Of a stretch of DNA of 64,000 nt, positions 1 to 64,000 are shown piece by piece. This DNA is from Pseudoalteromonas rubra (GTDB taxonomy: Bacteria; Pseudomonadota; Gammaproteobacteria; Enterobacterales; Alteromonadaceae). A model generated the notes under the pieces. It had not been told where the DNA came from and ran no database searches. It saw only the letters and a program-made list of their open reading frames with translations. Where the stretch lies: assembly GCF_005886805.2 (NCBI RefSeq), contig NZ_CP045429.1, positions 2,326,501 to 2,390,500 on the forward strand. The letters are read 5' to 3'. The position numbers were made by a program, and so were the translations under genes. Every line of letters starts with the position of its first letter. The first letter of the stretch is position 1.

Positions 1-1
1 A

Positions 2-445
2 GTTGCTAACATCAATATGGACAGCCTGAACCTGCTGGGTAAAGTGAAAGACATCAGCGTCGTCGGTATCGGCAAATCATCACTGGATGAGATGCTGGAA
101 ACGGCTGCTAAAGAGCAAGATCGCGTTGTTTCTGGTGATCCGCGCCCAGCTGCTGGCGGCTACTACCGTTCAGATCACTTCGCCTTCGCTAACATGGGTG
201 TGCCGGCAATGTATGCTGGCGGTGGTACAGAAGCGCGCAATGAGGCCACAGCACAATATCGTAAGCGCATGAGTCTGGTTCTACGTGGTTGTTATCACCA
301 ACCGTGTGACCGTTACCGCGATGAGTGGGATCTGAGCGGTGCAGTACAAGATCTCCAATTGTTCTTCCAGGTCGGTTATGACATTTCACAACAAAGTGAA
401 TGGCCAACCTGGAAAGCAACCTCGGAGTTTCAGCGCAACAAATAA
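2..445 (+). CDS. M28 family zinc aminopeptidase, C-terminal part (5' end outside window)
   Basis: The reading frame is open from the first bases of the window and ends at TAA 443-445, so only the last 147 or so residues are present. The segment reading SDHFAFANMGVPAMYAGGG is typical of the end of the M28 metallopeptidase domain, where a histidine completes the di-zinc site. Family members are exported aminopeptidases or carboxypeptidases of about 550 residues. Substrate and signal peptide cannot be judged from this fragment. A hairpin terminator follows at 482-517. Confidence 0.8.
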   Translation, partial: VANINMDSLNLLGKVKDISVVGIGKSSLDEMLETAAKEQDRVVSGDPRPAAGGYYRSDHFAFANMGVPAMYAGGGTEARNEATAQYRKRMSLVLRGCYHQPCDRYRDEWDLSGAVQDLQLFFQVGYDISQQSEWPTWKATSEFQRNK

Positions 446-450
446 ATACA

Positions 451-469
451 AATGATATTGATTTTCATT
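451..469 (+). promoter_or_regulatory. Candidate Fur box upstream of the 10-TM transporter
   Basis: The 19-mer AATGATATTGATTTTCATT matches the Vibrio/Pseudoalteromonas-type Fur box AATGATAATGATTATCATT at 17 of 19 positions (consensus from memory). It lies 49 bp before the ATG at 518. This suggests iron-responsive repression of the transporter; it has not been tested. Confidence 0.6.
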
Positions 470-481
470 TAATAACATTTT

Positions 482-517
482 AAAGTGCAACTGTGTTTTC
501 AACCGGTTGCACTTTTT
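482..517 (+). terminator. Hairpin with T-run after the M28 peptidase gene
   Basis: A 10-bp perfect stem (AAAGTGCAAC 482-491 with GTTGCACTTT 506-515) and a 14-nt loop run into a T stretch that ends right at the ATG at 518. It looks like an intrinsic terminator for the peptidase gene. Because it sits between the Fur box and the transporter start, it could instead be a 5'-leader hairpin of the transporter mRNA. Confidence 0.6.
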
Positions 518-1684
518 ATGCTCTCACAATCCTACTCTGTCACAACCAGAGGTAAATCAGCGCTCTCTTCCTTTATAGCAAACAAGCGATTATTGCTTCC
601 CTTGCTAGTCTGTCTGGCGATTTTATTCGAACCTCTCCGTGAGCTGACTATCGCCACACTTGCAGATGCGTTTTTTCAGGTAAGCGTATTTGTTGCCGGC
701 ACACTCGCTATTTATTACTTTCTGGTCGACCGACTGCCGCAACTTGAACTCAGCTATCTTAAAGCGAAATCCCCGGCACTGGAAATCTCTATGGCCGCAG
801 TACTTGGCGCTCTGCCTGGCTGCGGTGGCGCCATCATAGTGGTTACTCAATTTACGAAAGGCCAGGCAAGCTTTGCGTCAGTGGTCGCCGTACTGACTGC
901 AACCATGGGGGATGCGGCTTTTTTGCTTCTGGCTAAAAAGCCAATTGAGGGACTTACAATCATCACTTTGGGTATTGCCGTAGGCATAGTCAGTGGTTTA
1001 GTCGTTAACCTGTTACACAAACCCGGGTTTTGCCAACCCGATGCGCAGAGTAAAAATGTGATTGAATGTAAAGCGCCGTCTAGTGCTATCCGTTTCAGTG
1101 AACCTGTATGGCGTTGGGTACTTCTCCCTTGTCTGATGATAGCTTTGCTTATCGCATTTAACACCGATTTAGGCATACTGACACAGCCCGTTGAACTGGC
1201 TGGTGCGGCACTTGCCCTGTTTGCACTCACAATCTGGGCGTTGTCTTCTAAAGGTCAAAGTTATCGGGAAGTCACTGCGGAAGATGATGAGCAAGATCCC
1301 CCTTCCAAGCTTGCCAAGGTGATCCACGATACGCATTTTGTCACGGCCTGGGTTGTCGCCAGTTTTATGCTCTATGAGTTGTCTGTCGCTCTCTTTGGCT
1401 TAGATCTGGCTGCTTGGTTTTCCCAATACGCCGTTTTCGCCCCGCTTATCGCAATAGCCATTGGCATGCTACCAGGTTGTGGCCCTCAGATAGTGGTAAC
1501 CAGCTTATATATTCAGGGAGTTTTACCTTTTAGTGCACTGGCAGCCAACGCGGTGGCAAACGATGGAGACGCATTGTTTCCGGCCCTGGCACTCGCCCCC
1601 GGCGCTGCGGTCGTGGCCACACTCTACTCGGCCATACCGGCACTGTTTGTGGGTTATGGGCTATATTACTTTGCCAATCTGTAA
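518..1684 (+). CDS. Putative 10-TM heavy-metal/manganese transporter (ArsP_2-like)
   Basis: A 388-residue, very hydrophobic protein built as two related halves. Each half carries a matching glycine-cysteine signature, GALPGCGGA near residue 100 and GMLPGCGPQ near residue 315, followed by a GDA motif (MGDAAF and NDGDALF). This duplicated layout is typical of the family annotated as putative 10-TM heavy-metal exporter or putative manganese transporter. A cytoplasmic charged loop separates the halves. An upstream GTG at 485 lies inside the terminator hairpin, so I chose ATG 518, though no clear Shine-Dalgarno precedes it. The Fur box at 451-469 suggests iron or manganese homeostasis. Substrate and direction of transport are inferred. 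Confidence 0.75.
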   Translation: MLSQSYSVTTRGKSALSSFIANKRLLLPLLVCLAILFEPLRELTIATLADAFFQVSVFVAGTLAIYYFLVDRLPQLELSYLKAKSPALEISMAAVLGALPGCGGAIIVVTQFTKGQASFASVVAVLTATMGDAAFLLLAKKPIEGLTIITLGIAVGIVSGLVVNLLHKPGFCQPDAQSKNVIECKAPSSAIRFSEPVWRWVLLPCLMIALLIAFNTDLGILTQPVELAGAALALFALTIWALSSKGQSYREVTAEDDEQDPPSKLAKVIHDTHFVTAWVVASFMLYELSVALFGLDLAAWFSQYAVFAPLIAIAIGMLPGCGPQIVVTSLYIQGVLPFSALAANAVANDGDALFPALALAPGAAVVATLYSAIPALFVGYGLYYFANL

Positions 1685-1713
1685 TTTCACCCTTTGTCCG
1701 AAAGATTTGCTAG

Positions 1714-1735
1714 ACAGGCACCCAGTGGTGCCTGT
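1714..1735 (+). terminator. Hairpin after the transporter gene
   Basis: A 9-bp perfect stem (ACAGGCACC with GGTGCCTGT) and a CAGT loop lie 30 bp after the transporter stop. There is no T-run, so it may be a weak or Rho-assisted terminator or an mRNA-stabilising hairpin. Confidence 0.45.
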
Positions 1736-1736
1736 T

Positions 1737-2125
1737 CAAACATAAACAACCAAAGATCATTGCTCTGTACTTTGACTAAGTGCAATCTCAGCGCCACCAG
1801 ATAAGCATTCGGCGCAAGCTTCTTTATCCCTGAGGCTCAGCCTGAAAAACCTTCAACACGTCAGCTCATCGCGCTCGAGACGACTCCATAATCACATAAT
1901 AAGAACAGGTTCATAGCTACTAAGTTAATAGGTACTGATCTTGACTATTTAGCTTCAGGTTACTGATGCTATGTACAGTTAGGCACTCTGCCCCATTAGC
2001 AGCAACGGTAGAGAGCGCAATGGGTTTAACGCAGAGTAAAACAATCGGGTCTACACGCGCCATTTTGAGGCCAATATGGTGCACCGATACAAGAAGATAA
2101 GAGATTAGTAGAAGGATTTAAATAC
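1737..2125. other. Intergenic region without a recognisable gene
   Basis: This stretch lies between the transporter hairpin and the rmf terminator. Only short open frames without ribosome binding sites are visible on either strand, and I see no repeat or RNA gene. Confidence 0.5.
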
Positions 2126-2155
2126 AAAAAAACAAAGCCCCATCGTAGGGGCTTT
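2126..2155 (-). terminator. Intrinsic terminator of rmf
   Basis: Read on the minus strand, an 8-bp stem (AAAGCCCC with GGGGCTTT) and a 6-nt loop are followed by a T-rich tract, 35 bp beyond the rmf stop codon. Confidence 0.8.
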
Positions 2156-2189
2156 TGACCTTGCTTAGTCATTAGATATTTATAGGAAT

Positions 2190-2360
2190 TTAGGTTTTGT
2201 ACATGTTGCGGTTATCTATGGCCTCTCGCCATCCCCCCAACCATTCTGATCTGTGCTCTACTTGCTGATATGGACATAAATCTTTGGACCGGCCCGCTAA
2301 ACCTGCTTTGAATCCCTGGGCATGTGCTCTTTCTAAACGGTCTCTTTTCTGTCTCTTCAT
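2190..2360 (-). CDS. rmf: Ribosome modulation factor
   Basis: This 56-residue basic protein begins MKRQKRDRLERA and contains GLAGRSKDLCPYQ and RSEWLGGWREA, which track the E. coli RMF sequence almost residue for residue. RMF binds 70S ribosomes in stationary phase and drives formation of inactive 100S dimers. A GTG start five codons upstream is possible, but ATG 2360 has a good ribosome site (GGTGAGGA about 8 nt upstream) and matches the family N-terminus. It is a single-gene unit with its own terminator at 2126-2155. Control by ppGpp is known for E. coli and only presumed here. Confidence 0.95.
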   Translation of the reverse strand: MKRQKRDRLERAHAQGFKAGLAGRSKDLCPYQQVEHRSEWLGGWREAIDNRNMYKT

Positions 2361-2423
2361 AGGTAAATTCCTCACCTTTCATATTTTTCGAGTTGCTTTC
2401 GTCTTAACGACATCCACATTTAA

Positions 2424-2452
2424 TAAATAGTTAATAAATTCGTAAATATCAA
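2424..2452 (-). promoter_or_regulatory. Possible rmf promoter
   Basis: On the minus strand TTGATA (2452-2447) and TATTTA (2429-2424) are 17 bp apart, upstream of the rmf ribosome site. The -10 match is poor, so this is only a candidate. Confidence 0.3.
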
Positions 2453-2830
2453 TCCGTACGAAACACGACAGGGTCCTCTGTACACTTTGATTCAGTGCTT
2501 CGCCGCAGGCTGCCTGACAGCCGATAGCTCGAATTTCATCTAACTACTAACATTTTTACTATTGCATATGGTTAAACAACGGCCGACTGTGAACGCGCTT
2601 TTTCGCCAGACACAAGTCGACTAATTCAGGATTGGCCAAACCTTCAAAAACAATAAATCATATATCGTTTTCACATGCAACAAGCGAACGATGACTGGCA
2701 AGTAACAAATATGGGGAAAGAGAAGATTAATGCAGAAAATAAAGATAACCCTTAAAAGTCATCTTATTCTAGTGAAATATTAGATTGTTCATTAACAAAT
2801 CAGCGTAAAAAAACATTCATTAATTTGTAA
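2453..2830. other. Intergenic region between rmf and serS
   Basis: An AT-rich stretch with no convincing open frame on either strand and no recognised RNA or repeat. The serS terminator marks its right edge. Confidence 0.5.
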
Positions 2831-2857
2831 TAAAAAAGGCCACTAGAATGCGGCCTT
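2831..2857 (-). terminator. Intrinsic terminator of serS operon
   Basis: On the minus strand, AAGGCC pairs with GGCCTT around a 10-nt loop and runs directly into a T stretch, 21 bp past the serS stop. It closes the ftsK-lolA-rarA-crcB-serS unit. Confidence 0.75.
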
Positions 2858-2877
2858 AGATCAACGCGTTAAGCGTT

Positions 2878-4170
<1,293 letters not shown>

Positions 4171-4178
4171 TTATTCTT

Positions 4179-4565
4179 TTAACCTTTTTGCATGACTAAG
4201 CACAGGCCTATCCAGGCCATGAAAATACACATCACGACATTCAACACTATATTAAGTACCATTTTCATTATCTGGCCTTGCTGAAGTAACAGCAAAGAAT
4301 CCATAGAAAAGGTAGAAAATGTCGTTAAAGCACCCAAGAAGCCAATCCCGACCAAACTTTTAGCCGGAGATACTTCAATGACCTGCTTATCAATTAATCC
4401 GTAGAGAATGCCCATCAACAGTGAACCCAGAATATTAACGGTCAACGTACCAAAAGGGAATCCCTTACCCAAGAGTTTTAAGGTGATATCACTAATAAAA
4501 AAGCGCAGGCAGGCGCCAAATGCGCCACCGGTCGCAATCATCAGGTAAGTTTTAATCAAATCCAT
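4179..4565 (-). CDS. crcB: Fluoride ion exporter CrcB/Fluc
   Basis: A 128-residue protein with four hydrophobic helices. It carries the CrcB signatures GGAFGACLRFFI near the N-terminus and GFLGALTTFSTFS in helix 3, whose asparagine, phenylalanine and serine/threonine residues line the fluoride pore of the dual-topology dimer. Its start overlaps the rarA stop by one base, so the two are probably translationally coupled. No fluoride riboswitch precedes it; it is simply embedded in the rarA-serS operon. Confidence 0.93.
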   Translation of the reverse strand: MDLIKTYLMIATGGAFGACLRFFISDITLKLLGKGFPFGTLTVNILGSLLMGILYGLIDKQVIEVSPAKSLVGIGFLGALTTFSTFSMDSLLLLQQGQIMKMVLNIVLNVVMCIFMAWIGLCLVMQKG

Positions 4566-5917
4566 CAGTGATTGTCTTCATCTTGATAGCGTTTCTGGAC
4601 ACTTTGTTCATTCAAAGAACGCAAGTAACGGAGTTTTTCAGAAATTTGTTTCTCTAACCCTCTGTCACTGGGCTCATAGTAACGACGCTGCTGTATATCT
4701 GCAGGGAAGTAACATTCACCAGCGGCAAACGCCCCCGGTTCATTGTGTGCATATCGATACTCCTCACCAAAACCGAGTTCTTTCATCAGCTTGGTGGGAG
4801 CATTACGCAGATGCTCTGGCACCGGAAGGTCAGGATCGCTGGCGGCATCCTGCTTAGCCTGATTGAACGCCATGTAGACGGCATTACTTTTGGCCGCACT
4901 GGCCAGGTAGATAGTTGCCTGTGCGATGGCCCGCTCTCCTTCACTAGGACCAACCCGGTGATAGATATCCCAGGCATTCAGTGCCACTTGCATGGCACGT
5001 GGATCGGCATTGCCTATGTCTTCAGTCGCAATCGCAAGTAATCGCCTGGCTACGTAAAGCGGATCGCCACCACCAGCAAGGATCCGACAATACCAATATA
5101 ACGCGGCGTCCGGATCGCTACCCCGCACAGATTTATGAAATGCTGAGATCAAATCGTAATATATATCCCCGCCCTTATCATATTTCGCCAGGTGCGACGG
5201 TAAGACTTGTTTTAGTACCGCTTCATCTACTAACACTTGCCCTTCACCATTGGCACCCAGATCAATGGCTTGTTCAAGCAGATTGAGCGCTTTTCTGGCA
5301 TCGCCATCCGCAGCACGAGACAATGCATCTATCACGGCATCATCCAGTGTAATTTGCAGGCTGCCAAGCTCTTTGTCCTGAGTCTGTGCCTGACGCAGTA
5401 CCTGAGTAAGCTCATCGAGACTAAGCGGCTTTAAGGTATAGACACGTGCGCGGGATAAAATCGCATTGTTCAGGGCAAATGAAGGGTTTTCAGTGGTAGC
5501 ACCAATAAAGATAAACGTACCGTCTTCGATATGTGGCAAAAAGGCATCCTGCTGTGACTTATTGAATCGATGGACTTCATCAACAAACAAGATTGTACGA
5601 GTACTACTTTGGCTTAGGCGATTCTTCGCATCGAGCACTTGCTCACGGATCTCCTTCACGCCTGCTGTAACCGCAGATAACTTGCACAATTGTGCATTCG
5701 CATGGTGCGCGATGATCTCAGCAAGTGTGGTTTTACCTACCCCGGGAGGCCCCCACAAAATCAAACTATGGCAACGTCCCTGAGCAATAGCCCGACGCAA
5801 CGGACTATCAGCACCAAGAATATGACTTTGCCCAATGTAACCGTCTAAGTTGGACGGTCGCATTCTCGCCGCCAAAGGCCTGACATCGGGCGCAAAATCA
5901 AAACCCAGGTTAGTCAC
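4565..5917 (-). CDS. rarA: Replication-associated recombination protein A (AAA+ ATPase)
   Basis: A 450-residue AAA+ clamp-loader-like ATPase of the RarA/MgsA/WRNIP1 family, acting at stalled replication forks. Visible features are the N-terminal [17 protein letters not shown] segment, Walker [10 protein letters not shown], Walker [11 protein letters not shown], and the C-terminal tetramerisation region ending in the family-typical [18 protein letters not shown]. Length matches E. coli RarA (447). Its start overlaps lolA by 8 bp. Confidence 0.95.
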
Positions 5918-6563
5918 TTTGTGTCTGGTCGTCGACGACCACCCCTTCTGGGATCACAAACTTAAACTGCTCGGCATCCACCGGACCATTGATCTGTGCC
6001 TCGCTGAACTTAAAGCTGGAGATCTGACCTGAAGAATCTGTGACGTTCAACTGGCCAATTTTCAGGCCACCATCAGCAAACAAAACATCCAACCGCTCCA
6101 CCTGAGCACCGGACTGAATGGGCTCAATACGATAGCCACCAGAAATTTCTGAAACCTGGTATTTCTGCCATTGCTTTGGATCTTGTGTCGTCAGCAATAC
6201 AAAGGGCGTTGTGTCTATCAGACCAAGTGTATTAAGAATCGTTGCTTGCTCAGCAAAGCTGTCAAAATAAACCGTACGAAGCCCATCTGAAACTAGTAAA
6301 GTTTCATCGGGCTCATTCTGTTGCCAGCGTATTTTAGCAGGATATTGCAGTACTATTTCGCCCTTACCGGATTGGATAAGGTGTCCGTCCTGATCAATCA
6401 CACTTTGCTCAAACTCGGCCCGAAAGCTCTCCAGAGCTTTTAACTTATCTTTCAAAGACTGTGCAGCAACACTAACCGTTTGCGTTGCGTTCGTTTGCGT
6501 TGCATATACTGCCGGATTAGCTCCGACTATACATAAAGCCAGAATAAGTGGTTGTAACTTCAT
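5910..6563 (-). CDS. lolA: Outer-membrane lipoprotein carrier protein
   Basis: A 217-residue periplasmic chaperone that carries lipoproteins from LolCDE to LolB. There is an N-terminal signal peptide (about residues 1-21, ending near VYA). The mature part shows LolA-type segments such as [41 protein letters not shown] and [10 protein letters not shown]. Its start overlaps the ftsK stop by one base (TAATG arrangement), and its end overlaps rarA. This order is conserved in gammaproteobacteria. Confidence 0.95.
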
Positions 6564-9232
6564 TAATTCGCTCCACCTTTGGGCACCAGTACTTCTCTGG
6601 CACCATTATGCCCTGGCGCACTGACGACGCCGGACATTTCCATTTGTTCAACCAGGCGAGCCGCGCGGTTATAACCAACGCGTAATTTTCGCTGAACGCT
6701 AGACACTGAGACCTTACCGGTTTCAATGACAAACGCCACGGCTTCATCATAGAGTGGGTCGGACTCCTCGTCTTCCCCCTCACTTGCCTCGCCTGGCAGT
6801 AAAATATCTTCTGTGGCTTCGCCACACAATATGTCATCGATATAGTTGGGTTTACCGCGGGCTTTCCAGTCACTGACGACCGCATGTACCTCATGGTCAT
6901 CAACAAATGCGCCATGAACACGTATCGGTACACTGGTGCCTGGTGGTAGATATAGCATGTCACCCATACCCAACAGGTTTTCTGCACCTTGTTGGTCCAG
7001 TATGGTACGCGAGTCGATTTTACTCGATACCTGAAACGCCATCCGGGTTGGGATATTGGCCTTGATCAGGCCGGTGATCACATCCACGGAAGGTCGCTGC
7101 GTCGCCAGCACAAGGTGGATCCCTGCTGCACGCGCTTTTTGCGCGATACGGGCAATTAACTCTTCTACCTTTTTGCCCACAATCATCATCATGTCGGCAA
7201 ATTCATCGATCACTACAACAATACTCGGCAGCTTATCCAGCTCTTCGGGCTCGTCTGCCATGCCATCCGTGTCTTTAAACAAGGGGTCCAGAATTGGATG
7301 ACCAGCTTCCTTTGCATCCAGGATCTTCTGGTTGTAGCCCTTCAGATTTCGCACGCCAAGCGCTGACATCAGCTTATAACGACGTTCCATTTCACCCACA
7401 CACCAACGCAACGCATTGGCTGCTTCTTTCATATCCGTGACCACCTCACACAGCAAATGCGGAATGCCCTCATACACCGACAATTCAAGCATTTTAGGGT
7501 CAATCATAATCATGCGTACGTCTTCAGGTGGTGATTTGTACAACAAGCTTAATATCATAACATTAACGCCGACTGACTTACCTGAACCTGTTGTACCGGC
7601 GACAAGTAAGTGAGGCATTTTAGCCAAATCGGCCACCACCGGCTGCCCGGCAATATCTTTGCCCAGTACCATGGTCAGTGGCGAAGCATTTTGCTCAAAC
7701 TTAGGGGCGTTTATCACTTCTGATAAACGCACGATTTCTCGATTTTTATTTGGTAGCTCCAGACCCACAAAAGTCTTGCCCGGAATAACTTCAACCACAC
7801 GCACACTGACGGCTGACAGAGAACGCGCCAAATCTTTCGCAAGGCCGGTGATCTTAGCAACTTTGATTCCAGGTGCCAGATCCAGCTCAAAACGTGTAAC
7901 AACCGGTCCCGGATAAACTCCCATAACCTTAGCCTGAATATTGAAATCCAATAGTTTGGACTCAACAAGTCGAGATACCGCTTCGAGCTCTTCTTCGGAG
8001 ATCGGATTTTTCGCTTTGTCTGGTCTGTCTAGCAAGTCGAGTGACGGCAAAGGATCTTTCGGAGGTTCAGCTTCCAATAAAGCTTCAAATTGCTCTTTGG
8101 CGCTAGGTGGTGGCTGATAACCTGATGCAGGTTTTTCCTTCGGCTTTAATGGCCGTGCAGGTGATACCACTTTGGTTTCAACAGGCGCAGGAGTATCGTC
8201 CAGTGCATTCAGTGCCGCTACCGTATCAAACGCTTCATCGTCGACCGCAGAGAAGTTAATTTCCTGCTCAAGAATGTCATCCAGCTCATCGAACACGCAG
8301 GGCGCTACGGCAATATCATCGTCATTGGCCATCGCTAAATCGCTTGCCTCAGCTTGCCGTATCTCGGGTTCGGGCTGAGGCGCTGGTTTTGCGCCAAACA
8401 ACTTATCTTTTAGCTTTTGAGGCTTACTCTTATTGGACTGTTGATCAGTATCCGAAATTTGCTCGACGGGATCAGGGGTTGTGACCTCAACCACATCTTC
8501 TATAACCTGCTCACTGGCTTCGGCTTCAACTTGCGCAGCTGCTTGATTGCGCTCAGCACTTTCGACCAGCGTAGCATTATTCGGCAGACCAGCGTCTTTG
8601 CTACCTTCTTTACCATCACTTAGCGTGACCGCCGACTTGGGTTCGCTACGATGTTTTATTTTGTCGAAACACCATTTACAGAACGCAACCACTTTTTCGC
8701 CAATATAGTCGACAAATTCAACCCAGGATACCCCTGTTAACAGGGTCAGACCGGCAAAGAAAAAGCACAATAACAAGATCGTGGTTCCAGTAAAGTTAAA
8801 TGCAGGCATCATGGCACTGGCGACCACATCCCCCACTACCCCACCGGAAGAAAAATTATAAATATCATCAAAATTGATGCTACTGATAGCACTGGCTGAT
8901 GTGATAAATAACGTGCCGCCTATCAGTCTCAGTCCCAAAGTTGTGTAGTCTAACTGCAGTAGCTTATGTGGTTTTTTGAATAACAGATAGCCAAACAACT
9001 GAATGACAGCCGGCACTAAAAATGCCAGCCAGCCAAAGCTGAGTAATAAGATATCAGCAACCCAGGCACCAGCAGCACCTGTGACGTTGTTAACCTTAAT
9101 AAACTCGCCTGTTTGCGTCCAGGCGGGGTCTGCCGGGTCAAAGCTGATAAGTGCGCACAGCGTAAATATCGCTGCCGCCGTACTGACAATCAGGCCAGTC
9201 TCCAGCAGGCGCTGAATACCATTTAAGCGCAT
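6563..9232 (-). CDS. ftsK: DNA translocase FtsK
   Basis: An 889-residue septal DNA pump that clears chromosome dimers at division. Four N-terminal membrane helices occupy roughly residues 20-180. A low-complexity acidic/proline linker follows to about 410. The motor has Walker [13 protein letters not shown] and Walker [15 protein letters not shown]-terminal winged-helix gamma domain (about 820-885, [18 protein letters not shown]) reads KOPS sites. The frame extends upstream to 9313, but that would overlap lrp; ATG 9232 gives the family N-terminus [11 protein letters not shown]. The linker is shorter than in E. coli FtsK (1329 residues). Confidence 0.95.
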
Positions 9233-9300
9233 TATGTAATACCTAAATACTGTTTCGTTAATTCTAACATGACTTTTTGCACACCTTAGCAAGAATTTCC

Positions 9301-9780
9301 CTAGGGTGCACAAGGTTTTATCACTTCACCTTGCTCCCCTTTTACTTCTTCCATTACAACATAGGTACGACTTTCACTAATACTGGGGAGTTTTAAAAGT
9401 ATCTCACCCAAAACGCCGCGATACTCAGACATATCCGTCACCCGAGTTTTTAACAGATAATCAAAGTTACCAGACACAAGATGACATTCGATAATTTCAT
9501 CATGTTGTTTGACCGCCTGATTAAACTGATCGAACACGTCTGGCGAATTTTTATTAACTGTGACCTCAACGAATACCAACAAGCCCTGACCCAGTTTCAC
9601 CGGGTCAACAACTGCCTTATAGCCTTTTATATAGCCTTCGCGTTCGAGTTTTTTTACCCGCTCCAGACAAGGCGTAGCGCTTAGCCCTATTCGTCTTGCC
9701 AATTCTACATTAGAAATTCGTCCGTCTTTTTGCAGTTCAACTAAAATCTTTCTATCGGTTCTGTCTAACTGAGTATGCAT
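9301..9780 (-). CDS. lrp: Leucine-responsive regulatory protein
   Basis: A 159-residue Lrp/AsnC regulator. The N-terminal helix-turn-helix is seen in [33 protein letters not shown] split over residues 6-40, and the C-terminal RAM ligand-binding domain in the second half ([19 protein letters not shown]). It is highly similar to E. coli Lrp (164 residues). It is transcribed divergently from ald across 139 bp. Since Lrp-family proteins often control alanine dehydrogenase genes, regulation of ald is a reasonable inference. Confidence 0.93.
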
Positions 9781-9919
9781 GATCAGTTTTATATCCTGAA
9801 TATTTACTTAATACAGTGTTATCAACTATTCATTATACTAAAAAAGGTAGGACATACTAGCAAACCATATCTATAATGGTCGAAAATTTTTACCCCGTTC
9901 TTAATTGAGGCGAATTGTT

Positions 9920-11041
9920 ATGATTATTGGTGTACCTAAAGAGATAAAAAACCACGAATACCGTGTTGGTATGGTTCCAGCGAGTGTTCGTGAACTGATT
10001 AATCACGGCCACCAGGTAATAGTTGAAACAAATGCAGGTATCGGTATTGGTTTCACTGACGAGGATTACATTCAGGTTGGTGCTGAAATCCGTGACACAG
10101 CGGCACAGGTTTTCGAACAAGCTGACATGATCGTTAAAGTAAAAGAGCCACAGGCTGTTGAGCGCGCAATGCTACGTGAAGACCAAATTCTATTCACTTA
10201 CTTGCACCTTGCACCTGATTTGCCTCAGACAGAAGATCTGGTTAAGAGCGGCGCAATCTGTATCGCATACGAAACTGTTACTGACAACCGTGGTGGTTTA
10301 CCACTATTGGCACCTATGTCAGAAGTTGCTGGTCGTATGTCAATCCAGGCTGGTGCGCAGGCACTTGAAAAGTCAAACCTGGGTCGCGGCATGCTTTTGG
10401 GTGGCGTACCAGGTGTTGAACCAGCGAAAGTCGTTGTGATCGGTGGTGGTATGGTTGGCCGTAACGCAGCACAAATGGCTGTTGGTATGGGTGCTGACGT
10501 AACAATCCTTGACCGTAACATCGACGTTCTGCGTAGCCTAAACGCACAGTTTGGCAGCCAGGCTAAAGTTATCTACTCAACAGTTGATGCGCTAGAGAAG
10601 CACGTTGTTGAAGCAGACCTAGTGATCGGTGGTGTTCTAATCCCAGGTGCAGCTGCTCCTAAACTAGTTACAGCTGAGCACATCAAAGCAATGAAGCCTG
10701 GTGCAGCAATCGTTGACGTTGCTATCGACCAGGGTGGTTGTATCGCAACTTCTAAAGCAACAACACACGCAGAGCCAACTTACATCGTTGACGATGTTGT
10801 TCACTACTGCGTAGCAAACATGCCAGGCGCAGTACCACGCACTTCTACGTTTGCTTTGAACAACGCAACACTGCCTTACATCATCAAGCTTGCAAACCAG
10901 GGCTATAAAGAGGCGCTATTGTCTGACGAGCACTTCCTGAATGGTCTGAACGTTATTAAAGGCCAGATCACATGCAAAGAAGTTGCTGAAGGCTTTAACA
11001 TGGAATACGTTGAAGCACGTACAGCGCTTGCCAACGTATAA
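9920..11041 (+). CDS. ald: Alanine dehydrogenase
   Basis: A 373-residue NAD-dependent enzyme interconverting L-alanine and pyruvate plus ammonia. The N-terminus MIIGVPKEIKNHEYRVGMVP is the classical start of the family. The Rossmann motif VVIGGGMVGRNAA lies near residue 175, and catalytic Lys and His lie in the KVKEPQ and YLHLAPD segments. Start ATG 9920 has a GAGG site 9 nt upstream; a TTG at 9905 is less likely. Codon use is noticeably more optimised than in its neighbours, which suggests high expression. A strong terminator follows. Confidence 0.96.
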   Translation: MIIGVPKEIKNHEYRVGMVPASVRELINHGHQVIVETNAGIGIGFTDEDYIQVGAEIRDTAAQVFEQADMIVKVKEPQAVERAMLREDQILFTYLHLAPDLPQTEDLVKSGAICIAYETVTDNRGGLPLLAPMSEVAGRMSIQAGAQALEKSNLGRGMLLGGVPGVEPAKVVVIGGGMVGRNAAQMAVGMGADVTILDRNIDVLRSLNAQFGSQAKVIYSTVDALEKHVVEADLVIGGVLIPGAAAPKLVTAEHIKAMKPGAAIVDVAIDQGGCIATSKATTHAEPTYIVDDVVHYCVANMPGAVPRTSTFALNNATLPYIIKLANQGYKEALLSDEHFLNGLNVIKGQITCKEVAEGFNMEYVEARTALANV

Positions 11042-11060
11042 TTAAACACTTTGTGTTTAC

Positions 11061-11095
11061 AAAGCCTCGCTCATGCGGGGCTTTTTGCTTTTTAT
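11061..11095 (+). terminator. Intrinsic terminator of ald
   Basis: A 10-bp GC-rich stem with one G-T wobble (AAAGCCTCGC with GCGGGGCTTT), a TCAT loop and a following T-rich tract, 20 bp after the ald stop. Confidence 0.9.
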
Positions 11096-11177
11096 ACGCC
11101 AGACTCGAAGAGAGTTGCCTGCACCGCTTTTTATTGTCTATCTTTTTATTATAGTCAGGTAGTAAAGGTAGCGTTGC

Positions 11178-12014
11178 ATGGCCATATCTCTCACCCAGCA
11201 AGAAAAACTCATTTTAAAAACGGTCAATATTCCGCCAAGACCACAAGCACTGTTGCAGTTTTCAGAAGAAGCTAAGCTCCCGGAACCAAACATCACCAAA
11301 ATTTCAGAGATATTGCAAAGCGATGTCGCGATCAGTGCGGCTATTTTGCAAGTAGTGAATTCAGCTGCCTTTCGTCGCAGCCGCGAAATTGACTCCATTG
11401 AACAAGCTGTCATGATCCTGGGGTTAAAACGGCTTATTCCGTTAGTTAAAGCGGTGGCTTTGAAGTCCTCTGTTGATTTACCTGCTGCACTAAGCGATTT
11501 CTGGGAAACGCAATCCGATATTGGTCAACATGCTTCTCTCATTTGTAACCGCCTTAACCGGCCTGCACTGGCAAATCACGCCTACATGCTTGGTTTATTC
11601 CATGGCGTTGGGATCCCCATTTTATGCCAGCACTTTGATGACTATCAGAACGTACTGGATAAAGCACAGACAGACGGCTGGACCGAAGCCAGTCAATTTG
11701 AGTTTGCTCAGTACCACACCAGCCATGGCACCATAGGTGCGTTACTCGCTCAGCAGTGGCGCCTGCCAAAGATCGTGATTAACGTTATTTACTACCAACA
11801 TGACGTAGACGGTATTCTTACGTCCGGGGAGTTAGATAACATTGGTAATGACCTGCTGTCGATTTTAAAAATTGCCCGCCATAAATCCTATTTAGCAACA
11901 ACCCCAGTAAGTGAACAAAACCCGGAGTGGCAAGTGATCAAAGACGATGTCATGGATTATCTGGATATTTCTGACGAAGAGCTCGACGAGTTGTGGGGTG
12001 AATCTTCAGAGTAG
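11178..12014 (+). CDS. HDOD domain protein
   Basis: A 278-residue soluble protein. Residues about 15-210 match the HDOD domain, a degenerate HD hydrolase fold used in signalling: PPRPQALLQF, the EILQSDVAISAAILQVVNSAAF segment (residues 44-65) and LGLFHGVGIPIL. The usual HD metal ligands are degenerate, as is normal for HDOD. The C-terminus is acidic. It lies directly before a chemoreceptor gene in the same orientation, but 135 bp of non-coding sequence argues for a separate unit. Function is unknown beyond probable signalling. Confidence 0.8.
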   Translation: MAISLTQQEKLILKTVNIPPRPQALLQFSEEAKLPEPNITKISEILQSDVAISAAILQVVNSAAFRRSREIDSIEQAVMILGLKRLIPLVKAVALKSSVDLPAALSDFWETQSDIGQHASLICNRLNRPALANHAYMLGLFHGVGIPILCQHFDDYQNVLDKAQTDGWTEASQFEFAQYHTSHGTIGALLAQQWRLPKIVINVIYYQHDVDGILTSGELDNIGNDLLSILKIARHKSYLATTPVSEQNPEWQVIKDDVMDYLDISDEELDELWGESSE

Positions 12015-12185
12015 CGATAACCCACACCCATCACCTACAAATAAGAACACGATAGGCCGAGATAATTAACCATGGCAGATCTGTTGCAGATCCGCTTATA
12101 ACTAATAAAAACTGTATTTAAATGCCTAAATAATTGAAAGTTTCCCTCAATGATTTACCTTTATAAAGGTAAGCAGTTAGGAGAT

Positions 12186-14060
12186 ATGCCTGTGAAGTTC
12201 AAATTTAAGGTAATAGCCGTTTCAGCCTCAGTGCTCTTTCTGGCCCTGTTATTACTATCACTTAAACAGTATTTTTTACTGAAAGATAATTTACAACAAC
12301 AAGTCAATGATAGTGTGGGAGAAATCATTCAGGGGATCAGTAACACTGTGACCTCGCAGATGCAAGGTGCTATTGATTTGGCAGTACTGACCACCGGACT
12401 GGTCGAACAAAGCGACTCACTTAAACAAGCCCTGCCCTTGATCTCACAGCCCAAATTAAAAGAAACATTTCTGTTGATTGGCTATGGTGAAGACGCGACC
12501 GGAAACTATGTTGCAAGCGATCCAGGATGGGACCCTGGACCAACCTGGGATCCACGGGTGCGTCCGTGGTTTGCAGGCGCTAAACAAGCTAATCAATTAA
12601 TTGTGACGGCACCTTATGCCGATTCAGTGAGCAAAGAAATTGTGGTATCTGTCGGCACACCTGTTAAAAAAGGCGGCCGTTTCCATGGCGCGATTTTCTT
12701 TGATGTCAGTCTCGCCAAACTCGGAAATATGATCAATTCGTTCGAATTATTTGACTCTGGTTTTGCGTTTATGGTGAGTAAAGATGGCACCATTATTTCG
12801 CACCCCGATACCGAGTTAAATGGTCAGCAAGCAAGTCAATTTTTAGGCCGAACCCAGGTGTCTCAAACGGTGCAAGAAGTTATGATGAATAACCGCACCT
12901 ATTTAATCACCTTTAAGGACGTCGAAGGTTTGGATTGGTATGTGGGGGTCGCGCTCGAAAAAGACAAAGTCTTTACTGCTGTTGATACTATGGCTCAGGA
13001 CGCCACTTTGTTTTCACTCATCGCTGTGATTGCAGCCGTTGTTGTATTATCTTTGGTCATTAACTTCCTCCTTAAGCCCCTCGAAGACATCAATGTTGCC
13101 ATGGCTAACATTGCCCAGGGTCACGCTGATCTGACAGTTCGCCTTGAGGCATCTAACGAGCCCGAATTTGCGTCACTGGCTGAAAACTTCAATCGCTTTA
13201 CTTCCCGGTTGCAAACGCTCATTGCTGATATTCAGCAACTTGGACATGAAGTATTAGAAGATGCCCGGCAAACGTCTACCGGTGCCAATCAGGCCACCAT
13301 GGCCATTGAGCAACAGCTTAATGCGCTCAATACCTTAACGACTGCAACAGCGAACATGTCAAGCACTGAACAACAAGTTGCAAACACAGCACAACAGGCA
13401 GCCGACGCGATTCAAAATACCGATAACCTCGCCAGCAATGGTGAAACCATAGTTGCAGAATCAACCGACGCCATTACGGATTTGTCAGTACAGATCAAAC
13501 GTGCTGTTGATGTTGTCGCTGAACTCGAAGTATCGTCCTCTGGCATAGAGCAGATATTATCTGTCATCAATGGGATTGCCGAGCAAACCAATCTGTTAGC
13601 GCTTAACGCCGCCATTGAAGCCGCACGGGCCGGCGAATCTGGTCGCGGGTTTGCGGTAGTTGCCGATGAAGTAAGAACCCTGGCGCAACGCACTCAAGAA
13701 GCAACTACCGAAATTAAAGCCATGATAGATCAGCTGCAAAGCGGCGCTCAAAGTGCGGTTGGAGTTATGAATCAAAGTCAGACCATAGTTGAAAAGTCGG
13801 TCAGCAAAGCCAATGACACTCGGGAGGCACTGGATGCAATCCGTCAGTCTATTGCCAGCATTGTCGATTTAAATGTCAGTATTGCCAACATGATCAGCGA
13901 GCAGAAACACGTAGTGGAAGAAGTTAATCATAATGCTTCGCAGATCCGTAACCTGTCTGACACTGTGTTTGATGAAGCCAAAGCAGTTGACCACACAATG
14001 CAGTCTCAGGTAGAAAAAATTGCTAAGCAGGAAGACATGTTAGAACAGTTCAGGGTGTAA
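12186..14060 (+). CDS. Methyl-accepting chemotaxis protein with dCache sensor
   Basis: A 624-residue chemoreceptor. TM1 spans about residues 8-28, a periplasmic double-Cache sensor about 30-275, and TM2 about 283-303, followed by HAMP and the signalling coiled coil. The hairpin tip reads [20 protein letters not shown]. The sensor contains DPRVRPWF, then APYADS, then FFDVS, the spacing of Arg, Trp, Tyr and Asp used by the amino-acid-binding dCache_1AA class, so amino acids are the likely ligands. ATG 12186 has AGGAG immediately upstream and is preferred over an upstream start at 12150. Confidence 0.9.
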
Positions 14061-14075
14061 ACTTGCCACTGAGTA

Positions 14076-14108
14076 ATACTAGCGAGTGAGGTTAAAACTC
14101 GCTAGTAT
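14076..14108 (+). terminator. Long hairpin after chemoreceptor gene
   Basis: A 12-bp perfect stem (ATACTAGCGAGT with ACTCGCTAGTAT) with a 9-nt loop. It has no T-run, so it is a probable but atypical terminator. Confidence 0.5.
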
Positions 14109-14144
14109 ATGGATATAAAGACAGTATAAGTAGCATTTCGGCAT

Positions 14145-14738
14145 ATGCATAGCGACCTTAAAGACACTTTCGAGCAATATTTTCAGATTGCCGAATCCAA
14201 CCAGATTAACCTGTACCCTGTTGACGCCAATATGGTGCCCAAAAGTCAGGCTCAACTAGAAGCTGCCATTCCGCCTCTGTTCAGGCTTGCAAACGAAATT
14301 AATGAACTGGACCTAAATGCACTGAGGCCATTGCGAAACCTGGGTGATGTTGCCAGCGATTTGGCTGCGTATCTGCAAGCTCAGTCACGTAAAATCGACC
14401 TGATCATGAGTCATATTCTGGCCACGGAACAACCTGAGGATGAACTACTCAGATGTGACAGCTATGGTGGTGGTGGCATCACAGCCACACTAGAGCAAGA
14501 CTATAACCTTGGCCAGGACTTCAGAACCAAAGTGTTCTTGCAACATGAAGCCAGCGCCATATTTTGTTATGCCCAGGTTATAGATAAAGAGGCGATTGAT
14601 TCGGGCTTTCGTTATACCCTGGCCTTCACTCAAATTCGCGATAACGATCAGGAACTGTTGGTCCGCGCCAGCTTACATGCCCAAACTCGGCAGTTAAAAA
14701 AGCGTCAGTCACCTGACGAAAATGAACAAAATAGCTGA
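14145..14738 (+). CDS. PilZ-like domain protein (putative c-di-GMP effector)
   Basis: A 197-residue soluble protein resembling the small PilZ-annotated proteins common in Shewanella and Pseudoalteromonas. They share a helical N-terminal half (NEINELDLNALRPLRNLGD, then QSRKIDLIM), a DSYGGGGI turn and the ending RDNDQELLVRASLHAQTRQL. The canonical RxxxR and DxSxxG motifs are degenerate, so c-di-GMP binding is uncertain. It follows the chemoreceptor after a hairpin. A small inverted repeat (14735-14753) overlaps its stop. Confidence 0.6.
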   Translation: MHSDLKDTFEQYFQIAESNQINLYPVDANMVPKSQAQLEAAIPPLFRLANEINELDLNALRPLRNLGDVASDLAAYLQAQSRKIDLIMSHILATEQPEDELLRCDSYGGGGITATLEQDYNLGQDFRTKVFLQHEASAIFCYAQVIDKEAIDSGFRYTLAFTQIRDNDQELLVRASLHAQTRQLKKRQSPDENEQNS

Positions 14739-14792
14739 CAGCTAAGCTGTCAGTGCTAAACTAGTCGTCTACTATTTTTGATTGATTACACC

Positions 14793-15842
14793 ATGAGTTT
14801 TACACTTTTACCCGAGTGGGCAACACAAGATGCCGTGATGCTTACCTGGCCACATCAAAATACTGACTGGGCAGACATATTACCCCAGGTTGAACCCGTT
14901 TATATCGCTTTGTGTCAGCAGATCTCTCAAGTTGAGAAGGTCGTCATCGTAGCGCACAATGCCGAGCTAAAAGCACATATAGAACAAAAACTCACTGCAG
15001 CAGATGTCGACATGACACAAATCGTGTTCGTGGTTGCACCCTGTAACGATACATGGGCCCGTGATCATGGACCACTGACTACGCAGGATGCGTCAGGTCG
15101 ACTCTCTGTAAAAGACTTCACCTTTAATGGTTGGGGTAATAAGTTTGCAGCTGAGCTCGATAATCAGATTAATGCGCACCTGCACGCTCAGGTGGTTAAC
15201 CCCCAAAACCACTATGAAGCTATAGAGCTGGTGCTTGAAGGCGGTGGGATTGAAATCGACGAAGCAGGCACTTTGTTAACCACGTCTGAGTGCTTGCTTA
15301 ACCCAAATCGTAATCCGCACCTGACTAAAACCGAGCTAGAACAAAAACTGAGCGAGGTTTTAGGTGCCAAGCAGTTTCTCTGGGTAGACCATGGCTTCCT
15401 GGCCGGTGATGATACCGACAGTCACATTGATACGCTGGTCCGCTTTGCCCCTAATAATACACTGGTGTACGTCAGCTGCGACGATCCAAAAGACGAGCAT
15501 TTTGCAGCCCTCAGTGCGATGGAGACACAACTGAAGTCATTCCGCACGCCACAAGGCCAACCATATAACCTTGTCGCCCTGCCATGGCCTAAAGCCATAT
15601 TCAATGATGAAGGCGACCGTTTGCCGGCCACCTACGCAAATTATCTGATCATCAATGATACCATTTTGATGCCGCTCTACGGCGATGACAACGACGCCCG
15701 CGCACTGACTCAATTGCAAAGCGCGCACCCGGAGCGTACCGTCATTGGCATTGACTGCCTGCCTATTATTCATCAGTTTGGCAGCCTCCACTGTATCACT
15801 ATGCAGCTACCCGCCGGATTTTTAAAACAGGACCAATTTTAA
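14793..15842 (+). CDS. aguA: Agmatine deiminase
   Basis: A 349-residue enzyme of the guanidino-group-modifying (PPAD) family that hydrolyses agmatine to N-carbamoylputrescine and ammonia, the first step of the arginine decarboxylase route to putrescine. Visible are LPEWATQDAVMLTWPH at the N-terminus, NDTWARDHGP, the GGGIEID segment, WVDHGFLAGDDTDSHID and the catalytic cysteine in FGSLHCITMQ near the C-terminus. ATG 14793 fits the family start; an upstream TTG is unlikely. The stop overlaps the aguB start by one base. Confidence 0.95.
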   Translation: MSFTLLPEWATQDAVMLTWPHQNTDWADILPQVEPVYIALCQQISQVEKVVIVAHNAELKAHIEQKLTAADVDMTQIVFVVAPCNDTWARDHGPLTTQDASGRLSVKDFTFNGWGNKFAAELDNQINAHLHAQVVNPQNHYEAIELVLEGGGIEIDEAGTLLTTSECLLNPNRNPHLTKTELEQKLSEVLGAKQFLWVDHGFLAGDDTDSHIDTLVRFAPNNTLVYVSCDDPKDEHFAALSAMETQLKSFRTPQGQPYNLVALPWPKAIFNDEGDRLPATYANYLIINDTILMPLYGDDNDARALTQLQSAHPERTVIGIDCLPIIHQFGSLHCITMQLPAGFLKQDQF

Positions 15843-16732
15843 TGAGTAACAACACGTTGAAAGTCGCACTGGTTCAGCACAGTAATAGCGCTGACTTACA
15901 AAACAACCTGAATAAGTCTATTGCCGGGATCCGCGATGCCGCGGCTCAGGGCGCGAAACTCGTGGTATTACAAGAGCTGCACCGCAGCCTGTATTTTTGT
16001 CAGACTGAAGACACTGACCTGTTTGACCTGGCTGAGACGATCCCTGGCCCTAGTACCGATGTATTTTGTCAGCTTGCCAAAGAACTGAAGCTGGTAATTG
16101 TCGCTTCGCTTTTCGAAAAACGCGCAACCGGCTTGTATCACAATACAGCAGTTGTCTTTGAAGCCGATGGCAGCATTGCCGGTCAGTATCGAAAAATGCA
16201 CATTCCTGACGATCCGGGCTTTTATGAAAAATTCTATTTTACACCAGGCGACATGGGCTTTACGCCTATTCAAACCTCAGTAGGTAAACTAGGTGTATTA
16301 GTATGCTGGGATCAATGGTTCCCGGAAGGTGCGCGCTTAATGGCCATGGCAGGTGCTGATATGCTGATTTACCCGACAGCAATAGGTTGGGACACGCGCG
16401 ACGAGCAGGACGAACAAATTCGTCAGCGCGACGCCTGGATGATCGCACAACGCGCCCATGCCGTATCTAATGGCTTGCCCGTTTTAAGTGTTAACCGTGT
16501 TGGCCACGAAGCCGACCCAAGTGGCCAAAGCGAAGGGATCCAGTTCTGGGGTAACTCCTTTGTCGCGGGGCCACAGGGCGAGCTACTGGCACATGGCAGC
16601 GAATCTGAAGAACAACTTTTGGTGGTTGAACTTGATCAGAGCCGCAGTGAGTCAGTCAGACGAATTTGGCCATACCTGAGAGATCGTCGTATCGACCATT
16701 ATCAGGACCTGTGCAAAATTTACCGGGACTAA
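15842..16732 (+). CDS. aguB: N-carbamoylputrescine amidase
   Basis: A 296-residue nitrilase-superfamily amidase that converts N-carbamoylputrescine to putrescine, CO2 and ammonia. The Glu-Lys-Cys triad is seen in VVLQELHRSLYF, YRKMHIPDDPGFYEKFYF and VLVCWDQWFPEGAR. It is translationally coupled to aguA (TAATG), forming a two-step putrescine operon. An imperfect hairpin (16745-16768) downstream may be the terminator. Confidence 0.96.
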   Translation: MSNNTLKVALVQHSNSADLQNNLNKSIAGIRDAAAQGAKLVVLQELHRSLYFCQTEDTDLFDLAETIPGPSTDVFCQLAKELKLVIVASLFEKRATGLYHNTAVVFEADGSIAGQYRKMHIPDDPGFYEKFYFTPGDMGFTPIQTSVGKLGVLVCWDQWFPEGARLMAMAGADMLIYPTAIGWDTRDEQDEQIRQRDAWMIAQRAHAVSNGLPVLSVNRVGHEADPSGQSEGIQFWGNSFVAGPQGELLAHGSESEEQLLVVELDQSRSESVRRIWPYLRDRRIDHYQDLCKIYRD

Positions 16733-16847
16733 TCTATCCCAAAACGGCCTCGACATAGCGTCAGGCCGCTATGCTTTATTATCGCTAAGCGCGAGTCGAA
16801 TTACATTAAGTGCAATAAAAACAACATGCAGTAACAGGAGTATATGA

Positions 16848-19800
16848 ATGGCAACAGCGCAGTGGAACAAACTTCCCTGGGTCAAATCACAAAAGGATAA
16901 AATCCATTGGGGCCAGCTGGTCGGTAGCAGTATGTCCATTGCCATCAGTGAAGGCGTCAGACAACATGATGCACTGGTTGTGGTGGTAACACCTGATACG
17001 CCAAGCGCATTGCGCCTTGAGACTGAATTGGGTTACTTACTGGGTGAAGACAAAGTTCATGTTTTCCCCGACTGGGAAACCTTACCCTATGATCACTTTT
17101 CACCTCATCAGGATATCATTTCGCAGCGCCTTGCCAGCCTGAATTCCCTGCGTCATCAGCATCAGGGCGTATTATTACTCCCTGTGTCCACGTTAATGTT
17201 GCGTACTGCACCACCTGAATTTATTTATGGCAATGCCTTACAGTTTAAGGTCGGCGACTCACTGGATGCACAAAAGCTCAAAGAAACGCTGGCTCAGGCC
17301 GGATACCGTAACGTACAGCAAGTAATGGAGCACAGCGAATTTGCTGTCAGAGGCTCTATTATCGACCTGTTCCCAATGGGCAGCACCACACCATTCCGGC
17401 TAGACTTTTTCGATGATGAACTGGACAGCATTCGACTCTTTGATATTGAGACGCAGCGCTCCAGCGAACAAATAAAGTCCATCGATTTATTACCCGCTCA
17501 CGAATTCCCAACCAACGACGAAGACATTGAGCGTTTTCGCATTGCGTATCGGGAAACCTTTGGTGCGAGCAGCGAACAAGACTCCATTTATATGCAGGTA
17601 ACCCGGGGCAACTGGCCTGCCGGTATTGAGTATTACCTACCGCTATTTTACGAAGAAATTGCGACCATTTTTGATTACCTGCCAGAACAAGCCGTGTTTA
17701 TGCACCTGGGTGACATCGAACAGGCAGCCTCCGAGTTTTGGTTAGACGTCAACAATCGCTATGAGAACCGACGGGTTGATCCATTGCGCCCCCTGCTGGA
17801 ACCAGTGCGCCTTTATCAGAACGTCGAAACCCTGTTTGAAGGGTTTTCGCGTTACCCCAGAATTCGCCTGAGTGAAGCAAGCCTGGGCACCAAAGCCGGG
17901 CATACCAATCTCAGCGCCCACCTGGTGACTGATGTCCGTGTTGACCACAAACAGACTGATCCCTACAAGCCACTGCTGGATTACATTACCGTACAGAAAA
18001 AGAATAAAGGCCGGGTGTTATTCAGTGTAGAATCGGATGGTCGCCGTGAATCTCTAATGACCTTACTCAAGCCAAGTGGCCTAAAGCTCAAAGAGTTCGA
18101 TAATTTTGCTGATTTCGCCAGTGCACGCAACGATGTAGGTCTGATTGTCAGTCCGCTCGAGCGCTCTGTCATGCTCGACGGAAACAAGCCCTTAAGTATT
18201 CTGACTGAGCAAGAATTGCTGGGTATTAAAGTTTCACAGCGCCGCCGTCGTAAACACAAATACGATCAAGGCCAGGATGCACTTATACGCAACCTGGCAG
18301 AGCTCAAAGAAGGCCAGCCTATTGTCCACCTGGACCATGGTGTCGGTCGATACCTTGGCCTGCAGACCATTGATGCCGCCGGTGTTGCCACAGAGTTTGT
18401 GACCATCATCTATGCCAATGAGGCCAAGCTCTATGTGCCCGTATCTGCACTACACATGCTAAGCCGATACTCCGGCGGAGAAGAAGCCTCTGCCCCGCTG
18501 CATAAACTCGGCTCAGACGTCTGGGAAAAAGCCAAACGCCGCGCCGCGGAAAAAGTCCGTGATGTTGCCGCAGAGCTGTTAGACATCTACGCTAAACGTC
18601 AAAGCAAACCGGGACATTTATTCAAACTCGACGGCCAGGCCTATCGCGAATTCAGCGATACCTTCCCGTTTGAAGAGACTGAAGATCAACGTAACGCCAT
18701 TGACGCCGTACTGGGTGATATGCAAACGCCACTGGCAATGGATCGACTGGTGTGTGGTGACGTTGGTTTTGGTAAAACGGAAGTGGCCATGCGAGCAGCC
18801 TTTGTTGCGATAAATGACAACAAACAAGTTGCCGTGCTGGTGCCCACCACCTTGCTGGCGCAACAACACTATGAGAACTTCCGTGATCGCTTTGCCTCCT
18901 TGCCCATTGAGGTTGGTGTATTATCCCGCTTTAACAGCACGAAAGAGCAAAAAGACACCCTCGACAAACTTGAAAACGGCCAGCTTGATATTGTGATCGG
19001 CACCCACAAACTGCTGCAACAGAGCATCAAGTATAAAGACCTGGGCTTATTGATTGTCGACGAAGAGCACCGCTTCGGGGTAAGGCAAAAAGAGAAGATC
19101 AAACAGCTGCGCGCCGACGTAGACATACTCACGCTCACAGCAACACCCATTCCACGAACCCTGAATATGGCCATGAGTGGCATGCGTGACCTGTCAATCA
19201 TTGCAACACCACCCGCAAAACGCCTGGCAGTGAAGACCTTTGTGCAGGAGCGCAACGATGAAGTGATCCGCGAAGCCATCCTGAGGGAAATTAAACGCGG
19301 TGGTCAGGTGTACTTCTTACACAATAATGTAGAAACCATAGATAAAACGGCAGCCGACATTGCCGCACTGGTGCCTGAGGCCAGCATTGCCATTGCGCAT
19401 GGTCAGATGCGCGAAAAAGAACTCGAACAACTGATGAGTGACTTTTATCATCAAAAGCACAATGTGCTGGTGTGTACCACCATCATAGAAACCGGCATCG
19501 ATATCCCGTCTGCCAATACCATCATCATGGACCGCGCAGACAAACTGGGCCTGGCACAGATGCACCAGTTGCGTGGCCGGGTTGGGCGTAGCCACCATCA
19601 GGCTTATGCCTACCTGCTGACCCGCAACAGCCAGACACTGACCAAAGATGCCGTAAAACGACTTCAGGCCATTGAATCACTTGAAGACCTTGGCGCCGGC
19701 TTTGCCTTAGCGACACACGATTTGGAGATCCGTGGCGCGGGTGAACTACTGGGTGATGAGCAGAGCGGTCAGATCCAAACCGTCGGCTTTACCCTTTACA

Positions 19801-20321
19801 TGGAAATGCTTGAGCAGGCTGTACAAGCACTTAAAGACGGAAAAGAGCCGACCCTGGAAAATCTGCTACAACAGCAAAGCGATGTGGACCTGAAAATTCC
19901 AGCATTGCTGCCTGATGACTATATCCATGATGTAAACATGCGCCTGAGCATGTACAAGCGTATTGCCAGCGCCAATGATGAAGACACGCAGGACGAGCTA
20001 AAGGTCGAACTGATTGACCGCTTTGGATTACTGCCGGATGCCGCGAAAAACCTCTTTAGCATTCAACTTTTGAAATCAAAAGCGGCTAAACTGGGGATCA
20101 CCAAAGTGGAAGCCAACCAAAAAGGCGGCTACTTTGAGTTCAGTGCCAGTACCACGGTTAACCCGACATTCATCATTGCTCTGATACAAAGCAACCCGAC
20201 TGTGTACCGCATGGAAGGTGCCAGCAAATTGCGCTTTAATATCGAAGAGAAAAATGGTCAGGAACGTTTAAAACTGGTAAATGCAATGATTGACGACTTT
20301 CAGAAAAAGGCGGTGGCATGA
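16848..20321 (+). CDS. mfd: Transcription-repair coupling factor
   Basis: An 1157-residue superfamily 2 translocase that removes RNA polymerase stalled at lesions and recruits UvrA. The UvrB-like N-terminal region (PDWETLPYDHFSPHQDI), the RNAP-interacting domain (about 480-550, HLDHGVGRYLGL), helicase motifs (Walker A GDVGFGKTEVA, DEEH box, TATPIPRTL) and the C-terminal TRCF domain are all present. Length matches E. coli Mfd (1148). GGAG lies just upstream of the ATG. Its stop overlaps csiV by 4 bp. Confidence 0.97.
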   Translation: MATAQWNKLPWVKSQKDKIHWGQLVGSSMSIAISEGVRQHDALVVVVTPDTPSALRLETELGYLLGEDKVHVFPDWETLPYDHFSPHQDIISQRLASLNSLRHQHQGVLLLPVSTLMLRTAPPEFIYGNALQFKVGDSLDAQKLKETLAQAGYRNVQQVMEHSEFAVRGSIIDLFPMGSTTPFRLDFFDDELDSIRLFDIETQRSSEQIKSIDLLPAHEFPTNDEDIERFRIAYRETFGASSEQDSIYMQVTRGNWPAGIEYYLPLFYEEIATIFDYLPEQAVFMHLGDIEQAASEFWLDVNNRYENRRVDPLRPLLEPVRLYQNVETLFEGFSRYPRIRLSEASLGTKAGHTNLSAHLVTDVRVDHKQTDPYKPLLDYITVQKKNKGRVLFSVESDGRRESLMTLLKPSGLKLKEFDNFADFASARNDVGLIVSPLERSVMLDGNKPLSILTEQELLGIKVSQRRRRKHKYDQGQDALIRNLAELKEGQPIVHLDHGVGRYLGLQTIDAAGVATEFVTIIYANEAKLYVPVSALHMLSRYSGGEEASAPLHKLGSDVWEKAKRRAAEKVRDVAAELLDIYAKRQSKPGHLFKLDGQAYREFSDTFPFEETEDQRNAIDAVLGDMQTPLAMDRLVCGDVGFGKTEVAMRAAFVAINDNKQVAVLVPTTLLAQQHYENFRDRFASLPIEVGVLSRFNSTKEQKDTLDKLENGQLDIVIGTHKLLQQSIKYKDLGLLIVDEEHRFGVRQKEKIKQLRADVDILTLTATPIPRTLNMAMSGMRDLSIIATPPAKRLAVKTFVQERNDEVIREAILREIKRGGQVYFLHNNVETIDKTAADIAALVPEASIAIAHGQMREKELEQLMSDFYHQKHNVLVCTTIIETGIDIPSANTIIMDRADKLGLAQMHQLRGRVGRSHHQAYAYLLTRNSQTLTKDAVKRLQAIESLEDLGAGFALATHDLEIRGAGELLGDEQSGQIQTVGFTLYMEMLEQAVQALKDGKEPTLENLLQQQSDVDLKIPALLPDDYIHDVNMRLSMYKRIASANDEDTQDELKVELIDRFGLLPDAAKNLFSIQLLKSKAAKLGITKVEANQKGGYFEFSASTTVNPTFIIALIQSNPTVYRMEGASKLRFNIEEKNGQERLKLVNAMIDDFQKKAVA

Positions 20322-21163
20322 TAAGGACAGCCCTTTCCCTGACATTACTAAGCGCTGCGATGCTGGCCTCAGCTTCGGCCAGCGCAAAACGCTGGTATGA
20401 AGTTGAGCTGATCGCTTTTGCTCAGCAGGATAACGAGCAACTGCAAGAGGATTTTACGATTGAAAATCCCGAGCTGGATTTAAACCGAACACTTGACCTG
20501 CTCACTAAAGGCTACAACAGTGCCGGCCAGCAGGCTTGTCTCAATGGTGACAGTCGTTTTGATCCGCGCCCGGTTACCAGTCGCTTTGTTCAGCTGGATG
20601 CCTCCTGGCACTGCGCCGATGGCGTAGACTATATGGCGCAGTATCAACAGCTGCCGCTTACGCCCCACGCAGAGCCGCAGGACCATAAACAAAGCATCTA
20701 CTTGCTCAACCAAGAGCAGCTAAAGTTTGACAGCGTGCTCAATAAGTTAAAAAAGAAAGGGCTTGAACCAATTCTACACACCGGCTGGCGCTTTCCCGAC
20801 CAAAGTAAAAAGCGTGCCCCTAACATACTCGTTTATGGCGGACAAAAGTTCGAGCAACCCGCCAGCTATGTGGCCCGTTTAGGTGCCCCGGACGATGGCT
20901 TTATCAGCCTGCTGGGCGAACCCAAACAAGTTGCGCAAAAGGAACAAGATCCGACCCTGTGGCAGCTACAGGGTTGGATGAAAATCCACATACGGCATTA
21001 TTTATATGTTACCAGTAACTTTGACTATCATTACAAAAGTGATGAAGGCGACCTGCAAAGCGCCAGAATGTCTCAGTTTACCCGGGTATACAGCGGCGAC
21101 ATTCATTATTTAGATCATCCCAAAATGGGGATCATCTTCCAAATCAGAAAATACAGACACTGA
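20318..21163 (+). CDS. csiV: CsiV family peptidoglycan-binding protein
   Basis: A 281-residue exported protein with a signal peptide (about residues 1-23, ending ASASA) and the family-typical RWYEVELIAFAQ start of the mature part. The C-terminal half contains HTGWRFPDQ and VYSGDIHYLDHPKMGIIFQIRK, also characteristic. In Vibrio cholerae CsiV is a periplasmic cell-shape factor acting on peptidoglycan synthesis with LpoA/PBP1A. It is coupled to mfd by a 4-bp overlap, an association I have seen as conserved in related genera. Confidence 0.85.
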   Translation: MIRTALSLTLLSAAMLASASASAKRWYEVELIAFAQQDNEQLQEDFTIENPELDLNRTLDLLTKGYNSAGQQACLNGDSRFDPRPVTSRFVQLDASWHCADGVDYMAQYQQLPLTPHAEPQDHKQSIYLLNQEQLKFDSVLNKLKKKGLEPILHTGWRFPDQSKKRAPNILVYGGQKFEQPASYVARLGAPDDGFISLLGEPKQVAQKEQDPTLWQLQGWMKIHIRHYLYVTSNFDYHYKSDEGDLQSARMSQFTRVYSGDIHYLDHPKMGIIFQIRKYRH

Positions 21164-21174
21164 CGGAAACTACT

Positions 21175-21423
21175 ATGAAAAAAATTTTAACCCTGACTCT
21201 GCTCCTCGGCCTGGCCGCCTGCTCTAAAGTAAGCATGGAAAACTACGATAAAATCGAAGTGGGTATGGACAAAACTGAGCTGGAACAAATTCTGGGATCT
21301 GCAGATCAGTGCGAAGAAAAAACCCTGCACACCAACTGCACCTGGGGCAACGACAGCAAACACATTAAAGTGACTTTAGTTTCGGATAAAGTCACACTTT
21401 ATAGCAAAAAAGGGCTGGAATAA
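21175..21423 (+). CDS. Small lipoprotein, DUF3862-like
   Basis: An 82-residue lipoprotein with lipobox GLAACS (Cys16 lipidated). The mature part begins KVSMENYDKIEVGMDKTELEQILG, which resembles the DUF3862/SmpA-OmlA-like fold (a VGM..E...ILG module). Two further cysteines (in QCEEK and NCTWG) could form a disulfide. It follows csiV by 11 bp and probably belongs to the same transcript, which ends at the next terminator. Confidence 0.75.
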   Translation: MKKILTLTLLLGLAACSKVSMENYDKIEVGMDKTELEQILGSADQCEEKTLHTNCTWGNDSKHIKVTLVSDKVTLYSKKGLE

Positions 21424-21430
21424 TACTCGC

Positions 21431-21460
21431 AGGCAAACAGGTTTCCTTACCTGTTTGCCT
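21431..21460 (+). terminator. Terminator of the mfd-csiV-lipoprotein unit
   Basis: A 12-bp perfect stem (AGGCAAACAGGT with ACCTGTTTGCCT) with a TTCCTT loop, followed by CTTTCG and later T-rich sequence. Confidence 0.8.
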
Positions 21461-21578
21461 CTTTCGTTAGCATTTTTTCGCAGCTCGCCTCTTCTCCTTT
21501 GCTTTACCCTGCTAAACCCCCTAATTATTTGTGCACAACCATCCCCCTTTAAATTGAGTGTTTTTCGCCCATCCAGGG

Positions 21579-21608
21579 TTGACAATAGGTACACAGCCAT
21601 GCTTTGAT
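21579..21608 (+). promoter_or_regulatory. Candidate sigma-70 promoter of the RiPP-like gene
   Basis: A perfect -35 TTGACA (21579-21584) and a -10-like TTTGAT (21603-21608) are 18 bp apart, placing a transcript start about 37 nt before ATG 21652. Confidence 0.45.
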
Positions 21609-21651
21609 ACTTCACGAATTAAATTGCATACAACATACTTAAGAAGAAAGC

Positions 21652-21819
21652 ATGAACCATTTAAATCTTAAAACGAAGAAGCTCAAAAATTTGACCAGCA
21701 ACGAAACGCTTGCCAAACAAGCAACACGATTTATCGCAGGCGGCAGTTCACATACTAATGTGTGCATTAACTCTGTACAACAATGCAGAACCGGTGGTAC
21801 CGACGGTATGCCTGGTTAA
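21652..21819 (+). CDS. Putative RiPP precursor peptide with GG leader
   Basis: A 55-codon gene. The leader is rich in Lys, Asn and Leu (MNHLNLKTKKLKNLTSNETL) and ends in TRFIAGG. This is the layout of double-glycine 'natural product precursor' leaders described mainly in Bacteroidetes and some gammaproteobacteria. The 24-residue candidate core is rich in Ser, Thr and Cys (two Cys, three Ser, three Thr) and Gly, suitable for lanthionine, azoline or disulfide formation. A plausible promoter and an AAGAAG site precede it. No LanB/LanM, radical SAM or peptidase-transporter gene is nearby, so any maturation would be encoded elsewhere. The family match is from pattern memory. Confidence 0.6.
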   Translation: MNHLNLKTKKLKNLTSNETLAKQATRFIAGGSSHTNVCINSVQQCRTGGTDGMPG

Positions 21820-22232
21820 TAACTATAAATAAGAGCGCGCTCTTTCTACTTTCACCAAAGGAAACTCCAAACAAAGCTGATTCTGATAAATTTGCGCGAC
21901 AAGGCCAGACAGGCAGATTTTCCCCTGTGGCCGATGGGCTATATCCGTGTTTTGAGTGCCAAGTACACCACTCTGATTTGATTCCTAAATTAGGGCAGTC
22001 ATTCTAAACACCACAGAAAAAATCCATAGCGTATTTTTAGACTTTCAAAATGGTTTACTGTCTCAAATAGCGACTTGAAAGGCGCTCGTTTCAGCCTTCC
22101 CAGTAGCGCATATTATATAGCACTCATCCTCATTAAAGTCTTAAAAATTGGCTTCAAATCTGAGTTCACTATGTGTGTAACTATCATCTAAACTCTTTTA
22201 TAGGTAATAAAACATCTGTATATCGAGTTTAC
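21820..22232. other. Intergenic region after the RiPP-like gene
   Basis: A short palindrome AAGAGCGCGCTCTT followed by a pyrimidine tract (21831-21848) may be a weak terminator for the precursor gene. The rest is AT-rich with only short unsupported frames; no maturation gene is present. Confidence 0.45.
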
Positions 22233-22634
22233 ATGTCAGATTTCAATACACACGGTCAGTGGCGTTGCAAGACTATTTACAACAATATTATACGTGTAGA
22301 GAGCACAGGAAGCTTCAATAAAGAAGGGTATCAAGAGATAGTTGATGACATTAAGGAGCAAATAAACTTATCTCATTTAACTAGGTATGCAATCCTTTTC
22401 TATAACTATGAGTACGAAGGTGCCACTATTGATGCATACCAGTTTGGGGCGCAAGCTATGGCACACTTTTTTGATTCAGGATGTGTCGCTTTTGCAAATG
22501 TTGACAATTGCAGCTGGAGTATAGAGGTTGAAGTCAGGTTCGCGGATTACAGAAAAGATGTTGAGCAGATGTTTAAAGCTTTCACAGACGAAAGAGATGC
22601 TATTAATTGGCTTAAATCTGTTCTTGATACCTGA
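22233..22634 (+). CDS. Unknown small soluble protein (possible STAS/SEC14-like fold)
   Basis: A 133-residue protein I do not recognise with certainty. It starts MSDFNTHGQW and has an alternating strand/helix pattern (CKTIYNNIIRVESTGSFNKEGYQEIVDD split over residues 12-40) ending FKAFTDERDAINWLKSVLD. A closing 'F.D...A..WL' helix is typical of SpoIIAA/STAS-like proteins, so that fold is a guess. ATG 22233 is preferred over GTG 22173, which adds a stretch without a ribosome site. Codons are more AT-rich than in the neighbours. Confidence 0.6.
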   Translation: MSDFNTHGQWRCKTIYNNIIRVESTGSFNKEGYQEIVDDIKEQINLSHLTRYAILFYNYEYEGATIDAYQFGAQAMAHFFDSGCVAFANVDNCSWSIEVEVRFADYRKDVEQMFKAFTDERDAINWLKSVLDT

Positions 22635-22777
22635 CGAAGTGACACCAGCACTCATCAGTGATGAACAAGTTTTCAAAACAAGGGCACACAAGTAACGCTC
22701 ATATGCCCTCACTAGGGTAGCAGTTAAACCGCTGTCCTTACTGCTCCCTGCCACTGGCAAGTTTTTAGCTGACTGAC

Positions 22778-25414
22778 CTAGTTAACATCATAACGCCCCG
22801 TCAGCGTAGCGCCACTGAACATAGGATCGGCGCTCAGCAAGATATAGTAAACACCGCCACTCGTTGTACTAAAATGACAGGATTCACGGTTACCGACTTT
22901 CCAGGGACGACAGTCATAGTCTGTTTTACTTGCCTCGCTACCAAACTTCACATGCAAGTCCAGCTCCCCTGTTCCGCCTTTGGTGCTGAAGGTAACATTA
23001 GTCGCGCTAGCAGGCACCGTCATGGTATACATCAATTGACCACTATCAGACACATTAACAGGGACAGCGACCCCATTTTGCAGTTCATTTTCACCCGCAA
23101 TAGGCTGCTGAATATATCTGGCTAACAAAGTAGCATTTTGATAGCCCGTTTCGGTGCCAACCGCAATATAGTGCCAACCTTTTTCGATGTTATCTAACAC
23201 CAGGGTTTCATCATTACTGGGCCCTGTTGATTCATGGGTATAACGCCAGCCGTTATCCGGACGGCCATACTCATAATAAAGATCCGCATTGCCCGTGCCA
23301 TGGCGTAGCGTGATCTCCAGAGAAACTTTTTGTAGCCCTTCGGGCACGTAAATGGGGTACTCTTTAAGCTGTCGGGTATCTGTACCTGACAAACACCTGG
23401 CCTGACCCGCCTGTGTTCTGTCAGACGCTAACTGCACCCCACAGGCATTGATGCCAACCTGATCATTCCCCTGAATGTCATCAACATTCACAGGCTCCAC
23501 TGGTGAGGGAGGACGCGTGGTATCAATAACACACCCTGTCGACTCTACATGTGTCAGCCAGTTTGAAAACTGGTCGTCATACAACTTCTGAGCGACCCAT
23601 TTGTCTACCAGCTCAGAGCGGTACCGCGCGAAGTCCCCCTCCTTAAACAGCCTCAGCATATCAAAGAACGCGGCGTTTTGTTGCTCGTACATAAAACGTG
23701 TTGCCAGGTAGCCCCAGTCGTAGATCCTTGTTTGCCCCACCCCATACTCGTTGCTGAATATAGTGGAAAGTGAATAAGTCCCCTTTCTGGCCTCTTCAAC
23801 AGCATAAGGGTTACAGTTCTTCAGCGAGCTATATTCCGCAATCCCTTCACCAAACCAGACTGTACGACCTGCACTATTACTATCGTGAAAGTCGCCTTTT
23901 GAGATATAACGCCCTTCCAGATAGTGAACATACTCATGCCGCAAATTCCAGATGTCAAAAACCGGGCGCTCAGATACATGTTCATAAGCATAAAAGGTAG
24001 CCTGATCGCCCGGCGCGGACGGATCTCCCTCCCGATAAGTTCCCCCATTGCTAGTGCTGACATTAAACAGCACTCCACCGTATGTGACCCACTCTTTTTT
24101 ATCATTGAATATCACCATTCTGAGCGAATCATTGTCATCCGGTGTAACAGGGACCCGATCAGTGCGCAACAGTTGATGAAAGTGGTCTTCATGAGCCTTG
24201 AGGGAGTTACAGGTCCATGCCAGCTGCTCCGCAGTCATATCCTGTGCCCAGATAAACAGATTACCTGACGGGCACGTTAGGCGATTACCAAGTACCTGGG
24301 TAATGATCTCCTGTGGCTTATCACACACCGCGTAAGTCTCACACTGACGATTGTAATTGATCGATTCGAGCACAGCCAGGTAGAGCGTCCGTTCACGGTC
24401 CGTTTTTAGCGGTCCGTAACTATTCAGTATACGTGTGATCTCAGTACGTAACTTGGGTTCTAACTGGGCAAAGTGAGCTTGTTGTTCTCCACGATAAAAA
24501 TTAACCAGTTGATATCCCAGATTGAATAGGTGGTAATCGTTGGCTGACTTACTCAGCCAATTCAGGTTGTCATTAACGAAACCGGTAATTGCATCTATCA
24601 GATCATGTGTATGCTGTTGTGAACGACAGCTAGTATCACGCGCACAGTCATTCAGAACTTGCCAGAATAAAGGGGTTGCTGAGCGACCCCAGTCATTAAT
24701 ATGCTCATAGGACTCATCGTACCTGGCTAACAGACCAAGCGTCAGTGGCACCAAAAACTGCCCTATTTGTGCATTTTTAATGATGCCCGTCGCGCTGCGG
24801 ACCAGTTGTGCGTTGGTTGCAGTTTTATCAAAGAAGTGTTCATTGGCGTAGAGAATATTGATTGCACTTACCATAGCTTGCTGCGTCGTCGGGTTCACAA
24901 AACGTCTGAAGTCGTAATATGCATAGGCTTTTAGCCAGTAAAATAGATCGCTAAGATAAGCAACGTCTGTCTGGCCGTCATAATCAGCTAGCCGAGTGTT
25001 CAGCTCATTGACAACGGTCGCAAAATTAGCATCGGTGTAGGCCCCCAAAGTCAGGGTTTCAGGCCTGTCATTAAATAAGGTATCGATACAAACCTTACCA
25101 TGACTTCTTATCGCCTCTAGAAAAACAGAACCACTGAGATGACTGAATACCTCATCGGGGCAGCTGGTTGAAGTCGAAAGCGCATTACTGAAAGACATAA
25201 AGGCACGGCTTGCAAAAGGCAGTTCTGTTTTCGGTGTGATTTGCTTGTTACTGTGCATTGCGTCCGCTTTATACTCAGTATCGGCATGGGTATGCGCAAA
25301 GTCGACAGCGTTAAAGTCATTTATGGGTGTCGCTGTTTCTCTGTCACCATGGGCCCAGCCAGAGGCTGAGCTTAGAGCAATGACCAGAGGTGTCATCTTG
25401 ATTACTTTATACAT
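22778..25414 (-). CDS. Secreted microbial collagenase, peptidase family M9
   Basis: An 878-residue exported protease with a signal peptide (about 1-21, ending GWA). Residues about 85-400 match the M9 N-terminal activator domain. The catalytic region holds the zinc motif HEYVH (493-497) in LRHEYVHYLEGRY, with candidate third ligand Glu523 or Glu527 in WFGEGIAEYSS. After about residue 650 come two pre-peptidase C-terminal (PPC) beta-domains; the last carries YDCRPW and a CHF segment. The architecture matches Vibrio-type collagenases, which degrade native collagen and gelatin. It lies just downstream of a second secreted protease gene on the same strand. Confidence 0.92.
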   Translation of the reverse strand: MYKVIKMTPLVIALSSASGWAHGDRETATPINDFNAVDFAHTHADTEYKADAMHSNKQITPKTELPFASRAFMSFSNALSTSTSCPDEVFSHLSGSVFLEAIRSHGKVCIDTLFNDRPETLTLGAYTDANFATVVNELNTRLADYDGQTDVAYLSDLFYWLKAYAYYDFRRFVNPTTQQAMVSAINILYANEHFFDKTATNAQLVRSATGIIKNAQIGQFLVPLTLGLLARYDESYEHINDWGRSATPLFWQVLNDCARDTSCRSQQHTHDLIDAITGFVNDNLNWLSKSANDYHLFNLGYQLVNFYRGEQQAHFAQLEPKLRTEITRILNSYGPLKTDRERTLYLAVLESINYNRQCETYAVCDKPQEIITQVLGNRLTCPSGNLFIWAQDMTAEQLAWTCNSLKAHEDHFHQLLRTDRVPVTPDDNDSLRMVIFNDKKEWVTYGGVLFNVSTSNGGTYREGDPSAPGDQATFYAYEHVSERPVFDIWNLRHEYVHYLEGRYISKGDFHDSNSAGRTVWFGEGIAEYSSLKNCNPYAVEEARKGTYSLSTIFSNEYGVGQTRIYDWGYLATRFMYEQQNAAFFDMLRLFKEGDFARYRSELVDKWVAQKLYDDQFSNWLTHVESTGCVIDTTRPPSPVEPVNVDDIQGNDQVGINACGVQLASDRTQAGQARCLSGTDTRQLKEYPIYVPEGLQKVSLEITLRHGTGNADLYYEYGRPDNGWRYTHESTGPSNDETLVLDNIEKGWHYIAVGTETGYQNATLLARYIQQPIAGENELQNGVAVPVNVSDSGQLMYTMTVPASATNVTFSTKGGTGELDLHVKFGSEASKTDYDCRPWKVGNRESCHFSTTSGGVYYILLSADPMFSGATLTGRYDVN

Positions 25415-25448
25415 GTTGTTGTCTCATTTAGTTGTGTTGTTATATGGT

Positions 25449-25477
25449 GGGCGCAGCTAACCCTCAAGACTGCGCCC
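25449..25477 (-). other. 5'-leader hairpin of the collagenase gene
   Basis: An 8-bp perfect GC-rich stem (GGGCGCAG with CTGCGCCC) around a 13-nt loop lies between the upstream terminator and the collagenase start. It has no T-run on the minus strand, so it may be a leader structure affecting mRNA stability. Confidence 0.4.
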
Positions 25478-25483
25478 GATGGG

Positions 25484-25519
25484 TGTAAAAACAAATAAGC
25501 CACACTGGCGTGTGGCTTA
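25484..25519 (-). terminator. Terminator of the M43 protease gene
   Basis: A 10-bp perfect stem (TAAGCCACAC with GTGTGGCTTA, 4-nt loop) is followed on the minus strand by TTTGTTTTTAC, 11 bp past the stop of the M43 gene. Confidence 0.8.
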
Positions 25520-25529
25520 GGGCTAGGGG

Positions 25530-28500
25530 TTAGTGTGGGCGGCAGCCTGCTACGTCGTAGTCGACAACTATGGTGGCGCCGAGCGAATTGCCGGACATCA
25601 CCAGGTAGCCCCAGTAACGTGACTGTTCATTAATCTCATAGAACAGACACTGCTGATTGCCATCTTTAACGGAAACCGCATCATGGTCGCTGCCATCGGC
25701 TTTGGGCCAGTGGCCGTCACCGAAGAAAACGCGAGTATCGGCGGGCACATTGATTAGCGTGATTGCCACGGTTTTTGGGCCCCGGTCCATGCCTGCAAAT
25801 GAGTAGCCTCGGGTACTATTGATACAGTGGGGTTCGCTTGGCGTCAGGCGTCTCGTTGTTGCGCCATCTTGATCCACACACGCATCCATTAGTGGTTCAT
25901 GATCAACATTCACTGTCACTGTAGCGCTGGCTGTCATATTGTCATTGTCAGTGACGGTCAACGAAACCTGATAGATACCCGCCTGAGTGTAGCTATGATT
26001 TGGATTTGCAAAATTGCTCTGTGTACCATCGCCAAAGTCCCACTGATAGGCGGTGATCTGGCCAAATTCATCATCAGAACCTGCACTGCTAAATGACACA
26101 GTCTGACCAATCTGGATCTGTGAACTAAGTACCGCAGCACGTGCAACCGGTGGCTGAGGTGCTGGGAGAGTGTTAGAGCAATTGGCAAAGCTACACAATT
26201 CTTCCATGGCTGTTACATCTGCACTGTCTATTACACCATCACCATTAATGTCAAAAGTGCTGTCTAACGGCTGGTTGGCGGCAATGGCGTCGCGAACAGC
26301 ATTGATGTCATCGCTGTCCACGTTACCATCTTCATCAAAGTCGCCAATTGGCAATACCCTAATGATCACTTGCGTACTGCTAGTTGCACCTTTGTCGTCG
26401 GTCACCGTAAGACTAACGGGATAGCTGCCAGTCCGACTGAAATGATGAGTGATAGTTTCTCCGGTATGGGTCGTGCCATGACCAAGATCCCACAAGTAAG
26501 TTACTAGTTCACCGTCCTGATCGCTTGACTGACGTCCATCCAGTACAACCTGTTCCCCAGCTCTGACGGTCTGATTACCACCAGCATTCGCTACAGGTAA
26601 ACGATTTGGCGCTGAGTGGTCGGCATCACGGTGGATATCATAGTACGCTCTGAAGCGCAGCGATTCATAATCCTTGAACGGGTCAATCATCACGTTAAAC
26701 ACACCACCTTGTTCAAACTGACACAATTCGGTCTGATTTGGCGCCTCCCAGGGACGGCAATCATACTGAGATTTAGACACTGCCTGATTTCGACTAACAT
26801 GAATATCCGGGTCTCCTTTGTAACGCTCGACCAGCTCAAAGGTTACCAGAGACGCCGCATCCGGTACTGCAAACTCATAGTTATAAGTCTGCCCACCAGC
26901 ACTGGCCGCCAGGTTCAGCTCGTCAGCTAGGTAAATACGCTTACAGTCTTCACATAAAGGGGCATCTTCAGGAGATAGCTCAGTGATCACTGCACTGGCA
27001 TGTGCTGTGCTTTGATTCCCGGCATTGTCAGTAACCGTAAGGCTAACCGGATAAGTACCGGTCATTGTGTAAATATGGTCGACTTCTGCTTGAATGCTTT
27101 GCGTCCCATCGCCAAAATCCCACAGAAATGAGACTATCTCACCATCTGGATCGTTAGAACCAGCGCTTGAAAACTCAAGTGCGTGGCCTACCGCTTCTAC
27201 GCGCGATTGGCCGTTGATATTCGCGAATGGTAGTTGGTTTTGCGTATCTGCTATTTCATAATACACCTGAATGCTGGCATTGGTGTAAGTTTCAAAGGGA
27301 TCGATAATCACTTCAAAATCGCCTCCGCCCTCAAACTCACAGTATTCAGTGATCCCTTTCCAGGTGAAAGGTCGGCAATCAAATTGTGTTTTTGAAACCG
27401 CCCTGTCCTTGGCCACGTACATATCCAAATCGCCATTTCTCTTGATTGACCCATCTGCCATCTTCGGCCCCTGATAACCACCGGGGACGACAACCACAGT
27501 ACGGGTAGCCTCTTGCGGTACACTGAATTGGAAGTCAAAGGTTTTACCGGCACGGTCCGGCCAGGAAGCATTGTTCTTATTCGCCCATAGGCCATCGAGT
27601 TTAAACAAGGAATAACGATGCTCACCCTCATTGAGATAAGGATCTTCACCCTGGATCACACTCAGCGTGGTATCACTGTAAGCAGTAAAAGCATGAACAG
27701 AGGCAAAATAGGAGGAATGGACATCTGGTGTATCTACCGTAACCGCTTCGCTATCTCCTGCACTGTTAAACGAGATCAGGTCGGCTACCCATTGACCTTC
27801 ATCGTTTGCCGGTGGTGTTGGTACCTGACCTTTTGATACATACAAATCCGGGTCTTCGCTGTGACCATTGAGATAAAACAAGATATTGTGCGCGTTATAC
27901 GGCAAATTTATCTCAAAAGTCTCCACCGTATCTTTGCCAGCAAAAGGAATTTGATAACTGGCCAGTACCTCTCCCTGCGGTTCCACATCTAACCCCGAGT
28001 TACCATCCCACGGATGACCTGAGTCGCTGACATACTGAGACAGACCTGTTTTGATCAGGTTATCGTTAGACCACAAGGTGTTTCTGGCAGGGTTATGTAG
28101 TGCTGCAGTCATGCGAGATACCTGCTCACGCGTAAACATGGCGTAGTTGTCTGAGTAGTGCATGAAATTTTCGGTATTGGTAGCCTGCCCCAGACAGTTA
28201 GGTGCATTATTCTGCATTTCACTGGGCATAGACATCTGAGGTGTATCGCAGCTACGGTCTCCGGTTGAATGACAAAACGCTTCGTTTGTAATTGAACACT
28301 GCTTAGTTTCAAAGGTGTGGATCAGGTTAAGCCAATGGCCAAATTCATGGGTCAGTACCGAGCGAAAATTTTCACTGGTGTTGTTACCTACATAATGGCC
28401 GTTATAGACGACTCGTGCGGTATTTTCCTCAGTCATCGCTAATTCCGGATACCAGGCAACACCGGAATTAGTCTCCTTACCATCATCATACAAGTCATGC

Positions 28501-29171
28501 ATGAGATACACATTCATATAACTGAAGTTGTCCCAGGCATCAGCCTGTATTTTCGCCAACGTTTCATCATCATGATTGCCGTAGCCAGTCTGATCATGGC
28601 TATAGCGCACAATGCCATTAGTCGGTTTGCCCTGAGGGTCTTTACCCGCCAGCACAAATTCGATATTCAAATTTTCACGGATCGCCTGAAACTGAGGAGA
28701 GACCTCAGGTGAGTCAACCGACAACCCCAGAAAGTCATTATTTAACTTAGTCAGCGCATCCTGTATTTTCTCGTCAGTCAGACACTTCTGGCTGGAATCG
28801 CTGCAGTTGTAGGCGTCACCGTATACATGGAACACAACTGGGATATAGTAGCGCCCCGCCACTGCGGTGCTATTGTGCAATAGCTCGGGCGACAATGGCG
28901 TACTTTGTGCTGCTACCATCATGGGCTGTGCAAATGGTGCCATCACCCCCACAGGTTGCTTAGCTGCAGATTTTTGCAATTTTGCCCAATCCTGACCGTT
29001 GTGATCCGCGCCACAGCTGGGTATGAGCGTGTCCTGAGGCCACTCACTATGCGCAAGTTTCGCTTCAACTGCGTTCGTCTCGGTGCTGGCATGTTTGACG
29101 CTTGCATGCACGGTTAAAGGTGTAATACAGGCACTAAACGAGCATAGCCCCGCAATAATGCGTTTCTTCAT
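25530..29171 (-). CDS. Large secreted M43 metalloprotease with PPC-like, PKD and dockerin-like modules
   Basis: A 1213-residue exported protein with signal peptide MKKRIIAGLCSFSACITPLT to about residue 23. The pappalysin-like M43 domain (about 105-370) has the metzincin zinc motif HEFGHWLNLIH (His275, His279, His285) and the Met-turn NFMHYSDNYAMFT. Then follow two PPC-like beta-domains, a PKD domain (WDFGDGTQS), a third PPC-like domain, a second PKD, a dockerin-like pair of EF-hand loops (DFDEDGNVDSDD and DINGDGVIDSAD), a third PKD and a unique Cys-containing C-terminus. The PPC units share the signature SK.Q.DCRP with the neighbouring collagenase. It probably degrades extracellular protein, perhaps cell-surface or matrix-bound. 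Confidence 0.9.
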   Translation of the reverse strand: MKKRIIAGLCSFSACITPLTVHASVKHASTETNAVEAKLAHSEWPQDTLIPSCGADHNGQDWAKLQKSAAKQPVGVMAPFAQPMMVAAQSTPLSPELLHNSTAVAGRYYIPVVFHVYGDAYNCSDSSQKCLTDEKIQDALTKLNNDFLGLSVDSPEVSPQFQAIRENLNIEFVLAGKDPQGKPTNGIVRYSHDQTGYGNHDDETLAKIQADAWDNFSYMNVYLMHDLYDDGKETNSGVAWYPELAMTEENTARVVYNGHYVGNNTSENFRSVLTHEFGHWLNLIHTFETKQCSITNEAFCHSTGDRSCDTPQMSMPSEMQNNAPNCLGQATNTENFMHYSDNYAMFTREQVSRMTAALHNPARNTLWSNDNLIKTGLSQYVSDSGHPWDGNSGLDVEPQGEVLASYQIPFAGKDTVETFEINLPYNAHNILFYLNGHSEDPDLYVSKGQVPTPPANDEGQWVADLISFNSAGDSEAVTVDTPDVHSSYFASVHAFTAYSDTTLSVIQGEDPYLNEGEHRYSLFKLDGLWANKNNASWPDRAGKTFDFQFSVPQEATRTVVVVPGGYQGPKMADGSIKRNGDLDMYVAKDRAVSKTQFDCRPFTWKGITEYCEFEGGGDFEVIIDPFETYTNASIQVYYEIADTQNQLPFANINGQSRVEAVGHALEFSSAGSNDPDGEIVSFLWDFGDGTQSIQAEVDHIYTMTGTYPVSLTVTDNAGNQSTAHASAVITELSPEDAPLCEDCKRIYLADELNLAASAGGQTYNYEFAVPDAASLVTFELVERYKGDPDIHVSRNQAVSKSQYDCRPWEAPNQTELCQFEQGGVFNVMIDPFKDYESLRFRAYYDIHRDADHSAPNRLPVANAGGNQTVRAGEQVVLDGRQSSDQDGELVTYLWDLGHGTTHTGETITHHFSRTGSYPVSLTVTDDKGATSSTQVIIRVLPIGDFDEDGNVDSDDINAVRDAIAANQPLDSTFDINGDGVIDSADVTAMEELCSFANCSNTLPAPQPPVARAAVLSSQIQIGQTVSFSSAGSDDEFGQITAYQWDFGDGTQSNFANPNHSYTQAGIYQVSLTVTDNDNMTASATVTVNVDHEPLMDACVDQDGATTRRLTPSEPHCINSTRGYSFAGMDRGPKTVAITLINVPADTRVFFGDGHWPKADGSDHDAVSVKDGNQQCLFYEINEQSRYWGYLVMSGNSLGATIVVDYDVAGCRPH

Positions 29172-29268
29172 CTTGTTGTATCCTTGTTGTTGATATGTAG
29201 TGCTTTTTACAGCCTGCCCTTGGATTGTCGGTACGGGCTAGCATTCTTTGTTGTTCTGGTGTAACTTT

Positions 29269-29311
29269 GGGTGCAATCACGCACCCGACTGCTATGCCAC
29301 CTTGGTGGCAT
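29269..29311 (-). terminator. Two tandem hairpins at the end of the sugar-oxidation operon
   Basis: GGGTGC-AATCAC-GCACCC (29269-29286) and the near-palindrome ATGCCAC-CTTG-GTGGCAT (29294-29311) sit between the last operon gene and the M43 gene. Neither has a clear T-run. They probably limit readthrough or form part of the protease leader. Confidence 0.45.
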
Positions 29312-29352
29312 TAACAATGAAAAAGGTCTAATTTATGTAGTTGTGCGCTGAC

Positions 29353-30252
29353 TTAATTAGTCAGTCGGGTAATGATGTTATCCAATCCTTTTTTTGATAC
29401 CTGAACTGCCTCCAGCTGAGTTAACCCATCCGGATATTCTTCCTGCTCCAGTACCAGCCATTGCGTTCCTCCTCTTGTGACGTTGGCGTAGATAACCGCT
29501 GACCAATCAGTGATATCCTGACCGATAAGGGGCTTCTTATTTGTCACAGTTGCAGGATATTTGGCTTTAAAGTGTGTCGTAATGGTTCTGTTCGGATAGC
29601 GATTGATATAAGCCACGGGATTTTTTCCAGCGTACTGGGCCCATCCCACATCTAGTTGCAATACAAAGTCTTCAGGCGTATTTGCAGCAATGTAATCCCA
29701 GTACGTGTTGTTTTTGTATGGCACCAGCTCGCGGTCATGATTATGAAAACCAAAACGCATCCCTTTATCCCGCATTTTTATCGTTACTTTATTTAGCTCT
29801 GCTACAAAAGATTCTATCGTCTCGGCCTGCTCTGCCCGTTTATCACTGGGCACTATTATCATAGGACTGCCCAACTGCTGATAAAATGCGACTGTTTTCT
29901 CGAACTTGTCGTCGGTTAAATCACGCATCTTCACGTGTGCACCACTTACCTCAAGACCAAGAGATTCCAGATAGCGTTTTAACCCCTGCGGATCATTGTC
30001 ATAAGGGCCAAAGTCTCCGGCAAACTCAACCGCATCAAACCCCATTGCCGAGATTGCTTCCAATGTACCCTTAAAGTCCTTCTTCAGCGTATGATTGACC
30101 GACCATAACTGCACACTAATTGCGGGGATCTGTGACCGTTCAAGACGCAAAACCGCTTGATTGTCTTCGTCGCGAGTGTCCAGTTGCCCGTTACATGCAG
30201 TTAGCAACCCAGCGCATACCAGCGTTGAGAGAAAGCGTTTAAAAAACGTCAT
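29353..30252 (-). CDS. Sugar phosphate isomerase/epimerase-type TIM barrel lipoprotein
   Basis: A 299-residue lipoprotein with signal and lipobox LLTAC (Cys20), Asn at +2. The body is a xylose-isomerase-like TIM barrel: IPAISVQLWSVN at the first strand, MGFDAVEFAGDFGPY, FGFHNHDRELVPY and LQLDVGWAQYAGKNPVAYI, which include the usual His/Glu/Asp metal ligands. Relatives act on keto-sugars, inososes or 3-keto-glycosides rather than phosphosugars. Being exported, it should work beside the periplasmic GMC dehydrogenase encoded 18 bp upstream. Exact reaction unknown. Confidence 0.8.
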   Translation of the reverse strand: MTFFKRFLSTLVCAGLLTACNGQLDTRDEDNQAVLRLERSQIPAISVQLWSVNHTLKKDFKGTLEAISAMGFDAVEFAGDFGPYDNDPQGLKRYLESLGLEVSGAHVKMRDLTDDKFEKTVAFYQQLGSPMIIVPSDKRAEQAETIESFVAELNKVTIKMRDKGMRFGFHNHDRELVPYKNNTYWDYIAANTPEDFVLQLDVGWAQYAGKNPVAYINRYPNRTITTHFKAKYPATVTNKKPLIGQDITDWSAVIYANVTRGGTQWLVLEQEEYPDGLTQLEAVQVSKKGLDNIITRLTN

Positions 30253-30270
30253 AGTAAGTACCTTTATTAT

Positions 30271-31983
30271 TTAAATGCGTCTGGCGGCGATTTCTTTCCC
30301 CGCATAGTTCACAGCTCTGACTGTTAATGCCATAAATGTCAGACTGGGGTTTTGTACTGCCGATGAACAAAAGCTCGCACCGTCAGTAACAAATAGATTT
30401 GGAATATCATGACTCTGGTTAAAGCCGTTGAGCACAGAGTCTTTCGGATCCTTGCCCATTCTGGCAGTACCCAGTTCGTGGATCCCTGATCCGGGCGGTT
30501 TACCATGCAGGCCGGAAGAAACATTTTCCAGGCCTATCTTTTCTAGCATTGTCTGGCCCTGCTCTGCGGCATCGAGCATCATCAATCGCTCGTTTTCTGA
30601 GAATCGACAGTTAATCTCAAGCTGCGGTATGCCCCATTTGTCTTTTTTAAATGCGTGCAGTTGCACACTGTTTTCGAATCTGGGAAGCATTTCTCCTTGA
30701 GCTCCTAACGAAAACTTCCATTTTCCGGGCTTTTGTAATTGTTGCTTGAAGGCAATACCAATACCGTCATTATTCTTCAACGCTTGCCAGTCCTCTCGAT
30801 AGGCACCAGCCGACATACCATATCCACGTAAAAATGGCCTTTTCGGGTCCGGCTTGAAGTAGAAATTGGGTATGTACAACCCACCCGGGCGTCTGCCAGA
30901 ATAAAATGAACCTTTAAAGCCCGGAATATCAGCTTTAGCCCAGGCGTTGTAGTTATGATCCATCAGATAATGGCCCAGCACACCAGAGCTGTTTGCCAGG
31001 CCATTGGGGAAAGTTTTGCTACGAGAGTTTAATAGGATCTGTGTTGACCCCAGCGTAGAGGCGCATAAAAACACCACTTTGCCAAAGTATTCGCGCTCAC
31101 TTAGGTCGTCATTGTCGATCACCCTAACGCCTTTCACACGATTACTTGCTGCATCGTAGATCAGGCTGTGCACAACGCTATTTGGCGCTATCTGTAAGTT
31201 TCCGGTTTTTGCTGCATCTGGAAGTGTTGAGCTTTGCGTCGAGAAGTAAGCGCCAAAGGAGCAGCCTTTTTGGCATTCATTACGCGCCTGGCACTGTCCC
31301 CGGCCCTGAGCCAGATGATGTGCGCTGGGTTTAGTCAAATGTGCCTGCCTGCCGTGGATCAGCTTTCTGTCAGGAAAGGCGGCTTCGAGCTGTTGTTTTA
31401 TATGTAACTCAGGCGCCGTCATATCAAACGGTGGTAAAAACTCACTGTCTGGAAGTTGTGGCAATGACTCTTTCTGTCCGCAAATACCCACATGACGCTC
31501 TACATAGGAATACCAGTGCGCGAGATCTTGGTATCGAATAGGCCAGTCATTACCAAAGCCATCCAATTTATTCGCATTAAAGTCAAAGTCACTCCAGCGA
31601 TATGAAAAGCGATGCCAAAGTAATGATTTACCACCTAACTGGTTGGCGCGGATCCACCAAAAATCAGTTCCTTTTGTCGTCTCAAATGGCAAATCTCTGT
31701 CATTACCAAAAAAGTGTTTGGTACTGTCATTAAACGCATAGCAATTTTTTTGAACATAATACTGCTGCTCAATCTCCGCCAATGACACTTTGCTCCGAAG
31801 CGGCTGTTCCCATGGCGGTATGCCTTCGCCAACGTAATCTTTACGATGCTCAACAACCCGCCCTCGCTCGATGAGCAGCGTCCTAAACCCTTTTTCACAG
31901 AATTCCTTTGCAGCCCATCCGCCCGTTATCCCTGAGCCAATCACAATGGCATCATACGCTTGTTTTGATTCTTTGATGTACAT
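30271..31983 (-). CDS. GMC family FAD-dependent sugar/polyol dehydrogenase, large subunit
   Basis: A 570-residue flavoprotein. The FAD-binding Rossmann motif is AIVIGSGITGGWAAKEF near the N-terminus, followed by LLIERG. The C-terminal GMC domain contains GIHELGTARMG and FVTDGASFCSSAVQNPSLTFMAL with the expected active-site His and Asn. It has no signal peptide, but the adjacent upstream gene encodes a small subunit with a Tat signal, the arrangement of glucoside 3-dehydrogenase and gluconate 2-dehydrogenase complexes, where the large subunit is co-exported. ATG 31983 has AAGGAG 5 nt upstream and is preferred over GTG 31986. The substrate is probably a glycoside or cyclitol. Confidence 0.85.
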   Translation of the reverse strand: MYIKESKQAYDAIVIGSGITGGWAAKEFCEKGFRTLLIERGRVVEHRKDYVGEGIPPWEQPLRSKVSLAEIEQQYYVQKNCYAFNDSTKHFFGNDRDLPFETTKGTDFWWIRANQLGGKSLLWHRFSYRWSDFDFNANKLDGFGNDWPIRYQDLAHWYSYVERHVGICGQKESLPQLPDSEFLPPFDMTAPELHIKQQLEAAFPDRKLIHGRQAHLTKPSAHHLAQGRGQCQARNECQKGCSFGAYFSTQSSTLPDAAKTGNLQIAPNSVVHSLIYDAASNRVKGVRVIDNDDLSEREYFGKVVFLCASTLGSTQILLNSRSKTFPNGLANSSGVLGHYLMDHNYNAWAKADIPGFKGSFYSGRRPGGLYIPNFYFKPDPKRPFLRGYGMSAGAYREDWQALKNNDGIGIAFKQQLQKPGKWKFSLGAQGEMLPRFENSVQLHAFKKDKWGIPQLEINCRFSENERLMMLDAAEQGQTMLEKIGLENVSSGLHGKPPGSGIHELGTARMGKDPKDSVLNGFNQSHDIPNLFVTDGASFCSSAVQNPSLTFMALTVRAVNYAGKEIAARRI

Positions 31984-31992
31984 CACAGCTCC

Positions 31993-32601
31993 TTAGTAGT
32001 ATGCCAAAGAGCCGAAGCCTGCTTGCCCGCGATAGGCAATCTGACCTTTGAATCCACCAGGATAAGCCTGATATACAAGCTCGTGACTGGCCCCGGTTTC
32101 TGACGTGTAGTAACCAAAGCAAACCAGTGCCTTGAGCTGTTTAAAGTCAGTACGCTGCTGCTCTGAGAAAGGCTCGGCTGCGGTTTCCAGTCGAGTTAAG
32201 TGAATAACCTGTTTTTCGCTATTGAGCTGTGCGAATGGCTGCCCGTATATACGCAGACTGCTTGTTTCGATCACGCTCAGTATCGCGCGCATGCGGGTAT
32301 GTGCATTCAGGTCGTAACAGTGGTACAAATGATGATCAATAAAATCATGAACACCGATATCACCGGCGCCGGCCGTTTCGGTCGCAGGGATAATGGTGTT
32401 ACATACCCTCTTCAGCATTACCAGCTGTTTATTACTCAACACCTTGGTCTGATGAGGTTCACCATCTGGTATAACCCGATAACTCAATGCGGCAGCCACG
32501 GCATTCTCACCAATAAACCCATTTCCGAGGCCAGCTCCTAAGGAGACAAGTACGCCCTGAAGAAAGCGCCTTCTTGACTGACTGGTGAGTTCAGCTGTCA
32601 T
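31993..32601 (-). CDS. Gluconate 2-dehydrogenase subunit 3-like small subunit with Tat signal
   Basis: A 202-residue protein. A twin-arginine signal, SQSRRRFLQG followed by a hydrophobic stretch (about residues 8-35), directs folded export. The mature part (SNKQLVMLKRVCNTIIPATETAGAGDIGVHDFID region, residues ~55-88) matches the gluconate 2-dehydrogenase subunit 3 family. It is the partner and Tat escort of the GMC subunit encoded 9 bp downstream. ATG 32601 has a very strong AAGGAGG site. It overlaps the MFS gene end by 11 bp. No cytochrome c subunit gene accompanies the pair, so the electron acceptor is unclear. Confidence 0.85.
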   Translation of the reverse strand: MTAELTSQSRRRFLQGVLVSLGAGLGNGFIGENAVAAALSYRVIPDGEPHQTKVLSNKQLVMLKRVCNTIIPATETAGAGDIGVHDFIDHHLYHCYDLNAHTRMRAILSVIETSSLRIYGQPFAQLNSEKQVIHLTRLETAAEPFSEQQRTDFKQLKALVCFGYYTSETGASHELVYQAYPGGFKGQIAYRGQAGFGSLAYY

Positions 32602-33796
32602 AGCAACCTCCTTTAAGAGTTTGGCGCCTGGTTTTATAAGTGCTACCCAATAGAAGCAACCCAAATGCAGCAACCAGACTGAGTGGGAAGTAACTCAGAG
32701 TAACTAAGGTATCTTTAACATTTTGAGTGCCCAAGGACTGCCCTTGCTCAATTAGCTGACCTATGACCGGGTTCCAGATACTAACAGCGAACATACCAGC
32801 AGCCCCCATTACTCCCAGCCCAAGTGCGCCGGTACTAGGAAGCTTTTCAGACACAAACCCAAGCATAGTAGGCCAAAAATAGGTTACTCCAAGGGCAAAA
32901 ATGATTGCCGCGTAATACACTTCAGCCCCCTCAGCAATAGACATAAATCGGATCCCAATATACGCCGTCACAGAGGACATTAGCAGCACACCCAGTGGGT
33001 TAAGTTGCTTAATGACAGGCCCAGCAAAATAACGCCCGACAGCCATAACCCCAGTGATCAGCGCCAGAGTGAGCATAGCTGACGCACCAGATTCTCGAAG
33101 TATGCGTTCAATCCATTGCTGGGTTAGCAGCTCGGTACTCGCCGTAAGCGTCATACACAACAGCATGAACAAAAAGAGGGGTGAAAACAGAGCCTTTAGC
33201 GCAGGGCGCTGCGGATTAGCAGGCGCCTGCTCTTCGGCAAGGTTACCGGGCAAACGAATAAGTAATGCGCCATATAGCAAAGTCGGAACAAGCAGGCAGG
33301 CAAACTGAGACTGCCAGCCAAGACCGAAATAACTCATTGATAATGAAATCAGGGACCCCAACAGGATACCGCCCGGAAACCAAACATGAAACCGGTTTAG
33401 CATGGTAGTTTGTTTGCCAGGAAATAACTGGGTTACCATTGGATTACAACCGGCTTCCACTGCGCCATTCGCCAGACCTATAAGGAAGGTCGCAAACATC
33501 AGACTGTAGAACCCAGAAGCAAATAAGGTGCACAATAAGCCCAATATATGGCCAATAAATGCAATCATGAGTAACCGCTTAGCGCCCAGCACTTTGTAAA
33601 GAGCACCACCGACGATTGTGGCTACAGGAAATCCGAAAAATGCCATTGCATTGACCCAGCCAAGCTGGCTGTCGGTCAACTGCAATACCTGGCTAAGCTG
33701 CGACAACATGCCTGCACGAATAGCAAAAGTCATCGCAGTCACCGTCAGTGCAACGCATGCAGTAATAAAGGCCCACTGCTTGACTTGCCCGCTCAT
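32591..33796 (-). CDS. MFS transporter (probable sugar importer)
   Basis: A 401-residue protein with about 12 hydrophobic helices. It resembles sugar MFS permeases of the FucP-like branch (LGWVNAMAFFGFPVATIVGG and FLIGLANGAVEAGCNPMVTQLFPG, with repeated Gly-rich half-helix motifs). In this operon it probably imports the oxidised or cleaved sugar made in the periplasm. Its start overlaps the upstream TIM-barrel gene by 4 bp (ATGA). Confidence 0.82.
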   Translation of the reverse strand: MSGQVKQWAFITACVALTVTAMTFAIRAGMLSQLSQVLQLTDSQLGWVNAMAFFGFPVATIVGGALYKVLGAKRLLMIAFIGHILGLLCTLFASGFYSLMFATFLIGLANGAVEAGCNPMVTQLFPGKQTTMLNRFHVWFPGGILLGSLISLSMSYFGLGWQSQFACLLVPTLLYGALLIRLPGNLAEEQAPANPQRPALKALFSPLFLFMLLCMTLTASTELLTQQWIERILRESGASAMLTLALITGVMAVGRYFAGPVIKQLNPLGVLLMSSVTAYIGIRFMSIAEGAEVYYAAIIFALGVTYFWPTMLGFVSEKLPSTGALGLGVMGAAGMFAVSIWNPVIGQLIEQGQSLGTQNVKDTLVTLSYFPLSLVAAFGLLLLGSTYKTRRQTLKGGCYDS

Positions 33797-34860
33797 ATTT
33801 CACGCTCCTCTAGCCCAAGGAGACGCCTGTTTGTCATCTCACAACTGTCTCCGCCGACAAAATCGTCAAATGCTTTTGATGTCGGCTTAATGATCAGATC
33901 TTTAATGATCTGGGCCCCCTGCAAAGCACCGATATAAGGATCTTTTATGCAGCACTCCCATTCCAGTACGGCCCAGCCATCGAAGCCATATTGCGTGAGC
34001 TTGCTGAAGATTGCGCTAAAATCGATTTGACCGTCACCAAGCGAGCGAAAACGCCCTGCTCTGTCTTTCCAGTTGAGATATCCGCCATACACACCGGTCC
34101 GACCATTGACACGGTATTCCGCATCCTTGACATGAAATGCTTTGATCCTGTCGTGATACAAATCAATGAAAGCAAGATAGTCCAGCTGCTGCAGGTGAAG
34201 ATGGCTGGGGTCATATAGTATATTGGCTCTGGGGTGATGGTTTACCTGTTTGAGAAATGCCTCAAAACTCGCGCCATCATGTAAATCTTCCGCCGGGTGC
34301 AATTCAAAGCAGACATCAACATCTGCGATATCAAATGCGTCCAAAATAGGCAACCAGCGTCGTGCCAACTCTGCAAACCCCTGCTCGACCAACCCAGATG
34401 GCCGCTGTGGCCAGGGATAAACCATAGGCCAAAGCAAAGCCCCAGAAAAAGTAGCGTGAGCATTGAGCCCGAGATTTTGACTGGCCTGAGCGGCGAGCGC
34501 CAGCTGTTCACTCGCCCACAAGGAAATAGAGTCTGGATCATTGTTCAGATTGGTTGGATAAAATCCGGCAAACATCTCAACATAACATGGCGCTACAGCC
34601 ACTAGTTGCCCCTGTATATGTGTTGAAAGCTCTGAAATCACAAGATTGTAACGAGCCAGTAGTGCCTTAATCTGTTCACAGTAATCTTTACTTTGGGCTG
34701 CGCACTCTAAATCAAAAAGAGAGCCAATGTGTGTTGGCAACTGAATCGCCTTGTATCCCAGGCTTGATGCCCACTGCGCAAGTCCTTCTAGCGTATTATA
34801 TGGCGCCTCATCTTCTATAAACTGGGCTAAAAAAATGCCCGGCCCTTTTATTTCAGTCAT
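33793..34860 (-). CDS. Sugar phosphate isomerase/epimerase-type TIM barrel (cytoplasmic)
   Basis: A 355-residue xylose-isomerase-like TIM barrel without signal peptide. Metal-ligand segments are visible as DVCFELHPAEDLHDG, NILYDPSHLHLQQLDY, IKAFHVKDAEY and GWAVLEWECC near the C-terminus. Family members include IolE/IolI-like and 3-keto-sugar-processing enzymes. ATG 34860 has GGGAG about 10 nt upstream; the frame continues to 34920 but overlaps the previous gene. It forms a cytoplasmic pair with the Gfo/Idh dehydrogenase, whose gene end it overlaps by 8 bp. Confidence 0.82.
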   Translation of the reverse strand: MTEIKGPGIFLAQFIEDEAPYNTLEGLAQWASSLGYKAIQLPTHIGSLFDLECAAQSKDYCEQIKALLARYNLVISELSTHIQGQLVAVAPCYVEMFAGFYPTNLNNDPDSISLWASEQLALAAQASQNLGLNAHATFSGALLWPMVYPWPQRPSGLVEQGFAELARRWLPILDAFDIADVDVCFELHPAEDLHDGASFEAFLKQVNHHPRANILYDPSHLHLQQLDYLAFIDLYHDRIKAFHVKDAEYRVNGRTGVYGGYLNWKDRAGRFRSLGDGQIDFSAIFSKLTQYGFDGWAVLEWECCIKDPYIGALQGAQIIKDLIIKPTSKAFDDFVGGDSCEMTNRRLLGLEEREI

Positions 34861-36019
34861 GTAACTGCGCTCCCTGAACCGCATGCCATTTTTGTGATGA
34901 CCCACTGGCACGAACAACACTATCGATAAACAACATCCCCCGGATCCCTTCTTTGATCCCTGGTACGTCTAGTGCGTTTTCACATGGCGGTTGAACCGCT
35001 TGCTGAGCCCGAATTTTCACTGCAAAATTACGATATATATTGGCAAAGGCTTCTATATACCCTTCAGGGTGACCTGCGGGCAATCTTGTATTTGCAATTG
35101 CAAGAGGCGAGTCATTGGCAACCCCACTTCGGATAACCCGCATTGAGCTGTCCGCGTATCTCAGTGTCAGGCTGTTAGGGGATTGCTGCTCCCACTTTAG
35201 ACTGCCTTTATCTCCATAGACACTGATGGAAAGATTATTTTCTTCTCCCGTCGCCACCTGGCTGGCCAGTAGTACACCTTTGATTTTATTACCAAACTTA
35301 AGCAGTACTGCCCCATCGTCATCCAGTGCCCTGTGCTCATAAGCAGTATTAAGATCTGCGCATACATGAGTGATAGACTGGCCACTGATGTACTCAGCCA
35401 GATTAGCTGCATGAACACCAATATCGCCCATGCAACAACTTAACCCAGCCTGTTCAGGGTCAAGTCGCCAGCAGGCTTGCTTTATACTTTCTGCATTTTC
35501 ACCGTTCAACCAGCCCTGCTGATAACTAACAATAATTTTTCGAACTGACCCTAACTCGCCAGCATGTACCCGATATCTAGCTTCTTTCACCATCGGATAG
35601 CCTGTATAGGTATAGGTCAGCGCATATAACACATCAGAACATGCAAGCTGACGAGCTAATGTAAGTGCCTGCGCTAATGAAATGGTGGCAGGTTTATCCG
35701 AAATCACATGAAAGCCATGTTTAATCGCTTCACTGGCCATTTGAAAATGCAGATGGTTTGGTGTCACTATGGCTAATAACTCCATTTTCTCGCCCTCTGG
35801 CAATGACGACTCCTGCTTCAGCATGTCATCGAAATGCCGATAGCAGCGAGACGCCTCTAAACCCAGATATGTTCCGTATTCATATGAGCGTTGCGGAGCA
35901 CTGCTAAAAACACCACATACCAATTCAATTTGACCATCAAGCTGCGCTGCCATGCGATGTATAGCACCAATAAAGGCGTCCGGGCCACCGCCGACCATTC
36001 CCATCTTAATTTTTTTCAT
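34853..36019 (-). CDS. Gfo/Idh/MocA family oxidoreductase
   Basis: A 388-residue NAD(P)-dependent dehydrogenase. The N-terminal Rossmann fold begins KKIKMGMVGGGPDAFIGAIHR and contains AIVTPNHLHFQMASEAIKHG then VISDKPATISLAQA (the Lys of the DKP/EKP signature). The C-terminal domain has SCCMGDIGVHAANL with the active-site Asp/His pair. Relatives oxidise or reduce inositols, glucose derivatives and 3-keto-sugars. It is the first gene of the operon, 216 bp from the divergent PAS-AraC regulator, with an AraC-type operator in between. Confidence 0.88.
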   Translation of the reverse strand: MKKIKMGMVGGGPDAFIGAIHRMAAQLDGQIELVCGVFSSAPQRSYEYGTYLGLEASRCYRHFDDMLKQESSLPEGEKMELLAIVTPNHLHFQMASEAIKHGFHVISDKPATISLAQALTLARQLACSDVLYALTYTYTGYPMVKEARYRVHAGELGSVRKIIVSYQQGWLNGENAESIKQACWRLDPEQAGLSCCMGDIGVHAANLAEYISGQSITHVCADLNTAYEHRALDDDGAVLLKFGNKIKGVLLASQVATGEENNLSISVYGDKGSLKWEQQSPNSLTLRYADSSMRVIRSGVANDSPLAIANTRLPAGHPEGYIEAFANIYRNFAVKIRAQQAVQPPCENALDVPGIKEGIRGMLFIDSVVRASGSSQKWHAVQGAQLHD

Positions 36020-36065
36020 TTACTTAATTCTGCTGTCTTATTTTTCTGATAACGCAACAATGGTA

Positions 36066-36095
36066 AATAGAAAGTGAATATATGCGTTAGGTCAA
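36066..36095 (-). promoter_or_regulatory. Candidate promoter of the sugar-oxidation operon
   Basis: On the minus strand, -35 TTGACC (36095-36090) and -10 TCTATT (36071-36066) are 18 bp apart. The -35 box shares two bases with the proximal operator repeat, as at activator-dependent AraC-family promoters. Confidence 0.45.
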
Positions 36096-36122
36096 AATCG
36101 GACAATAATGCAATAAAATCGG
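36094..36122. promoter_or_regulatory. Direct-repeat operator for the AraC-family regulator
   Basis: AAAATCGG occurs at 36094-36101 and again at 36115-36122. The repeat period is exactly 21 bp (two helical turns), and each copy is followed within 1-2 bases by ACA. Direct half-sites spaced this way in a divergent promoter region are the usual layout for AraC-family binding. The binding protein is inferred to be the product of the gene at 36236. Confidence 0.6.
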
Positions 36123-36235
36123 CGACATTGTATTCAAAGAAGACACCTTAAGGCCAAAATACTTTAAATTTAGTGACTTAAAATCATGTATATTGTATAA
36201 ATAAAAAGAAGTAAAAAATAATAGGCTACAAGGCT

Positions 36236-36979
36236 ATGGATAATGATTGTAATCAGAGCGATACGTTCTTCGATTCTGTTCACTTTTCTCAATTATTAGC
36301 CATGCTCGACATACTCCCGGGTACGTTATTTTGGGTAAAAAATGCAAAAGGGGAAATCGTGCACGGTAATGAAGCGTTCCTTGCGCACATCGGTGTGTCT
36401 TCTTTACATCAAATTATTGGTCAGACCGACCTGGCTTTTGCACCAGCTCACCTCGCCCACCAATATATGGTAGATGATGAAAAAGTGATGGCTGGTCAGT
36501 TGGTTACAGAACGACTTGAGGTAAACCAACCCGAAGGCTCCGACGACCTTGCTTGGTATGTTACTTCCAAACGCCCTCTGTATTCTTCACAAGGCGAGAT
36601 TGTCGGCACTTATGGTATGTCAAAAAAGCTCCATGCACATAGCTGCACACAACCTGGAATGAGCGCGCTAAAGACACCTGTAGAATACATCAGAGCTAAC
36701 TTTGCTCAGCCACTAAAACTTACGGAGATAGCAGAGGCGAGCCACCTATCGGTCAGTGCACTAGAGCGACGCTTTAAAAAGCACCTGAATATCACGCCAA
36801 AACAATTTTTGACTCAGGTACGACTCGAACAAGCCAGAAAACTACTCATAGAGACCAACGATTCAATCAGTGAAATTGCTTTTTCGGTAGGCTTTACGGA
36901 TCACAGCTATTTTAGCCGACAATTTCAGTTGTATTTCAGTGAACAGCCCCGAGAGGTGAAAAAGCACTATCATAGATAG
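36236..36979 (+). CDS. PAS-sensor AraC family transcriptional regulator
   Basis: A 247-residue regulator. Residues about 15-125 form a PAS domain (LPGTLFWVKNAKGEIVHGNEAF near the start). Residues about 145-245 form an AraC/XylS DNA-binding domain with two helix-turn-helices (LTEIAEASHLSVSALERRFKK and ISEIAFSVGFTDHSYFSRQF). It is divergent from the sugar-oxidation operon and is the obvious candidate for its activator. A PAS sensor instead of the usual cupin suggests a small ligand or redox cue rather than direct sugar sensing. Confidence 0.88.
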   Translation: MDNDCNQSDTFFDSVHFSQLLAMLDILPGTLFWVKNAKGEIVHGNEAFLAHIGVSSLHQIIGQTDLAFAPAHLAHQYMVDDEKVMAGQLVTERLEVNQPEGSDDLAWYVTSKRPLYSSQGEIVGTYGMSKKLHAHSCTQPGMSALKTPVEYIRANFAQPLKLTEIAEASHLSVSALERRFKKHLNITPKQFLTQVRLEQARKLLIETNDSISEIAFSVGFTDHSYFSRQFQLYFSEQPREVKKHYHR

Positions 36980-36992
36980 CTAATAACTACAG

Positions 36993-37532
36993 TCACAAAC
37001 TGGCTAACACAGCATCCTCATCAAAGTAACCGGCCTCTTCTCTCAACGGACAAAACGCGAACATGGCGATAGCACCACCTCTGACTTTTCGAAACCCACA
37101 GTGTTTCAACAAGCGCTGGCATGCCAAATTTTTTTGCTGAACCTTACCCAATACCAGTGACACCTTGCAGCCAGGTACCATTGTTTCCAAGGCATTTAGA
37201 GTTGCGTTGAGCGCCTCTGAGGCCAGCCCCCGACGCCAAAATCTGGGCGCAAGCTCGATGCCGAGGTGAATATGTTTTGCCTTAACGTCACAGTCATATA
37301 GTCCAATCGTCCCTATGAACACACCCTCATGCTCAATCGCAAAACGCCCACCGCAGCCTTCATAAAAGTCATCTAAATCGGCCTGTAACATTGCTCTGAC
37401 TTCCTGCTGCGTCAGTTGCGTTCCGTAATCATTATACTGACTTACCAGAGGGTCATTTAACAGCGCCACCAGCGCCGGTACATCACGATAATTCATCGGC
37501 CTCAGCAGTAATCTGGGTGTTTTAATTTGCAT
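36993..37532 (-). CDS. GNAT family N-acetyltransferase (RimJ/RimL type)
   Basis: A 179-residue acyltransferase with the RimJ/RimL start KTPRLLLRPMNYRDVPALVALLNDP and the acetyl-CoA-binding segment LAPRFWRRGLASEALNA. The substrate is unknown; relatives acetylate ribosomal protein N-termini, antibiotics or small amines. It converges with the regulator gene, 13 bp away. Confidence 0.85.
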   Translation of the reverse strand: MQIKTPRLLLRPMNYRDVPALVALLNDPLVSQYNDYGTQLTQQEVRAMLQADLDDFYEGCGGRFAIEHEGVFIGTIGLYDCDVKAKHIHLGIELAPRFWRRGLASEALNATLNALETMVPGCKVSLVLGKVQQKNLACQRLLKHCGFRKVRGGAIAMFAFCPLREEAGYFDEDAVLASL

Positions 37533-37632
37533 GGGATTCCATCATCTAAAAGCTTTCAATAAAGCCCTCTCTTTTACGCAGAATTAGTATAAACTATCGG
37601 ACCTTAAGTAACAGCCGTCAGGAGTCGTTTAG

Positions 37633-37836
37633 ATGAGCGAAGAGTATATTGTCATTCCCCCCACCACCAAAGTATGGTGCCCGGAAAAAGGCGAAGGCTG
37701 GACACTGACCGGGATAACCGGTATCGAAGAAAACACCTCTGTGATGTTCAACGGCGTGCGCTACACCATTGCGGCACAGAAAATTGTAGAAGAGCTGCTG
37801 CCAAATTATCAGGCAAGAGAAAAGGAGCAAGGGTAA
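37633..37836 (+). CDS. Small unknown protein
   Basis: A 67-residue soluble protein, MSEEYIVIPPTTKVWCPEK at the start, with beta-strand-like alternation and a charged C-terminal helix (EKEQG). An AGGAG ribosome site 9 nt upstream of the ATG supports it as real. I do not recognise the family. Confidence 0.65.
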   Translation: MSEEYIVIPPTTKVWCPEKGEGWTLTGITGIEENTSVMFNGVRYTIAAQKIVEELLPNYQAREKEQG

Positions 37837-37898
37837 TATCCCCTGCTCACCCCCGCGATGTTGACTTTGAAAGTCTCGCTTAAGTCAGCTGGGGTTAT

Positions 37899-38219
37899 TC
37901 ACTCTGAATAAAGACTGATTCTCACCAACCTAATTTCAGAGCTGTCATATACAAGAGAATATTTATCTTCCAGTATTTCCAAGCAAAAAGTGCCTATAAC
38001 GTGGTTTTCACCCGATAAAAAGCGTTCATAAAGCCCCGGCGGTAGTGCTTCATTCCTGGGCCCTTCTCCCGCTTCTTCAACACCATATAGATTACCATCC
38101 GATGTATCCGATAGCCTTAAGCTTGGAGGGTTTCCGTTCCAAACCGATAACGTACCTGAGACAGTTTTACAGGGGTTTGCATGTGCTGACGCGCACAAAG
38201 TCAAAGCATTCAGTAACAC
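37899..38219 (-). CDS. Unknown exported protein, start codon unclear
   Basis: At least 106 residues. The visible N-terminus (LLNALTLCASAHA) is the end of a signal peptide with cleavage before NPCKTVSG. The only standard start in frame is GTG 38219, which gives a signal peptide without a positive residue. The hydrophobic run continues upstream in frame (VLISLFV) up to a TAA, overlapping the end of the previous gene, but holds no ATG, GTG or TTG. A rarer start or sequence damage is possible. Function unknown; two further cysteines suggest a periplasmic fold. Confidence 0.6.
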   Translation of the reverse strand: MLLNALTLCASAHANPCKTVSGTLSVWNGNPPSLRLSDTSDGNLYGVEEAGEGPRNEALPPGLYERFLSGENHVIGTFCLEILEDKYSLVYDSSEIRLVRISLYSE

Positions 38220-38230
38220 AAAAAGACTAA

Positions 38231-38665
38231 TTAAAACACTCGGGTTTTAATTTTTCCAAAGAGCCATATAGACAAATAGGTCATTAAGAACACAATAGCG
38301 CTATAAGTTAATGCAAGGTATGGCGCCAGGGCATAACCAAACACATTCCTGCCCCCGTCGGCAACCCGCATCTTTCTTGCTTTTATTTCCGTTTCAGTCC
38401 AGGTTGCTTCTTCAACAGGGCTAATGGATCCATTGCCATCTCTGTCCATCTGTGCGACAACCAAATCTAGCTGATAATTTAAGTTGTATACAGGAGCTGC
38501 TAAAGCAAGATACATTAGCACAACACAGAGCGTATACCTCGTCAGTACTTTGAAAGGTTTTCGGCAAAGGCCTTTAAAAAACGGCACGAACATTGGCAAT
38601 ACTAAAAAAAGCACGTAGCCAATCATTCTCAATAAAACAGCTGTTTCTATACTCATGCTGATCAT
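38231..38665 (-). CDS. Unknown membrane protein with an EF-hand loop
   Basis: A 144-residue protein with about three to four hydrophobic helices. Between helices 2 and 3 lies an exposed segment with a canonical calcium-binding loop, DRDGNGSISPVEE (residues ~73-85). The C-terminus is basic (KIKTRVF). Function unknown. It sits in a row of small minus-strand genes for exported or membrane proteins. Confidence 0.7.
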   Translation of the reverse strand: MISMSIETAVLLRMIGYVLFLVLPMFVPFFKGLCRKPFKVLTRYTLCVVLMYLALAAPVYNLNYQLDLVVAQMDRDGNGSISPVEEATWTETEIKARKMRVADGGRNVFGYALAPYLALTYSAIVFLMTYLSIWLFGKIKTRVF

Positions 38666-38705
38666 AATAAGCTTACAGCCAACTCCCTTGCTCTGAATAT
38701 ACTAG

Positions 38706-39020
38706 TTAGCCATCTTGGTTGATGATTTGAAACATACCATCAGGCAAGAGCATGTAAACCAGCTGCTTTCCTTCAAATTCATACCCTATGAACGTGCATT
38801 CAACGTCCGGGCTAAGGCAGTTTTTGTGTCGTGTTTTTCCGCCCAGTCGTAACTTTTCGCCTTTAAAGTTGTGTATTAAGTTTAAAACAACGTTATCACA
38901 CACGACATCTGTATCTTCACATAACCTAGTGACTGTTGCTTCATACTCAGCCGTAACCAAAGTATCGGCGTACGACGCCGATGATATTGACAAAATAACT
39001 AACGCTAAAAAGATTTGCAT
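38706..39020 (-). CDS. Unknown exported protein
   Basis: A 104-residue protein with a signal peptide (MQIFLALVILSISSASYA, cleavage before DTL). The mature part has four cysteines (CEDTDVVCD and NCLSPDVEC), probably two disulfides, and a beta-rich ending. No family recognised. Confidence 0.65.
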   Translation of the reverse strand: MQIFLALVILSISSASYADTLVTAEYEATVTRLCEDTDVVCDNVVLNLIHNFKGEKLRLGGKTRHKNCLSPDVECTFIGYEFEGKQLVYMLLPDGMFQIINQDG

Positions 39021-39037
39021 AACTTAGCTTACTGTAC

Positions 39038-39157
39038 CTATTGAGCCGTAGCTTCTTCCTCAAATTCGAGCATATCGCGCTCTTTGCATGATAACTCTAT
39101 CAAATTAGTTAAATCGAAACCGCCCATTATGATCAGTTTTTTTATCTGAACAGGCAT
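39038..39157 (-). CDS. Possible small protein between two exported-protein genes
   Basis: A 39-codon frame reading MPVQIKKLIIMGG at the start and ending in an acidic tail (EFEEEATAQ), with an AGGTGA site about 10 nt upstream. It fills the gap between two minus-strand genes and is in the same frame as the upstream gene, beyond its TAA stop, so it could also be a lost C-terminal extension. Existence is uncertain. Confidence 0.4.
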   Translation of the reverse strand: MPVQIKKLIIMGGFDLTNLIELSCKERDMLEFEEEATAQ

Positions 39158-39205
39158 ATAAATATGATCACCTTTTGAGATAATACAGAAGTTACGCTTC
39201 GCAAA

Positions 39206-39580
39206 TTATTGCAAATCTGTGCCAGATTCACTGGGAAGTTTGCTGAGTACAACCGCTGTTCCATGGTTAATACAGCACCCAATATACTTATCTGCATGTC
39301 CATAATTAAAATAAACAGGCTGATAGCCCAATACACGGGTCTCTTTTTCAGGAAAGTAGAAATTAAGATAGTCAAATCTGACCTGTGGGTCAGGAGAGAA
39401 ATTACCGGACTTCACCATCTCGATGACAACTTCATTGCCCTTCACCAGACTTTCTTCGAGGTAAGTTTGTTCCAGTGTTAATGAAGCCTCAATACTTATT
39501 TCCCTCTTGCTATGTGACAGTGTCGACCAAAAGACAATGCTTAAAAACAGCAAAAGCTTCATCATTACTTCTGAATTCAT
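39206..39580 (-). CDS. Unknown exported protein
   Basis: A 124-residue protein. After a short N-terminal stretch comes a signal sequence (MMKLLLFLSIVFWSTLSHS). The mature part contains adjacent cysteines in GCCINHG. ATG 39580 has GGTGAGG 9 nt upstream and is preferred over GTG 39595 and the internal Met codons at 39550 and 39547. The family is not recognised. Confidence 0.65.
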   Translation of the reverse strand: MNSEVMMKLLLFLSIVFWSTLSHSKREISIEASLTLEQTYLEESLVKGNEVVIEMVKSGNFSPDPQVRFDYLNFYFPEKETRVLGYQPVYFNYGHADKYIGCCINHGTAVVLSKLPSESGTDLQ

Positions 39581-39625
39581 GGAATGAAACCTCACCTATT
39601 TTATATGCTTTTAAAATATAAAAGG

Positions 39626-40030
39626 CTATTGGCTTTTGGAAGTACTGCCATAATCAGGCCCGATAAAGCTCCATTCAGCAACCGGCACTTTCACTATCAT
39701 CACGGAATCCTGTTTAAATTTTTTAGCATACAGAGATGCCAGTATTTTGGCCTTTTTAACGCCCTGTTCGTCTACAATCACGGTCACGACTTTCGAACGC
39801 TCTGGCTTACCTTTGTAGTAGCCCACCGAATCCACGACATTAAAGCCATCAAAGGTCTTCACTATCTCGTCATTTTGAAACGCTTGCCATTGCTCCAGCG
39901 AGACACCGCCGCCATCTGGCAATGACAGCCCAAAGAACAACCTGAGCCGATAGACTTCATCGGCGTACGAAGGGAATGTACTCAGTAGTACAGCGATTAA
40001 AATCATAACAAGGCCTAGATTTTTTCTCAT
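39626..40030 (-). CDS. Exported DUF3574-like protein
   Basis: A 134-residue protein with a signal peptide (about 1-23, ending SYA). The mature part, LFFGLSLPDGGGVSLEQWQAF, then TFDGFNVVDSVGYYKGKPERS and YAKKFKQDSVMIVKV, follows the DUF3574 pattern (a beta-alpha domain of unknown function often found in lipoproteins or exported proteins). No catalytic role is known. A putative promoter region of about 100 bp lies upstream. Confidence 0.75.
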   Translation of the reverse strand: MRKNLGLVMILIAVLLSTFPSYADEVYRLRLFFGLSLPDGGGVSLEQWQAFQNDEIVKTFDGFNVVDSVGYYKGKPERSKVVTVIVDEQGVKKAKILASLYAKKFKQDSVMIVKVPVAEWSFIGPDYGSTSKSQ

Positions 40031-40180
40031 TGTTCTTCCCTTGATTAGATAAACATAAGCCCTGAGGCGGAATATATCTTACATGATCTTTATTGCCTAT
40101 GCGCTACCCATTGCGCAAAGCACATAATGCTTGGATTACACGCCTTTGTGCATAGGAAGACCCCGTGCATTTCCAGGAGC

Positions 40181-40434
40181 CTATTCACCTCCATCGCCAC
40201 CTCCATCATCCGGGGAGTCTGTTGAGCCGCTAAAGTACCAGCCACTGTCGGTGTTACCAAACTCCATCTTGCGACTTATCGCGAAACTCAAAATAGAGCC
40301 AAAAACAGGCAAGAACAGCGCGATTAGCAGCAATTTTAACTTATCTTAAGTGTTAGTGTCGGGGTCAGACAAACCCGCGTACCAATAATTACACACAACA
40401 CCATATGTATCGCCAACAGCCACATTAAATACAT
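40181..40434 (-). pseudogene. Small two-helix membrane protein, apparently frameshifted
   Basis: Two short frames join on the minus strand. ATG 40434, with AAGGA 5 nt upstream, opens a 32-residue hydrophobic peptide (MYLMWLLAIHMVLCVIIGTR) that stops at 40336. A second frame, offset by -1 and overlapping it, continues with LKLLLIALFLPVFGSILSF and ends SPDDGGGDGGE at 40181. Together they resemble a two-helix PLDc_N-like membrane protein with an acidic Gly-rich tail. The second frame alone could start only at TTG 40333. It could be a frameshift mutation, a programmed -1 shift, a sequencing error or two coupled genes. Confidence 0.5.
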
Positions 40435-40535
40435 AATTATCCTTATTTGATTGCCTCTTTCTGGCTCAATATCTGAGTCATACTGACCGCCCCACCCTAG
40501 CCCTCAGATATTTGTCACCAATACACTAAGAATGC

Positions 40536-41222
40536 TTAGTCCTGTTGGTTGAGAGATTGTTGAAGCTGCCTGTCACTAAGCATTGCTGCACTTCGGAGCT
40601 TTTTGAGCTCGCCTAACAGGATGACTCTGTCAAAGCCTCGATATTCCCTGCCACTATCCGTACGTTTTTCAAGACCACTGATTGAGTTATAGGCTTGCAT
40701 ATGTCCGGCATATTGTCCGGTCGAATCAATGGAAAAGAAAAAAGGAAAGGTTCGTATCGCTTCAGAGTTTACCCCTATACCTTCAATTGCTTCGGCTCCA
40801 TTGGGTGAATAATCGGCTTCTATATAGGCTACAACAAAGTTGTCTGAGACATATTTATTCAGGTCCAGTGCCTTACGGTCTATATTTCTTGAACCCCTTT
40901 CATACATTTTCCACTTCAGAGGCTCATTATCATATTGCCATTCATAAACATATTTTCGACGCTGACCATCAATGTACTTATCAAAAACATGGCACCAGAT
41001 ACACCACTCGGCGCCATACACTAGCAATACCGTTTTATTGGTTGAGTTTGCTTCCAGCAAGGCCATTTTAATGATGTTCTTTTGATCCGAACATTCGTCG
41101 TATATTTTTGCAACGCCATCTCTGCAATCGGGACTTATATCACGGGGGTATTTAGCAATTTTGTTTTTAGCAGAAGAGAAAAAAGCAACAAACAATAAGA
41201 AAAGAAGGACTATTACTTTCAT
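40536..41222 (-). CDS. Exported thioredoxin-fold protein with CxxC
   Basis: A 228-residue protein with a signal peptide (about 1-18). A thioredoxin-like domain follows: VLLVYGAEWCIWCHVFDKYI holds the redox motif Cys-Ile-Trp-Cys. Further on come FVVAYIEADYSPNGAE and RTFPFFFSIDSTGQYAGH with the expected Pro near the cis-proline position. Two more cysteines lie in the N-terminal region. It is probably a periplasmic thiol-disulfide protein. Its partner is unknown; the neighbouring small Cys-containing exported proteins are possible clients. Confidence 0.75.
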   Translation of the reverse strand: MKVIVLLFLLFVAFFSSAKNKIAKYPRDISPDCRDGVAKIYDECSDQKNIIKMALLEANSTNKTVLLVYGAEWCIWCHVFDKYIDGQRRKYVYEWQYDNEPLKWKMYERGSRNIDRKALDLNKYVSDNFVVAYIEADYSPNGAEAIEGIGVNSEAIRTFPFFFSIDSTGQYAGHMQAYNSISGLEKRTDSGREYRGFDRVILLGELKKLRSAAMLSDRQLQQSLNQQD

Positions 41223-41427
41223 CAGTTGAACACTCTATACAGTATGTCAGTTGTGACCTATTGAACCCTGTACTTCTCACCCCTCAGATTCTCAACAGAT
41301 ATTTTGTATTTCACACGCTCACCATGCCTAAGTAATACGTATGAATGACATTAAGGGTACAGACTTTTTTAGAAGGCTTTATTACACGCCTGTTTTTCGT
41401 CTACAACACCAGAAAATAAGCTTTATG

Positions 41428-41772
41428 TCACGTATTGACCCAACCAATACTCAATACGTAGCGACTACCCTCAGTGATTCTGCTTACAGCATGAGGTTCT
41501 GTATCAGGTCTGAATAATTTAACCCTTGACCAGTTCAGCAAGGTATTCTGGCAGATGAATTCGCCGCCTTGTTTGGCGTGTTTGAGGATAATATTGAGCC
41601 GGTAATGTTTACCGGAGGTGACCTGATCCACGTGTTGTTTGATTTCACTGCCCGCCGGGAAGTGGATCAGGTAACAGTCGAATTTAATGGGCCAGATTGC
41701 ACCGCCTAACAGCATTTTATCGTAGCCCGAGTCTTGTCTTCCTGATTCCCAGCGCCATAGTTTTTTCCACAT
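41428..41772 (-). CDS. Small 2OG-Fe(II) oxygenase-like protein
   Basis: A 114-residue protein resembling the double-stranded beta-helix core of 2-oxoglutarate/iron oxygenases: YLIHFPAGSEIKQHVDQV gives the HxD pair, and EPHAVSRITEGSRYVLSIGWV gives the distal His and the 2-oxoglutarate-binding Arg. It is shorter than most relatives. ATG 41772 is chosen over GTG 41781; neither has a strong ribosome site. Substrate unknown. Confidence 0.65.
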   Translation of the reverse strand: MWKKLWRWESGRQDSGYDKMLLGGAIWPIKFDCYLIHFPAGSEIKQHVDQVTSGKHYRLNIILKHAKQGGEFICQNTLLNWSRVKLFRPDTEPHAVSRITEGSRYVLSIGWVNT

Positions 41773-41822
41773 AACCTGCACTCACATGATGTCCCGCGCA
41801 GAGCGTGTTGATAATACTGCGC

Positions 41823-43811
41823 TTAATCAATTTTAAAATTGTCCATAGTACGCTGTAGTGTATCACTGTTCAGTTTCATGTCATCAAAGAGTCGTTTTAA
41901 TGCCTGTGAGGTCTTAAGTTCCTCATTCGCTGCATCTAATACTGCTGTGGTGTTACTGGAAATATCCTGTGCAACAACAGACTGCTGCTGCGCTGCCGTT
42001 GCGACTGAGGTCGTGAGTTGCTCCACATGACTACTATGGTCACTGACCTGCATGGAGACCTGCCGGGTTTGCTCCACTTCACTCATGATATTACTAGCCA
42101 ACCCGGTATTTTCTTTGATGGCATTCACCACATTGCGACTAATGTCATTCAGGTTGCTGAGTAAAGTCGAGATCTGCTCAGATGAACCTTTACTGTTATT
42201 GGCAAGCCCCCTGACTTCATCAGCAACCACCGCGAAGCCCCGACCATGTTCACCTGCTCTGGCCGCCTCAATAGCCGCATTAAGCGCTAACAGGTTGGTC
42301 TGATCGGCCACACTGCGGATAGAGTCCAGGATAGTGTTGATCTCCTCCACCTGTTGCTCCATGTTCAATGCCATTTCATTGACCTGCTCCATATTCTGCG
42401 ACAGTACATGCATGGCATCCAGATTACGCTGGTTGTCTTCAAGTAACTTTTTAGATTCATCATTGAGCTGATCACTGGCGTTTAACGTATCTGACGCCGC
42501 TTTTGCGATGTCTTCGCTGGTTGCCGCCATTTGCTCAATGGCCGCTGCAATATTGGTGGCAAGACTCTGGGTGCGCTGCGCATCTTCGGTCACATGACTG
42601 GCAGCTTTTTCCATTTGATTACCAAGCTTAGTCCCTACGTTAATGGACTTGGATAACCCCACCAGCAGATCCTTAAAGGCATACACCGTATTGTGAATCG
42701 ATTCGGAGATTTTACCCAGCTCATCACTGGTTTTTAGCCTCACATCTAAGGTCAGGTCACCGTTATTCGCAACTTTAGTCAAAATACCGGTTAGCTCATT
42801 CAGCTCACTGCGTAAAGAAGTAAACAAATGCGTATTGATCACTATGATGATAAGCATAAAAATCATGAACAACACAAACAACCAGGTCATTTGACTGATC
42901 AGATCTGCTTTATACGCCTCACTGATTTCACGCGTATGTGCCCACTGGCTGTCGAGTAAAGCTTTGACGTCCTTAATTTGCCCGGTCGCCTGCGAAAACC
43001 ACTGCCCGCTATTCGGTAGTTGTGAATAGTCAATATTATCGCCCTTAGCAATGGCAGTGATCACCTTATCAAGCGCCTGAGCACGGCTATCAGACATCAG
43101 CTGTTTATAGGCACTCAGCGTGTCTCCGGACAACGCCGTTTCAAGCTGCTCTTTTAACAAAGTAAGTTGCAGCTGATAATAAGCAAGATCCCGTTTTACA
43201 GCGTCATTGGCAGATTGCCTGGCCAGCACCCCATTCACTTTGCCCCGTAATTGTCCTTTGCGCTCTTTACTCTGCGCCATCAAAAATGCGATGGACAAAT
43301 TGGATGCCAGCTCCCGGTTTGTGACATAAGCCTGCATGCGCATCGCGGTATTCAGAGCAAGTTGATTGACATGGCTGTAATAATTAAATGCATTTTTGCC
43401 CTGCTGTTGATCCACCTGACGACGCAACGCGCTCTTTTCTCTCAGCAGTGTAAACAAATTAGGTAGCCACTTTTGCACTTTGTCATCGTCTTTAAATGCA
43501 CCATTGTACAAACCTTCCAGCGCAGCAGCGGCAGCATCCGCTTTGATACGTTGCGCCGCAACCGCTTGTCTGGTTTGCCCGCTAGGATTGCCCAAAAAGC
43601 CAGCCGTGAGCCCCCGCTCAACAGCATGATGATGCGCCACCTTTTCCATTGCATCCAGTAACCCTATATAAGCGATGTCTTTTGAGGTTGCCTCAATGTC
43701 TTGCCAATACTGATAGACGACTTTGCTAAGCAAAATAAGCACAAAAATAAGTAAGGCAGCTGAGCTAATAATAGACAATTGAATAATAGAAAAGCGCTTA
43801 AGCAGATTCAT
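41823..43811 (-). CDS. Methyl-accepting chemotaxis protein with NIT sensor domain
   Basis: A 662-residue chemoreceptor. TM1 spans about residues 8-30, and the periplasmic region to about 300 shows the NIT (nitrate/nitrite-sensing type) helical pattern ([20 protein letters not shown]). TM2 is near 310-330, then HAMP and the signalling domain with tip [23 protein letters not shown] 43811 is preceded by GGAG; an upstream GTG at 43829 is less likely. NIT domains bind nitrate or nitrite in some proteins, but the ligand here is not proven. Confidence 0.88.
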
Positions 43812-43987
43812 GGTGTCTCCAGTATTCACTTAATGAACCCAATCAACTGCTTAATGACTGGATATCCTTATTGCTATTAAAGATAGTCAAAAATCTGCAA
43901 AGTCGACACTATCTGAGCTGCGACTATCGTAAGCATGTCTGCGCTTTGAGGGTACAGCTAGTCACCACACCAATGACGACTTACCCA

Positions 43988-44417
43988 CTAATCGAGCAAT
44001 ATCACCCTGGGATGGGCTTCTGAAGAGCGTTCGTGATAAATATCGTCGAGATATCGGGCCAGTTCAGATTCATCCAGCTCGGGAGGGATCACGACATCAT
44101 ACCAATTTGCTTAATTAAGTGTTCTGTTTTGAGGCGAGAGAATATAGTCGATAACACCGCTCTCGCGTCCTGCTATCGCTGAGGCACCTACGTCCATGTA
44201 GGCGAGGCAAAAATTTTGCTATTTAGTTCTTCTAAATGAGAAATTTTTAACGCTGTTAGCGTCATATTTGCTCCTTCAAATAGACCAGGTATTAAGTGAA
44301 ATTGGTATCATATACCCTGGCGCGCATGCCCCTGTCAGAATCATTAAACAGCTGCCATTGCGCCTCAACCCGGCTTACTGACATGCGTTTGCCAAATACA
44401 TTAAACCTGAATGTCAT
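43988..44417 (-). pseudogene. Small conserved gene (DUF7661-like) split by a MITE
   Basis: Removing the 206-bp element at 44101-44306 and one copy of the ATCAT duplication restores an uninterrupted 72-codon gene. The first half starts at ATG 44417 (AGGA 6 nt upstream), reads MTFRFNVFGKRMSVSRVEAQ and runs to RVYD. The second half continues VVIPPELDESELARYLDDIY to TAG 43990-43988. The whole looks like the small DUF7661 family (name from memory). In the present state translation enters the element and stops after four codons, leaving about 41 residues. Confidence 0.75.
44101..44306. mobile_element. MITE-like element, copy 1 (206 bp)
   Basis: A non-coding element with imperfect terminal inverted repeats, ACCAATTTGCTTAA at the left and TTAAGTGAAATTGGT at the right. 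It is flanked by a perfect 5-bp target duplication ATCAT (44096-44100 and 44307-44311). It encodes no protein. A closely similar copy is at 63350-63565. It interrupts a small gene. Size, inverted repeats and duplication fit a miniature inverted-repeat transposable element; the transposase that moves it is not in the window. Confidence 0.8.
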
Positions 44418-44485
44418 CCGTATTCCTAAAAATAAAACAAAGCATAACAAGCAGTTTTTACTATTTGGCCAGGAAAGTCGACAGG

Positions 44486-44761
44486 CTAGCTAAAAAGCTT
44501 TTCACTAAAGTGCGGGTTGGTGGTATTGATTGTCAATTTGGTGATTTGGGTCAGTTGCACTAGGCTGGCTTGGTCCCCCACACTCAGCTTTAAACACTCA
44601 TTCTTGTGCGTATCACGGCACAAGTCTAGGGCCATGCCCGAGAGCTGTTCACCGCTACGCAGATTGATAGTCACCGGATAGTGAAACAGGCAAACAATCT
44701 CAAAATAGTCGTAGTCGCTACAACTGATCACGCGCTTATGCTCCTGTTTCAAGTTTGCCAA
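44486..44761 (-). CDS. rof: Rho-binding antiterminator (Rof/YaeO family)
   Basis: A 91-residue protein matching Rof: ISCSDYDYFEIVCLFHYPVT near the start aligns with the INCDDYDNLELAC region of E. coli Rof, and LRSGEQLSGMALDLCRD and LVQLTQITKLTI follow the same Sm-like fold. Rof binds Rho and inhibits termination. ATG 44761 matches family length but overlaps the upstream gene by 26 bp without a ribosome site. GTG 44731, with AGGAG 9 nt upstream, is a good alternative start. It is last in the bio operon. Confidence 0.8.
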   Translation of the reverse strand: MANLKQEHKRVISCSDYDYFEIVCLFHYPVTINLRSGEQLSGMALDLCRDTHKNECLKLSVGDQASLVQLTQITKLTINTTNPHFSEKLFS

Positions 44762-45170
44762 TGACGATCCGGTTCACAGAGTGCTGTCGGAACAGGTTTG
44801 ACGCCGTAATGACATCTTCAACTGTCGCGTCTGGTGATATATACAACCAAACACTTTCTGTTGAGTCCTCAAAGCGTAACTTATCTATTAATTCACCAAG
44901 CTTGCGGCGCTCAGCCAGAGGATAGCTGACCTTTTCATACATGAAGTATAGATGTCCACTCGCTAACAATTGCACTTTAATCGCCCTGTCATGTGCACAA
45001 CGGTAATGGCAATGGTTGATTGCCTTTCCCTGAATAACAGGCACAGCCTGAATGGGTGCTTCTCGAGGAATAACAAACAGTAGTAACAGCAGGGCCAGAC
45101 TCAGACCCGCGTAACTCAGTATAGAAAATACCGAGTTATCGCTACGGTGCTGTTGACGCAAGTGGGTCAC
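44736..45170 (-). CDS. Single-span membrane protein, ExbD/TolR-like
   Basis: A 144-residue protein with one N-terminal membrane helix (about 18-38, SYAGLSLALLLLLFVI) and a periplasmic domain. Its ending, WLYISPDATVEDVITASNLF then VNRIVIGKL, resembles the TolR/ExbD periplasmic fold. Two Cys/His pairs (HCHYRCAHD) are unusual. No ExbB partner is nearby. It overlaps bioD by 4 bp, so it is co-transcribed with the biotin genes; any link to biotin is unknown. Confidence 0.6.
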   Translation of the reverse strand: MTHLRQQHRSDNSVFSILSYAGLSLALLLLLFVIPREAPIQAVPVIQGKAINHCHYRCAHDRAIKVQLLASGHLYFMYEKVSYPLAERRKLGELIDKLRFEDSTESVWLYISPDATVEDVITASNLFRQHSVNRIVIGKLETGA

Positions 45171-45862
45171 GCATTTGCGCTGTGCTGAAGGCCCAATAAA
45201 TCGAGCAAAGCACTGTGGATTTGCAATTTAGGTGTCCCTTCGCTGTACGGCGCTACCCCAAGCAGAGGTGCATTTAATCGTTGTTTCAAGGTCTCCAGGT
45301 TAGCTTCATATTCCTGCATGGCAGGATCAACCTGATTGGCCACCCACCCTACGCAGTTCAAACCGGCTGCACTAATAGCTTGCTCGGTCAAAAATGCATG
45401 GTTCAGACAACCCAGTTTCATCCCAACAACCAGGATCACGGGCAATTGCTCCTGTTTAATCCAGTCGTACAAGAATTGGGTGTCGTTGATAGGTAACGCC
45501 CAGCCACCGGCGCCTTCAACAAGCGTATACTCTGCACCTAAGGTACTTAACTCACAATATTTTTCACTCAATGCCTCACAGCTAATGGTCACCCCGGCAC
45601 GCTGCGCAGCGATATGTGGTGCAATAGGTGGCTCGAAACAAAATGGATTGATCTGCTCATATTTGCCGTGCACAGAAGCCGCTTCCATGAGACTCAGCGC
45701 ATCTTCGTTCACAAGCTGACCAAAGGCTTCTTCAGCGCCTGCTGCAAGCGGTTTAAAACCGAGCGCTTTCTTGCCTCTTTGTGCCAATAACTTAAGCAGT
45801 AATGAAGACACGTGGGTTTTGCCCACCTCAGTGTCTGTACCAGTGATAAAGAATGCACTCAT
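45167..45862 (-). CDS. bioD: Dethiobiotin synthetase
   Basis: A 231-residue ATP-dependent enzyme closing the ureido ring of dethiobiotin from 7,8-diaminopelargonate and CO2. The P-loop FFITGTDTEVGKTHVSSLLL is at the N-terminus. KPLAAG and VEGAGGWALPI (substrate and Mg binding) follow. It overlaps bioC by 4 bp within the bioB-F-C-D order. Confidence 0.95.
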   Translation of the reverse strand: MSAFFITGTDTEVGKTHVSSLLLKLLAQRGKKALGFKPLAAGAEEAFGQLVNEDALSLMEAASVHGKYEQINPFCFEPPIAPHIAAQRAGVTISCEALSEKYCELSTLGAEYTLVEGAGGWALPINDTQFLYDWIKQEQLPVILVVGMKLGCLNHAFLTEQAISAAGLNCVGWVANQVDPAMQEYEANLETLKQRLNAPLLGVAPYSEGTPKLQIHSALLDLLGLQHSANA

Positions 45863-46614
45863 AACTTAGTTAGCTCCATTAAGGCGACCTGATAACTCAA
45901 CTGAGCCCGACCATTGGTAAGCGGGTACCCAGCCAATAATTTACGATATTGTGCTTTTCCCAGCAAGCCACGACGCTGGCCTTCATGCTGTAATTGGTTG
46001 GCGCCAATCGCCTTCACTGATTTAAAGGCCGCTTGAGCCGTGCGAAAGGTTTCTTTCAGGCACATCAATTCAGCATCATCAATGACAAATCCGGCGTCGT
46101 CGGCATGTGTCAGTAGCACATCAAATGGGGTAAAGCGATTAACATGACAGTGCGTGTCTACGCTTTGCCAGGCCTGCTGTATTTCGCACAAAGAGCCGTC
46201 GGCTACAATGCTCAGGTAGGCTTTCCCCCCGGGTCTCAAAATCCGTTTTAGCTCTGCAAATAACCTGGCATGATCCTGACTCCACTGAATCGCAAAATTA
46301 CTAAAAATAGCATCAACGCAGTTATCCGCGAGCGGTAAGTTGTCCATATCCGCACAGATTTTAAGCGCATCTTCAGGACCTTGCCCTAACATACCAGCAC
46401 TCAAATCCAATGCTACTAATTGCGCACAACGCTGACTTAACGCGTCGTAATGCTGCATGGGACCTGCGCCTAAGTCTAAAAGTCTGTTACATCGCTGAGT
46501 GATTTTCTTAAGTAAGATCTCTGCGGCCTGTTGCTGGACATTCGCATGCTGCACGTAAACCTGAGATGCACGCGAAAAACGCGAGGCAACCTGTGCTTTT
46601 ACTGAAACACTCAT
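45859..46614 (-). CDS. bioC: Malonyl-[acp] O-methyltransferase
   Basis: A 251-residue SAM-dependent methyltransferase that starts pimelate synthesis by masking malonyl-ACP as its methyl ester. SAM-binding motif LLDLGAGPMQH, then VALDLSAGML, DMDNLPLADNCVDAIFSN and ILRPGGKAYLS are visible. The length equals E. coli BioC. Its start overlaps the bioF end by 4 bp. The cognate esterase BioH is not in the window. Confidence 0.95.
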   Translation of the reverse strand: MSVSVKAQVASRFSRASQVYVQHANVQQQAAEILLKKITQRCNRLLDLGAGPMQHYDALSQRCAQLVALDLSAGMLGQGPEDALKICADMDNLPLADNCVDAIFSNFAIQWSQDHARLFAELKRILRPGGKAYLSIVADGSLCEIQQAWQSVDTHCHVNRFTPFDVLLTHADDAGFVIDDAELMCLKETFRTAQAAFKSVKAIGANQLQHEGQRRGLLGKAQYRKLLAGYPLTNGRAQLSYQVALMELTKL

Positions 46615-47744
46615 ATCGCCTCCTTAAGTGCATTGAGCAAGGTATCTATGTCTGCTGAGGTGTGCGCCGCAGTCAGGGTGATACGTAACCGGGCAGCATT
46701 TTGCGGTACTGTCGGTGGCCGGATGGCAGTCAACCATATTCCCTGCGCTTTCAATTGCTGTTGGGCTGCGAGTGCGTTATCTGCCGAGCCAAGCACGACA
46801 GGCTGTATGGCCGTTGTCGATGGCAGAACCGGAATACCCAGTTGCGCCGCCGTTTGGGTGAAATAGGCAATGTTATCTTTTAATGCTGCTCTTTGTGAGC
46901 AGGCACTGCGTAACTTAATAAACTGCTTAATTGCAATTTCTGTCAGCATTGGTGACATTGCCGTGGAGTAAATGTATTCGCGGCTGAATTGCAATAAATA
47001 CTGCTGCACGCGCTCGCTACATAACACCGCAGCGCCCTGACAAGCCATCGCTTTACCAAAAGTGATCACCAACAACTCTGGCTTAACACCACTGTCAATA
47101 CTGCCAAGCCCGTTATCACCCAGCACGCCCAGTGCGTGGGCATCGTCAACCATCAGCCAGGCACTGTGCGTGTTTGCAAGCTGAGCGATATCCACCAAAG
47201 GCGCGCAATCGCCGTCCATCGAAAATACACCTTCAGTCACGATCAGTTTGTATTTTGCTTTAGACTTTTCCAGTCGCGCACGCAAATGGGTGATATCGTT
47301 GTGATTGAACCGTGTTAGCTTAGCCTGACTGTGTAATGCGCCATCCAGCAAGCTGGCATGATTAAGCTTGTCCTGAAACAACTCAGATTCACGCCCTACA
47401 GCCGGATCGTTAAATAGCGCCTGAAGCACGCTGGTATTCGCAGCAAAACCACTGGCGAACAATAATGCCCTGTCGTAACCAAAAGCATCACACAACTGTG
47501 CCTCAAAAGCCGAGTGGACTGATTGAAACCCCGTCACCAGCGCCGAACTGCGACTGCCGGGCTGGGCCGTCAGGCTAAGCGTTTCATCGGCCAATGCAAG
47601 ATAATCATTGCTGGCAAAATTCAGGTAAGTTTCGCCGTCAACTTCGATTTCACGGGCTGAAACTTTGCCTATACACTGACGATGACGCAGTAAAGATGCC
47701 GCAGCCCGGGCTTGGAGGGCTGCATCGATGAACTCAAAAGCCAT
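46611..47744 (-). CDS. bioF: 8-amino-7-oxononanoate synthase
   Basis: A 377-residue PLP enzyme condensing pimeloyl-ACP with alanine. Visible are NFASNDYLALA, LLFASGFAANTSVLQAL, LNHASLLDGA, MVDDAHALGVLG and the PLP-lysine segment LVITFGKAMACQGAAV (Lys in TFGKA). It begins immediately after the bioB stop, with one base between, so translation is coupled. Confidence 0.96.
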   Translation of the reverse strand: MAFEFIDAALQARAAASLLRHRQCIGKVSAREIEVDGETYLNFASNDYLALADETLSLTAQPGSRSSALVTGFQSVHSAFEAQLCDAFGYDRALLFASGFAANTSVLQALFNDPAVGRESELFQDKLNHASLLDGALHSQAKLTRFNHNDITHLRARLEKSKAKYKLIVTEGVFSMDGDCAPLVDIAQLANTHSAWLMVDDAHALGVLGDNGLGSIDSGVKPELLVITFGKAMACQGAAVLCSERVQQYLLQFSREYIYSTAMSPMLTEIAIKQFIKLRSACSQRAALKDNIAYFTQTAAQLGIPVLPSTTAIQPVVLGSADNALAAQQQLKAQGIWLTAIRPPTVPQNAARLRITLTAAHTSADIDTLLNALKEAI

Positions 47745-48788
47745 TTAGTTGGCTTCGTAGAACAATTCAGACGTTGCTTTATCTGCGATTGCAGAATTCA
47801 GAGACGCTTCATAAGCTTCGTCTGAGTAATCCTGACGTTTCTCCGGTTGCATGCCCAGCTTTTTAAGCAGGTTCATATCTGCATCGGCTTCCGGGTTCTC
47901 TGTGGTGAGTAGCTTATCGCCGTAGAAAATCGAGTTTGCACCGGCAAAGAAACACATCGACTGCATTTGCTCGTTCATTGCTGTACGACCCGCAGATAAA
48001 CGCACATAGCTGTATGGCATCATAATACGTGCAACCGCAATGGTACGGATAAACTCAAAGTGATCTAAATCTTCAACGTCTTCTAGGGGGGTACCAGCCA
48101 CTTTAACCAACATGTTAATTGGCACACTTTCAGGTTGCTTAGGTAGATTCGCTAGCTGCATAAGCAGACCGTAACGGTCAGAGGCTTGCTCACCCATACC
48201 TACAATCCCGCCCGAACAGACTTTCATACCGGCATCACGGACGTGGTCGAGTGTATCCAGACGGTCCTGATAAGTACGTGTGGTAATGATCTGTTCGTAG
48301 TACTCAGGTGACGTATCCAGGTTGTGATTATAGTAATCTAAGCCTGCTTCTCTGAGCGCATGTGCTTTGTCATTATCGAGTTTACCCAGGGTCATACATG
48401 TTTCAAGGCCCAGTTCTCTAACTTCGCGAACCATCTTTTCAATATAGGGCATATCGCGGTCTTTTGGATCAGACCAGGCTGCGCCCATACAAAAGCGCGT
48501 TGCGCCCTTTTCTTTGGCCACCTTGGCCTGTGCAACCACTTTTTCAACTTCCATCAGGCGTTCACGCTCCAGATCGGTTTTGTAATGGCCCGACTGAGGA
48601 CAATATTTACAATCTTCCGGACAAGCACCTGTTTTGATAGACAAGAGTGTAGAGATCTGTACTTCATTGGGATTAAAGTTTTTTCTGTGGATGCTCGCGG
48701 CATGAAACAACAGATCGTTGAATGGCATTTCAAATAGTGCTTTAACTTCTTTATGCGTCCAATCGTGACGTACTGTGCCCAATTCCAT
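47745..48788 (-). CDS. bioB: Biotin synthase
   Basis: A 347-residue radical SAM enzyme inserting sulfur into dethiobiotin. The 4Fe-4S motif is CPEDCKYC. The conserved N-terminal [19 protein letters not shown] and the [12 protein letters not shown] segment fit E. coli BioB (346 residues). It is the first gene of the minus-strand biotin operon; its promoter overlaps the BirA operator shared with bioA. Confidence 0.97.
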
Positions 48789-48847
48789 AATTATTCTCTT
48801 CTTTTGACTGACATTTTTTAGTCAGTTGTTATGACGGTGATTGGCTT

Positions 48848-48875
48848 AGTCTACTTCTTGCTTTACCATTGTCAA
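48848..48875 (-). promoter_or_regulatory. Candidate bioB promoter
   Basis: On the minus strand TTGACA (48875-48870) and TAGACT (48853-48848) are 16 bp apart. The -35 box is embedded in the left half of the BirA operator, so BirA binding would block polymerase. Confidence 0.5.
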
Positions 48876-48902
48876 CACAGACCACTTAAGCAAGGTTTAC
48901 AA
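48869..48902. promoter_or_regulatory. BirA (biotin repressor) operator
   Basis: TTGTCAACA (48869-48877), a 16-bp spacer and GGTTTACAA (48894-48902) match the gammaproteobacterial BirA site (TTGTAAACC, 15-16 bp, GGTTTACAA); the right half is perfect and the left half differs at two positions. The right half touches the bioA start codon and contains its ribosome site; the left half covers the bioB -35 box. Confidence 0.8.
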
Positions 48903-50192
48903 GTGAGTAATAATAACACTATTGATTTAGCCTTTGATAAAACTCATATCTGGCATCCCTATACCTCTATGCTGGATCCGCTGCCCGTTTATCCAGCTAG
49001 TCATACACAAGGTAATCGCATTCATCTGGAGACTGGCGAAGAATTGATTGATGGTATGGCATCCTGGTGGAGCGCTATTCATGGCTATAATCACCCGGAT
49101 ATTGTAACTGCAATCACTGAACAAGCAGGCAAGATGAGTCATGTGATGTTTGGCGGACTCACACATGCTCCCGCAGTTGAACTATGTAAAAAGCTAGTGG
49201 CCATGACTCCTGCGCCACTGAATAAGGTGTTTCTGGCGGACAGCGGTTCAGTCAGTGTTGAGGTGGCAATTAAAATGGCCCTGCAGTACTGGTTAAGCCA
49301 GGGCCATAATCGCAAAACCAAACTTATGACGGCCCAAAAGGGTTATCATGGTGATACCTTTGCCGCGATGAGTGTGTGCGATCCGGTCAATTCCATGCAC
49401 AGTATGTATCAGGGCTTCCTGCCGGAGCATATTTTTGTACCTGCACCATCCGGGCGTTTCAATGAAGGCGCTGTTGAAGAAGAATTACAGCAGCTCGAAG
49501 CGTCATTTGTCGCGCATCACCAGGATGTTGCAGCATTTATCATTGAGCCAATAGTGCAAAATGCTGGTGGTATGAATTTCTACCACCCGGACTACCTCAA
49601 AAAGCTCCGTACACTGTGCGATAAGTATGACGTTTTGCTGATCCTCGACGAAATAGCGACAGGCTTTGGTCGCACCGGAAAGTTATTCGCCTGTGAGCAC
49701 GCCGATATCAGCCCAGATATTCTCTGCCTGGGTAAAGCCCTGACCGGTGGCACTATGACACTATCTGCAACACTTACCACAGATGAGATAGCCGTTGGGA
49801 TCAGCCAGGGCGAAGCCAAAGTACTGATGCACGGCCCTACTTTTATGGGCAACCCACTCGCTTGTGCTGCCGCCAATGCCAGCCTGACACTATTGCAAAG
49901 TAATGTTTGGCAGCAGCACGTTCAGCGTCTGGAACAAAGTTTACGAATGCTTGAGCGTTGCAAAGCACTGGATGCCGTGCAGGATGTCAGAGTACTCGGC
50001 GCGATTGGAGTTGTTGAACTAAATCGCACAATTGACGTGGCAAAAATACAGCGATTCTTTATCGAAAAAGGCTTATGGATCCGCCCGTTTGGCAAACTGA
50101 TCTATCTGATGCCTCCCTATATCACATCGGATGAAGATATTGCATATCTGGCAGAAGGCATCTACCAAGCTATCGAGCAGGACGCATATTAA
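48903..50192 (+). CDS. bioA: Adenosylmethionine-8-amino-7-oxononanoate aminotransferase
   Basis: A 429-residue class III PLP aminotransferase making 7,8-diaminopelargonate, with SAM as amino donor. FDKTHIWHPYTSM at the N-terminus, SWWSAIHGYNHP, LILDEIATGFGRTG and the PLP-lysine segment LCLGKALTGG are diagnostic. GTG 48903 gives the family start and exact E. coli length; upstream frame to 48831 runs through the operator and is rejected. It is divergent from bioBFCD, as in enteric bacteria. Confidence 0.96.
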   Translation: MSNNNTIDLAFDKTHIWHPYTSMLDPLPVYPASHTQGNRIHLETGEELIDGMASWWSAIHGYNHPDIVTAITEQAGKMSHVMFGGLTHAPAVELCKKLVAMTPAPLNKVFLADSGSVSVEVAIKMALQYWLSQGHNRKTKLMTAQKGYHGDTFAAMSVCDPVNSMHSMYQGFLPEHIFVPAPSGRFNEGAVEEELQQLEASFVAHHQDVAAFIIEPIVQNAGGMNFYHPDYLKKLRTLCDKYDVLLILDEIATGFGRTGKLFACEHADISPDILCLGKALTGGTMTLSATLTTDEIAVGISQGEAKVLMHGPTFMGNPLACAAANASLTLLQSNVWQQHVQRLEQSLRMLERCKALDAVQDVRVLGAIGVVELNRTIDVAKIQRFFIEKGLWIRPFGKLIYLMPPYITSDEDIAYLAEGIYQAIEQDAY

Positions 50193-50365
50193 TCAAGACC
50201 TGCACTGCAATAAAGTTCGACAAAAAATGCAAAGTTGGTAATTTTTTTGCCAATTTTGCAATTATTTACGATATTTCATCGATTGTACCTGAAATCATTT
50301 CACGGCTTTGTTAGACTAGGCGACTTTGATTGTAAATTCCGAATAAAGTCGAGAATCGAGCTACT

Positions 50366-51703
50366 ATGCAACAAACCGTCAAATTGCAGCCAGCTGAAGC
50401 TTATCAGCCGCCCCGCTTTACTGTTTATCAACATCGTCAGATTGATAAAATTGAGCAACTTGAAAAACTGCCTGAGCACCTGCGCTTCCAGATGAAGGTG
50501 GTTGCAAACGTTTTCCCTTTCCGCGTTAATAACTATGTTATTGAAGAACTCATTGATTGGGACAAGGTGCCCAATGATCCCGTTTTCCAGCTTACTTTCC
50601 CGCAACGCGGCATGCTGGACGATGAGTCTTATGAAGAAATGGCAGCGCTGCTAAAGCGCGAGCATACCCCAGAAGAAGTCTTCGAGCTGTCTACGAAACT
50701 AAGACAAAAGCTCAACCCGCACCCGGCAGGTCAAATGGATAAAAACGTCCCGACCTTTGACGGAGAGCGAGTAGAAGGTATTCAGCACAAATATAAAGAA
50801 ACCGTGTTGTTCTTCCCAGCACAGGGGCAGTACTGTCACTCTTATTGTACTTTCTGTTTCCGTTGGGCACAGTTCGTAGGTAAAGCAACGCGCTTTAACA
50901 ACAACGACGAAGAGCTGCTGCACAGCTACCTGGAAGAGCATACCGAAGTCACCGATCTTCTAATGACCGGCGGTGACCCTATGGTAATGCGTACAGTAAA
51001 ACTGCGTAAGTACCTAGAAGCGCTGAAAGAGCCGCGCTTTGATCACATTCGTACTATCCGCATTGGTACCAAATCTCTGACTTTCTGGCCATTCCGTTAT
51101 GTCACAGATCCTGACGCACAAGATTTATTGGCACTGCTCAAAGAGCTAGTTGATGCCGGAAAGCATGTGTCAATCATGGCACACGTTAACCACAAGCAAG
51201 AGCTGCGCACCGACATTGCTAAAGAAGCGATTAAGCTGCTGCGCAAAACGGGTGCTCAGATCCGGACTCAGGCCCCGCTACTTAACCACCTTAACACCGA
51301 CCCTGAAATGTGGTCTGAAATGTGGAAAGAGCAAACTCAGATGGGCATGATCCCATATTACATGTTCATTGAGCGTGACACCGGCGCCAAGCGCTACTTT
51401 GAGTTACCGTTGTACAGAACCTGGGAAATTTTCCGTGACGCTTATAAAGAGGTTTCGGGTGTAAGCCGGACGGTACGCGGACCTTCTATGAGTGCGGGTC
51501 CAGGTAAAGTCGAGGTTTCAGGTGTGACTGAAATCAACGGTGAGAAAGTATTCGTGTTGCGTTTCATTCAGGCACGTAACCCGGACTGGGTTCAGAGACC
51601 TTTCTTTGCCAAATATGATGAAGAAGCGACCTGGCTGGACGGCCTCAAGCCGGCATTTGGCGAGGATAAGTTCTTCTGGCAAGACGAATACGACGCCATG
51701 TAA
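50366..51703 (+). CDS. kamA: Lysine 2,3-aminomutase family radical SAM enzyme
   Basis: A 445-residue protein with the radical SAM cluster motif CHSYCTFC (Cys157, Cys161, Cys164) followed by FRWAQF, and the substrate region LMTGGDPMVMRT. It contains IRTQAPLLNHLN and IPYYMFIERDTGA, typical of KamA. The enzyme would convert L-lysine to beta-lysine with PLP. It is longer than EpmB (about 340 residues), which argues against an EF-P modification role. A glutamate aminomutase cannot be excluded. It is a single-gene unit with its own terminator. Confidence 0.82.
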   Translation: MQQTVKLQPAEAYQPPRFTVYQHRQIDKIEQLEKLPEHLRFQMKVVANVFPFRVNNYVIEELIDWDKVPNDPVFQLTFPQRGMLDDESYEEMAALLKREHTPEEVFELSTKLRQKLNPHPAGQMDKNVPTFDGERVEGIQHKYKETVLFFPAQGQYCHSYCTFCFRWAQFVGKATRFNNNDEELLHSYLEEHTEVTDLLMTGGDPMVMRTVKLRKYLEALKEPRFDHIRTIRIGTKSLTFWPFRYVTDPDAQDLLALLKELVDAGKHVSIMAHVNHKQELRTDIAKEAIKLLRKTGAQIRTQAPLLNHLNTDPEMWSEMWKEQTQMGMIPYYMFIERDTGAKRYFELPLYRTWEIFRDAYKEVSGVSRTVRGPSMSAGPGKVEVSGVTEINGEKVFVLRFIQARNPDWVQRPFFAKYDEEATWLDGLKPAFGEDKFFWQDEYDAM

Positions 51704-51719
51704 GGCATTAATGCATAAG

Positions 51720-51745
51720 AAAGCCGACATTCACGTCGGCTTTTT
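51720..51745 (+). terminator. Intrinsic terminator of kamA
   Basis: A 9-bp stem (AAAGCCGAC with GTCGGCTTT) around ATTCAC, followed by a T-rich tract. It may also serve the convergent P-loop gene. Confidence 0.85.
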
Positions 51746-51772
51746 CTTTATTTGATAACCCACTGTTTTTGG

Positions 51773-52207
51773 TTACCATTCGAACATATACGCCATTTTG
51801 CTAATAGTTCTCAGAGCGACGCCATGTGTGTTGCGTTTAGCATATAAATGCTGCATCGACTTATCTTTGACTTCGCCAACAATCACTTCTTTGACCTGAT
51901 ACCCCATCGCCTGTGCAGCACTGGCATAGGCCACAAACTCCCAGCGTTTGATATTAGGGTTATCAGCTATCACCAGCGGGATCCCCTCAGCCAGCGCATT
52001 GATAAAGCGTGCCAGGTTCAGATTATGATATTCCGGTAACCTGAACTTCTCAAAATGGTACTCGCCTTGCTCATTATGAAAGTAATCATCTGTTGCACAA
52101 ATGACAAATTGCGTCTCGTCACCCGCCACCAGCTCGTCAGCCAGCGCATAGGCGTAATGTGTTTTCCCAGAGCCAGGTAATCCCCGTAATATAAATGCCT
52201 GTTTCAT
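51773..52207 (-). CDS. P-loop NTPase / kinase-like protein
   Basis: A 144-residue protein with Walker A FILRGLPGSGKTHYAYAL near the N-terminus, then VICATDDYFHNEQGEYHF and the IPLVIADNPNIKRWEFVAYA segment. This pattern matches the small P-loop kinases related to eukaryotic N4BP2L1. The substrate is unknown. It is not accompanied by an antitoxin-like gene, so a zeta-toxin role is not supported. Confidence 0.7.
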   Translation of the reverse strand: MKQAFILRGLPGSGKTHYAYALADELVAGDETQFVICATDDYFHNEQGEYHFEKFRLPEYHNLNLARFINALAEGIPLVIADNPNIKRWEFVAYASAAQAMGYQVKEVIVGEVKDKSMQHLYAKRNTHGVALRTISKMAYMFEW

Positions 52208-52357
52208 CTATTGAACGACTTATATCCAGTTTTTCTTAGTAGTAGAGTGACATAATGCCATAATTTTCGCATTTAAGTAATTCATCGAGTACCTGCAAGC
52301 TGTTTTTTAGTATCGAATCACCAAACTACTCTCTATCTCCAGGAAGGAACAGATCAA

Positions 52358-52471
52358 ATGGTCAATTATCGAGCTCACATCCCCTGTCAGTTGCCATTGG
52401 GTGTAAAAAAGCCCAAAGAAATTGCCTTACTCTGGCATTTGATGGTTTTTTTATGTGTCTATCGCAGGTAA
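52358..52471 (+). CDS. Possible small ORF upstream of asnS
   Basis: A 37-codon frame starting MVNYRAHIPCQLPLG with a hydrophobic second half (IALLWHLMVFLCVY). It is preceded by a strong AGGAAGGA ribosome site about 9 nt upstream. It ends 97 bp before asnS. It contains one Asn codon, so an asparagine attenuator is not suggested. It could be a small membrane peptide; existence is uncertain. Confidence 0.35.
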   Translation: MVNYRAHIPCQLPLGVKKPKEIALLWHLMVFLCVYRR

Positions 52472-52568
52472 GATACGACATAGCTGACTGCGCAAAAAGC
52501 GTGGTCATGGCAGTGAGTTAAACAACACACGCAACAGACTAATTATAAATAATCATTTTGGAGTAAAG

Positions 52569-53966
52569 ATGAGCCACACAGCGATAACGGAGCTACTAGC
52601 AGGCACCGTTGCGGTAGACAGCCAGGTTACTGTAAAAGGCTGGATCCGTACACGACGCGATTCAAAAGCAGGTATTTCATTCCTAGCCGTCCATGACGGT
52701 TCTTGTTTCGATCCTATTCAAGCCGTAGTCCCTAATTCGCTTAATAATTATGAAGAAGTGACTCGTCTTACCGCAGGCTGCTCTGTAGCCGTTACCGGCG
52801 TTCTGGTTGCCTCTGAAGGTCAGGGTCAGGCATTTGAAATTCAGGCTAACAAGGTCGAAGTACTGGGCTGGGTTGAAAATCCGGATACCTATCCAATGGC
52901 CGCTAAGCGTCACAGTATCGAGTATCTTCGTGAGCATGCTCACCTGCGTCCGCGCACTAACGTAATTGGTGCGGTTACCCGTGTTCGTAACTGCCTGTCA
53001 CAGGCTATCCACCGATTCTTCCACGAGCGTGGCTACATGTGGATCAGTACGCCTATCATTACGGCAAGTGACTGTGAAGGTGCTGGTGAAATGTTCCGTG
53101 TTTCTACACTGGATATGCAAAATCTGCCACGTACAGATAAAGGTGACATCGATTACAGCGAAGATTTCTTCGGTAAAGAAGCCTTTTTGACTGTATCTGG
53201 TCAGCTAAACGGTGAAACCTATGCCAGCGCAATGTCAAAGATTTATACTTTTGGCCCAACATTCCGTGCTGAAAACTCCAATACATCACGCCACCTGGCT
53301 GAGTTCTGGATGGTTGAGCCAGAAGTTGCTTTTGCCGATCTGGACGACATCGCCGCCCTTGCTGAAGATATGCTGAAATATGCCTTTAAGGCCGTATTGG
53401 ATGAGCGCCGTGATGACATGGAGTTCTTTGCCCAGCGTATCGAAAAGCAGGCTATCACGCGTCTTGAGTCATTTATCGACAAAGACTTTGCACAGGTTGA
53501 CTATACCGATGCTATCGAGATCCTGAAAAACTGTGGTAAGAAGTTTGAATTCCCGGTTGACTGGGGCGTCGATCTGCAATCAGAGCACGAACGTTACCTG
53601 GCTGAAGAACACTTTAATGCGCCAGTCGTTATCAAGAACTACCCGCGTGATATTAAAGCCTTCTACATGCGTCAGAATGAAGACGGAAAAACCGTTGCGG
53701 CGATGGACGTTGTAGCACCGGGTATTGGCGAAATCATTGGTGGTTCTCAGCGTGAAGAGCGCCTTGATGTTCTGGATCAGCGCCTTGAAGAAATGGGTCT
53801 GGATAAAGAGGATTACAGCTGGTACCGCGACCTGCGTAAATACGGCACTGTGCCACACTCGGGCTTTGGTCTAGGTTTTGAGCGTTTAGTTGCTTACGTA
53901 ACGGGTATGGGCAACGTCCGTGACGTTATCGCCTTCCCGCGCACAAAAGGCAGTGCAACCTACTAA
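52569..53966 (+). CDS. asnS: Asparaginyl-tRNA synthetase
   Basis: A 465-residue class IIb synthetase charging tRNA-Asn. The N-terminal OB fold ([16 protein letters not shown]) binds the anticodon. Motif 2 is seen in [20 protein letters not shown] and motif 3 in [15 protein letters not shown]. Length matches E. coli AsnS (466). GGAG precedes the ATG. A terminator follows directly. Confidence 0.97.
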
Positions 53967-53980
53967 TCTTATTGAGTGTT

Positions 53981-54005
53981 AAAAAGCCCCTTTCGGGGCT
54001 TTTTT
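53981..54005. terminator. Bidirectional terminator between asnS and the chitinase gene
   Basis: A 10-bp perfect stem (AAAAAGCCCC with GGGGCTTTTT, TTTC loop) with A and T tracts on both sides can end transcription from asnS and from the convergent GH18 gene. Confidence 0.9.
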
Positions 54006-54019
54006 ATGTAAGCTGAACC

Positions 54020-55240
54020 TTATCGGGCTGCCACATAATTCTGACATGTACCCAATTCAGTATATCTGTGTGCATGACCTTCAGTCATAGGTGCAACACC
54101 ATGTAATGGACCACCATTGACACGCCAGTTTTTCCCTTCAAAACTTACAACATCCCCTGTTTGGTAAACACTGGGGTATGGTTGCCAGGCGTCACTACAA
54201 GGCTGACACTTAGGTAGCACCTCACCAATGGCATCTAACAACTTATTCTTGTCACCGCGTGCGTCCTGATGGAGTTCCCAGATAAAAATGCCAGGATAGC
54301 CATTGTCGGCAACAAATTGCGACTTTGTGCGAACCAATTCAGGGGTTTCCCAAAAGTGCAGATAATTATCCAGTTCATAAAAGCCCGCGTTGTAGTCCAC
54401 ACCTAACCCATCAACAAAGGTCTCTACAATCTCACGCGCTGTGTACGTCGTCATCGGGCCACTCATCCCATCTGGGAATGATTTGTTATAAAAAGGGATC
54501 CCCAGGCTGGTTTTACTCACGTCGTACTTAGTGATCATGCTCTGGCTCCATTGCGCAGGATTTACCAGGCCATCATGGATATACGACCAGGCTGCATGAT
54601 GGTTTTTCGGTGAGCCACCCCAGCCTCCAGTGTAGTCGTAGGCCATAAAGCGAATGTAATCGGCATGGTCATCCAGATCTGGATGAAAGTTAATGCCTGA
54701 CCAGCCACCGGCCTGAACATCTACGCTCACTTCAAGATGTGCGGGTAATGAGGCTCTGAGGTCTTTGACCAGATTTAGCAAATAACCACTCTCTACCGGG
54801 TTTGGCTGATTGTAGGTACTCCAGTCTTCCCAGTCGACATCAATACCGTCCAGGTTGTGCAGCTCAGCGTAAGCAACCAGATTTTTTACCAGATTCGCTC
54901 GCGCCTGTTCGTCCATCGACAGGAAATCAACTCCGGCACCGCCGACTGAAATCATGACACCGGTATTGTTAGCGTGCGCGTGTGCCACAATGTCATCAAT
55001 ATAGCGGTCGGCCTCAAGCGTGTTTAGCGTGCCATCGGCGTTGGGATAGGCAAATGCCACTATAATATGAGTGAGTTTATCGGTGGCCAGATCCTGAACA
55101 TCCAGCTGACCGCCCGCAGGGTAATCCCAGGTGGAGTAAAAGCCTTCCACCCTTGGGCAAAATGAATCTTGTGCCCAGGCCGCCTGCATTGACAGACCAG
55201 ATATAGCCACAGCTAACGTTAGACAGGTTTTCTTAAACAT
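54020..55240 (-). CDS. Secreted GH18 chitinase
   Basis: A 406-residue exported glycoside hydrolase. The signal peptide covers about residues 1-24 (ending AWA). The GH18 catalytic barrel has the signature LDGIDVDWEDWS with catalytic Glu, plus ISVGGAG (strand 3), RFMAYDYTGGWGG and the strand-8 Trp in IFIWELHQD. The last 55 or so residues (WQPYPSVYQTGDVVSFEGKN then WR) look like a chitin-binding CBM5/12-type module. ATG 55240 has GGAG 7 nt upstream; 55252 is less likely. It would release chitooligosaccharides. Confidence 0.92.
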   Translation of the reverse strand: MFKKTCLTLAVAISGLSMQAAWAQDSFCPRVEGFYSTWDYPAGGQLDVQDLATDKLTHIIVAFAYPNADGTLNTLEADRYIDDIVAHAHANNTGVMISVGGAGVDFLSMDEQARANLVKNLVAYAELHNLDGIDVDWEDWSTYNQPNPVESGYLLNLVKDLRASLPAHLEVSVDVQAGGWSGINFHPDLDDHADYIRFMAYDYTGGWGGSPKNHHAAWSYIHDGLVNPAQWSQSMITKYDVSKTSLGIPFYNKSFPDGMSGPMTTYTAREIVETFVDGLGVDYNAGFYELDNYLHFWETPELVRTKSQFVADNGYPGIFIWELHQDARGDKNKLLDAIGEVLPKCQPCSDAWQPYPSVYQTGDVVSFEGKNWRVNGGPLHGVAPMTEGHAHRYTELGTCQNYVAAR

Positions 55241-55387
55241 AACGTGCTCCATGTTGTATAAATATTAAACACAACAAATATCACGTTAACAAAAAATTTA
55301 AAAATGAAGATTTATAATAATGCCTTACACCCGGGCGCATACTTATACACATTTTAGTGCGCCCTTGTCAGTGTAATATTCAATAAT

Positions 55388-55969
55388 TCACTTACTCTTT
55401 GAATAGAAGTTCGCAAAAATGTAATCCCGCTCTTTGATACTTTCGTGGCAGCTGGCACACACTTTTTGTATCGCACTATCCGTGCCTTTACCCGCTAGCA
55501 GTACTTTACCTTGCTTATCGAACTGCACATATTCCCAATCACCGTGTGTAGGCGAGTAGCCTGGCTGACGTTTAATCATCATAGTGATTGTCAGAGCTTC
55601 GTGGGGCGACCCCGACTGAGAGGAAAAATTCTCTTTTAAAACAATCGTGCCCGGTGAGTAGGACTTAAAGTTAGGCACAGGCTCTTCTTCGTCTTCATCC
55701 TCATCGTAATCCTGGTAGAGCCGCAAATACTCCAGATAGTTGCTTTCATACACTCTGACATCTTTATTCAGAAACACGACGATAAATTGCTGCCAATGTA
55801 ATCCTGAGTGTTCAAACCCCGTTACGCGTGTCCAGTCTGTACGGTAATCGCTCAACTCAGCCTGATACTGTGGCGGTATTTTAAAGGGGTAAACCCCAAA
55901 TGGATCTGCAATGGCCTGGCCTGATACAGTAATAAGACCAGCCGCCAGCATTAGCAAAACGCGTTTCAT
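55388..55969 (-). CDS. Cytochrome P460 family protein
   Basis: A 193-residue periplasmic c-type cytochrome. The signal peptide spans about 1-21. The P460 fold is seen in SYSPGTIVLKENF, TMMIKRQPGYSPTHGDWEYV, FDKQGKVLLAGKG and the single haem site CASCH followed by KERDYIF. A strongly acidic loop (DEDEDEEE) interrupts the middle. True P460 enzymes oxidise hydroxylamine through a Lys-crosslinked haem; many relatives have other roles. It is third in an operon with a cupredoxin and a di-haem peroxidase. Confidence 0.85.
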   Translation of the reverse strand: MKRVLLMLAAGLITVSGQAIADPFGVYPFKIPPQYQAELSDYRTDWTRVTGFEHSGLHWQQFIVVFLNKDVRVYESNYLEYLRLYQDYDEDEDEEEPVPNFKSYSPGTIVLKENFSSQSGSPHEALTITMMIKRQPGYSPTHGDWEYVQFDKQGKVLLAGKGTDSAIQKVCASCHESIKERDYIFANFYSKSK

Positions 55970-55979
55970 ACGCTGCGCC

Positions 55980-56585
55980 TTATTTTAAAGTTAGACTTAA
56001 ATTGGCTCTGAGTTTTCCCTTGTACATTACTTCTACCGACTTTGCTTCTCCGGCTGAAAGCGTAACCTCGACCGGGTCATATTTTGGAATTTGTAACACA
56101 AACGTGCTGGCAGATCCGGCATCTAAGTCGATTTTATAAGTTTTTTGTTTTTTCGTGAAAGGCAGTACCTGATAGGTGTCAGAATTCACGTTGGCAATGT
56201 AACTGCGCATTTTGGGATGGATTTTGCACCCAATGCGAGTCAGTGTGTTTTCTGACCAATCAGCAGACACTTTGGTTGTCTGACCCTGATTCATCAAACC
56301 CACATCAAATTTCACACCTGAATTGGGATCATTGGCAAAAATATTATGTTGAAACTCATCAGAGTTTTTAAAGGTGATCTCACCATTTTTACCCACCACA
56401 ACCACTTTTTTGTCGAACACCTTATTCGCCTGGTCTAGTTCAGCAGCCTTAGGCCCTGCCCCGTTTTTCGCATACAAAATGCCTGCAAAAGGCGGCTTTT
56501 TAACGAAAGTAAGTTCACCGGTTAGTGTGGCAGCCTGTGCATTAAAAACCATGCACAGGCCCAGCGCTAGCATACGTTTAATCAT
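55980..56585 (-). CDS. Cupredoxin-like (plastocyanin-type) copper protein
   Basis: A 201-residue exported protein with signal peptide (about 1-18, ending AQA). The type 1 copper ligands appear as His in DEFQHNIFA and Cys, His, Met in IGCKIHPKM, the order H-C-H-M of blue copper proteins. The 'plastocyanin-like' family with GAGPKAAE and QHNIFANDP is often encoded next to MauG-type peroxidases. It would shuttle electrons in the periplasm between the partner cytochromes. A C-terminal beta extension of about 60 residues is unassigned. Confidence 0.82.
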   Translation of the reverse strand: MIKRMLALGLCMVFNAQAATLTGELTFVKKPPFAGILYAKNGAGPKAAELDQANKVFDKKVVVVGKNGEITFKNSDEFQHNIFANDPNSGVKFDVGLMNQGQTTKVSADWSENTLTRIGCKIHPKMRSYIANVNSDTYQVLPFTKKQKTYKIDLDAGSASTFVLQIPKYDPVEVTLSAGEAKSVEVMYKGKLRANLSLTLK

Positions 56586-56598
56586 GGTGTTTTTTCCT

Positions 56599-57591
56599 TT
56601 ATTGAGGAATGATTGGTCGTTGGATCACAACGGGATCGGTCAACGCGGCCATAAAGGCAACCAAATCCGCCTTTTCCTGAGTTGATAGGTTGAGTGGCAC
56701 AATGAGCGGGCTTACATTTTTTGTGCCCACAGCCCCCTTATCATAGTGTTCCACGACCTCTTCAAGCGTACCCAATGAACCATCGTGCATATAAGGTGCA
56801 CTCATAATGATATTTCTTAAACCCGGGGTTTTAAAAGCCCCTTTGAATTGCGCACTTTTGTCTAGTTCGAAACGCCCGTTGTCTTTGTTATCTATCCCGA
56901 TGTTATGAAAGCTATCGTCTGTAAAATTTTCACCGTCATGGCATTTGGTACACCGCCCTTTACCGACAAAGACACTTAAGCCCCTGATTGCTGAAGGTGA
57001 CATAGCAAATTTATTACCCGCCAGATATTGGTCAAAGGGCGAGTTATCGCTGATGATGGTTCTTTCGAAGGCGGCGATGGCCCGGCCGACATTTTCAAAT
57101 GAAATCTCACCGTAAATTTGCGCAAACTCGTCCCGATAGAACTTAACGTCCTTTAAACGTTTGACCACATCTTTGGGGGTCATTTGCATTTCCATATCAG
57201 ATACCAGAGGCCCCAAAGCCTGCTCTTCCAATGAAGCGGCTCTGCCATCCCAGAAGAAAGTGACAGACCACGCCAGATTATACAAATGTGGTGCGTTTCG
57301 ACCCAGGATATCTCCCCCACTACCTATGCCTTTGGCCAGACCGTCACTGAACCCCAGTTCAGGGTTATGGCACGTCGCGCAAGACTGGTTATGGTGCCTC
57401 GAAAGCCGGGTATCATAGAATAGCGTTTTGCCCAACAGGATCTCTCTGTCGCTTGGCTCCTCGTCATCAGGGTACTCAATGTCATCTTTATCTGGGGTGC
57501 CTAGCACCCCTAAATTCACACCAGCGTTGGCCCCTACTTTCACGCTGGTTATACAAAGTGCTGCAATCAAAAACACTTTCAACGCACTCAT
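56599..57591 (-). CDS. Di-haem cytochrome c peroxidase (MauG/CCP family)
   Basis: A 330-residue periplasmic protein with two haem sites, CATCH (in SCATCHNPELGFSDG) and CTKCH (in GRCTKCHDGENFTDD), typical of bacterial cytochrome c peroxidases and MauG. FFWDGRAASLEEQALGPL and PYMHDGSLGTLEEVVEHYDKG are family segments. The frame extends to 57693, but ATG 57591, preceded by a G-rich ribosome site, gives a normal signal peptide. It is first gene of the operon. Substrate may be peroxide or a partner protein. Confidence 0.88.
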   Translation of the reverse strand: MSALKVFLIAALCITSVKVGANAGVNLGVLGTPDKDDIEYPDDEEPSDREILLGKTLFYDTRLSRHHNQSCATCHNPELGFSDGLAKGIGSGGDILGRNAPHLYNLAWSVTFFWDGRAASLEEQALGPLVSDMEMQMTPKDVVKRLKDVKFYRDEFAQIYGEISFENVGRAIAAFERTIISDNSPFDQYLAGNKFAMSPSAIRGLSVFVGKGRCTKCHDGENFTDDSFHNIGIDNKDNGRFELDKSAQFKGAFKTPGLRNIIMSAPYMHDGSLGTLEEVVEHYDKGAVGTKNVSPLIVPLNLSTQEKADLVAFMAALTDPVVIQRPIIPQ

Positions 57592-57760
57592 TTTCCCCCC
57601 TTCGACAACAAAGTTAAGGTTAATTTTTGAACTACAGCAAGGATTGACTATATTTTTCGATAATGCAAAAAAATAAACCCTATCACGCAACACCTGTTAT
57701 ATGAGTATTGCCTTATCTGCCAGGGCAGTTTCTTCGTGCTAGTTTTTTAAGTGAGAACAG

Positions 57761-60181
57761 ATGGATATATCACGCATCGTGCCAAGTATCGCGATACAAA
57801 TGTTAATTGCATTTGGTATCATCACGTCGCTCGGTATCTTCAGTAATTTTTTCGTCTACCTGAATACAGGCTCTATCGGACAAAGCTTTACGCAATTTTC
57901 ATCGGTGTCATTGCCTCTGGTGAAAGCAAATTCAGATTTAAGAATGGCGATACTAGAAACTCAGATTTCTTTGAAAGAACAAATCATCACAGGAAACAGT
58001 CCCGAAGAAAGACGCAACTCCATCGCAGCCAGACAAGCAGCATGGAACAATATCAACAAGCACTTTGCGCAATTGCAAGCACTGGCGCAGCAAACAGGCT
58101 TTGAAAATCGCATTTTGAGTACCATTGAACAAAACCTGCGCCAACTGAATACCGAGCAACAAGTTGTCTCCGATATTAGTAATACCGTAGACAACGAGCC
58201 CGCTGTCAAAATTCTGGTCACCCAGGCCATTCCTCTGGCCGAGTCGATGGTCGGACTCTTATCAGAGCTAATAGAGTCCGAGCTTGAACAAGACCCAGAC
58301 GAAGAGCGTATGGAGTTATTTAAGCTCCTGGTGGACTCTAAGATGAGTTTTGCAACCGCGATCTCCGAGTTACGCGCTTTTCTTTTAACAAGAGAGCAAA
58401 AAAATATAGACGGTTTCGATCAAGCCTGGTTTGCAAATAGCGATGCGTTTGTTGCCATTTTGGACGATTACGAAGAGTTATTCAGTGAAGCTCAACTGAT
58501 GAAATGGAGCGCTTACAGTGAAGAGCGTGAAAAAATTGCGCCACTGACGATTTTAGCCTTTGAGAAACAAGCTAGTCCGGACGCGAATTTCGCCACAAAA
58601 CATTTACGCGAAGTGATTTCTCCGTTGACTAAGCAGATTTTTGCGCAACTCAATGAACTGAACTCACATGTTGCTCAGGTATCTGCAAATGGGATTACCA
58701 CCGTTGAAACCGCACTCAGCGATATGTTTATCGTCATTACAATCGCTTCCTTGATAACAGTGATTATTGCCAGTTCAATCAGTCTGTTGTTCAGTAACAA
58801 ACTCAAACAACGCGTTCAACTGTTACTGGAGCGTGCGCAAAATATTTCCGTTGGGAACTTTCAAACAAAAGAAAGCTATTTCTCAATGCATCATAAAGAT
58901 GAATTAAATCAACTTTCAGAAAGCTTTAATCATATGACACTGTCGTTGTCTTCGACTATTTCAACCGTCCGGCGACAATCAAGACAAGTTGGACATTCAG
59001 CGCACCAGGTTGCCGCAATTGCGACCGAAATCAGCTCCGTCGCGAAAAGCGAAAATGACGGTTACAACCAGGTGATGCAGGTTATTGACTGTTTTATGGA
59101 GCTGTTGCACGAATCAAGTAACGCCATAGAGCAAAGCAAAGGCGTCCTAGACCAGGCCAGGCAGGAAGCCGACTCCGGGATCGCTGCTGTAAGCAGTAAT
59201 TTAGAAGAAATGAACAGAACAGTCGAAGTGGTTGAAGTTGCTTCCAAAGAAGTTGGAGAGTTACAGTCTGCCAGTGAGCAAATTGAAACGGTAACAGATG
59301 CAATTTCAACAGTCGCAGATCAGACGGCGCTAATTGCATTGAACGCCGCGATTGAAGCAGCCAGAGCTGGAGAACAAGGCAGAGGTTTTGCGGTTGTTGC
59401 CGATGAAGTCAGAAGCCTGGCAAAGCGCACAGCCGCCTCCACGGACGAAATCAGACAGGTCATTACACAACTGCTGACTAAAGTGTCGGATGTCATCAAT
59501 CTAATGACTAACATCATAGAGCAGGTCAATATCAGTAAAACGCGCTCAGACGAAAGTGGCCAGGCACTGAAAGCGATGACCCTGACGATAGACAGGATAG
59601 TCTCCGCCAATGAGCAAGTCGCTGAACGGTCAAGCCGTCAAAGTGATCAGATGATTGAAATGCAGCTAAAACTGCAGCACTTGTTTGCGTCGCTCCAGCA
59701 AAATGCAGAAAAAGCCCAAATGGTCTCCATGATTGGGGGGGATTTATATCAGACGTCAGAGTTGGTCAATAACTTAATGGACAGCTTCTTCTTCGATGAA
59801 GACAAAGACTCATATATTCAGCAACAACACGAGAAAAGGCGCTCGGACAGAGTTGAAGCAAAAATAAAACTAAACATTGAAACAGATGATCAAATCTATT
59901 CAACGATTACCCGGGAATTAAGCTGTGTTGGCTGTGGGGTTATTTTGAGTCAGCAGTTGAACCAGGAGCTAGATATTAACAGCACCGTAATTCTGACCCT
60001 GTACGAGCCAAAGAAAAATTACTCCGAATACATGCAACAACAGCCGCTAAAACTACCCGCTAAAGTAATCAGAAAAGAAGACCGTTCAGATGAGCACGCC
60101 TACTATGGCTTAGAGTTCGATGTACGAGATGCTAACCAGGTTAAAGTGTTGGAGCAACTGTACGCATTTTTTGATGAGTAA
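57761..60181 (+). CDS. Methyl-accepting chemotaxis protein with C-terminal PilZ domain
   Basis: An 806-residue chemoreceptor. TM1 spans about residues 12-32, a large helical periplasmic sensor reaches to about 320, and TM2 lies near 325-345, followed by HAMP. The signalling tip reads [20 protein letters not shown]. After the coiled coil, residues about 690-800 form a PilZ domain: [12 protein letters not shown] gives the Arg-rich c-di-GMP clamp and RELSCVGCG the (D/E)xSxxG motif. This joins chemotaxis signalling with c-di-GMP sensing, as in Azospirillum Tlp1. The usual pentapeptide CheR tether is not seen. Confidence 0.88.
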
Positions 60182-60297
60182 CGAAAAGAAAAATGTCGTA
60201 GTACAGGCGATTTGTCTATTGACCCTACTGCAGTATCTCACAAGCTCTTGTATTGATTGTGGATACTGCTCAAAAAGCGTAAAAGAAGCTACACGCT

Positions 60298-60606
60298 CTA
60301 ATCATATATCTTCATGTTTACTAGCTTATAAGCATTTCTGTAAGGGTAACCCGTCTGACAGTCACCAGCGCCATTGGCCCAGACCTTCTTCCCAGACAAT
60401 TGTGCTGCCAGTAGCATAGAAAATAGCGCCTTTTCATACTCAGAGCTCAGCGGCAGATAGTAACGTGAACCACAACTAGAGTTTGGTTTACTAAAATCAA
60501 CTAAAATGATGTTGTTAGCGCCTGACAGCGTAACAGTACCTGACGTTTCTTTTGAAGCGAGTACAAGGTTAGGTAAGAGCAAAAGTAGTAGTAATAGTTT
60601 TTTCAT
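60298..60606 (-). CDS. Unknown small exported protein
   Basis: A 102-residue protein with a leucine-rich signal peptide (MKKLLLLLLLLPNLVLA, cleavage before SKE). The mature part has Gly-rich strands and cysteines in SSCGSRYY and GDCQTGYP, probably one disulfide. It has AAGGAG upstream. No family recognised. It is divergent in position from the MCP-PilZ gene and follows fklB on the same strand after a hairpin. Confidence 0.65.
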   Translation of the reverse strand: MKKLLLLLLLLPNLVLASKETSGTVTLSGANNIILVDFSKPNSSCGSRYYLPLSSEYEKALFSMLLAAQLSGKKVWANGAGDCQTGYPYRNAYKLVNMKIYD

Positions 60607-60630
60607 AATTATCTCCTTTAAATATATAAG

Positions 60631-60652
60631 AGGCTGCTAAACTAAGCAGCCT
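60631..60652 (-). terminator. Hairpin terminator after fklB
   Basis: An 8-bp perfect stem (AGGCTGCT with AGCAGCCT, 6-nt loop) is followed on the minus strand by CTTATATATTT, 11 bp beyond the fklB stop. The T-run is weak. Confidence 0.6.
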
Positions 60653-60663
60653 TTGTACTGAAA

Positions 60664-61281
60664 TTAAAGAACTTCCAGTAATTCAACATCAAAGATCAGA
60701 GTTGAGAATGGTGCAATTGAAGCACCAGCACCGCGCTCGCCGTAAGCAAGGTCATGCGGTACATATAGACGCCACTTTGAGCCAACAGGCATTAGCTGTA
60801 GTGCTTCAGTCCAGCCTTTGATTACGCCGTTTACCGGGAATTCAGCTGGCTGACCACGCTCGTAAGAGCTGTCAAATACGGTGCCATTGATCAGTGTGCC
60901 ATGGTAGTGGACACGAACTGTAGAGTCAGCGGCTGGCTTGTCGCCCTCGCCTGTTTCGATTACTTCGTACTGCAGACCAGACTCAGTAACGGTGATTTCA
61001 GCGCGCTTTGCATTTTCTTCCAGGAATGCAGTGCCTTCAGCAGCCAGTACTTTGGCTTCTTCTTCACGACGCTTTTGAATTTCTGCATTGATTTTTTCGA
61101 ATGCAGCCTGGATCTCAGGGATTTCTACACGGAATGCTTCACCGGCGTAGGCATCTTTCATACCTTCGAATACCGAGTTCAGGTTCAAACCTTCAAATGG
61201 GTTAGACTTAAGCTGTTCACCCATTTGCAAACCAATACCATAACTTGCCTTTTCAGCATCTGTGTTGAATAAATCTGACAT
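60664..61281 (-). CDS. fklB: FKBP-type peptidyl-prolyl isomerase FklB (FKBP22)
   Basis: A 205-residue cytoplasmic prolyl isomerase. The N-terminal helical dimerisation domain (about 1-90: KASYGIGLQMGEQLKSNPFEG near the start) is followed by the FKBP domain, with VRVHYHGTLINGTVFDSSYERG then WRLYVPHDLAYGERGAG and FSTLIFDVELLEV containing the aromatic active-site residues. Length matches E. coli FklB (206). It has no signal peptide, distinguishing it from FkpA. Confidence 0.93.
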   Translation of the reverse strand: MSDLFNTDAEKASYGIGLQMGEQLKSNPFEGLNLNSVFEGMKDAYAGEAFRVEIPEIQAAFEKINAEIQKRREEEAKVLAAEGTAFLEENAKRAEITVTESGLQYEVIETGEGDKPAADSTVRVHYHGTLINGTVFDSSYERGQPAEFPVNGVIKGWTEALQLMPVGSKWRLYVPHDLAYGERGAGASIAPFSTLIFDVELLEVL

Positions 61282-61454
61282 ATTAGATCCACTTATTTAT
61301 CAGTTTAAAAGAAGCGGCAGTGTATCACAGCGTACTGATGACTAACAGGGAGGTGAATAACTTTATAAAACAGCGCTAGAAGGCACTGTCGTTAAATTCC
61401 GTGAAAAGGCCGCACTTATCATGCAGCCTCAGAGCATGACTGGATAGCCTAGTC

Positions 61455-61826
61455 TTACTGGGCTTTATTTTGGTTTTTAAGCTTAAACTCTCTGACGATG
61501 AAAGTCGCAAACGGTAAGCTCAATGTCAACCCAATGATTAATTCGTTGCTATAGCCTGCGAGCCGCTCTGTAAAATAACAACCGAAACCTACGACCCCAA
61601 ACGCAGCAATCACCACACTGGCAATCATAGGCAGCAGCTTTTCGTATTTAGTGATGATATGACCAACTAACAAGTTAAAAGCGAAGGTATACAGCAAAGT
61701 AATCCAGATGCTGGGATACGCTTGCCCGTCAATTGCTAAAACCAAAGCTGCCTGCAAGCCGCTCAAATAGAAAAAACTGAAGATCACCCATAACGAACTA
61801 TGAATAACAACCTGTTTAGTCATCAC
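61455..61826 (-). CDS. Unknown four-helix membrane protein
   Basis: A 123-residue protein with four hydrophobic segments and a basic C-terminus (REFKLKNQNKAQ). The signature is insufficient to assign a family. It lies just after the tRNA-Ser terminator on the same strand, with GAGG near the start. Confidence 0.6.
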   Translation of the reverse strand: MMTKQVVIHSSLWVIFSFFYLSGLQAALVLAIDGQAYPSIWITLLYTFAFNLLVGHIITKYEKLLPMIASVVIAAFGVVGFGCYFTERLAGYSNELIIGLTLSLPFATFIVREFKLKNQNKAQ

Positions 61827-61838
61827 TGCCTCCGAACG

Positions 61839-61864
61839 AAAAAAACCGCCGTATAGGCGGTTTT
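61839..61864 (-). terminator. Terminator of tRNA-Ser
   Basis: A 9-bp stem (AAAACCGCC with GGCGGTTTT) and a run of T on the minus strand, 11 bp beyond the tRNA 3' end. Confidence 0.85.
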
Positions 61865-61874
61865 GGGAATGAGG

Positions 61875-61965
61875 TGGCGGAGAGATAGGGATTTGAACCC
61901 TAGATACGCTATTAACGTATGCCGGTTTTCAAGACCGGTGCTTTCAACCACTCAGCCATCTCTCC
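61875..61965 (-). tRNA. serT: tRNA-Ser (anticodon UGA)
   Basis: On the minus strand the gene starts GGAGAGATGGCTGAGTGG and ends with the encoded CCA. The anticodon loop CTTGAAA gives anticodon UGA, reading UCA codons. The long variable arm (TACGTTAATAGCGTA) is that of a class II tRNA, and the T arm is GGGTTCAAATCCC. Length 91 nt including CCA. Confidence 0.95.
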
Positions 61966-62095
61966 GTTGTTGGCGCGCATTCTATGGTGCCAGGATAAAA
62001 AAGTAAAGCCCTAATTCAGCTTTTTGCAAAACTCACTTGCTAAATGGCTACCTTTTATACATCGAAGGGACATCAGGAGGGTTATTGCTCGCGCA

Positions 62096-62467
62096 TCAAT
62101 AGTACTGCTTGGGTCTTCTGGCGACCCAGGCGCCTATGACACTTAGCCCAACACACATAAGTATCACTAATGCCATATCAACAATACCTTGTGTCGGATC
62201 TATCACCGGGTGAAGGTTTTCCAACAACACAGGGATAACTGACATAACAGCAACACAACTGAGCACTTTAAACGCGCGACTAAAATCAAAGCGCCGACTA
62301 TAACTCATCCAACTGGTTAAAATGAGCAGGAAACAGGCAGGTGATAACAGCGCCAACCAAACTTCACTAATGTGAGGTAACATAATGCCTGTTGAAATAC
62401 ACCCTAATACACCCCAAACAATCCAGGTCCACCAATTCTCCCGCTCTTTCAAAAATAGATTGCCCAT
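62096..62467 (-). CDS. Unknown four-helix membrane protein
   Basis: A 123-residue protein with a soluble N-terminus (MGNLFLKERENWWTW) and four membrane helices, ending in a basic tail (RRPKQYY). It is similar in size and topology to the protein encoded at 61455-61826 but without obvious sequence similarity. Function unknown. Confidence 0.6.
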   Translation of the reverse strand: MGNLFLKERENWWTWIVWGVLGCISTGIMLPHISEVWLALLSPACFLLILTSWMSYSRRFDFSRAFKVLSCVAVMSVIPVLLENLHPVIDPTQGIVDMALVILMCVGLSVIGAWVARRPKQYY

Positions 62468-62651
62468 TACTATTCTTCTTATAATTGTGTTCTGAGACTG
62501 CCAGACAATAGCCTAACAAAGATTCAGGTCACAAAACAACCGCAGGACGAATAATTCGTGCACTAAGTTCCCCTTTTAATGACATGCATCATTATATTGC
62601 TCCTCGCACACTAATGAATGATGTATCTACTTCGTTTCATGTGCCAAAAAC

Positions 62652-63089
62652 TCACTCTCCAATATCTTCATTCCACAGTTCTGGACGGGTTTTAATAAAT
62701 TCATCCATCATTTCGATACATTCAGCGTCCTGGCGGACTTCGAGCTTAACGCCATGCTCTGCAAGCAAGGTTTCGCTACCCATAAAGTTCTTGTTTTCAC
62801 CAATCACAACATTGGGAATGCCATACAACAAGATTGTCCCGGAGCACATGGGGCACGGTGACAGGGTCGTATATAAAGTGCACTCTTTATAAACTGATGC
62901 ACTTAGGCGACCGGCATTTTCCAACGCATCCATTTCACCATGCAAGACGGTGCTCCCCTTCTGCACCCTCTGATTATGCCCACGCCCGATTATCTGACCT
63001 TTGTGAACCAGGACAGAGCCGATCGGGATCCCACCTGTACCAAGCCCTTTCTTCGCTTCTTCAATTGCCGCAGCTAAAAACTTATCCAT
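62652..63089 (-). CDS. Nucleoside/cytosine deaminase
   Basis: A 145-residue zinc deaminase. HGEMDA gives the zinc His and catalytic Glu, and SPCPMCSG gives the two zinc Cys. GGIPIGSVLVHKGQIIGRGHN and the C-terminal MDEFIKTRPELWNEDIG closely follow fungal-type cytosine deaminase (FCY1) rather than TadA or GuaD, so cytosine to uracil salvage is likely. ATG 63089 has AGGAG 7 nt upstream; the preceding ATG 63092 is an equal possibility, and 63125 is too far up. Confidence 0.82.
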   Translation of the reverse strand: MDKFLAAAIEEAKKGLGTGGIPIGSVLVHKGQIIGRGHNQRVQKGSTVLHGEMDALENAGRLSASVYKECTLYTTLSPCPMCSGTILLYGIPNVVIGENKNFMGSETLLAEHGVKLEVRQDAECIEMMDEFIKTRPELWNEDIGE

Positions 63090-63349
63090 CATTGTACTCC
63101 TGATGTTGGCTATACCAATCCGCATAAATCAGATATCAGTCCAAAAAAGAAAACCTGTCGCTTTGATGCCACACGCAGTGTTCTGGACTCAATGAGACCA
63201 TAACGCTCCACAAGGGCTGGCCATTATTCTGGCTCGTTCAGTCATATCCAGATTGCTGTTACTCGGTTTAAAAACTGTGCAGCTAACACAGCATCTTTTA
63301 AACTAGCACTCAATTGAGGATAAAATAAGAATAACCCAGTCCAGATTAT

Positions 63350-63565
63350 GCCAATTTGCTTAATTATGTGATCTATTTTGAGGAGAGAAAATAGGGTCAA
63401 TAACACCGCTCCCGCGGCCTGCTATCGCTGAGGCACCTACATCCCTATAGGCGAGGCAAAAATTTGCGAACTCATACCTTAGTAAAGGTTCTAAATGAGA
63501 AGTTTTTAACGCTGTTAGCATCCTATTTGCTCCCTCAAATAGACCAGGTGTTAAGTGAAATTGGT
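63350..63565. mobile_element. MITE-like element, copy 2 (216 bp)
   Basis: A second copy of the element at 44101-44306 in the same orientation, very similar by eye along its length (shared blocks include AATAACACCGCT and TGCTATCGCTGAGGCACC). The main length difference is about 10 nt in the middle. Ends are GCCAATTTGCTTAA and TTAAGTGAAATTGGT. Flanks ATTAT (63345-63349) and ATTAA (63566-63570) match at four of five positions, consistent with a decayed 5-bp duplication. The plus-strand frame inside it (63464-63691) is not a gene. Confidence 0.78.
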
Positions 63566-63598
63566 ATTAATCCCCGTGACTGCGAGGCTGCATCCCAG

Positions 63599-64000
63599 TT
63601 ACCTAGGAGCATGGTACCTGTAAGCTTGGTTAAGCTGCTGAGCTTGCAAATCATTTATTACACCCTGCTTATTCAATACAGCAATGATTGAACCCGGCTT
63701 ACGAGCCAGGTTAACAGCGATTTTATCAATCTCTACGTTCCCTTTATATTGCTCAAGTACCTGCTTTATATCTTCCTCAGACCAGGGTAAGCCATAATTC
63801 TCGGGCAACCCTTTATCCAGATTGTCCTGTTGTTTTTGTGCCAAGGTTTTCTTTACTTTTTTCGGCTTTGGCTGCCACTGTAAAGACTGGAAAAGTGCTC
63901 TGATCACATCAGGATGGTTATACGGCGACTGTGCAGGCAGGATTTCTCCTGTGATAGGGTCAATGCCATTGGCGAGGCCATACACGATACTGGCAACTTG
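63599..64000 (-). CDS. Unknown protein, C-terminal part (5' end outside window)
   Basis: The minus-strand frame is open to the window edge, giving at least 133 residues. It contains GLANGIDPITGEILPAQSP then HPDVIRALF, a Lys-rich linker (KPKKVKKTLAQKQQ) and a C-terminal helix-turn-helix-like segment (WSEEDIKQVLEQYKGNVEID then KPGSIIAVLNKQG). I recognise the general pattern but cannot name the family. The MITE copy 2 ends 33 bp beyond its stop. Confidence 0.6.
   Translation of the reverse strand, partial: QVASIVYGLANGIDPITGEILPAQSPYNHPDVIRALFQSLQWQPKPKKVKKTLAQKQQDNLDKGLPENYGLPWSEEDIKQVLEQYKGNVEIDKIAVNLARKPGSIIAVLNKQGVINDLQAQQLNQAYRYHAPR

Follow-up and report, generated by a model that had tools for sequence, protein, structure and literature searches.

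Class I lanthipeptides whose leaders end in GG have been described from the Bacteroidetes, where such leaders carry an LxLxKx5L box and occur in clusters with a C39 domain (Walker 2020, PMC7268733). Class I lanthipeptides of Pseudoalteromonas are also already in print. The pseudorosins A–C are reported to be class I lanthipeptides of P. flavipulchra S16 with the dehydratase PsfB (Wang 2023, cited in PMC12819058), the pci cluster of Pseudoalteromonas citrea contains a class I lanthipeptide precursor that was modified on expression in E. coli (PMC9993889), and 13 strains near P. luteoviolacea have been noted to contain a "glycosylated lantipeptide" pathway (PMC5069768). In the prochlorosin and synechococsin systems, a single promiscuous synthetase (ProcM or SyncM) is reported to have 29 and 79 precursors, respectively, whose genes may be dispersed over the genome (PMC10783134). 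A term search of the main text of a 2025 review on lanthipeptide enzyme promiscuity (PMC12328550) returned neither Pseudoalteromonas nor PsfB. Furthermore, no report of a dispersed class I repertoire served by one cassette was found in searches of an open-licence library, and the 2023 pseudorosin paper may contain one.

The gene considered here belongs to Pseudoalteromonas rubra, whose genome consists of two replicons (5.94 Mb), and lies in a window (the whole stretch of DNA analysed, 64,000 nucleotides) corresponding to C1:2326501-2390500. It encodes a peptide of 55 residues (the 55-mer) that is very probably the precursor (LanA) of a class I lanthipeptide, unlinked to its maturation enzymes, which are encoded far away and act in trans. 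An earlier note on this DNA had read the peptide as a GG-leader RiPP precursor, and this reading is supported by a leader family in the same genome, by the co-occurrence of such leaders with LanB and by the arrangement of Ser/Thr and Cys in the cores.

Similar to the Bacteroidetes class I systems (PMC7268733), the family described below has an L-x-L-x-K box in many members, a GG end, LanB and LanC, and a C39 domain. In contrast to those clusters, 2.2 Mb separate the precursor gene from the enzyme genes, and no NCBIfam model matches the 55-mer. The pseudorosins share genus and class with the 55-mer, and PsfB may be an orthologue of the LanB in this genome. The pci system is likewise of the same genus and class; it is a biosynthetic gene cluster, in contrast to the scattered precursor seen here (PMC9993889). 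The prochlorosins and synechococsins resemble the present system in having many scattered precursors with a conserved GG leader and a variable core; they differ in being class II LanM systems of cyanobacteria with Nif11-type leaders, whereas class I LanB and LanC and a different leader are found here. The system of the 55-mer is best read as the class I equivalent of what is seen with the prochlorosins.

The putative precursor gene and its orthologues

The gene occupies 21652..21819 on the plus strand (ATG at 21652, stop TAA at 21817-21819) and encodes MNHLNLKTKKLKNLTSNETLAKQATRFIAGGSSHTNVCINSVQQCRTGGTDGMPG. The leader (residues 1-31, 21652..21744, plus strand) matches leader profile A2 and ends in IAGG at residues 28-31, and the 24-residue core (21745..21816, plus strand) is SSHTNVCINSVQQCRTGGTDGMPG, with two Cys, three Ser and three Thr. 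Both Cys have a Ser/Thr upstream, as read from the sequence and from the pairing test described below. The 55-codon frame, the IAGG end and the composition of the core had all been pointed out in the earlier note and are confirmed in the sequence.

The same note had described promoter-like boxes upstream of the gene. The boxes TTGACA (21579-21584) and TTGATA (21604-21609) are indeed present on the plus strand, and TTGACA is kept in all four orthologous loci; however, they are separated by a spacer of 19 and are absent from the output of a sigma-70 consensus scan, which allowed spacers of 16-18. The boxes are consequently weak evidence, and a promoter assigned through the consensus scan was rejected for this gene. 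Upstream of 30 paralogues, no shared promoter motif was found among exact 6-8-mers, as nothing was clearly above shuffles. Upstream, the gene is flanked by a small lipoprotein-like gene followed by a terminator-like hairpin (21431..21460, plus strand, consensus match only), which would keep the lipoprotein and 55-mer transcripts apart. On the other side lies a 153-aa ORF whose SpoIIAA-like match falls slightly short of the cut-off.

Close homologues of the 55-mer are found in four of 108 genomes of the genus, the present genome included, with 93-98% identity in the three others; near-identical loci occur in Pseudoalteromonas sp. OOF1S-7 and P. rubra S2471. All four orthologues share one place, after csiV and the lipoprotein gene. 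Among the nine close genomes compared, the remaining five have different DNA, or almost none, in this slot, and no precursor was found there in five more distant genomes (plus-strand ORFs of at least 25 aa, approximately 1.5 kb). The ORF is 0.87-0.98 identical in the six pairs among the four loci, whereas identity is 0.60-0.76 over the upstream 200 bp and 0.51-0.83 over the downstream 150 bp. Five pairs have an uncorrected dN/dS of 0.09-0.11 and one has 0; these estimates are interdependent, as the four orthologues form two close pairs, and the value for the closest pair that includes the present genome is based on only four changes. Between the two genome pairs, leader and core behave alike, each with 7-8 synonymous to 2-3 non-synonymous changes, and the core is nearly constant among true orthologues.

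The orthologues of the gene evolve under purifying selection. Occupation of the locus in only four of nine close genomes would fit a relic, i.e. a stray precursor copy whose expression or use has been lost, and this explanation is very improbable given that the ORF is more conserved than its flanks, has a dN/dS of about 0.1 and is intact in all four loci. Taken together, the identity above that of the flanks, the low dN/dS and the slot comparison indicate that this is a genuine gene under selection, acquired or lost in one piece.

The leader family and its cores

A protein search with the single 55-mer sequence returned only one cluster, a near-identical orthologue, and for this reason alignments were used as queries. 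In its own genome, the 55-mer by itself weakly matched 17 other places (E<=10). Profile A2, built from an alignment of 17 leaders, matched 32 places in the genome at E<=10 and 31 at E<=0.01, the 55-mer included. The gene, called an orphan in the earlier note, is therefore not one with respect to family, and probably belongs to a set of some thirty related peptide genes dispersed across the genome. Thirty peptides were extracted, with the two weakest of the 32 matches (C1:1489255 and C1:1381875) kept outside the core statistics. Their genes begin with ATG, often behind an AGGA-like ribosome site, and encode cores of 19-40 residues joined to the leader M-K-L-x-L-x-K-K-x-L-K-x-L ... Q-T-P-x-(I/V)-A-G-G. 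The boundary between leader and core was set by a simple GG/GA/AG rule that is ambiguous by 1-2 residues in some paralogues. Mean pairwise identity among the 30 peptides is 0.49 for leaders, 0.25 for cores and 0.23 for shuffled cores; the combination of a conserved leader with a variable core, on which the earlier proposal depended, is therefore present.

The 55-mer had no listed match to any NCBIfam model at E<=10, nor to any Pfam family at E<=0.1. Consequently, the suggested placement in a TIGR04149-like "natural product precursor" family was not borne out, and membership in TIGR04149 or any other NCBIfam precursor model was rejected. Against the NCBIfam lanthipeptide leader models L1a and L1b (NF038153, NF038158), the best of ten paralogues reached 17.6 bits (cut-off 22) and 15.6 bits (cut-off 27), and neither model was listed for the 55-mer. 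By eye, many of the 30 peptides conform to an FxLD or LxLxKx5L leader motif; of the latter, the 55-mer has L4, L6 and L14, with T8 where Lys is expected. The 55-mer does not group with the prochlorosins, as it has no Nif11-type Pfam match and the genome's two LanC-domain matches represent a LanC and a class III LanKC, not a class II LanM. Using an alignment of 12 family sequences, 45 database proteins were retrieved, of which the named ones are mostly "hypothetical" or "uncharacterized", with single entries called "Class I lanthipeptide", "Bacteriocin" and "Natural product".

The cores of the 30 peptides are rich in Cys, which makes up 11.2% of core residues vs 0.1% of leader residues; Cys is present in 28 of the 30 cores, and 27 contain at least two. 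A lanthionine core would need a Ser/Thr for each Cys, and in most known rings this residue lies upstream of the Cys. This arrangement was probed with a greedy pairing test that assigns to each Cys a distinct Ser/Thr located 2-8 residues upstream, using shuffled cores and a mirrored test as controls. In the 30 cores, 88 of 91 Cys were paired, compared with 49.9 (sd 4.1) in shuffles, none of 5000 of which reached 88, and 57 in the mirrored test. The observed value exceeded both the shuffle mean and the mirror in all five other distance windows, with the smallest gap to the mirror in the 2-5 window (66 vs 54 of 91 Cys). A similar result was obtained for nine distinct cores from other genomes (29 fetched peptides less those at least 0.7 similar to each other or to cores of the present genome), in which 28 of 32 Cys were paired (shuffles 17.7, sd 2.5, 0/5000; mirror 20). 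Additionally, a core encoded at the cassette end in G098, another Pseudoalteromonas genome (SPGTQVCIHTPQIQCRT), aligns with the 55-mer core (SSHTNVCINSVQ-QCRT), with a score reached by 3 of 20000 shuffles for a pair that was picked by eye before testing.

Two of the three peptides of the genome nearest to the 55-mer are free of Cys, and thioether rings are therefore impossible for some family members; such peptides might undergo dehydration alone, have fallen out of use or mature in another way. A Cys-less pair on C1 (L009:3026-3172 and 4656-4802; leader matches 1033031 and 1034655) is 1.6 kb apart; the two cores are alike (..THSITQ..), repetitive reading frames lie between the genes, and the second is followed by a 185-aa ORF that is HlyD-like by eye only.

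The enzyme cassette and its distribution

The earlier note had called for a whole-genome search for LanB, LanC and C39 genes, and this search revealed one cassette at ~C1:4543400-4551400, beside a glmU-like gene, that encodes LanB (1049 aa), LanC (406 aa), a C39-ABC exporter (714 aa) and HlyD (414 aa). LanB matches PF04738 (448.1 bits) and PF14028 (206.9 bits), i.e. the glutamylation and elimination domains, and aligns to the solved LanB-type dehydratases 9g04 (residues 7-879) and 5ehk (45-879), as well as to NisB (4wd9) over 483-893. LanC matches PF05147 (130.5 bits) and contains WCYG and CHG, which we take to be the expected zinc ligands. The exporter is the only C39 match of the genome and contains ECGLA, presumably as in C39 peptidases. 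Of the two possibilities raised earlier for the modifying system, action in trans is supported, with the cassette 2.2 Mb away; that the system is undescribed is not, as it is likely an ordinary LanB-LanC-C39 cassette.

Positional evidence differs between this genome and others. No precursor was found inside the cassette by the leader profile and a pattern scan of the region, and none of the 31 leader matches lies within 240 kb of LanB with C1 taken as circular. The gene of the 55-mer thus has no positional link to the cassette in its own genome, which counts against the lanthipeptide reading, as do the missing NCBIfam leader match, the T8 of the 55-mer, its Cys-free near relatives and the lack of a common promoter motif. 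Linkage of this leader type to LanB and LanC is found for the family elsewhere. Peptides were read for three divergent leader genes beside LanC in G041 and for one each in G060 and G045, for two beside LanC in G444 (another genus) and, in G203 (another family), for one flanked by LanC and the C39 transporter; in G016 and G360, leader genes adjoin LanC by coordinates only. In G098, a leader gene (L146:9236) sits at the cassette end between hlyD-like and glmU-like genes, the latter presumably glmU. Position was compared in ten LanB genomes, namely the present one plus nine others selected by low contig number and by the length of the match list. By hand count, only 11 of their 179 leader matches are within 10 kb of LanB and the rest are scattered; eight of the ten genomes have at least one such match, with none in G107 or the present genome. 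In G031, six leader-family matches form a tandem run (C1:4876099-4877316) approximately 25 kb from LanB and near a second C39 transporter, as if precursor genes had multiplied there in a burst.

Across the 108 genomes of the genus, leader matches (E<=0.01) are found in 52, with 1-71 in each, LanB and LanC domains in 51 each, and C39 in 81. All 51 LanB genomes contain leaders (1 to 71, median 20; at least five in 47), as opposed to one of the 57 genomes lacking LanB, in which the match is marginal (G022, E 0.0047). The Fisher p of this co-occurrence is 2.5e-30, which is not a probability of independent events because the genomes are related; at the genus level, the co-occurrence is confounded by descent. 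A single LanB match is present in 47 of the 51 genomes, with two full matches in G021 and G076 and weak extra pieces in G051 and G032. In an order-wide sample of 394 genomes, at least four of which are Pseudoalteromonas (G012, G028, G089 and the present genome, G000), leaders occur in five and LanB in eight, and all five leader genomes have LanB; two of the five (G000 and G012) also belong to the genus set. The LanB of G203 is in two pieces on two contigs, and the three genomes with LanB only have weak or divergent matches (72, 67 and 18 bits).

These distributions bear on the identity of the modifying enzyme. The 55-mer might instead be a GG-leader peptide that stays unmodified or acquires disulfide bonds only, and is exported and cleaved through the C39 domain in the manner of a bacteriocin or microcin, with LanB and LanC serving other peptides only. 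The GG leader, the single C39 exporter and the two Cys-free members in this genome would fit such a peptide; however, leaders track LanB (51/51) and not C39 (81/108 genomes), and Ser/Thr lies upstream of Cys in the cores (88/91 vs mirror 57), making this an improbable explanation. Modification by LanKC, a class III synthetase encoded on the second replicon (LanC domain at C2:175119), is less probable still. Its gene exceeds the NCBIfam cut-off (622.4 bits vs 575) and three leader matches are located within about 45 kb (C2:185407, 212902 and 219677), but only 10 of 108 genomes have a listed LanC domain in a frame of LanKC size (890-931 aa), whereas all 51 genomes with LanB have leaders, and the linked leader genes elsewhere are at LanB/LanC cassettes. 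LanKC was accordingly rejected as the enzyme of the 55-mer. Its surroundings (L050:2146-9756), which include a prolyl-oligopeptidase-type peptidase and an ABC transporter with no C39 match, are a separate lanthipeptide locus.

For the class I lanthipeptide reading, we infer the following relation of enzyme and substrate in this strain. First, the leader, presumed to be both the LanB recognition and the C39 cleavage signal, would be recognized by the single LanB of the genome. Next, LanB would use glutamyl-tRNA to give dehydrated Ser/Thr in the core, and LanC would add the Cys thiols to form thioether rings, predicted to join S2 or T4 to C7 and S10 to C14 (core numbering). The calculated [M+H]+ of the core is 2449.065 without modification and would fall to 2413.044 with two dehydrations and to 2341.002 with six. 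Finally, the C39 domain of the exporter would cut after GG and the product would be secreted with the help of HlyD; any bioactivity, be it antibacterial or in signalling, is a guess. The cassette would be common to approximately 30 other precursors scattered over both replicons. More generally, it is likely that one general LanB-LanC-C39 cassette matures a genome-dispersed precursor library in Pseudoalteromonas, with genes gained and lost singly to give strain-specific lanthipeptide sets. If this is correct, cluster-based genome mining, in which precursors are sought beside the enzyme genes, misses most lanthipeptides of Pseudoalteromonas, because so few leader matches in the ten genomes are close to LanB. 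Furthermore, LanB and LanC of Pseudoalteromonas would be a naturally broad-substrate class I pair, and the question of how one pair handles many cores could therefore be studied outside class II with native substrates ready.

The surroundings of the gene in the window

The earlier note had stated that no maturase or exporter lies within 20 kb of the gene, and this holds for lanthipeptide enzymes and C39, as the genome's single LanB match, its two LanC-domain matches and its single C39 match all fall outside the window. Pfam scans covering 29 further ORFs from 2878 to 41222 (excluding small ORFs and a 1157-aa ORF at 16848-20321, which we take to be Mfd) revealed no RiPP enzyme. A gene of the Porphyromonas-type peptidyl-arginine deiminase family is followed by a carbon-nitrogen hydrolase gene at 14778-16732, a pair presumably as in agmatine/putrescine pathways, and the deiminase-family gene is not taken as a peptide maturase. 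Two adjacent genes at 22778-29171 encode secreted-type metallopeptidases, an M9 collagenase with PPC and an M43 enzyme with PKD domains, and an MFS transporter is encoded near the precursor gene at 32591-33796; nothing ties either the metallopeptidases or the transporter to the 55-mer. The region 29353-36979, which in addition to the MFS transporter encodes two xylose-isomerase-like TIM barrels, a GMC oxidoreductase, gluconate dehydrogenase subunit 3, a GFO/IDH/MocA dehydrogenase and an AraC-type regulator, is a probable sugar oxidation locus.
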